Positions 1-33,196 of a stretch of 33,196 bases of DNA are shown here, piece after piece. The notes under the pieces were generated by a model that had not been told where the DNA came from, searched no databases, and saw nothing but the letters and a program-made list of their open reading frames with translations. The stretch is from positions 1-33,196 of IMG/VR virus record IMGVR_UViG_3300022752_003477. One strand, written 5' to 3'. The position numbers and the translations under genes were made by a program. Source of the DNA: a virus. Every line of letters starts with the position of its first letter. The first letter of the stretch is position 1.

Positions 1-84
1 ATGATACCTATATCCATGATGATATGGACCTGCTAGTGCTACTGAACCAAATGCTAATGTTACTGCGGCTATTAATGTTTTCAT
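1..84 (-). CDS. Small secreted His/Tyr/Gly-rich protein, C-terminus beyond the window edge
   Basis: The 28 visible codons begin MKTLIAAVTLAFGSVALA, a typical cleavable signal peptide: Lys at position 3, a hydrophobic core and an A-x-A type site after ALA. A mature part starting GPYHHGYRYH follows. AAGGAG lies 6 bases upstream of the ATG at positions 91-96, which fixes the start, and a late-promoter-like octamer sits at 112-119. The reading frame runs off the left edge, so length and family are unknown. The product is probably exported to the periplasm or cell surface. The His/Tyr/Gly-rich start could mean metal binding, but this is only a guess from composition. It lies 34 bases downstream of the histone-like gene on the same strand. 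Confidence 0.6.
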   Translation of the reverse strand, partial: MKTLIAAVTLAFGSVALAGPYHHGYRYH

Positions 85-111
85 AACTTACTCCTTGTAA
101 GTATATAAACG

Positions 112-119
112 TATTTACC
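112..119 (-). promoter_or_regulatory. Late-type promoter octamer GGTAAATA
   Basis: The minus strand reads GGTAAATA 27 bases upstream of the ATG at 84. It is one base from the GATAAATA form seen before several other genes in this window and resembles the T4 late promoter TATAAATA. It overlaps the stop codon of the preceding gene. It could also be a chance AT-rich match. Confidence 0.35.
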
Positions 120-328
120 TAGGATTTAGTTGACTTATCCGCCTCTTTTCTAGCATTTTTTATTGCGGTAACTTCATTTCTAACTTCTTTACATAATTTT
201 GCCAATTCCTGTAAATGCTTACGTACTCTAGTACCTGCAGCACCATTACCTTTGATATAAAACTTATCAAAATCGCCCTGCATAGTTTCTAATAGTTTTT
301 TGAAATCATCAAATCTATTTTGGTCCAT
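119..328 (-). CDS. Histone H1-like (Hc1-type) small basic protein
   Basis: This 69-residue Lys/Arg-rich helical protein carries the pattern KGN-x-AAGTRVRKHLQEL (residues 26-41). That pattern is typical of the N-terminal domain of bacterial Hc1 histone-H1-like proteins (known from chlamydiae and Bacteroidetes). Those proteins usually add a long Lys/Ala/Pro-rich tail; here only a short basic C-terminus (KNARKEADKSTKS) is present. The likely role is binding DNA or nucleoprotein, for example compacting host or phage DNA, which is inferred from the family. AAGGAG at 335-340 sits 6 bases upstream of the ATG. A general helical phage protein sharing the motif by ancestry remains possible. Confidence 0.6.
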   Translation of the reverse strand: MDQNRFDDFKKLLETMQGDFDKFYIKGNGAAGTRVRKHLQELAKLCKEVRNEVTAIKNARKEADKSTKS

Positions 329-384
329 TAAAATCTCCTTATTGTTAATTTAGCACTATAATATAGTTTAGTTAATAAAAATGA

Positions 385-1872
385 CTATTCAGTATCAAAG
401 AAGAACATATGCCAAAGTCTACAGTTATCCAAACTATCACCAAAATATTCGCTGGCTGCGTGTATTAGACCACCATCATAAATGACTAATCTATTGTAAA
501 CATTGCCAACTACATCTACATCTTCATACAGTGTTCCATCTAAAAAAGTAATTTGATTAAAACAGTCCATGATTCGTGGATCACTACAATGCCTAATTCT
601 GTTTTTCTTATAGGCACACATTCTTGTTCCAGCACTGTAAGGAGCATTTGGGGTAAGGTAAATTAATCCGGCAAATTTTTGAAAATCAGTGTGCCATGTA
701 ACAGCTTCTCCACCTACATTATGTTGAAATCTGCCATTCATTCCATGACCTTCCCATACTGTAATTTTCTTTCCCATGATCTGTTCAAATTTTTCCTTCA
801 TTCCTGGGAAAAAGAATTGTTCTCTGGTACGTTTACCAATAAAACCAGGGTCATCATAAAACTTTTGGTTCATGGCAAATTCACGCACACTATCTGGATC
901 ATCATAAAAATCGTCTATGATCCACATTCTTGGTTTTTTGTTTGTCTCCATAGTTATGCCATTCATTTGTGGATAACTCCAAATTAGAGGCTGATACTCT
1001 CCTTCTAATTCGGGTAAAAAGAACTTGTATAAATGAGCATATTGTCCTATAGTTTCTGGCAATTTACTTGTGTCATATGGCATAAGGTGATGATCTCTAG
1101 TCACCCAAGCATCCTGTCCTCCATTTGTAGGCACAAAAGTTTTTATATAGTCATAGCGTAATTTTCTACCCAATTGACTATGTTCACTATAAAAATTTGT
1201 TTCAGAATAAGTTTTCCACTTGAATTCACGATCTCCCATCATTTGAAATTTCCAACCCGCATCTTGGACTACACCACCATCATAGAGATATATTCCTGGA
1301 AAATCAACCCAAGTCCATTTGCCATCTCGTGTTTTTTCTCTTCTAAAATCACTAAGACTGTATACATCAAAATGTTCGCTACGGCAAACATATCCTTGTC
1401 TATTTTGAACAACCAGACCACTATCAGCCTGCATTTGCCAAGCACTATGCCCACTTAGATGCGATAAGGGTAATCTAATATTATTGATGTTACTGGCATA
1501 ACTGATACTTCTATAATAATCTACAGTAAGATAATGTGGAATCTCATCTTCATATGTTACAAATACTATGGAATTTTCAGGTATGTGAGGGCGCATACAA
1601 TCAAATAGGAAGTCATGTCTTTCCTCACTGGTTCTTCCCTTATCAGGTAAACTTTTTCGTTTTACCTGAACAATTTTTATAAGATCAGAATATAATCCTA
1701 ATTCTTTAAGATCATTCTCTAGAGTAAATTCTTTATCGTTTCCAGATAGGGTATAATCCGCTTCTGCGATTATTATTTGATTAAATCTATCATGGAGATA
1801 ACGTAGTCTAAGTTCTAATAATTCTTTAACACCGGTATAAACTGAACAACTAATAACTGGTTTATCGTACAT
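385..1872 (-). CDS. GT17-family glycosyltransferase fused to a 2OG-Fe(II) oxygenase-like domain
   Basis: The protein is 495 residues from the chosen start. The N-terminal part (about 1-200) matches glycosyltransferase family 17, whose eukaryotic members add bisecting GlcNAc. It shows ELLELRLRYL near the start, IIAEADYTLSGNDKEF (about 34-49), and YEDEIP (about 107-112) in place of the usual SDxDEIP metal/nucleotide-sugar motif. The C-terminal part (about 315-495) looks like a 2OG-Fe(II) oxygenase: WHTD gives the HxD pair (H394, D396), H471 in GGLIHAASEYFG is the distal His, and Arg485 may bind 2-oxoglutarate. The ATG at 1872 is preferred over the one at 1887 because AGAGGA lies just upstream of it at 1876-1881. 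The substrate is unknown; modification of a surface glycan, virion protein or DNA base is possible. The domain calls are by eye. Confidence 0.7.
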   Translation of the reverse strand: MYDKPVISCSVYTGVKELLELRLRYLHDRFNQIIIAEADYTLSGNDKEFTLENDLKELGLYSDLIKIVQVKRKSLPDKGRTSEERHDFLFDCMRPHIPENSIVFVTYEDEIPHYLTVDYYRSISYASNINNIRLPLSHLSGHSAWQMQADSGLVVQNRQGYVCRSEHFDVYSLSDFRREKTRDGKWTWVDFPGIYLYDGGVVQDAGWKFQMMGDREFKWKTYSETNFYSEHSQLGRKLRYDYIKTFVPTNGGQDAWVTRDHHLMPYDTSKLPETIGQYAHLYKFFLPELEGEYQPLIWSYPQMNGITMETNKKPRMWIIDDFYDDPDSVREFAMNQKFYDDPGFIGKRTREQFFFPGMKEKFEQIMGKKITVWEGHGMNGRFQHNVGGEAVTWHTDFQKFAGLIYLTPNAPYSAGTRMCAYKKNRIRHCSDPRIMDCFNQITFLDGTLYEDVDVVGNVYNRLVIYDGGLIHAASEYFGDSLDNCRLWHMFFFDTE

Positions 1873-1928
1873 AATTTCCTCTATCATAGTATAGTATTTA
1901 ATCTTATACTACTACTCTCTGATAAAAA

Positions 1929-2459
1929 TTAGTAATTTTTTCCTTTTTCAGCTAAATCTTCGAATAAAGATAGACTTTCAAAATATTCCCAGTAAAAATA
2001 TTGTGTAAGATTTACTTTGATCTTTGTTTCAGTTAAATCTAATGGATCGGTTACGGTGTACTGAAAATTATAGGTATGTAAATATCTATTACTACCAGGT
2101 GCTTCCCATCTTATTATATGGTCATATTTTTGAGTATTATTCGGTTTTAATCCGACAACACTCCCATTTGGAAAAACAAATTGCCAAATTTCATCTTGGA
2201 ATAATGCAGGTTTGCCTGATACATTAACAGTATCTGTGCCTTTTTTAGAAACACTGACTCCAGAAACTCCACTTCCTACTTGAAGCTTCTCTATTGGTAG
2301 GGGAGACCCCGCATCGTCTGTATATGAAAAGGTAATATCAAAATTTATACTTTTTCCAGTTATAGCTGAAGGTATTTCATTATCTCCTCCTGCAAAATCA
2401 TCTGCTGTGATACCGGTTGGAAATGGTATACTAGGTGAAATTGTATGTTTTGATCCCAT
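1929..2459 (-). CDS. Hypothetical phage structural protein, beta-rich
   Basis: The 176 residues are rich in Gly, Ser, Thr and Asp and predicted beta strands, with no signal peptide or membrane segment and no family I can name. The middle has a motif-like stretch DEIWQFVFPNGSVVGLKP. The C-terminus is aromatic and acidic (YFYWEYFESLSLFEDLAEKGKNY). It starts 3 bases after the stop of the PAAR gene, so the two are probably translated together. Being the last of a run of fibre and spike genes suggests a virion or baseplate component. This is inference from position and composition. Confidence 0.65.
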   Translation of the reverse strand: MGSKHTISPSIPFPTGITADDFAGGDNEIPSAITGKSINFDITFSYTDDAGSPLPIEKLQVGSGVSGVSVSKKGTDTVNVSGKPALFQDEIWQFVFPNGSVVGLKPNNTQKYDHIIRWEAPGSNRYLHTYNFQYTVTDPLDLTETKIKVNLTQYFYWEYFESLSLFEDLAEKGKNY

Positions 2460-2462
2460 TAC

Positions 2463-2780
2463 TTATCCAATGAAAACATTACTTGATCCGCTGGTTATTA
2501 TATTATCTGAACTGTATTGATCACCGATTCTTGCTATACCTTTACCGTTGGCAAAAACTGATGTACTGGCCTTGGAGCAAGTACTTGTATCAGGTATGCA
2601 TGGCGGTCTAGGATGAAGGTTTACCATGTCTCCTAAACGCACTACTCCTATACCATTTACTAATACATCACTAGAACATTGTGCCGTACTGGTTTTAATT
2701 GGTCTACCACATTTTTTAGCACTACCAGTTTTACTGAATACACTATCTGCTCCATTTCCTCTTGCGGCTGGTTTAGAAAT
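2463..2780 (-). CDS. PAAR-like spike tip protein (T4 gp5.4-like) with an apparent ATT start
   Basis: This frame encodes about 105 residues beginning (M)SKPAARGNGADSVFSKTG. It contains the Gly/Cys-rich repeats typical of PAAR proteins: VLVNGIGVVRLGDMV, HPRPPC, then SVFANGKGIARIGDQ, ending SSNVFIG. PAAR proteins fold into a sharp metal-binding cone on the VgrG/gp5 spike; T4 gp5.4 (97 residues) is the phage form, with matching length. No ATG, GTG or TTG opens the frame. The start is most likely ATT at 2778-2780, placed 6 bases after a strong GGAGG (2787-2791) just past the previous gene's stop. The first in-frame ATG would remove about half of the domain. A single-base change or sequencing error from ATG would explain this equally well. 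Confidence 0.8.
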   Translation of the reverse strand: MSKPAARGNGADSVFSKTGSAKKCGRPIKTSTAQCSSDVLVNGIGVVRLGDMVNLHPRPPCIPDTSTCSKASTSVFANGKGIARIGDQYSSDNIITSGSSNVFIG

Positions 2781-2794
2781 TGTTCTCCTCCTTA

Positions 2795-3145
2795 TTAAGA
2801 AAATACAGCATCAATTGTATACCATTGTATAGGGCTAATGCAAAAAAACTGTAGCGATGTATCATTAAACAGTATAAATGCTTCATTTACATTGAGCTGA
2901 TTAATCACTGCTCCAGATCCTGGGTAAACTTTTAAATCTGGTATATCACCGTTTCTAATAATAACAAACATACCAGGATTGGCATCTGGTAATCTAACCC
3001 CTTGACCAGTCCCAACGGTAGAGATATTATTAATTGCGTTAGTTAACAGTGTGGCGGTTGCTTGATTGGTACCTGCCGCAACTACTGCTACGCTTGCTAT
3101 AAAAGTATTTAAATTACCACCAGATGGTGTTACAGTAAGTCCCAT
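2795..3145 (-). CDS. Hypothetical phage structural protein
   Basis: The 116-residue protein begins MGLTVTPSGGNLNTFIASVAVV. Its middle, GTGQGVRLPDANPGMFVIIRNGD, followed by a short strand-rich segment (KVYPGSGAVINQL), is a pattern I associate with small beta-rich virion proteins in marine T4-like phages, but I cannot name the family. AGGAT lies upstream of the ATG. It sits 8 bases downstream of the 1033-residue fibre gene. Its stop lies within the ribosome-binding region of the PAAR gene, so it is part of the same late operon and probably belongs to the fibre or baseplate assembly. Confidence 0.65.
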   Translation of the reverse strand: MGLTVTPSGGNLNTFIASVAVVAAGTNQATATLLTNAINNISTVGTGQGVRLPDANPGMFVIIRNGDIPDLKVYPGSGAVINQLNVNEAFILFNDTSLQFFCISPIQWYTIDAVFS

Positions 3146-3153
3146 ATAATATC

Positions 3154-6100
3154 CTATTTGTATTGTGCATCAAACCAACAATTGGCAGTGCCTAAAGCTA
3201 AAGTTGCCCCTATTGTACTATTACATACTGTGATTCCATTGCTGAAATATCTACCATAATAACCAAAATCAAAACTAAAATTACTTCCAGGTGGAACAAA
3301 GAAAGTAATTTGTGGTGCAGCTCCGTTACTAGGCAAAGCTGTGCTATTGTGAATTTGAATAAATTGTCCTACTCCGCTGTTATTAAAACCATTCAACATG
3401 TACAATGTTGCTGCTGCGTTCCTTACTACTAAACTATTAGTAAAGGCAGTGGTAGTTGTATTGGTAAGAGTCTCGCCCTGAGTTCTTACTAGATCATTGG
3501 TGGCTATAGTTACTCTTTGTGTACCCGCATCCCTTGTTCCGCTATTTAAACTAATATTCTGTCCATTTAATTGCTGTAAATTAGTAACAGTGGCTAAAGT
3601 TTGACCAGTGGCAATACTGGCAGTGACCTGTAAATTACTGGCTACAGATTGTGTTACACTAATACTATTATTAGGACTAACAGCAACAACCAAAGCAGTA
3701 TCTGCGGCAACAGCTGGAGTACTACTATTCTTCATGGTAATGTTAGTGCCATTAAATTGAATCAAATTAGTTACATTACTAAGAGTTTGATTAGAGGCCA
3801 ATGTTGTTTCTGTTTTAAGATTAGCAGCTATATTTTGGCTTACAGTTATCACAGTGTTATCGATTGTGACATCACCAATGTTAACACCAACATTGGCTGC
3901 TAATTTTCCTATAGTATTAGAACCAGCAGATAGTCCTACGTTCCAAGTACCATTCTGTGAAACATTGAGAATATCATCTGTGGCTATAGTTATTCGTTGA
4001 GTTCCTGCATTGCGTGTTCCACTGCCCATGGAAATATTTTGACCTGAAAACTGACTGATATTGGCTACATGACTGGCTACAGCCATTGATCCTGATAGTC
4101 CTGTTATACCTGATCCTATAGTTGTGGATAGTGGAACTCCTTCTAATGTAACCAAAGTAAAAGTTGTTGATCCATTAGTTAAAGATACACGATAACTAGT
4201 TGGGTTGGTATATCCTGTAATTACACCGGTTACTGCTGTACCTGATAATACACCACTTAAAGTTATAACCTGTCCAACTGTTATATGTATAGGTGAACAT
4301 TGGAATTGCCCTGTGTTACCTACGATACTAATATTTTGAATAATAAAAGATGGATAATTGGCTGTAACTGCCCAAGATCCAGACTGCGTAACAGCTAAGG
4401 TTGAATTGTTAATAGTTACGTCACCAATATCAACACCATCATTGACGGACAATTTACCTATGCTGGCTGTGCTGGCTAATAATTCTACTTTACCTATGCT
4501 GGCTGTGCTGGCTAATAGTTCTACTTTACCTACATTTGCTGTACTAGCTATTAATTCTACTTTACCTATAACTTGACTACCACTGTTCAAACCTACGTTC
4601 CAATTTCCGCTCTGTATAACTTGAAATGGAACCCTAATTGCTGCTGTTAGGCCTGTTGCTATACCACTACCACCAGCTGTAGTGGTAAGGGAAGATCCGT
4701 CTAAATTTATTAGAGTGAATGTTGTTGATCCATTGGTCGAACTAATTCTGTAAGTAGTTGGATTTACATAGCCTGAAATAGTTCCTTGTGTGCCAGTGGG
4801 AGCTGTACCGCTCAAGGTCACCAACCCACTTAGATGTATTTGCGTTGCTGCTACTTGAAATTGTCCACTAGTTCCTACAAGGAAAAGAGTTGAAATGTTG
4901 ATCGAGGATTGTTCTGTTACACCACTAGTTGTTATATTAGTTCCTGCTGCAAGAGCCACCGTAGATCCAGCAGCTAAGTTCACCGTGAATGGATTGGTCG
5001 GAGTTACTGTTACTACATCATTAGTAGCAACTGTTACTCTAATGGTGCCTGCATCTCTGGCTCCAGTATCTAAACTAACTGCCCTCCCACCTATCCTAGC
5101 TAGGTTTGAAACTTCTGCGGGTATTGGTGCTGTAAAAACTAGTCCGCCGGCTGATCCTGCCCCTGTAGTTATACTACCATTATTTAAGGTCTGTAAGGTG
5201 AAACTATTTACCCCATCAGTTACACTAATTCTATACGAAGTCGTTGTACCAGTGTATCCCCCAATACTACCAATACCAGGTACCGATCCAATTGTACCTG
5301 AGATAGTGATCACTTGTCCAACATAGAGTCTATGTTCTGTGGCATTACATAAAAATGCACCGCCTGCTAGAATACTTACTCCTGTAATATTAAACGTAGC
5401 AGCCTGTATTGGTACTCTAGTATTAGTTACGGCCACATCACCAATATAGGTATTTGCTGTGTTTGTAGCTAATTTACCAATACTATTACTACCTGTTGGT
5501 AATGGTTCATCAAACGTGATACTGGTATATAAACGTCCTCTATTATTAACTTTTAAGTTGCTATATTGTAAATCTGCTGAGGTTGTTATGCTAGGCACAT
5601 CTTCTCTTATAGCACCCATAAGGAATACTTTTTCAGATCCTGAACTAGCGACCCCTTCTGTATATAATTCAACTACATTTACTCTGCCGATTGTATTGGT
5701 ACCAGTAGGTAATGGTGTATTGGGGCTTAAAGCCGTGACCAATGCTGTATCTGTGGCCACTGCTGCTGTACTTGCTGCCTTTACTGCGGCATCTCTTGTA
5801 CCATCTGTGATATATGTTTTACCTATTATATTACCACCAGTAGGTAATGGTGTATTGGGGCTTAATGCTGTGACCAATGCTGTATCTGTGACCACTGCTG
5901 CTGTACTTGCTGCCTTTACTGTGGCATCTCTTGTACCATCTGTGATATATGTTTTACCTATTATATTACCACCAGTAGGTAATGGTGTATTAGGGCTTAA
6001 TGCTGTGACCAATGCTGTATCTGTGACCACTGCTGCTGTACTTGCTGCCTTTACTGTGGCATCTCTTGTACCATCTGTTAGGAAAGACTTGCCTATTATG

Positions 6101-6255
6101 GCAGTGCCTGCTACCAATTGTGTATTTAAAGTTGGAGTATCATTAGCGAGAACTACACGTTGTGTACCATCCCCTGCTGGACCTTTATTGTTATCTATAG
6201 GTATATTTTTAATCTGTACAAGATTACTGGTTGGATTTGATGAACCTAATGCCAT
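3154..6255 (-). CDS. Repeat-rich tail fibre or virion appendage protein, 1033 residues
   Basis: The protein is built of repeats with Gly/Thr/Asn/Val-rich beta composition, as in phage fibres. Near the N-terminus are three near-identical 45-residue repeats (unit starting GKTYITDGTRDA, about residues 50-185). Around 560-600 are three 12-residue repeats of the type GKVELLASTASI. Three copies of a roughly 80-residue module start near residues 297, 458 and 645; each has a G-Q-F or similar opening, hxxGxhhTHSG, GY-x-NPT-x-YRIS and TTFTL. Motifs such as GTRDAGTQRVTIATND recur between modules. The TAATG overlap with the upstream gene couples their translation. It likely forms part of a long or side fibre; the receptor is unknown. 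Confidence 0.8.
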   Translation of the reverse strand: MALGSSNPTSNLVQIKNIPIDNNKGPAGDGTQRVVLANDTPTLNTQLVAGTAIIGKSFLTDGTRDATVKAASTAAVVTDTALVTALSPNTPLPTGGNIIGKTYITDGTRDATVKAASTAAVVTDTALVTALSPNTPLPTGGNIIGKTYITDGTRDAAVKAASTAAVATDTALVTALSPNTPLPTGTNTIGRVNVVELYTEGVASSGSEKVFLMGAIREDVPSITTSADLQYSNLKVNNRGRLYTSITFDEPLPTGSNSIGKLATNTANTYIGDVAVTNTRVPIQAATFNITGVSILAGGAFLCNATEHRLYVGQVITISGTIGSVPGIGSIGGYTGTTTSYRISVTDGVNSFTLQTLNNGSITTGAGSAGGLVFTAPIPAEVSNLARIGGRAVSLDTGARDAGTIRVTVATNDVVTVTPTNPFTVNLAAGSTVALAAGTNITTSGVTEQSSINISTLFLVGTSGQFQVAATQIHLSGLVTLSGTAPTGTQGTISGYVNPTTYRISSTNGSTTFTLINLDGSSLTTTAGGSGIATGLTAAIRVPFQVIQSGNWNVGLNSGSQVIGKVELIASTANVGKVELLASTASIGKVELLASTASIGKLSVNDGVDIGDVTINNSTLAVTQSGSWAVTANYPSFIIQNISIVGNTGQFQCSPIHITVGQVITLSGVLSGTAVTGVITGYTNPTSYRVSLTNGSTTFTLVTLEGVPLSTTIGSGITGLSGSMAVASHVANISQFSGQNISMGSGTRNAGTQRITIATDDILNVSQNGTWNVGLSAGSNTIGKLAANVGVNIGDVTIDNTVITVSQNIAANLKTETTLASNQTLSNVTNLIQFNGTNITMKNSSTPAVAADTALVVAVSPNNSISVTQSVASNLQVTASIATGQTLATVTNLQQLNGQNISLNSGTRDAGTQRVTIATNDLVRTQGETLTNTTTTAFTNSLVVRNAAATLYMLNGFNNSGVGQFIQIHNSTALPSNGAAPQITFFVPPGSNFSFDFGYYGRYFSNGITVCNSTIGATLALGTANCWFDAQYK
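4455..4562 (-). repeat. 36-bp in-frame tandem repeat, three copies
   Basis: The phrase tacctatgct (later tacctacatt) recurs at 4455, 4491 and 4527, a period of exactly 36 bases, or 12 codons. It encodes a unit of the type GKVELLASTASI. The two leftmost copies are nearly identical; the third has diverged. It lies wholly inside the 1033-residue fibre gene and keeps the frame. Confidence 0.8.
5705..6109 (-). repeat. 135-bp in-frame tandem repeat, about three copies
   Basis: The phrase gtaggtaatggtgtatt occurs at 5705, 5840 and 5975, giving an exact period of 135 bases (45 codons). The copies differ by only a few bases. This implies recent duplication or ongoing homogenisation within the fibre gene. 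The outer edge decays near 6090-6110, where the sequence diverges into a related but different unit. Confidence 0.85.
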
Positions 6256-6590
6256 TATGCCACCTCTATACCAAAAACATTAAAACTTAAACTATTTGCC
6301 ACTGCTGGTTGTACTCTAATTCTATCACCTTCGCTTAGGGTTAACCCTATAGTAATTACAAATGTACTTTTGCCAGCTAATTCTTGATCATAGAAGATAT
6401 ATTGTTTATTAGTCAATAGCTCGCCGCCCTTGGATACTGATATTCTAAAAGTGGTTACTAAAGATGTTAAATTACACACTGTCATGCTACTTATAGTGGC
6501 CATTGTGTCAGCAGGAACCTGATAAAGATCACTAGCACTACCTGTAGTTGTCGGTACTGACTGTCCTAATATTTTTAATGATTCTGCCAT
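6255..6590 (-). CDS. Short conserved fibre-associated protein
   Basis: From the ATG at 6590 the protein has 111 residues: MAESLKILGQ, then DLYQVPADTMATISSMTVCN, a central FRISVSKGG, GLTLSEGDRIRV and a closing FNVFGIEVA. This layout is common for short virion proteins next to fibre genes in marine myoviruses, but I know no established function. A TTG four codons earlier is also in frame; the ATG is preferred as the standard start, with AAGG and GGG upstream. Its stop overlaps the start of the 1033-residue fibre gene (TAATG), so the two are translationally coupled and probably work together. Confidence 0.7.
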   Translation of the reverse strand: MAESLKILGQSVPTTTGSASDLYQVPADTMATISSMTVCNLTSLVTTFRISVSKGGELLTNKQYIFYDQELAGKSTFVITIGLTLSEGDRIRVQPAVANSLSFNVFGIEVA

Positions 6591-6625
6591 TTTATTGCCC
6601 AACCTTTTGATATGTTAACTTCACC

Positions 6626-9600
6626 TTATACTCCCATAAACGCGAAAGTTCTGGCCCAATAACTTCCGCTGGTAACAATTTTCCCTACTTGGCTAGTAAG
6701 TTCTTTGCCTAAAACTGTATTAGAACTCAGTACACTTACTCCATCTATTTTGTAAACTTTATTGGCAATGAGATCCATATTTTCACTGCTGGTCCATGCA
6801 TCTGTATTTTTAATCCAATTGAATGTTTTATTTACCGTTGATTTTATAGTAATACCACCATTATTAGCAGTAAAGTCAGTTGGGCCGCCTACACTGAATG
6901 TGATATCACCCGATTTAGGTAAGGTGGCAACTGTAAATGTGAGTCCATTGGCATTACCTATTGAAGTTGCTAATGGTGTGTTATCTGTATTCAATAGTGT
7001 AAACGCAGTTGTGCCTGTTATACCTGCTATTTTATACTGTCTTGGACTAAAATATCCTGTAATACTGCCATTTCCTGGCCCTGTTAATGAGCCTGTTACA
7101 ATCACTATTTGGTCAACTTCCAACGGGGCAGTACTACATGTAAACTGCCCACCGGTTCCTATATTCACATTAGACAATGTAAATGTTGTGCTAATACAGG
7201 TAAATTGATTAGGCCCATCAACACTTAAAATCCTAGCATTGTAACCAAAACTACCTAACTTACCTGCTACAGTTATCTTACTTAGGGCCATTCCTGGGAT
7301 CATACCAGAGGTAGGCGCAGTAACTTCTGTTTGTGGACTACCAGTAGTATCTGTGTAATTAACATAACCAGTTCTTGACACTATGGGCTCGACACTGCCT
7401 AGTTCTATGTTATTATCATCCATCTTGATATCATAGGCATTGAGCGTACTAGATGATCCTGTGACATTTACCTCACCGTTCACCACTAGCTTATTCAATA
7501 TTAAGGTATTTGACCAGTATGGTGCGGAACCACTACTTACTAATACATCATTGGTATCACCAATAGGTAGTTTACTTAAAATAGCCGCATCGCTGGCATA
7601 GATCATATCACCTACTGTGTAACTACCTATATAGGTTCCTCCTTTGCTCACAGGTACAGCACTATTTAAATTACCTGGATTTAAATAGTAGGTTGCGCTT
7701 TGATCATTGAGTTTGCCTGCATTAATGACACCGTCTTTAACAGTAATATTCCCTTTACCATTGCCAGTGCCTACATCAAATTGTCCTCTATCAAATCTAG
7801 CTACACCGAGATTGGTAAAAGCACCATTATCTGTTGATAGACTTTCTTGACCGTCAACTATATCCACATCAAGTGTAATGCTATTGAAATAGTTACTGGC
7901 CACATTAGCCACCATTGTAAAGGTTAACCCAGTTGTACTACCAAGTTGTGTAACTATAGGACTATTGTTAATATTAATTAGGGTAAATGTAGTTGCCTCA
8001 TTGGTAATAGAAATTTTATATTGTGTTGGATCATTGTAACCAATTATTTGTCCTGTACCTGTATTAGTGCCAGTTACGGTAACTATATATCCACTATCTA
8101 GGGGCACATTTATACAACTAAATTGTCCAGCAGTACCTATAATATTAACACCAGCCAGTGTATAATTCAATGTACTAGTTGTAAAATCACTGCCTATTAA
8201 ATTTATAGCACTGTTGGCTGCTTTATTTAAATTTTGTACAGCTACGGCATATCTACTATCACCACGTAGGAAAGTTTTATTATTGGCTGGTGGAATACCC
8301 AATCTACTTGGGCTAATAATACCACTGATAATATTATTGGCTGCTATGCTACTAGCACTGGATATTGACCAGTTTAGATATTTTCGACTGCTGGTGTTTA
8401 TAGCAGCATCTACTCTAATATTTTGTCTAGTAAAGGTTATATTTCCAGATATAACAACTCCATTAATATCACTTTTACCTTTGTTTTGGAAATCAACGGT
8501 ATCAAATACTATGCCGTTGGTACTATCATCGGCAGAAATTTTATCCTCATGTAGAGTAAAACTATTTGTTGTTACAGAACCTACGTAGTATATCTTTCCA
8601 TCATCTAAGTTTGTAGGTAAACTTGGTCCTGTAACACGCAACGATGTTCCTGTTATATAACCATGATTAGCTAGGAAAATTGTATTTTTAACTAGATCAA
8701 TATTAGATTTAATAAATTTTTGAGTTCCTAAACCTGATGATACCAATAGAATTTTTTGTTCTGGTAGTAAATTGTAATTAGCATATAGTTCAATAGTGTT
8801 TATATCAATAAATTTAGCATAATAAACTACACCATTCTGTGGTCCTTGACTAGCACCGCCTATTTCAGCAAAACCGTTATTATCGTATTTTATAGGATCC
8901 CCATTGACTAGTCCATGATTAGGTATAGTAATAGTATCTACACCAACACTGGTATTAACACCATTGTTAGCATCAAAGGTTATTTCCACAACACCAATAT
9001 TAAGTATGCTTTTAGATGTAGCATTAGCATCTTCAATGTAATCTTTCAAGTCTGAAACTTCATTATTTGAAAATTTTACACCGCCGACATTATTGATATA
9101 CAATCTATTTTCAATAGCAGTTATTTCTACAGCGAACCCTCCCGCTCCCCCCGAAGCAGTTTGTAAATTAGCCCCTAATGTTTGACCATCTTTATAACCC
9201 GAACCTCCACTGGTTATATCAAATGATGATACTTGTCCACTAATTACAGTAAAGTCCCCTTTGGCTCCAATACCTGTGCCACCTGTAAGATTGACATTTT
9301 TGAATGTGCCATTTAAATATCCATTTCCATTATTTCTATTAATATTATCGACGGCTCTAATAACGCCTAAAACTAGACCATTTGGTGAATAATTAGTTTT
9401 ATCAATATAACCTTGTGCTTTGGTCAATGAACCAGATACACTGGTGATTCCAGTAAAATCATATGTCTGTGTAGGGTTAAGAATTAAAAATTGACTGGGT
9501 TCAATTTCACTTAGGATCCAATTTGTTGTTTGATTATTGAGGATAGTACCAACAGGCTGTTGTCCTACTGGCACAAGATTATATGTGACTCCATTTATTA

Positions 9601-12600
9601 CTACAGGACTGTTATTAAACTGTATAGCAAAAGTTAGATCAGTGCTGCCTACAACAGCAAAATTTGAATTATTAAGTGATCCAACAATACGCCCACTTGC
9701 CCCTGTAGCTGGTTGAGTGACAAGAGTAAAGTCATCAGCAGTCACATATAACGGATCACCGTTACCATCAACTCCAGTTGACTGAAATCTCAATTCTACA
9801 CTGCTATATGTTTCAGTGCTAATATCACCTGGGACTACATTGGTTGCTGGCACTGTATTAATTAAGTTAATCCTACTACCATATCCATTTGTTTTCCAAA
9901 CTAAGAAATTTCTTATGGGAGGGATTACATCAGGATTAAGCAAACCTAGTGTGTTTAATTGAGGGACAGCACCCGCTAGATTATTTGTAGTAACGTCTCT
10001 GTCTATAAAAGGACCTAATCTGTTTTGTATAAAGCTACGAGTTGCTAATTGAGTACTTAATCTATAGTGTTGTGGGCCGCCTGGTTCGTTGTCACCAAGA
10101 TCAACATCATCACTTAATTCACTAATTTGTACATCGCCTATACTTAATTTCAAGGCATCTAATTCTGCGATACTAACTGTATTAGTGAATGTTACATTAC
10201 CTGTTTTATTTTCTGCCTTAATAAAATCACCGACTTTGAAGTCACCTAATTCATTAGTGCCTGAACTGTATACTCTACCAGGTAAATCATTAACTTGTTC
10301 ATATTCTACTCTAGTCTTACCACCATTTTGAGGTAGGGCATTATAATCTATACCGCTACCAGCATATTCCCAAGTATGAGCACTGCTATTTACAATACTG
10401 GGTCTATGTAACCATATTTGTTTTTCGTAGAGATTAGGTACATTTTCAAATGTTCCCCCACTACCAAATGTACTTCTTACCTTAAATTCAGCTGTAAAAT
10501 AATCCTGTTGATCTATTACATCATTGACTGCTATGCCACCTACTATAGACACACCACTATGATCAGCAGTGATTATACTGCCAATTTGAAAAGGATCACT
10601 GTTACTGGCTACATCTATACTGACTATTAATGCTCTTGTTGTCGAGTCCCAATTTAAAACATAAGCATGATGAGCCAAGGGAACAGTACCAGTTTTTGTA
10701 CCAAATATATCACGCCCAGGAACAAAAGTATAGGTATTAGATGGAAGTGTTAATTTTTGATATGATTTATGATAGCTTACTACTTCATCTACAAAAAATT
10801 CTCGTACATTTTTTACTAATCTATGAGTACCTGTACCAATTCCTAAAATGTCAGCTATCTTAGTTTGACTTTCATCAGTCCATAAACGTAATTGATTATT
10901 ATTCAATCTATCGACATAATAATTTTGTTCATCATCTAACCCAGGTATATTAGGATTATTGTTATTGCTATAACTTACTTTAGTCATGTTTACCAAACCA
11001 TGATTAGTTAAGTTTATCACATTGGTTATTGGGTTAACCAAACTAGAATCAAAATCTACATAATCATTGACACTGAATAATTTATAATTGTTAGTTATGT
11101 CGCCTATATTAGTATATTCAACTTGCTCGGGTACATTATTTGGAAAATTTAATACGCTAATTAATAGATCAAATTTAGATTGAACATATGATGACAAGCC
11201 TGTACTAACTATTTTAGCCAAAGTCAAATCTCTTAGCCGAGTAAAGGCAGCAATATTTTCCTTTTTTTGATTTATTAAGTTTGTGATGGTAGTATTATTA
11301 TATGATTCAGCAGCTTCAATAACTTTGCTATTGCCACCTGATAATACATCGTAGGCCACTGCATCTAGTATAATTTTTGTATCTCTTTCACAGAGGGCAG
11401 CATTATAGGTAAAGGTTGATAGGAATGGTGCTGTTGAATTAGCTATCTGCGCATTAATCCAAACAATTAAATCAGCTGCTAATTCATCTCTCCAAGCATT
11501 GATAATATCATAGGCCTGTCTATAACTTGGTTCTCTTACTCGTATTACATAATGTGGATTTGGTAATTCACCAAATCCTATAGCAGTAATAACACTTTGT
11601 CCTAATATAGTTCCTGATGTAACTACATAACCTTTATTAAAATCAAAAGCATTAGCACTGTAACCACTGGCACGTAGAGCATATTGACCAAAGTTTGTAG
11701 CACTGTTGGTAATACTTAAATACCCGCCACTTTGGCAGTAACTACCATTTAAGCAAAAGATTTGGAAACAGCTAACTATTTGAGCGTAAGCATCGTTAAT
11801 CACACGCCAACCTGTTCCACCAAAACTCAACATGGTAAATGCGTTGGCCACCATTGATTTACCTTGTTGTGGGACACCAGGAATAGTGTTTGTATCTAGT
11901 TCTGCTTCTACTTTATTGAATGGTATGTTAGGTGACTTAACTTTTTTACCATCTACTAGTACACCATTACCGCCTAAGAAACTAATTATGCTACAGTTTT
12001 GAATATATGGTGATGTAGTAATCGTTGGTTTAGTCGTTGGCAAGTTTACATAGCCTACTCTACTGGTTGAGATATCAGTAGGATCATCAAAAGCCACACT
12101 GTATCCAAAAGTAAAGCTAGGTTTGTTATTAACGTCTAGTGCATCTCTGAATGTTATTTCTGTAAAATAACAACCATTACGAACACGTAGCATATCCTTG
12201 CCATTGTTCAATGGTCGTAAGTTTACAGCACGAAGACCTGCTCCAACTACGCTGACATTATCAGGAATGATGATAGGATTATTTTCATAATATTCACCGC
12301 TAGCTACTTTAACAACTATTTTTTTATCTGTAACCTTTTTATTATTATTATAAACCAAACCACTGGCTATTTGTAGAGCACGTTTTATAGTCTTAACTGG
12401 TTTGTTAATACCATCATTTAGATCATTACCATTATCACTACTAACAGAAACCGATCCTCCTCCAAATAAATCAGCACTGATAAATTCTAATCTATCACCG
12501 TCTGTATTAAATGCGAGTATATTTCCATCAATACCTTTAATTGATGGCAGTGTCAAAGTATAACTATTAACAAATTCTGTAGGTGCTCTTAGTCCCACAT

Positions 12601-15220
12601 ATGTAAAACCATTATTCTCATTCTCTCTTAATCTTAATTCACCAGCATTTTTAATAGTTAAATTAGATAAAACGGTATTAGCCAATACCTCTAAGTCCTT
12701 AGTAATACTAACATTGGAATTTACTGTTAAATTGTCTAATGTAACATCTTTGGCAGTAACATCATCTTGAAAATCACTAGTTCCTTGAACTTCTAAATCA
12801 CCTTGTACAGTTACACCTAAAGATGTTGTTAAACTTTGAGCTGTTATATCCTCTACTGTGATATCACCGTTTATAGTTACACCACCAGTAATGCCGACAT
12901 TACCTGTTGCTGTAAGATCTGAAAGTTTTAAGCCGGTATAGTTTGAGCCAGTTTTAAGTTCCCAACGATCATCAGTTTCATTCCAAATGAATCTAGTATC
13001 ATCTAATGTTCCTCGATCAATTTCTATACCACTTTCTACCGAAGTAACACCTGCAGCAGTTTCGCCCTTATTGAGAGTGATCAAATTATCCTTGATATCA
13101 GTATTAGTAGTTTTTAAATATGTCAGTGTACCTTTGACTTCTAGATCACCGTCGACTACTAAATCGCCTTTCACATGAGTGTCCAAGTCAATGGTTAGAT
13201 TATTTTTTACCGTGGTAGTTCCAGAATTTTTACCTATGTTTATTGTAGTAGCATTGCCTGCAAAATTTACAGCACTAGCGACAGTGTTAAAAACATTAAC
13301 TGTTGGTGCATTTGTAGCGATACTTATTGTTCCGTTTAGAGGTTTCCCTAATATATTAAGTTTGCTGTTATCCTGATCATTGCCTATATTAACAGTTGAT
13401 CCAGCACCACCTATATTGGTTGTACTTTGTCCACCATTAGCTATGTTTAGTGATCCCGTTGTTATACTTGAAAATAAATTTACTCTACCTGTTGTAACAT
13501 CGCTGTTTAAATTCACGGTACCATTTACAGTACTGCCAATTATTACACTATTTTGATCTCGTGCTGCACCTATAGATACTATTACACTGTCAGTGGCCTC
13601 TGTTGCTAGATTAACTGTAGTTGCTACTGAAAATACATTTGCCGTTTCAACTGCTGTAGTTCCTAAGTTAAATTCGGTACTCGTACTGGTTATGTCTCCG
13701 CCGTTGACTGCTAGGTCACCTTCTATTGTGACATCATTGCCTACTTCCAAACTACCAGTAGCTGTTTTTCCTGACACTGTTAGATCGTTATTGACAGTTA
13801 AATTAGCACCAAGATTTACATCACCAGTGGTAGTTAATGTACCAGTAGACACTGTAGAAGCTACAACATCTCCTGTTAGGTCACCAAAAACATTACCAAA
13901 AAATTCTGGTGGTGTGTAGGTAGAAGCCAAAGGATTACCACCACTACCATTAAACAATATTATTGTACCATCAGCAGCCTTTATAGCACCTTGGAACCAG
14001 GCATCTTTACCATCTGTTCCGTTTTCTAATATTATGTCCCCATCAGCTGAGAATAAATCGCCTGTGGTAGATCCTGCTATAGTTCCTTCAAAATTTCCTA
14101 CAAATTTTTCAGTGGCTATGATAGTAGTTCCTGTTATTTTGGCAGGTATTTCTTCTCCAATTTCAGTATTGTCAATTTTACCTCCATCTATTTCTATAGT
14201 ACCAAAAGTACTAGTGCCATCACTACTGACATTTCCGCTGACATTACCATAGAATACAGCAGGTTGGTATCCAGGATCACCTATGTTATTGTCACTGCCA
14301 TTTTCTAAAACTTTTCTTATACTGTTATTAGCATAGATATCACCTCTGAATGATCCGCTAATAGATCCTTCTACGTTCCCATAAAATACAGGTGCCTGAT
14401 AACCTCGAGCAGTAGTTTGTCCCCCAGTGCCATTTTCTAAAACCTTGGTGATCCCGTCTTCAGTATAAATATCTCCTAATAATTTTCCTACAAGTTTACC
14501 TTCAAACTTATCTGTGGCAATTACTGTAGTACCTCTTAAATAGGCAGCACTAGTCGCACCTATTGAAGTGTTATCTATTGAACTTTCTTCAATTATAGCG
14601 TTTTTTAGGTAACTACCAGTGAGACTATTGATGTCACCGCTGACATTACCTGTATAGATTGGTCCTGTATTGCTGGAGCCGCTGTCTAATATCAATGCCC
14701 CAGTGCTATTGTAGACATCACCTATTAGGTCACCAAATACATTGCCCTCTACATTACCATTAAATTTTCCATTAATACCAACATTGAAATTTGCTCCGTT
14801 GATAGTTCCACCATTGATTGAGGCTCCAACATACAAATCTTCTGTGATTCCTACTCCACCTTGTACTACTACTGTTCCATTGTTAGGATCAGTGCTAGGT
14901 TGATTAGCGGTAAAAACAACACCTCTAATAAAAGTTGTTAATTCAGAGGCAAATTCAGCTGTGATTTCTCCGTTATTAATAAAATAAATACTGTCTTCAT
15001 CTGTTTCACTATCACCAGTTTCAATATAGGTATCAATATTGATCCTACCTAATTTACCTGAAACTATGGCAAAATCAAGACCTTCCCATTTAGATACACC
15101 ATCACCTATTTTAAAGTTTTTATTGGTTAAATCTATGCCAATTTCACCTTGTGCAAGAGTAGGATTTAACCTATCCCAATTAGATGAAATATCACGTCTT
15201 AATTGAATCCTTTTCGCCAT
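6626..15220 (-). CDS. Giant modular tail fibre protein, 2864 residues
   Basis: The N-terminus (1-50: KRIQLRRD, TLAQGEIGIDL, KIGDGVSKWEGL) matches the Mtd_N-like attachment domain of phage receptor-binding proteins. Residues about 110-480 hold repeats of the type FYGNVxGxhxGDIY followed by LENG. Residues 480-900 are beta-solenoid-like. From about 927 a segment starting SVSSDNGNDLNDG resembles pectate-lyase-type beta-helix domains with N-rich turns. Three NHGL/NHGY modules lie near 1400, 2100 and 2180. Two copies of the GQF/TTFTL module shared with the 1033-residue fibre lie near 2363 and 2688. Near 2527, VSKGGTYIGSYTVGDMIYAS is a common phage fibre motif. GGAG lies 6 bases upstream of the ATG. 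It likely forms a long trimeric fibre; the receptor is unknown. I see no frameshift. Confidence 0.85.
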   Translation of the reverse strand: MAKRIQLRRDISSNWDRLNPTLAQGEIGIDLTNKNFKIGDGVSKWEGLDFAIVSGKLGRINIDTYIETGDSETDEDSIYFINNGEITAEFASELTTFIRGVVFTANQPSTDPNNGTVVVQGGVGITEDLYVGASINGGTINGANFNVGINGKFNGNVEGNVFGDLIGDVYNSTGALILDSGSSNTGPIYTGNVSGDINSLTGSYLKNAIIEESSIDNTSIGATSAAYLRGTTVIATDKFEGKLVGKLLGDIYTEDGITKVLENGTGGQTTARGYQAPVFYGNVEGSISGSFRGDIYANNSIRKVLENGSDNNIGDPGYQPAVFYGNVSGNVSSDGTSTFGTIEIDGGKIDNTEIGEEIPAKITGTTIIATEKFVGNFEGTIAGSTTGDLFSADGDIILENGTDGKDAWFQGAIKAADGTIILFNGSGGNPLASTYTPPEFFGNVFGDLTGDVVASTVSTGTLTTTGDVNLGANLTVNNDLTVSGKTATGSLEVGNDVTIEGDLAVNGGDITSTSTEFNLGTTAVETANVFSVATTVNLATEATDSVIVSIGAARDQNSVIIGSTVNGTVNLNSDVTTGRVNLFSSITTGSLNIANGGQSTTNIGGAGSTVNIGNDQDNSKLNILGKPLNGTISIATNAPTVNVFNTVASAVNFAGNATTINIGKNSGTTTVKNNLTIDLDTHVKGDLVVDGDLEVKGTLTYLKTTNTDIKDNLITLNKGETAAGVTSVESGIEIDRGTLDDTRFIWNETDDRWELKTGSNYTGLKLSDLTATGNVGITGGVTINGDITVEDITAQSLTTSLGVTVQGDLEVQGTSDFQDDVTAKDVTLDNLTVNSNVSITKDLEVLANTVLSNLTIKNAGELRLRENENNGFTYVGLRAPTEFVNSYTLTLPSIKGIDGNILAFNTDGDRLEFISADLFGGGSVSVSSDNGNDLNDGINKPVKTIKRALQIASGLVYNNNKKVTDKKIVVKVASGEYYENNPIIIPDNVSVVGAGLRAVNLRPLNNGKDMLRVRNGCYFTEITFRDALDVNNKPSFTFGYSVAFDDPTDISTSRVGYVNLPTTKPTITTSPYIQNCSIISFLGGNGVLVDGKKVKSPNIPFNKVEAELDTNTIPGVPQQGKSMVANAFTMLSFGGTGWRVINDAYAQIVSCFQIFCLNGSYCQSGGYLSITNSATNFGQYALRASGYSANAFDFNKGYVVTSGTILGQSVITAIGFGELPNPHYVIRVREPSYRQAYDIINAWRDELAADLIVWINAQIANSTAPFLSTFTYNAALCERDTKIILDAVAYDVLSGGNSKVIEAAESYNNTTITNLINQKKENIAAFTRLRDLTLAKIVSTGLSSYVQSKFDLLISVLNFPNNVPEQVEYTNIGDITNNYKLFSVNDYVDFDSSLVNPITNVINLTNHGLVNMTKVSYSNNNNPNIPGLDDEQNYYVDRLNNNQLRLWTDESQTKIADILGIGTGTHRLVKNVREFFVDEVVSYHKSYQKLTLPSNTYTFVPGRDIFGTKTGTVPLAHHAYVLNWDSTTRALIVSIDVASNSDPFQIGSIITADHSGVSIVGGIAVNDVIDQQDYFTAEFKVRSTFGSGGTFENVPNLYEKQIWLHRPSIVNSSAHTWEYAGSGIDYNALPQNGGKTRVEYEQVNDLPGRVYSSGTNELGDFKVGDFIKAENKTGNVTFTNTVSIAELDALKLSIGDVQISELSDDVDLGDNEPGGPQHYRLSTQLATRSFIQNRLGPFIDRDVTTNNLAGAVPQLNTLGLLNPDVIPPIRNFLVWKTNGYGSRINLINTVPATNVVPGDISTETYSSVELRFQSTGVDGNGDPLYVTADDFTLVTQPATGASGRIVGSLNNSNFAVVGSTDLTFAIQFNNSPVVINGVTYNLVPVGQQPVGTILNNQTTNWILSEIEPSQFLILNPTQTYDFTGITSVSGSLTKAQGYIDKTNYSPNGLVLGVIRAVDNINRNNGNGYLNGTFKNVNLTGGTGIGAKGDFTVISGQVSSFDITSGGSGYKDGQTLGANLQTASGGAGGFAVEITAIENRLYINNVGGVKFSNNEVSDLKDYIEDANATSKSILNIGVVEITFDANNGVNTSVGVDTITIPNHGLVNGDPIKYDNNGFAEIGGASQGPQNGVVYYAKFIDINTIELYANYNLLPEQKILLVSSGLGTQKFIKSNIDLVKNTIFLANHGYITGTSLRVTGPSLPTNLDDGKIYYVGSVTTNSFTLHEDKISADDSTNGIVFDTVDFQNKGKSDINGVVISGNITFTRQNIRVDAAINTSSRKYLNWSISSASSIAANNIISGIISPSRLGIPPANNKTFLRGDSRYAVAVQNLNKAANSAINLIGSDFTTSTLNYTLAGVNIIGTAGQFSCINVPLDSGYIVTVTGTNTGTGQIIGYNDPTQYKISITNEATTFTLININNSPIVTQLGSTTGLTFTMVANVASNYFNSITLDVDIVDGQESLSTDNGAFTNLGVARFDRGQFDVGTGNGKGNITVKDGVINAGKLNDQSATYYLNPGNLNSAVPVSKGGTYIGSYTVGDMIYASDAAILSKLPIGDTNDVLVSSGSAPYWSNTLILNKLVVNGEVNVTGSSSTLNAYDIKMDDNNIELGSVEPIVSRTGYVNYTDTTGSPQTEVTAPTSGMIPGMALSKITVAGKLGSFGYNARILSVDGPNQFTCISTTFTLSNVNIGTGGQFTCSTAPLEVDQIVIVTGSLTGPGNGSITGYFSPRQYKIAGITGTTAFTLLNTDNTPLATSIGNANGLTFTVATLPKSGDITFSVGGPTDFTANNGGITIKSTVNKTFNWIKNTDAWTSSENMDLIANKVYKIDGVSVLSSNTVLGKELTSQVGKIVTSGSYWARTFAFMGV

Positions 15221-15226
15221 CCTATT

Positions 15227-15246
15227 CTCCAGCGGTTTGCTGGGAG
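15227..15246 (-). promoter_or_regulatory. Hairpin overlapping the ribosome-binding site of the giant fibre gene
   Basis: The minus-strand RNA reads CUCCCAGC-AAACC-GCUGGAG, a seven-pair stem with one bulged C. Its 3' arm contains the GGAG that serves as ribosome-binding site, 6 bases before the ATG. Folding would hide the site. No U-tract follows, so it is not a terminator. Confidence 0.45.
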
Positions 15247-15268
15247 TCTCTTAAACCGCCCATAATAG

Positions 15269-15276
15269 TATTTATT
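15269..15276 (-). promoter_or_regulatory. Late-type promoter octamer AATAAATA
   Basis: AATAAATA on the minus strand lies 48 bases upstream of the giant fibre ATG, in the only sizeable gap (82 bases) between that gene and the LSm-like gene. This is where a promoter separating the RNR block from the fibre block would be expected. Confidence 0.45.
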
Positions 15277-15302
15277 TAGAACGGTTTGATAAAAAATCTA
15301 GC

Positions 15303-15590
15303 TTAAAGAGCAATACCGGATGTTTTACTTAGGTATAATTTTCCCACATCGTTGTCTGTGAATGATATAGCAATGATATTCTGTTTAGCTATGGCATAAT
15401 CTTGATCAGGATTACTTGTGATCATAAATGGCACCATTCCCATGCCCTGTTGATTCATCATTAATACATTAGGTTTTGTAACATGAAAATATTCTTTATC
15501 TTCACCTATAAACCTAGCAATAACTTCTTCGCCGCTGCTAATTTTTAAACTAACAACGTCATTTGTAGTGAAACTCTTTTTAATAAGCAT
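15303..15590 (-). CDS. Small LSm/Sm-like beta-barrel protein
   Basis: The 95-residue protein has a strand pattern resembling an Sm fold: DVVSLKISSGEEVIARFIGEDKEYFHV (about residues 10-37) is like Sm1, with a Gly after the second strand, followed by KPNVLMM. A second strand cluster is IIAISFTD near residue 72. Sm-fold proteins bind RNA as rings (Hfq) or serve as structural adaptors. I see no clear Hfq RNA-binding YKHA-type motif, so Hfq activity is not claimed. Its start overlaps the glutaredoxin stop by 11 bases, and AGAGG lies about 7 bases upstream inside that gene, so it is the last gene of the RNR operon. Confidence 0.6.
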   Translation of the reverse strand: MLIKKSFTTNDVVSLKISSGEEVIARFIGEDKEYFHVTKPNVLMMNQQGMGMVPFMITSNPDQDYAIAKQNIIAISFTDNDVGKLYLSKTSGIAL

Positions 15591-15819
15591 TGCTTACCTC
15601 TTGTAAATATTTGGTTAATTCTGTGTACCCGCCGATAAGTTTATTTTCAATAAAGATTTGAGGTACTGTGCGAGCGTTTGGAACTGCTTCTAATAGTTCT
15701 TCTTTGGTATATCCGTCACCTATTTTACGCTCCTCAAAAGTTATTCCCTGTCGTTCTAATAAAGATTTAGCCATATCACAATATGGACAATGATACTTGC
15801 TCCAAATAACTGCTTTCAT
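15580..15819 (-). CDS. Glutaredoxin
   Basis: The 79-residue protein has the full glutaredoxin core: active-site CPYC at 11-14, TVPQIF with the cis-Pro at residue 53, and the glutathione-binding GGYTE at 63-67. It is a dithiol thioredoxin-fold reductant acting in the cytoplasm. It most likely re-reduces the C-terminal cysteines of the ribonucleotide reductase encoded just upstream, the role of NrdC in T4. Its ribosome-binding site AGGAG overlaps the nrdB stop codon, and its 3' end overlaps the LSm-like gene, so all are in one operon. Length is normal for a small GrxC-type protein. Confidence 0.93.
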   Translation of the reverse strand: MKAVIWSKYHCPYCDMAKSLLERQGITFEERKIGDGYTKEELLEAVPNARTVPQIFIENKLIGGYTELTKYLQEVSNAY

Positions 15820-15827
15820 ATCTACTC

Positions 15828-16931
15828 CTAATTAAACGTAGGTAATTGATTATAATCTAGTGAGTCACTCATGACACCTATAATATAATTGGTTGACTCA
15901 TTTTCCTGTAGTGCCGTTTGTTTCTTACTGGTATCGCTATGCTTATTAAACCATGGGATAGGATTAGTTTTTATATTAGTTACGTATTTTAATCCTATTT
16001 CCTTAAGAGCGGAACCGGCTGTATAATCTACAAAATCTTTTAGAATGTTAGCATTGAGCCCAATTACAGGTCCGCGTCTGAACAAATAGTCTGCCCAGGC
16101 TTTTTCCTCACGGATCACATCCATATACAAAGCATATACTTCTTGCTCGCACTCTTGTTTGGCCTTGGCGAACCTTGGATCCTCTTTGACTACTTGATTG
16201 ATTAGCCAAGCCGTCCATCCTTTGTGTAACAGTTCATCCTGTAGGATTAGGCTGATAATATTGCCATTGCCAATAAAGATTTTATTCTCTACCATGGCCA
16301 GGCTTGTAGCAAACGATACCATGAAGCGGAAAGCTTCTAATGCATAGCTGGCATTAAGTGCTAGCCAAATTGCCTTAACATGTTCATGCTCACTTACTAG
16401 CATTTCGCCAATTTCTTTTTGACAATTTAGTTTATGAAGATAGTCATAATATCGGCCAACACTAGATGCCATTTCTACAATCTCTTTGGTGTCATGTATA
16501 GTATTGAATACATCTTTGGGCACATTGTAAATATTACGAATAATATGACTATAACTACGACTATGGATATTAGTCTCGAAGAATGTCCAGTTGTAGACCA
16601 ATGCTTCTAGTTCTGGTAGTGATACTATTGGCGTAAAGATTTGGCTAGGACCACGTCCTTGTAGGCTATCCAAGGCTGTTTGACGCAGTAGGTTACTGGT
16701 GAATATGTGTTTGACTGCTTCACTAGCATCTTTAAAGTCTTGTGCGTCTTTGACTAGACTGATCTCTTCTGGTACCCAAAAGAAACCACGTGCTGTTTTT
16801 TCATAGTCGGCTATTTTGTTGTATTTGACTTCCTCAAATCTCTGTATGGTGACAGGTCCTTGTGGATCAAGGAACATCTTACGATGTAGGTAGTCTGTCT
16901 TTGTCTGTAGGTTGTATTGTTGTTTGCTCAT
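15828..16931 (-). CDS. nrdB: Ribonucleotide reductase class I, beta (radical) subunit
   Basis: The 367-residue protein carries the class I beta di-metal site. With numbering from the chosen start, the ligands are D88 (LDSLQGR), E119 and H123, E199 (YALEAFRF), and E233/H236 (QDELLH). The radical Tyr is Y127 in HSRSYSH. The C-terminal tail, with Tyr in NYIIG and ending LDYNQLPTFN, fits the alpha-binding peptide. From memory E. coli NrdB has E-T-I-H where this protein has E-T-N-I-H, one extra residue between two metal ligands. The start at 16931 is chosen because its ATG overlaps the nrdA stop (ATGA); the in-frame ATG 18 bases earlier lies inside nrdA. It supplies dNTPs for phage replication together with NrdA. 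Confidence 0.95.
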   Translation of the reverse strand: MSKQQYNLQTKTDYLHRKMFLDPQGPVTIQRFEEVKYNKIADYEKTARGFFWVPEEISLVKDAQDFKDASEAVKHIFTSNLLRQTALDSLQGRGPSQIFTPIVSLPELEALVYNWTFFETNIHSRSYSHIIRNIYNVPKDVFNTIHDTKEIVEMASSVGRYYDYLHKLNCQKEIGEMLVSEHEHVKAIWLALNASYALEAFRFMVSFATSLAMVENKIFIGNGNIISLILQDELLHKGWTAWLINQVVKEDPRFAKAKQECEQEVYALYMDVIREEKAWADYLFRRGPVIGLNANILKDFVDYTAGSALKEIGLKYVTNIKTNPIPWFNKHSDTSKKQTALQENESTNYIIGVMSDSLDYNQLPTFN

Positions 16932-19258
16932 AATATACAGGAATCGCAATCCTCTCCAAAATCTATTTCTGTTAGTTCTAACTTGGGCTCAACCTGATGT
17001 CCATTAGTCTGTACGGGATCCATCCTTGAACCCTGCTTATTGATTAGGCTATAGTAGAATGTCTTGATACCCCACTTGTGAGCCTGCATCAAATTCTTTG
17101 CTATCAATGTTGTAGGTACTTTACGATCTGCGTAATGAGCTGGATTATAAAAAGTATTGGTGCTTATGCTTTGATCTACATAGGCAGCAAGCACAGCAGC
17201 AGTTTTAATATAACCTACGCAGTCTATCTGTTCCCACATCAATTGATATTTGTTCTTAAGTTTGTGGTATTCTGGAACTACCTGTGTAAATGATCCTGCT
17301 TTACTTTCTTTAGTACTGATCAAACTCATAGGTAATTCAATACCATTAGTACTATTGATAACCACACTGCTACTTTCCACAGGAGCAATAGCCATCAGTG
17401 TAGCATTACGCACGCCATATTGTTTGGTCTGTTCTCTTAATACTTCCCAGTCAAGTTCAGGAGTAAAGTCTGCTAATTCATTCACACCCTTGGCTCTACG
17501 TTCCCAAGGGAATATACCCTGACCGTAGTAAGTTTTATGGCTATCCTTACAAGCACCACGTTCTTTGGCTAGTTCGATAGTGGCCTCTGTTAGGTAATAG
17601 GCTTGATGTTCTATCCAACTCTTTACTTCTGCCAGTGCGTCTTTCTCGCCATACTTGAGACTACGCTTGGCATGCCAATAGGCTAAGTTAGTAACACCAA
17701 TGCCTAATGGCTGTATTTCATCATTGCTTAACTTACTTTGTATGCTTAAGTAATCTTGGTAATCAAGTATGTTACACAGACTGCGCTGGAGTATACGGCA
17801 AGCACGGCGCATATCCTCAGGATGCTTGAACATTCCCCAGTTAATTGACCCCAAGGTGCATAGAGCAATGCGGCCTTTTTCGTCGTCGAGCCTCTTAAAT
17901 GGCAATGTAGGGAGGAGGATCTCACAGCATAGGTTACTTTGATATATGGTATGGTACTCTGGATCAAACGGTCCTTGGTTCATTACATTATCTATAAACA
18001 CTAGATATATGCGACCAGTATCCGTACGCTCTTTTAGAATACCTCCCTTGAATACTTCCTCAGCACTGATTGTCTTTTTTCTCAGCCCCGGTGTGTTTTC
18101 ATATTTTACATATAATTCTTCAAACAGAACTGTGTTACTGTAGAAGGCTTCATATAGGTCTGGGACTTCGTTGGGATCAAAGAAAGTTATGTTTCCTTGT
18201 TCTCTGAATCTTCTCCAGAAGAAACTACTAAGGACAACCCCATAATCGAGATGACGGATGCGGGATTCTTCGGTTCCTTGATTGTTTTTAAGTACAATAA
18301 GATCATCAAACTGATAATGCCATATAGGATAAAACACTGTAGCGCTAGCATTGCGTATGCCTCCTTGACTGCAACTACGCAGATCACCAAACCATTTCTT
18401 GAGGAAAGGCAGCATACCTGTGTGCATGATCTCACCGCCTCTAATAGGACTGCCTAAGGGCCTTACTCGTCCTACTTCTAAGCCTATGCCTGCTCGTTTA
18501 CTGGCATATTTAGCCATCATTTCTCCACTAGCAAATATAGAATCAAGGTCGTCATCGCTACGGATAAGAACGCAACTGCTAAACTGTTTAGTTGGAGTGC
18601 CAAGCCCAGCCAGCACAGGAGTAGCAAGAGTGAAAAGACCATCACTGGCAGCATTGTAATATTCCTTGATATATCGCATACGAGTATTATTTGGTTCCTC
18701 TTTGTGAAAGATAGTGGCAGCGGCCACTATATATCGAACCTGAGGTGTTTCGTAGGTTTCTTTGGTACTACGATTTTTAACTAGGTATTTTTCAATAAGT
18801 TGTTCAATAGCAGCATAGCTATAGTGGAAATCCTTTTCATGATCAACCATATCATTCATACGATTCCAATCAGCTTCACTATACCATTCTAATAGTTCTT
18901 TTGTGTAAAGTCCTACCGCTACATTACGTTTCACTATGTCATATAAGTGAGGGATAATACTGCTACCATATACATCCTTACGCAGCATATGATAACGCTG
19001 ACGACCTGCCACATATTGATAATTTGTATTGCCTATACCTGGATTGGACTCAACATCAATAAGATCTACAATGGCCCGTAATGTTATTTCGTCAATTTCC
19101 TTTGTGCTTATTCCATCATAAAAATGCGGATTGCTACGTATTTCTATCATGCTTTGACTAACATCAGCAATGCCGTTACATATCCGATAAACCTGTGCCT
19201 GCCATTTTACTAGGTCCAATGGCTCTCTAGATCCATTTCTTTTTATTACTGTTATCAT
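16928..19258 (-). CDS. nrdA: Ribonucleotide reductase class I, alpha (catalytic) subunit
   Basis: The 776-residue protein opens with an ATP-cone (ITVIKRNGSREPLDLVKW, about 1-95), the allosteric activity domain. The catalytic site includes C229 (FSSCVL), N442/C444/E446 in NLCCEILLP and C467 (IALCTLGSINWG). These match E. coli C225, N437, C439, E441 and C462. TFYYSL near the C-terminus holds the Tyr pair of the radical path. The tail ends CDSCIL, a CxxC redox pair for re-reduction by glutaredoxin. The E. coli protein is 761 residues, so this is full length. It is coupled to nrdB by an ATGA overlap and lies only 20 bases from the upstream tailspike gene. No clear ribosome-binding site or promoter is visible in that gap. 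Confidence 0.96.
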   Translation of the reverse strand: MITVIKRNGSREPLDLVKWQAQVYRICNGIADVSQSMIEIRSNPHFYDGISTKEIDEITLRAIVDLIDVESNPGIGNTNYQYVAGRQRYHMLRKDVYGSSIIPHLYDIVKRNVAVGLYTKELLEWYSEADWNRMNDMVDHEKDFHYSYAAIEQLIEKYLVKNRSTKETYETPQVRYIVAAATIFHKEEPNNTRMRYIKEYYNAASDGLFTLATPVLAGLGTPTKQFSSCVLIRSDDDLDSIFASGEMMAKYASKRAGIGLEVGRVRPLGSPIRGGEIMHTGMLPFLKKWFGDLRSCSQGGIRNASATVFYPIWHYQFDDLIVLKNNQGTEESRIRHLDYGVVLSSFFWRRFREQGNITFFDPNEVPDLYEAFYSNTVLFEELYVKYENTPGLRKKTISAEEVFKGGILKERTDTGRIYLVFIDNVMNQGPFDPEYHTIYQSNLCCEILLPTLPFKRLDDEKGRIALCTLGSINWGMFKHPEDMRRACRILQRSLCNILDYQDYLSIQSKLSNDEIQPLGIGVTNLAYWHAKRSLKYGEKDALAEVKSWIEHQAYYLTEATIELAKERGACKDSHKTYYGQGIFPWERRAKGVNELADFTPELDWEVLREQTKQYGVRNATLMAIAPVESSSVVINSTNGIELPMSLISTKESKAGSFTQVVPEYHKLKNKYQLMWEQIDCVGYIKTAAVLAAYVDQSISTNTFYNPAHYADRKVPTTLIAKNLMQAHKWGIKTFYYSLINKQGSRMDPVQTNGHQVEPKLELTEIDFGEDCDSCIL

Positions 19259-19278
19259 TTTAGCTTACTTTCTTGTTA

Positions 19279-21030
19279 CTAACTTAGAATTTTGTATGTA
19301 TAAGTCAAAGTTCCAAACTCTTTATCAGTTAGATATACATCGTTCCTTGTAGGGGTATTGTACTTATAACTTATCTCTATCTGCCACTGTTGTTTTTTTA
19401 GCACTGGGGTAGCTGTAAATTCTAAAATAATATCTTCATCATCTGTAGGGACACGGGGGCCGCCGCCTTGTACATAGCCTAAATAATCATATTCATCAAA
19501 AAGATTGATCATTGGCGTACCTGTTGGATTAGGGACTAGATTATTGTCAAAAATCGAAGTGTTTCGGGTATCCACAATCACTGTCAAGATACCTTTACGT
19601 AATCTTCTATATTCCAAATTAGGATCACCACTTCTATATAGATAATGAACTTCGATTACACATTGTGTATTAGTATTAGAAAGTGTTTCATGTCTTGGTA
19701 CTGGGAATCTGAATAAATTGATTTCTTGACCAGGGCTTGTAATAGCCGGCATATCCAGTTTGTAGGTAAAATTATTTTGATAATAACTAAAACCAGTAAC
19801 CTCACTCACATATGGAGCCATTTCTAGGATGTTCTCTCCCAATGTCCCTAGGTCAAGATGACGATCACTGAAATCATCAACACTCATATTACCAGGTTGA
19901 TCAAACTCTATTTGTCCAAATGTTGCGTTTTGATTACCGCCAAAATTATTACCAGTATCTTTAATAATGTTTTTGCTACTTAAATTTCCTCTACCCTGCC
20001 ATACCTTAATTGCGTTTCTCTGAATGTCATCAAAACTACAACTGGAGATAATGTTATTTCTGGGTCCGTGAATTTCTCCAAGTAATGGTTCCAAACTAGT
20101 TTTTAAATATCCAAATTGTACTGCAATTTCATGTTTTTTAAATTTACAGTCCCTAAAAATATTGTTTATTATATCACCTTTGGCACTAACACCGTACTTG
20201 AAGGCATTGACATATACTTCAATAAAACTGTTATCTCTACAAGTTATCTGTTCAGTTTTAACTCTCATAGATATGCCTATACTATTAATTCTTGGGGTTT
20301 GGATACCAAAATCTCTAGACCAATCGCTTTTAAGCTCTATTTTACTAAATTCACTATTTCTTACACAGTTCAAATCAAAAGCAGTTGTATCTGTATCAAC
20401 TATTTCCAAGGTAAAATTAGACAGGCTGACAAATTTACATTGATTTAAGTAGTCTATTTGTCTATTATTTTGATCGTTAACAAACACAAAGGCGCTGCCG
20501 GTTCCCTCATATCTAAAAATAGTTCTACCAATGCCTGCACCTATAATTTTTGTGTAACTATATATATAAATTGGTGATTCCAATTTATATACTCCTGGGC
20601 TAAATTCTAATGTAGTCCTGATGTCAACTCTACCACTACCCTGTAAACTATCCTTATACAATCTTTCAATGCCACGATTAATGGCAAGAGCATCATCATC
20701 AATACCAGTACCTCTGACATAAAATGATTTGGCATTTAGTCTATCATCAAGACGATCTTGAATTGATCGTTGATGTCTTCCATTAGGTAAAGTGTAAACT
20801 GGGTTATAGGTATATGTTTCTAAGGAAAAAATATTACTGAACTGAGTTAGTACTTCGACATTACTTTTAGTTTCTGGGCTTCCCACAGCATGACTACCTA
20901 TATAGAGTTGGTTAGTATCTATACACCATGCCATTTCACCGCTGCTAAGAGTAATAGGAAGCGGTGCCTCTCTGTTGGCATCCTTCATATCGCGTCGAAT
21001 TTGAATTTTAGAAATTTGTACTACAGCCAT
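19279..21030 (-). CDS. Tailspike-like protein with beta-helix domain
   Basis: The 583-residue protein starts with an Mtd_N-like segment (KIQIRRDMKDANREAPLPITLSSGEMAWCIDTNQLYIGSH split over residues 8-47) related to the N-terminus of the giant fibre. Residues about 103-125 (FYVRGTGIDDDALAINRGI) match the start of pectate-lyase-3 type right-handed beta-helices, which bind or cut polysaccharides. N-rich strands typical of a helix continue to about 370 (NNIFRDCKFKKHEIAVQFGY and similar). The C-terminal 200 residues look like a beta-sandwich. No catalytic residues could be assigned, so an enzymatic role is open. A GATAAATATCT promoter-like element lies 19 bases upstream. It is probably a receptor-binding or capsule-degrading spike. 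Confidence 0.75.
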   Translation of the reverse strand: MAVVQISKIQIRRDMKDANREAPLPITLSSGEMAWCIDTNQLYIGSHAVGSPETKSNVEVLTQFSNIFSLETYTYNPVYTLPNGRHQRSIQDRLDDRLNAKSFYVRGTGIDDDALAINRGIERLYKDSLQGSGRVDIRTTLEFSPGVYKLESPIYIYSYTKIIGAGIGRTIFRYEGTGSAFVFVNDQNNRQIDYLNQCKFVSLSNFTLEIVDTDTTAFDLNCVRNSEFSKIELKSDWSRDFGIQTPRINSIGISMRVKTEQITCRDNSFIEVYVNAFKYGVSAKGDIINNIFRDCKFKKHEIAVQFGYLKTSLEPLLGEIHGPRNNIISSCSFDDIQRNAIKVWQGRGNLSSKNIIKDTGNNFGGNQNATFGQIEFDQPGNMSVDDFSDRHLDLGTLGENILEMAPYVSEVTGFSYYQNNFTYKLDMPAITSPGQEINLFRFPVPRHETLSNTNTQCVIEVHYLYRSGDPNLEYRRLRKGILTVIVDTRNTSIFDNNLVPNPTGTPMINLFDEYDYLGYVQGGGPRVPTDDEDIILEFTATPVLKKQQWQIEISYKYNTPTRNDVYLTDKEFGTLTYTYKILS

Positions 21031-21049
21031 TTAAATTCCCCTTATCAGA

Positions 21050-21057
21050 TATTTATC
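21050..21057 (-). promoter_or_regulatory. Late-type promoter octamer GATAAATA
   Basis: The minus strand reads GATAAATATCT from 21057 down to 21047, 19 bases before the tailspike ATG. The same 11 bases occur on the plus strand before prkA (28196-28206), which supports a real promoter element. It overlaps the 3' end of the exonuclease gene. Confidence 0.55.
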
Positions 21058-21772
21058 ATAGGCTAGTATAGTACAGTTCCACACGGTCCAACCAACGATG
21101 ACTCCAATAGTCAAAATCCTTACTTTCTAATACAAACTCTTGATAAACCGGATCTCCCCACTGTCCTGGTGCGATTTCTGGGGGTCTAACACACATCATG
21201 ATTACGCCTTTGTTAATATTGGTTCCATAAAGTGCGTTGTGTGCTAGAGCATAGGCTGTTATTTGTAGATAATAATCTGTAATCCATTCCTGTTTTTTAG
21301 GTTTATTACTTTGTTTGAAGTCTAAAATACAGGATTCACCATTGTGTACACCCACACAGTCTGTAGTTCCAGCATAGATACCAGGATAGTAAAGTTGTAC
21401 TTCATTACCCCAAATTTCATCTATGTTATGAAATCCTTCGGCAATGACTTTTTTGGCCATTAGAAGACTTTGTTGGGCATATGGATTACTCACACTGTCC
21501 TTAATACCATCACCTTTAATATAACTTTCTAAAAAGGTGTGCATTCTAGTACCTCGGGCAGCGGCTTCTGTGGTAATAGCTTGAGCCTGTACATGACCAA
21601 CTCTATCACGCCATTCCTTTAAAGCTTGTTTGGCTTCTTCTGGTTTAGTTCGATCTAATATAGTGGTGACACTGGGTACTCGAGATCCGTCTGGGCAGGC
21701 ATATAATCTTTTTCCTGTTGTATCATCTCTGCTTAAATTTTTATAATCGTATTTGGATTTTAATAAGTTCAT
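21056..21772 (-). CDS. PD-(D/E)XK exonuclease, RecB/MGME1-like
   Basis: The 238-residue protein shows the PD-(D/E)XK nuclease core in order: GTRMHTFLE (74-82), E124 in NEVQLYY, D138 in AGTTDCVGV, D151-F-K153 in CILDFKQSNK, and the Q170-x-x-x-Y174 motif in LQITAYA. This matches the single-domain RecB-like exonucleases of marine T4-like phages, which resemble mitochondrial MGME1. The expected role is cutting single-stranded or host DNA, or processing ends in recombination; the exact substrate is unknown. A strong sigma70-type promoter (21778-21805) sits directly before it, so it is probably expressed early and apart from its late neighbours. The first ATG is used; no convincing ribosome-binding site is present. 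Confidence 0.85.
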   Translation of the reverse strand: MNLLKSKYDYKNLSRDDTTGKRLYACPDGSRVPSVTTILDRTKPEEAKQALKEWRDRVGHVQAQAITTEAAARGTRMHTFLESYIKGDGIKDSVSNPYAQQSLLMAKKVIAEGFHNIDEIWGNEVQLYYPGIYAGTTDCVGVHNGESCILDFKQSNKPKKQEWITDYYLQITAYALAHNALYGTNINKGVIMMCVRPPEIAPGQWGDPVYQEFVLESKDFDYWSHRWLDRVELYYTSL

Positions 21773-21777
21773 AACCT

Positions 21778-21805
21778 ATTATAACTTATTTTATTAAAAT
21801 GTCAA
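21778..21805 (-). promoter_or_regulatory. Sigma70-type promoter for the exonuclease gene
   Basis: The minus strand has TTGACA (21800-21805), a 16-base spacer and TATAAT (21778-21783), both perfect consensus hexamers. Only 5 bases separate the -10 box from the ATG at 21772, so initiation would fall at or next to the start codon and give a leaderless or near-leaderless mRNA. The -35 box overlaps the stop codon of the upstream gene. Confidence 0.7.
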
Positions 21806-22125
21806 CGTCTACGGTTAAGTGCAGATTTTGCCATACTTTTTGTAAGATTGCCTGCATTGGGATCTCCACCTGATTTACTGGGCATTTCGCTAGCCCTTGT
21901 TTTAAGATGTACACCTTGGTCATCAAAACTACAAATTTGATCAAAGGCCGGGTTAGCTTGGAATCTTGGACCAAAAGAATCTGCACTGTCTATTCTTTGC
22001 CCTATAGTATTTTGAGTTAAATGACCAAGAGCGTTCCAGCTGATTGTTTCTGGATTATCTTCACTATCAGCAGCATTACGTTTGGCCACTAACAGATCAA
22101 ATAATTTGTCGTTATTTTCAGTTAT
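21802..22125 (-). CDS. Hypothetical phage protein with an apparent AUA start
   Basis: The frame is open from the A10 run at 22125-22134 and codes for ITENNDKLFDLLVAKRNAA and on to NLTKSMAKSALNRRR. The first standard start is GTG at 22089, which gives 95 residues but has no ribosome-binding site. The 12 codons before it look like normal coding sequence (helical KLFDLLVAKR). At 22123-22125 is ATA, overlapping the upstream TAA exactly where an ATGA overlap would be expected, so AUA initiation (107 residues) is my preferred reading. A -1 frameshift on the A10 run, joining it to the upstream gene, is the alternative. The function is unknown; the protein is polar and soluble, with no membrane segment. 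The GTG start is the conservative choice. Confidence 0.6.
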   Translation of the reverse strand: MTENNDKLFDLLVAKRNAADSEDNPETISWNALGHLTQNTIGQRIDSADSFGPRFQANPAFDQICSFDDQGVHLKTRASEMPSKSGGDPNAGNLTKSMAKSALNRRR

Positions 22126-23069
22126 TTTTTTTTTGAAAGTATACTGGCCAATCTACGACTATAGGCCGCAGTTTCTCTCATAGCACGACCAGCAGGCTCA
22201 CCAGATGTTTCTTCACCACCTAATTCAGCTTCCATATCCTCGGCACCGGCCATTTCTGGAGGTCCCATTCCACCTGGTGCTCCCATACCTAATCCTGCTC
22301 CGCTCGGTGCTTGTTGTCCTGTAAGTAAACTTACTGCCTGTGCTAGTAATTGACGATTCTTTTCTAAGGCCAAATAAATTTCATCCAGTGCTGGTCGAAC
22401 AGTTTGTTCAAATCCAGTGCTAACATCGCTGCCCATTTCATCTCTTATAGAGTCTAATAAATCTAACATAGCTTCTGATTTCATTGAAGCAATATCCTCA
22501 AGCCAGCCTGTGATACGGTCAACCATGTCCTTAGCAGCCATGATTAACTCTGCCTTTTCTTCTTCGCCTTCTGTGAGCATTAGATCTTTAATAATTCTTT
22601 GAGCAGTGGTTTCATCTAAATCATAGCGAATAATTAATTCGCTTGCGATTTCGTCACTAGCATCACGCTCTAAAAATAATCTTTGACGTGCTGTACTAGT
22701 CCATTGTTGTGGTAAATTATAACCACGTAGCCTACGCTGTGCCTCATGATATTCTTTTAGATTTTTTGCTTTATGTTTCTTTTTTTCTTCCTTGGCCTTT
22801 TCTTCATCACTTGTAGTTTCACGTTCTGCCAATTCTTGATTAATTACATCAAGCATACGTTGGTTTTTTTGATACTTATGATCACCTAGAACACTATCAT
22901 AACTATTTGTACTTTCAAATTGACTTTGTTCGGTACGTAATTTGTTCCTTACATCAGATAATTGTTCTACAGTAAATTTTTCTAAGGCAATTTTATAGCC
23001 AAATTGACGGCCTAAATTTTCGTTTAATTTCTTACTGGTTAAAGGTTTTTTAAGATCATGTATGTTCAT
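22122..23069 (-). CDS. Hypothetical coiled-coil phage protein with Gly/Met-rich tail
   Basis: The 315-residue protein is highly charged and helical. Residues 1-80 (LGRQFGYKIALEKFTVEQL, DVRNKLRTEQSQFE) form a pattern I associate with conserved hypotheticals of marine T4-like phages. Residues about 80-115 form a Lys/Glu-rich coiled coil. Residues 118-250 are helical with DLDETTAQRIIKDLML. About 253-295 is a low-complexity Gly/Met/Pro/Ala/Glu segment, followed by a short basic tail ending SKKK on an A10 run. This composition would suit a scaffold or internal head protein, but that is inference only. GATAAATA lies 21 bases upstream of the ATG. Confidence 0.7.
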   Translation of the reverse strand: MNIHDLKKPLTSKKLNENLGRQFGYKIALEKFTVEQLSDVRNKLRTEQSQFESTNSYDSVLGDHKYQKNQRMLDVINQELAERETTSDEEKAKEEKKKHKAKNLKEYHEAQRRLRGYNLPQQWTSTARQRLFLERDASDEIASELIIRYDLDETTAQRIIKDLMLTEGEEEKAELIMAAKDMVDRITGWLEDIASMKSEAMLDLLDSIRDEMGSDVSTGFEQTVRPALDEIYLALEKNRQLLAQAVSLLTGQQAPSGAGLGMGAPGGMGPPEMAGAEDMEAELGGEETSGEPAGRAMRETAAYSRRLASILSKKK

Positions 23070-23090
23070 ACCAAATTCCTAATGACTAGC

Positions 23091-23098
23091 TATTTATC
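23091..23098 (-). promoter_or_regulatory. Late-type promoter octamer GATAAATA
   Basis: GATAAATA on the minus strand, 21 bases upstream of the ATG at 23069, overlapping the stop region of the preceding gene. It has the same form and spacing as the elements before the tailspike and prkA genes. Confidence 0.5.
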
Positions 23099-23531
23099 TA
23101 AAAATAAAAGAATACGCCTCTATTATTTTTTGTTTATAGAGTTCTGCTCTACTCTTAGATACTTCATATCTCCAAAGGAAAAGTTCTCTTTGAAACTTAT
23201 CTTTGGCTTCTTTATATCGTTTATCAAAAATAATACTGTCTATGTGACTGGCCCAGTATCTTTGATCAAGGTTTTTAAACTTTACCATTTCCATTACTCT
23301 GTTAGCTTTGTGTTCTTTGGCACACATTAGAGCACTTATTTTTAAGTTAAATGTATCTATCTTAGTTTTGTATCTTTTTCCTACCATGTAAAGATCCCAT
23401 TGATCATTTTTATTTCGTTTAAGAATATAATTTCCATAACCAATGCTACCTTCTTTAAGCATTACAGGTATATCTGTTTTTACATTATCTACTAATTTTT
23501 CAAAATTTTTAGCTGCTTTATCTATGCTCAT
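23094..23531 (-). CDS. Hypothetical phage protein, basic, 145 residues
   Basis: The protein is Lys-rich and mostly helical, with a small beta portion at residues 28-60 (EGSIGYGNYILKRNKNDQWDLYMVGKRYKTKIDTF, in parts). That portion resembles the GxYxhxxxxDGxWxhxxxxxxx layout of small phage domains. The C-terminal half (KFKNLDQRYWASHIDSIIF onward) is a long charged helix. I do not recognise a family. It overlaps the upstream 67-residue gene by 14 bases, so the two are co-translated. Nothing suggests membrane insertion or secretion. Confidence 0.65.
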   Translation of the reverse strand: MSIDKAAKNFEKLVDNVKTDIPVMLKEGSIGYGNYILKRNKNDQWDLYMVGKRYKTKIDTFNLKISALMCAKEHKANRVMEMVKFKNLDQRYWASHIDSIIFDKRYKEAKDKFQRELFLWRYEVSKSRAELYKQKIIEAYSFIFR

Positions 23532-23721
23532 TGGCTATTACCTTGGGATCTTGGCTTCCTAGTTTGATTAAAAGACTTTTTCTAATTAGAGCTTCTGCTA
23601 CTTGCTGTTCTCTTTCTGGTAATGTACTTAGTCTTACTGGTTTTTTCAGTTTAGATAATAACTCTCGCTCTTCAATTGAAGTCCATATTTCAAAACTTTT
23701 TATCAGTTCATTAATTTTCAT
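23518..23721 (-). CDS. Hypothetical small phage protein, 67 residues
   Basis: The protein begins MKINELIKSFEIWTSIEERELL and contains STLPEREQQVAEALIRKSLLIK, a two-helix pattern that also occurs in short hypotheticals of marine T4-like phages. It is soluble and helical, with no known function. Its ATG overlaps the stop of the upstream gene (ATGA, 23718-23721), and its own 3' end overlaps the next gene. Thus 23718-24299, this gene and 23094-23531 form one tightly coupled operon. Confidence 0.65.
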   Translation of the reverse strand: MKINELIKSFEIWTSIEERELLSKLKKPVRLSTLPEREQQVAEALIRKSLLIKLGSQDPKVIANEHR

Positions 23722-24299
23722 AGACCAGCTAATTTTTTAATATCAACGATATCTTTATGTTTATTGATAGGCGCTGTAGTTTTAACATTAGATACACGCT
23801 TTGCCAAAGCCACAATATGATTTGTTTCTTCAAAATATTTCTCATCTTGTGTTACACTTTGAAAGGCCTTACGCATCATGGCCTTTTCTCTATAGTCATC
23901 GTTATAACCATTCGGTATATATCCAGCTTCCACCATTTCAGGATCTTCTTCAGCATCCATTTCTTCTGCAGCCTGTTGATCTTGTTGGCTTTGTTGGTTA
24001 GGTAACATTGCTCCTGGGGCGGCACCTACCACATTTATAGTTTGCCCAGGCTGTAACTGAGAGCTTGTTGGATCTGCGGGGGCATTTGGATCAACTGTGA
24101 CATTACCTTGAGGATCTTTTTGTATGGCATTTGGGTTTTGATTAAGATTTACAGTAAATTGTGTACCTGTTGGTTGTCCGTTGGCCTGTGTGGCCACTGT
24201 GATCTTATCACCTGATTGGCTTACTACCTTACCCTGTTGCATATTGGGCTCTTGTGGGTTTTCTCTAATTTTTTTCCCAGTTACTTCGTAAATCTTCAT
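23718..24299 (-). CDS. Hypothetical phage protein with Gln/Pro/Asn-rich middle
   Basis: The 193-residue protein opens MKIYEVTGKKI and has a low-complexity region at about 15-110 rich in Gln, Asn, Pro and Thr. Within it, KVVSQSGDKITVATQANGQPTGTQFTVNL may form a small beta barrel. An acidic stretch (AAEEMDAEEDPEMVEAGYIPNGY, in parts) follows, then a helical C-terminus (FEETNHIVALAKRVSNVK). I do not know the function; an adaptor or flexible internal protein is possible. GGAG lies upstream of the ATG, and a GGTAAATA octamer lies 39 bases upstream. It is the first gene of the coupled trio ending at 23094. Confidence 0.65.
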   Translation of the reverse strand: MKIYEVTGKKIRENPQEPNMQQGKVVSQSGDKITVATQANGQPTGTQFTVNLNQNPNAIQKDPQGNVTVDPNAPADPTSSQLQPGQTINVVGAAPGAMLPNQQSQQDQQAAEEMDAEEDPEMVEAGYIPNGYNDDYREKAMMRKAFQSVTQDEKYFEETNHIVALAKRVSNVKTTAPINKHKDIVDIKKLAGL

Positions 24300-24338
24300 A
24301 TTAGGTCTCCTAGCTTAAACCTATATCTAAGCATATCA

Positions 24339-24346
24339 TATTTACC
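24339..24346 (-). promoter_or_regulatory. Possible late-type promoter octamer GGTAAATA
   Basis: GGTAAATA on the minus strand lies 39 bases upstream of the ATG at 24299 and overlaps the stop codon of the preceding gene. It is the same variant as the one at 112-119. It is weaker support than the GATAAATA copies. Confidence 0.35.
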
Positions 24347-24737
24347 TTAAAATTTCAAAATGAATATTGATTGAAGGCATGAATACATTAGTCTTAAACT
24401 TGGCAGTTTCAGTAAGATTAGCAATGTAGGGAACCAAACTAAAGTCTTTTTTAAGCAATCCAACATCATCTTCATCTAATAGAAATCTATAAGGACTTTC
24501 AACATACCAATCGAATGTCCATATATTAGATAATTCACGCCCTACCATTGCTATTTTATCTGGCGTATTTAAAATTAACTTTGGTGGGCTATCGTAGAAT
24601 ACATTGGCTCTAATTCCAATGGTATTGATTACAGTATCAAAGTTTTGTTGTTGACTTCGAGCCTGTTCTTTACCTTCTTCGTTTTTATATTGACCAGTGG
24701 CCGTTATATCTATTAGAGTATACAATCTATATCGCAT
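24342..24737 (-). CDS. Conserved hypothetical phage protein, 131 residues
   Basis: The protein starts MRYRLYTLIDITATGQYKNEEGKE, then QQQNFDTVINTIGIRANVFYD. This opening is familiar to me from hypothetical proteins of T4-like marine phages, though no role has been assigned that I know of. The middle contains a WTFDWYVE strand and LLDEDDVGLLKKDFSLVPYI, and it ends SINIHFEIL. It is a mixed alpha/beta soluble protein, possibly part of the neck, tail or packaging machinery; this is inference from its setting only. No strong ribosome-binding site is visible. It lies 19 bases after the coiled-coil membrane gene. Confidence 0.65.
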   Translation of the reverse strand: MRYRLYTLIDITATGQYKNEEGKEQARSQQQNFDTVINTIGIRANVFYDSPPKLILNTPDKIAMVGRELSNIWTFDWYVESPYRFLLDEDDVGLLKKDFSLVPYIANLTETAKFKTNVFMPSINIHFEILR

Positions 24738-24756
24738 ACTCTATTTACTGCTAATA

Positions 24757-25122
24757 TTATTTTCCCATTAATAATTTGATTAAATTATCACCGTGTGCAC
24801 CAACCCAACCTATAGCAATGGCTACACCTGATATAATATAAACCCACTTCATTTTAAAGTCTTGTAGTTCACCAATTTTTTTCTTAAGCTCTAATTGAGC
24901 GTTATCCTGTTCTTCTTTTCTTTCATCTAATTTTTCGTAGAACCTGTCACGATTTGACTCGTATTTTTCTTCCATATCGTTCAACTTCTTCATCATTACT
25001 AGATGATTGCTGGCTATGCTCTGTTTGGTATCTTTGACATCTTCCTTGATGTCATCAATCTTTTCATTAAGATGTGCTACCTTGGTCTCAACTACTCCCA
25101 ATCTTTCTTCTGTAGTAGGCAT
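24757..25122 (-). CDS. Coiled-coil protein with C-terminal membrane anchor, XhlA/holin-like
   Basis: The 121-residue protein has a long charged coiled coil (residues 5-88, heptads such as VETKVAHLNEKIDDIKEDV) and one C-terminal transmembrane helix (about 93-109, WVYIISGVAIAIGWVGA), followed by a short tail ending KLLMGK. This layout matches XhlA-type haemolysin/holin accessory proteins encoded in phage lysis cassettes. No endolysin lies next to it in this window, so a lysis role is a hypothesis; a membrane tether is also possible. GGAG lies upstream of the ATG, and an AATAAATA octamer lies 24 bases upstream, just after the terminator of the previous gene. Confidence 0.7.
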   Translation of the reverse strand: MPTTEERLGVVETKVAHLNEKIDDIKEDVKDTKQSIASNHLVMMKKLNDMEEKYESNRDRFYEKLDERKEEQDNAQLELKKKIGELQDFKMKWVYIISGVAIAIGWVGAHGDNLIKLLMGK

Positions 25123-25146
25123 CGCTCACTCCATATCGTCTAATAT

Positions 25147-25154
25147 TATTTATT
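25147..25154 (-). promoter_or_regulatory. Late-type promoter octamer AATAAATA
   Basis: AATAAATA lies 24 bases upstream of the ATG at 25122 on the minus strand, between that gene and the terminator at 25184-25211. Transcription stopped at the terminator would have to restart here. Confidence 0.5.
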
Positions 25155-25183
25155 GGTTGCTATACAAAAGTTTTATACGTAGA

Positions 25184-25211
25184 AAAATAAAAAGGGCTCC
25201 GAAGAGCCCTA
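25184..25211 (-). terminator. Rho-independent terminator with UUCG tetraloop
   Basis: On the minus strand GGGCTC-TTCG-GAGCCC (stem 25194-25209, extended by one A-T pair) is followed directly by TTTTTATTTTT. The UUCG loop makes it very stable. It lies 31 bases after the stop of the 152-residue gene at 25242 and closes that single-gene unit. Confidence 0.92.
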
Positions 25212-25241
25212 GTTTTCCCATCCCGATTGAGAATTTAAATC

Positions 25242-25700
25242 TTACACACCGAATAGGCTTGTTAGACCTGTTACTGCAACCTTAGCTGTAGTAACTGTGC
25301 CTGTTGGGTTGGTTTGTCCTGTACCGCTACCTGAACTATAACCATCATTAATAAAATTAACTAAAGCACCTGTACCACCCATACAACGATCTGCACGACG
25401 TGCGATTACGTTGCTATCTAGTGCGTGACTATCACCAATGAAGATCATTGTTGTTCCATCAAACTCAATTAGAGCACCTGTTGTGCCAAACTCTTGAGCA
25501 AGTAATTCACGCTTAGTATGACGTGAACCGTTTACTGGTGTGTCTGATGCTGGGTCGCTTAGGTTAGCACCTGCTTCTGTTACTTGTACTTTCCATGCAC
25601 GAATTTGTAAATGGTCATATAGTTTATCAGTTACGTGACCAATACCTGTTTGACGGCCTGTAATTAATGTACCGCCGATATCCATTGTCATTAAGGGCAT
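25242..25700 (-). CDS. Probably abundant phage protein of unknown function, 152 residues
   Basis: From the ATG at 25700 the protein begins MPLMTMDIGGTLITGRQTGIG. It contains AWKVQVTEAGANLSDPASDTPV and TTMIFIGDSHALDSNVIARRADRCMGG, and has a Gly/Thr/Ser-rich C-terminus ending LTSLFGV. It is not a family I recognise; the Gly-rich beta character would fit a virion, tail or head-decoration protein. AGGAG (25707-25711) 6 bases upstream fixes this start over the one 36 bases earlier. It stands alone between a GATAAATA promoter, a 5' hairpin and a strong terminator, which suggests high independent expression. Composition is less AT-rich than its neighbours. Confidence 0.75.
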   Translation of the reverse strand: MPLMTMDIGGTLITGRQTGIGHVTDKLYDHLQIRAWKVQVTEAGANLSDPASDTPVNGSRHTKRELLAQEFGTTGALIEFDGTTMIFIGDSHALDSNVIARRADRCMGGTGALVNFINDGYSSGSGTGQTNPTGTVTTAKVAVTGLTSLFGV

Positions 25701-25722
25701 AATTTTCTCCTCGTTGCCTTTG

Positions 25723-25758
25723 CCCGTCAACTCCACGGGTCTTGTAAAAATATTTATC
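25723..25758 (-). promoter_or_regulatory. Late-type promoter GATAAATA with 5' leader hairpin
   Basis: GATAAATA at 25751-25758 on the minus strand lies 50 bases upstream of the ATG at 25700. In the leader, CCCGT (minus strand, 25739-25735) can pair with ACGGG (25727-25723) around a 7-base loop. The hairpin leaves the ribosome-binding site free and may stabilise the mRNA. Confidence 0.5.
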
Positions 25759-25800
25759 TGTTTTGGAGAATATTACCCGATTTGGATAATTTTTGCTTGG

Positions 25801-26061
25801 TTATGTTTTAAATTTTCGACTTTCATGTACCTTTTGCATGCCACGCTTAAATTTATCACTATCACCTGTACGCATGGCATTGATAAATCTACGCTCTAAG
25901 TCAGTGGCAGTATCAATATCATAGTTTTCTCTTATCAACTTTAAAAGATTGATGGCACTGGATACAAGATTGACACCTTTACTTTCAATTAGATGGTCCT
26001 TGTTCCTAATTAGGCTGATCTCATTAAGTTCTTCTAATATGCTTCTAGTGCTTTTTTTCAT
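25801..26061 (-). CDS. Conserved hypothetical phage protein, 86 residues
   Basis: The helical protein begins MKKSTRSILEELNEISLIRNK, continues SAINLLKLIRENYD and DLERRFINAMRTGDSDKFKRG, and ends in a basic tail. I recall similar short proteins as hypotheticals in T4-like marine phages; no function is known to me. The helical charge pattern would suit a regulator or a nucleic-acid-associated factor, but nothing proves it. GAGGG lies upstream of the ATG, and an AATAAATA octamer lies 16 bases upstream. It is the first gene of the long minus-strand block and diverges from the plus-strand micro-gene unit. Confidence 0.7.
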   Translation of the reverse strand: MKKSTRSILEELNEISLIRNKDHLIESKGVNLVSSAINLLKLIRENYDIDTATDLERRFINAMRTGDSDKFKRGMQKVHESRKFKT

Positions 26062-26077
26062 TATACCCTCACACCTT

Positions 26078-26085
26078 TATTTATT
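26078..26085 (-). promoter_or_regulatory. Late-type promoter octamer AATAAATA
   Basis: AATAAATA on the minus strand lies 16 bases upstream of the ATG at 26061. It sits back to back with a sigma70-type promoter on the plus strand beginning at 26092, forming a divergent late/early control region. Confidence 0.45.
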
Positions 26086-26091
26086 TAAAGG

Positions 26092-26121
26092 TTGACTGCT
26101 ATACTAATAGTATATTATAAT
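26092..26121 (+). promoter_or_regulatory. Sigma70-type early promoter for the micro-gene cluster
   Basis: TTGACT (26092-26097), an 18-base spacer and TATAAT (26116-26121) face the plus strand, about 50 bases before the first micro-gene. A short inverted repeat (GCG/CGC, 26125-26134) lies near the expected transcript start. CATAAATA follows at 26134-26141, which could serve as a second late-type start. Confidence 0.65.
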
Positions 26122-26170
26122 ATGGCGGTGCCGCATAAATACATTTATACATACACATGGAGAAATAAAA

Positions 26171-26350
26171 ATGACAATATCAACTATGATGCTCAATATC
26201 CTTGAGCGACTAGCAGAAATGTTTCCAAATGACTCTTACCAAGATCGTTTAGAGCAATATCTTAAAACCAAAAGCATTACCGATGCTGCTACTCTTGAAA
26301 ACTATATCAAAGAGTTCACTTATAATTCTCACAAGGAAAATTTCAAATGA
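26171..26350 (+). CDS. Small acidic helical protein, 59 residues, first of four micro-genes
   Basis: The frame encodes MTISTMMLNILERLAEMF, then DSYQDRLEQYLKTKSITDAATLENYIKEF and ends KENFK. GGAG at 26159-26162 is 8 bases upstream of the ATG. The pattern of a helix followed by YL-x(n)-D-x-A-x-LE-x-x-I is weakly like the DUF3563 family of small proteobacterial proteins, but this is by eye and not secure. It is the first gene after an early promoter and overlaps the next gene by ATGA. Its place suggests an early phage protein acting on the host; the function is unknown. Confidence 0.65.
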   Translation: MTISTMMLNILERLAEMFPNDSYQDRLEQYLKTKSITDAATLENYIKEFTYNSHKENFK

Positions 26351-26448
26351 TTAAATCTATTATAATGGCTATTTTTCTTGCCCTCGAAAAGAGTGGGCAA
26401 GCCCGTGCTCGTAGATTCTTAAGCCTTCATAAAGGATCATGGCAATGA
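26347..26448 (+). CDS. Micro-protein, 33 residues, basic and amphipathic
   Basis: It encodes MIKSIIMAIFLALEKSGQAR followed by an Arg-rich stretch and LHKGSWQ. The ATG overlaps the previous stop (ATGA), and its own stop overlaps the next start, so it is translated by coupling. A hydrophobic N-terminal helix is followed by a basic segment, somewhat like the short YjiS-type DUF1127 proteins of Proteobacteria, without the usual LxDIGL ending. The length is too short for certainty; the evidence is the gapless chain of four coupled frames after one promoter. Confidence 0.5.
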   Translation: MIKSIIMAIFLALEKSGQARARRFLSLHKGSWQ

Positions 26449-26552
26449 AATATATTACAATGATGTGTGAAGTATTATGCCAAGCCTTACTGGCCAGCCA
26501 TCTCACTCGTAGAGGTCGTTGGCAAAGTGCTGTAAAACTAATGGGGAAATAA
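26445..26552 (+). CDS. Micro-protein, 35 residues, basic
   Basis: It encodes MKYITMMCEVLCQALLASHL followed by TRRGRWQSAVKLMGK. It resembles its upstream neighbour in layout, with a hydrophobic helix and then an Arg/Lys segment. The two might be distant duplicates, though identity is low. ATGA overlap at the start and a 1-base gap to the next frame support real translation. The function is unknown; a membrane-associated or RNA-binding micro-protein is possible. Confidence 0.5.
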   Translation: MKYITMMCEVLCQALLASHLTRRGRWQSAVKLMGK

Positions 26553-26553
26553 C

Positions 26554-26694
26554 GTGTTAGGAACATTTTTAATAATAACTCTGTTCGTATTAATCGTATT
26601 TCTCGATGAGGAATTAAAAACTTTAAAATCAAATAGAGAAGCACTATTAGGTGAGGAGTGGGATTTTACTAGGCCCATTTCCCGTAATCGATAG
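26554..26694 (+). CDS. Small single-pass membrane protein, 46 residues, GTG start
   Basis: It encodes MLGTFLIITLFVLIVFLDEE, a hydrophobic N-terminal membrane helix, then a charged cytoplasmic tail (LKTLKSNREALLGEEWDFT) ending in SRNR. GGGGA lies about 10 bases before the GTG, within the end of the previous gene. The last 26 bases overlap the tail of the convergent glycosyltransferase gene. The likely role is a small inner-membrane factor made early, such as an exclusion or host-takeover protein; this is inferred from position only. Confidence 0.5.
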   Translation: MLGTFLIITLFVLIVFLDEELKTLKSNREALLGEEWDFTRPISRNR

Positions 26695-27427
26695 TCCAAG
26701 ATTTCCTATGCTTTAACTCGGCTTCATATTTTTTATCGTAATACTCAACACCATTCCTGAATAAATGCTCTGCTAGGGTATTTTCAGGATGGTATACTAC
26801 TCCTTCATTTTGAAGAATAGGAACTGTTTCTTTTACTCTACAATAGATACCTATATTTCTCATTGAACTAATAGCCATCCAATCATTTATTCGTCTAGTG
26901 AAGCCAAACCATTCATTATTTGGCACAAATAATTTATTAGGACTAGCATCAATTACACTTTTTAATTGAATTAGATCTAAACTAGTTATAAGAGCACAAT
27001 CACCTCTAAGTCTTAGAACAAGATCAAAATCTTGTCCGTAGGCTTTTAATAACTCGAAACCATGATACCAGCTTTGCCACATACTCCAAACATTTGCTTC
27101 ATTTAGACAACAGTGGGCTCTGTTTTTGATGGGAAAATTCAAAGCATAGGATTCGGGTTTCTCTATTTTAATTGCGCCGATTTTATTAGACCTCTTTGGA
27201 CCAATATTAGTTCTAATTTTAGCCAAAGCTCGCTCATAGGTAACATTTTGCCAATAAGGGGCAACTAAACCATTATGTTGAACATTACTGGTTTTAGGTA
27301 TATCCCATAAAAAGAAAAACCACGTTATACAGGAGTATCCTTGTAAATGATTTATAGTGCGATTAACTTCAGGACCAAATCTAGGTTCGCCTGCTATAAG
27401 AATAGCAATATTAAGTTTTTCGCTCAT
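26669..27427 (-). CDS. Putative glycosyltransferase, 252 residues
   Basis: The N-terminus LNIAILIAGEPRFG is like the hhIxGxPRF opening of a group of phage and capsule glycosyltransferases. DFDLVLRLRGDC (about 133-144) has the DhVhRxRxD pattern that binds the nucleotide sugar and metal in those enzymes. NEWFGFTRRINDWMAI and the late PENTLAEHLF fit the acceptor side of the same fold. No membrane segment is visible, so it should act in the cytoplasm. The substrate could be a lipid-linked or surface glycan, or glycosylated phage DNA. The gene lies alone on the minus strand, between two plus-strand early units and tail to tail with the micro-gene cluster. No strong ribosome-binding site is seen. 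Confidence 0.6.
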   Translation of the reverse strand: MSEKLNIAILIAGEPRFGPEVNRTINHLQGYSCITWFFFLWDIPKTSNVQHNGLVAPYWQNVTYERALAKIRTNIGPKRSNKIGAIKIEKPESYALNFPIKNRAHCCLNEANVWSMWQSWYHGFELLKAYGQDFDLVLRLRGDCALITSLDLIQLKSVIDASPNKLFVPNNEWFGFTRRINDWMAISSMRNIGIYCRVKETVPILQNEGVVYHPENTLAEHLFRNGVEYYDKKYEAELKHRKSWTIDYGKWA

Positions 27428-27459
27428 ATAATATTTAATCTAAAATAAAAAAAAATCTA

Positions 27460-27487
27460 TTGACATTGCTAAATAAGCATGTATAAT
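27460..27487 (+). promoter_or_regulatory. Sigma70-type early promoter for the 27511-28104 unit
   Basis: TTGACA (27460-27465), a 16-base spacer and TATAAT (27482-27487) are both perfect consensus. The spacing is the same as in the exonuclease promoter on the other strand. A strong GGGGAGGAG ribosome-binding site follows just before the ATG at 27511. Confidence 0.8.
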
Positions 27488-27510
27488 ACACATACACGGG
27501 GAGGAGATCT

Positions 27511-27807
27511 ATGTTCAATCAACCAGAATTATTCATTGACACTGTACAGAATGCCAAAAAGCAGTGGGTTGAAAAATGTGTTCGTAATGACGATATAAAA
27601 AATAACTGTCATATCTATATTGACGCACAATCAAAATTTTTAAAAACAGCATTGACCGTAGCCGGAGGTATTGCTACCGTTGTAGGCCACGAAATGCTGA
27701 ACACAAAGATTGAAAAAATGTTTAATCCTTTTGGGATAGACTTTTTCAAAGCAGGCTGGGATGCCTGGGCAGAGGCTAACAGAGAAGCCTACTCTCGAAA
27801 ATCCTAA
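27511..27807 (+). CDS. Early protein of unknown function, 98 residues
   Basis: The protein begins MFNQPELFIDTVQNAKKQWV, with a helical middle (IYIDAQSKFLKTALTVAGGIATVVGHEML, in parts) containing a mildly hydrophobic segment, and ends FFKAGWDAWAEANREAYSRKS. The opening and amphipathic helices remind me of phasin-type granule-associated proteins, but I would not assign that name. A perfect sigma70-type promoter and a very strong ribosome-binding site suggest high early expression. It is co-transcribed with the next gene (24-base gap) and closed by the terminator at 28133. Confidence 0.65.
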   Translation: MFNQPELFIDTVQNAKKQWVEKCVRNDDIKNNCHIYIDAQSKFLKTALTVAGGIATVVGHEMLNTKIEKMFNPFGIDFFKAGWDAWAEANREAYSRKS

Positions 27808-27831
27808 GATATACACACAGAGGAGAATATA

Positions 27832-28104
27832 ATGTCAAATTTTGAAACACCTAAAATGCCAGAAGTTAAATTTAATAAAAATGGGTACGAAATCCGTACC
27901 GAAATACTAGGTATGGCCAAACAAATGGCTGAGTTCGAATACAGTGCCAAGTTTCAAGGATGGGAAATGAGCACTGCTCGCGATGAGAAGACTGGCCAGT
28001 TCGTCACTACGGTAGGGATGCCGCAGGTTCCAGGTTTGGAGCAGATTCTACAGACTGCACAAAAGATGTATGACTTTGTAAATCAAGGTAATAATAAAAG
28101 ATAA
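27832..28104 (+). CDS. Early protein of unknown function, 90 residues
   Basis: The sequence NGYEIRTEILGMAKQMAEFEY, then KFQGWEMSTARDEKTGQFVTT, and VPGLEQILQTAQKMYDFVN is a layout I associate with small hypotheticals of marine T4-like phages. The N-terminal helix and the charged beta hairpin are clear; no catalytic motif is present. GAGGAG lies upstream of the ATG. It is the second gene of a two-gene early unit ending in a terminator. The function is unknown; given its company it may be a host-interaction protein. Confidence 0.65.
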   Translation: MSNFETPKMPEVKFNKNGYEIRTEILGMAKQMAEFEYSAKFQGWEMSTARDEKTGQFVTTVGMPQVPGLEQILQTAQKMYDFVNQGNNKR

Positions 28105-28132
28105 CACCGCATAGCGGACACAATAGTAATAC

Positions 28133-28154
28133 GGGGCCCTTGTGCCCCTTTTTT
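28133..28154 (+). terminator. Rho-independent terminator of the two-gene early unit
   Basis: GGGGC (28133-28137), loop CCTTGT, GCCCC (28144-28148), then TTTTTT to 28154. A small extra hairpin, CCGC-ATA-GCGG, precedes it at 28107-28117. It separates the early pair from the prkA operon. Confidence 0.85.
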
Positions 28155-28195
28155 ATGACTATACTCATTAATAGCTTAATTTATTAAATTACATA

Positions 28196-28203
28196 GATAA
28201 ATA
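28196..28203 (+). promoter_or_regulatory. Late-type promoter octamer GATAAATA before prkA
   Basis: GATAAATATCT at 28196-28206 is identical to the element before the tailspike gene on the other strand. It lies after the terminator at 28133 and 19 bases before the prkA GTG, so the triad probably has its own promoter with the same timing as virion genes. Confidence 0.55.
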
Positions 28204-28222
28204 TCTAAAATGAGGAAATACT

Positions 28223-30169
28223 GTGTCAAATTTATTAAAATTATTCAAATCAAATTACGATAATACAGTTTTTGATAGCATAAGTATAATGGACTATTTT
28301 AAATTATGTAAAAAAGATCGTATGACCTATGCCACTGCTGCTGAACGTATGGTAGCTGCTATTGGTGATCCAATCATATTAGATACCAGTAAAGACTCAA
28401 GATTGAGTAGAATCTTTACTAATCGCACATTAAGAACTTATCCAGCCTTTAAAGACTTTTATGGTATGGAGGATGCTGTAGAACGTATTGTAGGATACTT
28501 TAAACATAGTGCCCAAGGTCTAGAAGAAAAGAAACAAATACTTTATCTATTGGGTCCAGTTGGTGGTGGGAAAAGTAGCCTTGCTGAAAAATTAAAAGAG
28601 CTGATGGAAGTATATCCAATATACTCATTAGCAACTGAAACTGGGGAGATCAGTCCAGTATTTGAAAGTCCACTAGGATTATTCAATCATCCAGACTATT
28701 ATACAACATTGGAAAAAGAATACGGTATAGAACGTAGATATGTTCAAAGTATTATGAGTCCTTGGGCATTGAAGCGCCTAAAAGAATTTGAAGGTAATTT
28801 AGATAAGTTTAGAGTGATTAAGCTTAAACCTAGTAAGCTAGAACAAATTGGTGTAATGAAGACTGAACCAGGTGATGAGAATAATCAAGATATCAGTGCT
28901 CTAGTGGGTAAAGTAGATATCCGTAAATTAGAAAAGTATAGTCAAAATGATACTGACGCATATAGCTACAGTGGTGGACTATGCCGCAGTAATCAAGGCC
29001 TATTAGAATTTGTAGAAATGTTTAAGGCACCCATTAAAGTACTACACCCATTACTCACTGCCACACAGGAAGGTAATTATGTAGGTACCGAAGCTATCAG
29101 TGCTATTCCTTTCCAAGGCATCGTACTGGCACATAGTAATGAAAGTGAATGGCAGACATTTAGAAATAATAAGAATAACGAAGCTTTCCTAGATCGTATC
29201 TGTGTGATCAAAGTTCCCTACTGCTTGAGGGTGGATGAGGAAAAAAAGATCTATGAAAAGATGATTATGAACAGTGGACTAGAGTCAGCAGCCTGTGCTC
29301 CACAGACTATAGAAATGTTGGCCCAGTTCAGTGTATTAACTAGATTGAAAGATCATGAAAACAGCACTGTATTCAGCAAGATGCGTGTATACAATGGCGA
29401 GAATATTAGAGAAAGTGATCCCAAGGCCAAAAGCATACAAGAGTACAGAGATATGGCTGGCGTTGATGAGGGTATGGATGGCATAAGTACACGATTTGCT
29501 TATAAAATATTGAGCCAAACCTTTAACTTTACACCAGAAGAAGTGGCTGCTGATCCAGTACATTTGATGTTTGTATTAGAAAATGCTATCAAACGTGAAC
29601 AGTTTGGTGAAGAGCGTGAACAAAAATATCTAAACTTTATTAAAAGTGAACTCAGTGCTCGGTACGCAGAATTTTTAGGCAACGAAATACAAAAGGCCTA
29701 TTTGGAAAGTTATGGCGAATACGGACAAAACCTATTTGATCGCTATGTAGAATATGCTGATGCCTGGATACAGAACCAAGAGTTTAAAGATCCAGATACA
29801 GGTTTATTAATGGATCGAAGTCTATTGAACACAGAACTTGAAAAAATTGAAAAACCTGCTGGTATTGGCAATCCCAAAGACTTTAGAAATGAAATTGTAA
29901 ATTTTTGTCTACGGGCCCGTGCCAAAACTGAAAACAATGGTAATAATCCAGTATGGACCAGTTACAGTGTTCTGCGTGATGTTATAGAAAAGAAAATGTT
30001 CAGTCAAGTAGAGGATATTTTACCTGTTATCAGTTTTGAGGGTAAGAAGGATAGGGAGCTTGAAAAGAAACATAACGATTTTATTAATCGTATGCAGGAA
30101 AGAGGCTATACTGGAAGGCAGATACGCAGACTTGTTGATTGGTATATGAGGGTGCGTAAAAGTAACTAG
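28223..30169 (+). CDS. prkA: PrkA-family AAA+ protein (YeaG-like serine protein kinase)
   Basis: The 648-residue length matches E. coli YeaG (644). A Walker A loop GPVGGGKS is at 111-118 in an AAA+ module. A PrkA-typical stretch follows (GGLCRSNQGLLEFVEMFKAP and LLTATQEGNYVG). The C-terminal PrkA domain (about 420-648) includes RYAEFLGNEIQKAYLESYGEYGQ in parts and ends RRLVDWYMRVRKSN. PrkA proteins are described as serine kinases, and some more recently as AAA+ proteases, acting in starvation and stationary phase. The start is GTG, with GAGGA about 8 bases upstream. It is the first gene of a three-gene operon with yeaH (8-base gap) and spoVR. No frameshift or lost motif is seen, so it looks functional. 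Confidence 0.92.
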   Translation: MSNLLKLFKSNYDNTVFDSISIMDYFKLCKKDRMTYATAAERMVAAIGDPIILDTSKDSRLSRIFTNRTLRTYPAFKDFYGMEDAVERIVGYFKHSAQGLEEKKQILYLLGPVGGGKSSLAEKLKELMEVYPIYSLATETGEISPVFESPLGLFNHPDYYTTLEKEYGIERRYVQSIMSPWALKRLKEFEGNLDKFRVIKLKPSKLEQIGVMKTEPGDENNQDISALVGKVDIRKLEKYSQNDTDAYSYSGGLCRSNQGLLEFVEMFKAPIKVLHPLLTATQEGNYVGTEAISAIPFQGIVLAHSNESEWQTFRNNKNNEAFLDRICVIKVPYCLRVDEEKKIYEKMIMNSGLESAACAPQTIEMLAQFSVLTRLKDHENSTVFSKMRVYNGENIRESDPKAKSIQEYRDMAGVDEGMDGISTRFAYKILSQTFNFTPEEVAADPVHLMFVLENAIKREQFGEEREQKYLNFIKSELSARYAEFLGNEIQKAYLESYGEYGQNLFDRYVEYADAWIQNQEFKDPDTGLLMDRSLLNTELEKIEKPAGIGNPKDFRNEIVNFCLRARAKTENNGNNPVWTSYSVLRDVIEKKMFSQVEDILPVISFEGKKDRELEKKHNDFINRMQERGYTGRQIRRLVDWYMRVRKSN

Positions 30170-30177
30170 GGTTATCT

Positions 30178-31449
30178 ATGACCACCATAATTGATCGTAG
30201 ACTGAATCCTAGAGACAAGACTATAAAAAACAGACAAAAGTTTATCAATCGTAGTAGAGAACAAATACGGAAGTCTGTAAAAGAGGCTATTAAAACTGGT
30301 AACATCAGTGACATAGAAAATGAAAAGGTTCGTGTGCGGGTTAAGGGTATTGACGAACCTGAATTCAGTATAAATCCCAAAACTGGTGATAAAGAATATG
30401 TGCTACCAGGTAACGACAAATATGTAGTAGGTGATACTGAACCTAAACCAAAAGGTGGTGAAGGTGAAGGTGGCAACAAAGGTGGATTAGGAACCAGTGA
30501 GGATGACTTTGAGTTCTTATTAAGTAGGGATGAATATTTAGATTTTATATTTGAGGATTTAGAACTACCTGACCTAATTAAAAAACAAATGAAAGATGTG
30601 ACCAAGATCAAACCTAAACGATCAGGTTATAGTAATCAAGGCAATCCAAATCAACTGGACATTATGCGTAGTCTTAAGAATAGTCTAGGACGTAGAATAG
30701 GCCTACAACGTCCGAAAAATGAAGAAATAGAACAACTTGAACAACAACTAGAGGAAGAACAAGACCCTGCTATTAGATTAGAATTAGAAGAACGTATCAA
30801 ACATCTACGCTCAAGACAGATGAGCGTACCTTGGCTGGATCCTTTTGATGTAAGATATAGACACTTTATTCCCAAACCAGAACCTATGACCAAAGCTGTT
30901 ATGTTCTGTATATTGGATGTTAGTGGCAGTATGGGCGAGTTTGAAAAAGATTTGGCCAAAAGGTTTTTTCTTTTATTACATATGTTCTTGTTTAGAAAAT
31001 ACACCAAAGTAGATATAGTGTTTATACGTCATCACGAAACTGCCAAAGAAGTAGACGAACACGAATTTTTTAATAGTAAGGAAAGCGGAGGAACCTTGGT
31101 CAGTGAAGCATTAAAGTTGGCCAATAAGATTATCAAAAATCGTTATAATGTAAATGATTATAATATCTATGTAGCACAATGTAGTGACGGAGATAACTTT
31201 GAACGGGATAAAGGTCCTGCCACAGAGCAGGTGCTGGCCCTATTACCTAAAGTTCAATATATGGCCTATCTAGAGATAATTAGCCAAATTAAACAACAAT
31301 TTGGTTATCCTATGACAGACCTATGGAAAGTATACCAACCTTTAACATCAACTCATAAAAATTTAAAACTACAAAAGGCCAGTGAAGCTAAATTGGTATG
31401 GAAAGTGTTTAAAGAGCTTTTTGGTAGGGAAAAATTACACTATGAGTAA
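30178..31449 (+). CDS. yeaH: YeaH/DUF444 protein with VWA-like domain
   Basis: The 423-residue protein matches the length of E. coli YeaH (427). A basic N-terminus (IDRRLNPRDKTIKNRQKFINR, in parts) typical of DUF444 is followed by a Gly-rich linker (about 88-106) and SVPWLDPFDVRYRHF. The VWA-like domain has the metal-ion site DVSGSMG at 247-253, where D247, S249 and S251 form the DxSxS motif, and later GGTLVSEAL and CSDGDNF. In bacteria it is encoded and acts with PrkA, probably as adaptor or regulator. The start ATG is 8 bases after the prkA stop. Its end overlaps spoVR by 8 bases, so all three are translated together. Confidence 0.93.
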   Translation: MTTIIDRRLNPRDKTIKNRQKFINRSREQIRKSVKEAIKTGNISDIENEKVRVRVKGIDEPEFSINPKTGDKEYVLPGNDKYVVGDTEPKPKGGEGEGGNKGGLGTSEDDFEFLLSRDEYLDFIFEDLELPDLIKKQMKDVTKIKPKRSGYSNQGNPNQLDIMRSLKNSLGRRIGLQRPKNEEIEQLEQQLEEEQDPAIRLELEERIKHLRSRQMSVPWLDPFDVRYRHFIPKPEPMTKAVMFCILDVSGSMGEFEKDLAKRFFLLLHMFLFRKYTKVDIVFIRHHETAKEVDEHEFFNSKESGGTLVSEALKLANKIIKNRYNVNDYNIYVAQCSDGDNFERDKGPATEQVLALLPKVQYMAYLEIISQIKQQFGYPMTDLWKVYQPLTSTHKNLKLQKASEAKLVWKVFKELFGREKLHYE

Positions 31450-32938
31450 ACTTATATATGATACCAATGATTGGTCTTTTCAACGACTGCGTGATGCCGA
31501 AGATGCTATAAGACAAATAGCTGTTGATGAATTAAGATTAAACACATATCCTAATCAGATAGAGATCATAGGCAGTGATCAGATGTTAGATGCCTATAGT
31601 AGTAATGGACTACCTCTGATGTACAACCATTGGAGTTTTGGCAAACATTTTATACAACAAAATCATAGCTATCGTAAAGGGTTCAGTGGCTTGGCCTATG
31701 AGATTGTGATTAATAGCAACCCTTGTATCAGTTACTTAATGGAAGAAAACTCAATGACCATGCAGGCCTTGGTCATTGCTCACGCTGCCTATGGACATAA
31801 TCATTTTTTTAAAAATAATTATTTGTTTAAACAGTGGACTGATGCCGAAGGTATATTGGACTATTTGGCCTTTGCCAAAAAATATATTAATCAATGTGAA
31901 GAAAAATACGGTGTAGATCTTGTAGAACGCACATTAGATGCTTGTCATAGTATAATGAACTATGGGGTAAATAAGTACAAGCGTCCTGCCAAAATAAACA
32001 AACAAAAAGAATTAGAACAACAAAAAGAACGCATAGCCTATGTACAGGCACAGGCCAATGTGTTATGGTCTACACTGCCTAAAAAAGATGCCAAGGCCAA
32101 AGATCAAGAAAATAATCGTTTTCCTCTTGAGCCTGAAGAAAATATTTTATACTTTTTAGAAAAACACAGTCCTAAATTAGAAGCTTGGCAGAGAGAATTA
32201 TGCCGCATAGTGAGAAAGATCAGTCAATACTTCTATCCTCAAAGACAAACTAAATTGATGAATGAAGGTTGGGCTAGTTTTGTTCATTATTATGTAATGA
32301 ATAGACTGTGGGAAAAGGGACAAATCAGTGACGGTAGCTATTTAGAATTTATACATAGCCACAGCAGTGTGCTTAATCAACTCAATTATAATCACAAATA
32401 TTATAATGGTTTTAATCCTTATGCTTTAGGCTTTGCTATGTTTAATGAAATACGTCGCATATGTACAGAGCCCACAGCAGAAGATAGAGATATATTTCCT
32501 CATCTAGTTGACCTAGACTGGTTAGAAGTATGTTTGGATGCTGTGGAAAATTATAGAGATGAAAGTTTTGTTATACAATTCTTAAGTCCAGCCTTGGTTA
32601 GAAAGTGGGGCTTGTTTGAAATACAGGATAAAAATGACGCTGATCATTTTAGAATCAATCACATACAAGATCCTAGAGGATTTGCTAAAATTAAGGAAAG
32701 TCTCAGTAGACATTACAGTTTGGCTAATCTACAGCCTAATATTCAAATCGTTGATGCTAATCTTAAGGGCAGTAGAAAATTAGAATTAATTTACACAAGT
32801 ATGAACAAAAAAGAACTTAACCCAAATAAAGACAAGGTTATTAAACATATAGAATTTTTATGGGGATATGATGTAGATTTGAAGATGGAAGGTTTGGTTA
32901 CCACACCAATCTACACCATTTCTAATTTTTACTTTTAA
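31442..32938 (+). CDS. spoVR: SpoVR/YcgB family protein
   Basis: The 498-residue protein matches E. coli YcgB (510). It has AHAAYGHNHFFKNNYLF (about 113-129) and NEGWASFVHYYVMNRLWEKG followed by HSSVLNQ and NPYALGFAMFNEIRRI, the defining SpoVR blocks. SpoVR is needed for the spore cortex in Bacillus. In non-spore-formers it is linked to the PrkA/YeaH system, and its biochemical role is still unclear. The ATG at 31442 overlaps the yeaH stop by 8 bases; a GTG 60 bases upstream in frame lies inside yeaH and is less likely. Its stop overlaps that of the convergent glycosyltransferase. It is intact throughout. Confidence 0.92.
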   Translation: MSKLIYDTNDWSFQRLRDAEDAIRQIAVDELRLNTYPNQIEIIGSDQMLDAYSSNGLPLMYNHWSFGKHFIQQNHSYRKGFSGLAYEIVINSNPCISYLMEENSMTMQALVIAHAAYGHNHFFKNNYLFKQWTDAEGILDYLAFAKKYINQCEEKYGVDLVERTLDACHSIMNYGVNKYKRPAKINKQKELEQQKERIAYVQAQANVLWSTLPKKDAKAKDQENNRFPLEPEENILYFLEKHSPKLEAWQRELCRIVRKISQYFYPQRQTKLMNEGWASFVHYYVMNRLWEKGQISDGSYLEFIHSHSSVLNQLNYNHKYYNGFNPYALGFAMFNEIRRICTEPTAEDRDIFPHLVDLDWLEVCLDAVENYRDESFVIQFLSPALVRKWGLFEIQDKNDADHFRINHIQDPRGFAKIKESLSRHYSLANLQPNIQIVDANLKGSRKLELIYTSMNKKELNPNKDKVIKHIEFLWGYDVDLKMEGLVTTPIYTISNFYF

Positions 32939-33195
32939 TCTCTAGCATCAACTAGATTGTTCTTGAATATGTTCCAGGCTTCTTCCCAAGTCCAACGTAG
33001 GCTACCTTTATATACACTAGGTCTATCCAAGGCCAAAGCACGGGTAATAGCCTCGTTCAAGTCTTTATCCATATATCCTGTGATACCCTCATCTATTACA
33101 TCTAATGGACCACTCACAGGATATGCTGCCACAGGAGTAGCACAGGCCATGGCTTCTATCATAACTAGGCCAAATGTTTCCCAACGTGACGGAAA
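32935..33195 (-). CDS. GT4-family glycosyltransferase, C-terminal part, cut by the window edge
   Basis: The visible 86 residues start FPSRWETFGLVMIEAMACAT, the classic GT4 ExFGLxxxEAMA motif that binds the sugar-nucleotide donor, then PVAAYPVSGPLDVIDEG and a tail with SLRWTWEEAWNIFKNNLVDARD. The YPVSGPLDVI wording is typical of mannosyltransferase-like GT4 enzymes of Proteobacteria. The frame runs off the right edge, so the N-terminal domain lies outside. Its stop overlaps the spoVR stop (convergent). The donor and acceptor cannot be named from this part. Confidence 0.85.
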   Translation of the reverse strand, partial: FPSRWETFGLVMIEAMACATPVAAYPVSGPLDVIDEGITGYMDKDLNEAITRALALDRPSVYKGSLRWTWEEAWNIFKNNLVDARD

Positions 33196-33196
33196 T

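Follow-up and report, generated by a model that had tools for sequence, protein, structure and literature searches.

A complete prkA-yeaH-spoVR operon, often behind a late-type promoter element, in large T4-type and jumbo phages

The window analyzed here, a linear fragment of 33,196 bases that makes up an entire IMG/VR virus record, carries a prkA-yeaH-spoVR operon which is a genuine phage operon and not bacterial DNA at the edge of a contig. Judged by its sequence, this triad is the real phage form of an operon known from bacteria, with a lineage and a control of its own, and comparisons across viral contigs show that large T4-type and jumbo myoviruses of one lineage have retained the complete triad as one co-evolving and selected set. 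Dozens of related phages carry it in a lineage apart from that of bacteria, which points to a real and long-kept viral gene set. The sequence-only reading had proposed a complete, phage-borne operon behind a late-type promoter, and this proposal is borne out by a phage clade in each of the three genes, a late-promoter core in many phages, relatives bearing gp23 and purifying selection. Regarding its role, we hold with middling confidence that the triad may be a AAA+/VWA protein-remodelling machine which replaces a starvation-induced host system, is placed under late control and is kept for this purpose in the T4-type and jumbo lineage.

In R. etli, the genes for PrkA, a von Willebrand factor A (vWA) protein and SpoVR form one operon (CH02817-CH02815), whose prkA is sigma-N-dependent and responds to ppGpp with the strongest induction of all genes; a prkA mutant had no clear stress phenotype (PMC3188799). 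In E. coli, YeaG supports survival under nitrogen starvation and acts via repression of the mqsR/mqsA and dinJ/yafQ toxin-antitoxin modules (PMC4664914). The activity of PrkA itself is disputed, with a protease described in B. subtilis and a highly purified B. anthracis PrkA devoid of protease or kinase activity (PMC13001217). Within the phylum of a Pseudomonadota reference, the DUF444 family to which YeaH belongs was present in 49 of the 200 genomes sampled. Large rhizobial plasmids also bear prkA, so that, for its first gene, the earlier description of the triad as chromosomal in bacteria does not strictly hold. The bacterial operon is widespread and strongly induced by starvation, and a compact phage version offers a simple system for finding what it does.

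Gene calls in the window, made from six-frame open reading frames and Pfam matches on the + strand for the operon, delineate three complete genes. prkA (yeaG; 28223..30169, + strand) has a GTG start and an AGGA ribosome-binding site and encodes a 648-aa AAA+ ATPase of the PrkA family; it is followed by yeaH (30178..31449, + strand), encoding a 423-aa von Willebrand factor A protein of the DUF444 family that bears a MIDAS motif, and by spoVR (ycgB; 31442..32938, + strand), encoding a SpoVR-family protein. The ATG at 31442 is the spoVR start that best fits the relatives (498 aa) and yields a spacing of 8 nt followed by an 8-nt overlap, reproducing the arrangement read earlier from the letters. 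Co-directional, tightly packed and in the expected order, the three genes form an operon. Upstream, two small open reading frames (27511-27807 and 27832-28104) belong to a neighbouring unit driven by a perfect (12/12) sigma-70-type promoter (27460..27487, + strand), which marks this unit as separately transcribed, probably early. An intrinsic terminator (28133..28148, + strand), with a GGGGC/GCCCC stem followed by T6, cuts the operon off from this unit, and a T4-type late-promoter-like element, GATAAATATCT (28196..28206, + strand), lies 16 nt 5' of the prkA start codon. Downstream, a convergent fragment of a group 1 glycosyltransferase gene (32935..33162, - strand) stands at the contig end and overlaps spoVR by 4 nt; the position of the operon between a terminator and a convergent gene, as first proposed, is thus confirmed. 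The operon and the remaining window have the same GC content, and neither gp23 nor a terminase was recognized as a structural hallmark within these 33 kb.

The three proteins had been described as full length with intact key motifs, on which Pfam, NCBIfam equivalog cut-offs and motif checks agree. PrkA matches the Pfam AAA_PrkA domain over positions 2-357 of 358 (583 bits) and the PrkA C-terminal domain over 2-255 of 255 (233 bits), and scores 1180 bits against the NCBIfam equivalog NF011999 (cut-off 576). YeaH covers positions 2-418 of the 418 of DUF444 (PF04285), with 525 bits for the equivalog NF003707 (cut-off 396), while SpoVR covers 1-405 of 407 positions of PF04293 and 1-51 of 55 of SpoVR_C (PF24755), with 763 bits for NF008737 (cut-off 679). 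The PrkA family motifs found in the window comprise a Walker A (GPVGGGKSS), a Walker B-type motif (LEFVEMFKAP) and a sensor (AHSNE), the Walker A being present in 50 of 52 phage PrkA copies and in all 42 bacterial ones. YeaH contains the MIDAS elements DVSGS, GGT and SDGD, and the window SpoVR keeps the His/Glu blocks, of which H114, H119, H169, E275 and H282 are invariant across the 42 sequences aligned. Of the positions that never vary among the bacterial copies, the window retains 255 of 267 in PrkA, 80 of 86 in YeaH and 119 of 126 in SpoVR. Searching by sequence for solved structures returned a match for PrkA (9xip) and none for YeaH or SpoVR. PHROGs holds a family for each of the three proteins, the best matches all being without a stated function.

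The triad was found in the same order at 84 viral loci, i.e., on 79 distinct IMG/VR contigs once five repeats were removed. Viral loci without one of the genes are all cut by a contig end, except one (L262) in which prkA-yeaH is present with no spoVR within 8 kb. The carrier contigs include lengths of 100-578 kb, and strong full-length or near-full-length gp23 matches were obtained on five of them (G012, which holds locus L013, with an E-value of 8e-144, G020, G024, G027 and G037); a terminase was also found on carrier contigs. Viral contigs are the nearest relatives that the search found, PrkA identity reaching 85% at locus L002. YeaH is 51-63% identical within the closest group of the window versus 38-47% in bacteria, and SpoVR 64-70% versus 48-55%. 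The genes are packed with median intergenic gaps of 11 and -4 nt in phages, the medians for the bacterial set being 25 and 8 nt. At loci L005, L006 and L007, HNH, GIY-YIG and SegE-type endonucleases lie between the operon genes, homing endonuclease insertion being a typical phage mode of invasion.

In single-gene trees, the window falls in a clade of 10 phages which is phage-only for all three genes, with SH-aLRT supports of 100 for PrkA, 99 for YeaH and 100 for SpoVR. In a concatenated tree of 56 rows, from which the viral outliers L258, L163, L259 and L271 were left out, 26 core phage copies and 30 Pseudomonadota copies are split on one branch (SH-aLRT 89), and FastTree with 98 rows recovers the same large phage clade. 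L258 and the huge phage L163 fall among bacterial copies, and the rows of L259 and L271 are long and unstably placed. The best tree for PrkA alone contains two phage groups, a single clade being not rejected (p-AU 0.26), and for YeaH a single phage clade is likewise not rejected (p-AU 0.36). Because PrkA alone prefers two origins and these four outliers stand outside, it is not certain that all phage copies share a single deep origin; the trees indicate one, possibly two, old acquisitions by the phage group of the window, plus several separate ones elsewhere. The distance matrices of the three genes correlate with r values of 0.945-0.954, for a Mantel null maximum of 0.25, and the three genes have thus travelled together. 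With dN/dS values of 0.01-0.14 for all three genes between close phage pairs, the phage operon is, by this measure, under purifying selection. Search, trees and co-occurrence gave one phage clade around the window and the full triad in dozens of distinct contigs.

These data bear directly on the possibility that the operon is a prophage edge, a chimera or passenger DNA devoid of phage function. Real cases of this kind exist: Enterobacter phage LAU1 and about 45 IMG/VR loci (L168-L210 and L212) carry an enterobacterial-type yeaG/yeaH at a contig edge, and these copies, which most probably represent host sequence flanking a prophage, are not to be counted as phage-borne. For the window, however, such an origin is extremely improbable. 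Its clade is phage-only for all three genes, none of which groups singly with a host chromosome, its relatives carry the triad at internal positions of long, gp23-bearing phage contigs, and the dN/dS values stay far below 1. A prophage edge or chimera was consequently rejected for the window on the phage-only clade, the gp23-bearing relatives and the matching GC content.

When compared with known systems, the phage triad shares with the bacterial prkA-vWA-spoVR genes (E. coli yeaG-yeaH and ycgB; R. etli) the same families, order, equivalog-level scores and motifs, and differs by its own clade, its tighter packing, a frequent late-type promoter core and the homing endonucleases that interrupt it in several phages. 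Single genes of the triad have already been annotated in a few phages. By its published description, the Ralstonia jumbo phage RsoM2USA, an isolate, encodes SpoVR (ORF28) and a 648-aa PrkA (ORF30) on the same strand, separated by a yeaH-sized gap at ORF29; the genes are filed there under cell-cycle and signalling functions and no operon is described (PMC8504454). Other isolates, the Thermus phages MN1, Lalka, phiLo and phiYS40, have distant PrkA and vWA homologues, annotated as serine kinase and vWA, with an annotated SpoVR in MN1, Lalka and phiLo. Their PrkA identity of 25-28% and the vWA-spoVR-prkA order of MN1 set them apart, and they likely represent a separate acquisition. Three huge phages of about 640 kb (LR756502, LR745206 and LR756504) contain all three genes, with PrkA 58-62% identical; LR745206 groups with a bacterial branch, and the spoVR of LR756502 stands about 243 kb away from prkA-yeaH. 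Among the papers open to the search that name PrkA, SpoVR and phage together, subscription journals and preprints being outside its scope, none was found to describe a conserved late triad.

The element GATAAATATCT occurs exactly twice in the 33 kb, at 28196 (+ strand) and at 21047-21057 (- strand), upstream of prkA and of a 583-aa gene (19279-21030), respectively, and both copies end 16 nt 5' of the start codon. The sequence-only reading had assigned this element to prkA and a tailspike gene; the sharing stands, while the name tailspike has neither a PHROG nor an NCBIfam match behind it. With both strands of the window searched, all four occurrences of GATAAATA and seven of the ten of ATAAATA sit no more than 60 nt 5' of a gene of the same orientation, a placement that is more than chance, and TAAATA precedes 12 of 29 window genes versus 3.3% of window 60-mers. 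The pattern of T4-type late promoters, in which a NATAAATA-like element immediately precedes late genes, is therefore matched in the window by sequence. Across phages, 26 of 52 have TAAATA in the 60 nt preceding prkA (6.4 expected by shuffling and about 1.5 from random 60-mers), versus 0 of 53 for yeaH or spoVR and 1 of 67 for bacterial prkA, counts which are not independent since the phages are related and which concern a core picked after inspection of the upstream sequences. This looser core was used because strict ATAAATA is present in only 5 of the 52 phages (2.8 expected), and the strict form was dropped as a promoter element common to all phages; the commonest form is CTAAATA (15/52 versus 0.8 expected). 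The gp23 gene of the phage carrying L013 bears the same kind of element, and no such element was found within 90 nt upstream of gp23 in four sister-group phages. As the core precedes prkA but never yeaH or spoVR, the three genes are probably transcribed as a single late unit under T4-type phage control. By the TAAATA test, this control is not universal, half of the phages having no recognisable element. Sigma-54-like sites are not in excess upstream of the phage operons (2/51 versus 1.0 after shuffling), and their signal is weak in bacteria too (11/67 versus 4.0 after shuffling and 7 on the reverse strand).

It is a reasonable inference, drawn by analogy, that the phage copy of a host stress or dormancy switch is used late. 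The three phage proteins presumably cooperate in the manner of their bacterial counterparts. An ATP-driven AAA+ ring made of PrkA would unfold or remodel client proteins, YeaH would act through its VWA/MIDAS domain as the adaptor bringing these clients, as in the AAA+/VWA pairs known elsewhere (RavA-ViaA and MoxR-CoxE), and SpoVR would be a partner or an effector whose invariant His/Glu blocks are perhaps metal-binding. In bacteria, nutrient exhaustion turns the operon on through ppGpp, sigma-N or sigma-S. Since the host copy needs starvation signals as well as host transcription, and a T4-type phage shuts the latter off, such a phage may bring in a copy of its own that is placed under phage late control. 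This late copy could keep the proteome of a starved or long-infected cell working during virion production, and would most likely benefit slow infections under nutrient limitation, in their survival and output. That the phage version keeps all three parts under strong selection and phage-type control suggests that the three proteins are needed together.

The effect of E. coli YeaG on mqsR/mqsA and dinJ/yafQ (PMC4664914) makes it conceivable, if unlikely, that the phage machine serves counter-defence, blocking dormancy or abortive infection and keeping toxins off while virions form, and the strong conservation and selection of the phage copy would fit such a use. However, this YeaG effect is transcriptional and indirect, a late promoter comes late for stopping abortive infection, and our survey of neighbouring genes found no consistently linked toxin-antitoxin or defence genes, the exception being one zeta-toxin/polynucleotide-kinase-like gene in one lineage.

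The late-type promoter could also be expected of a chaperone for capsid, tail or baseplate proteins, i.e., of a AAA+/VWA machine devoted to virion assembly or maturation. In one lineage, the operon indeed lies amid structural genes (PAAR/lysozyme spike, tape measure-like and prohead-type, about 1-7 kb upstream), and the window contig also holds structural genes. Yet the location of the operon varies by lineage, with a DNA polymerase at about 4 kb in L011, PhoH nearby in L012 and a PstS-like protein in L013, and the proteins are equivalogs of a virion-free bacterial system of which they retain most invariant sites, making this role slightly less likely still than counter-defence. A Fe(2+) trafficking gene adjoining spoVR was considered as a clue to metal chemistry and set aside, being found mainly in one lineage.

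SpoVR, named for spore cortex formation in Bacillus, affects this cortex (cited in PMC4605624), and a late-type unit might likewise alter the host wall for lysis timing or for the exclusion of other phages. Such envelope remodelling is improbable, many bacterial carriers such as rhizobia being non-spore-forming and SpoVR having no known enzymatic activity. Its AlphaFold model (mean pLDDT 80), folded from an alignment without one annotated-phage row and several genome-search rows, has no significant match in the PDB and one in a viral structure library (A0A3Q8HYQ4).

Returning to the remodelling machine that we prefer, a broader version of it can be put forward tentatively: large T4-type and jumbo phages may have domesticated PrkA-YeaH-SpoVR as a dedicated late function, either dormancy and proteome control or virion maturation. 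Many of the viral "sporulation genes" of ocean surveys would then be parts of this machine, and phages would provide a genetic handle on the bacterial system. In viromes of oxygen-minimum zones, spoVR was reported as the most abundant sporulation-related viral gene and is treated as a stand-alone spore gene (PMC8940887). The triad casts doubt on this view, viral spoVR of this kind being almost always the third gene of a PrkA triad: in an independent search starting from SpoVR, 66 of 68 loci hold the full triad and the other two are cut at a contig edge.

Near the prkA-yeaH-spoVR operon, the window carries at 27460-28104 two small ORFs, with a sigma-70 promoter of perfect match ahead of them and a terminator after them; neither ORF matched any family, and this stretch likely constitutes an early unit adjoining the probably late operon. 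Elsewhere, the window encodes a 500-aa fusion protein (385-1887) with a glycosyltransferase-17-like N-terminus and a C-terminus of the DUF6445 / phage 'minor coat protein' type (phrog_1644), as well as a 2,864-aa tail fibre protein (6626-15220, - strand). Among the close named relatives of its exonuclease (21056-21772), at 45-46% identity, are those of Cronobacter phage GAP32, Pectobacterium phage CBB and Xanthomonas jumbo phages, a hint of a Rak2/XacN1-like jumbo lineage. Homologues of this exonuclease also occur near the triad in other carriers (its cluster comprises 16 loci).

Regarding the genes flanking the triad in other viral loci, an Fe(2+)-trafficking protein or a homologue is encoded about 200 nt 3' of spoVR in 14 loci, chiefly from one phage lineage (L021, L023, L043, L044, L069 and relatives); the YggX-like family assignment (PF04362) was demonstrated for L069 (13086-13421). 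In the 164-kb gp23 phage L013, a PstS-like phosphate-binding protein (8132-9124, PF12849) is encoded about 0.9 kb upstream of prkA.

The triad is rarely split, as in the 642-kb huge phage LR756502.1, in which about 243 kb separate prkA-yeaH (273834-277133) from spoVR (519965-521401). L262 is the sole long viral locus having prkA-yeaH with no spoVR within 8 kb, and its PrkA reaches only 56% identity.

Finally, yeaG (prkA) and yeaH, or yeaH alone, lie at one end of enterobacterial-type prophage records (L168-L210 and L212, ~45 loci, as well as MN688132.1, L162, bases 1-3308); these records include that of Enterobacter phage LAU1, labelled 'complete'. This terminal location is most likely a recurring prophage-boundary artefact and perhaps marks an integration hot spot beside yeaH.
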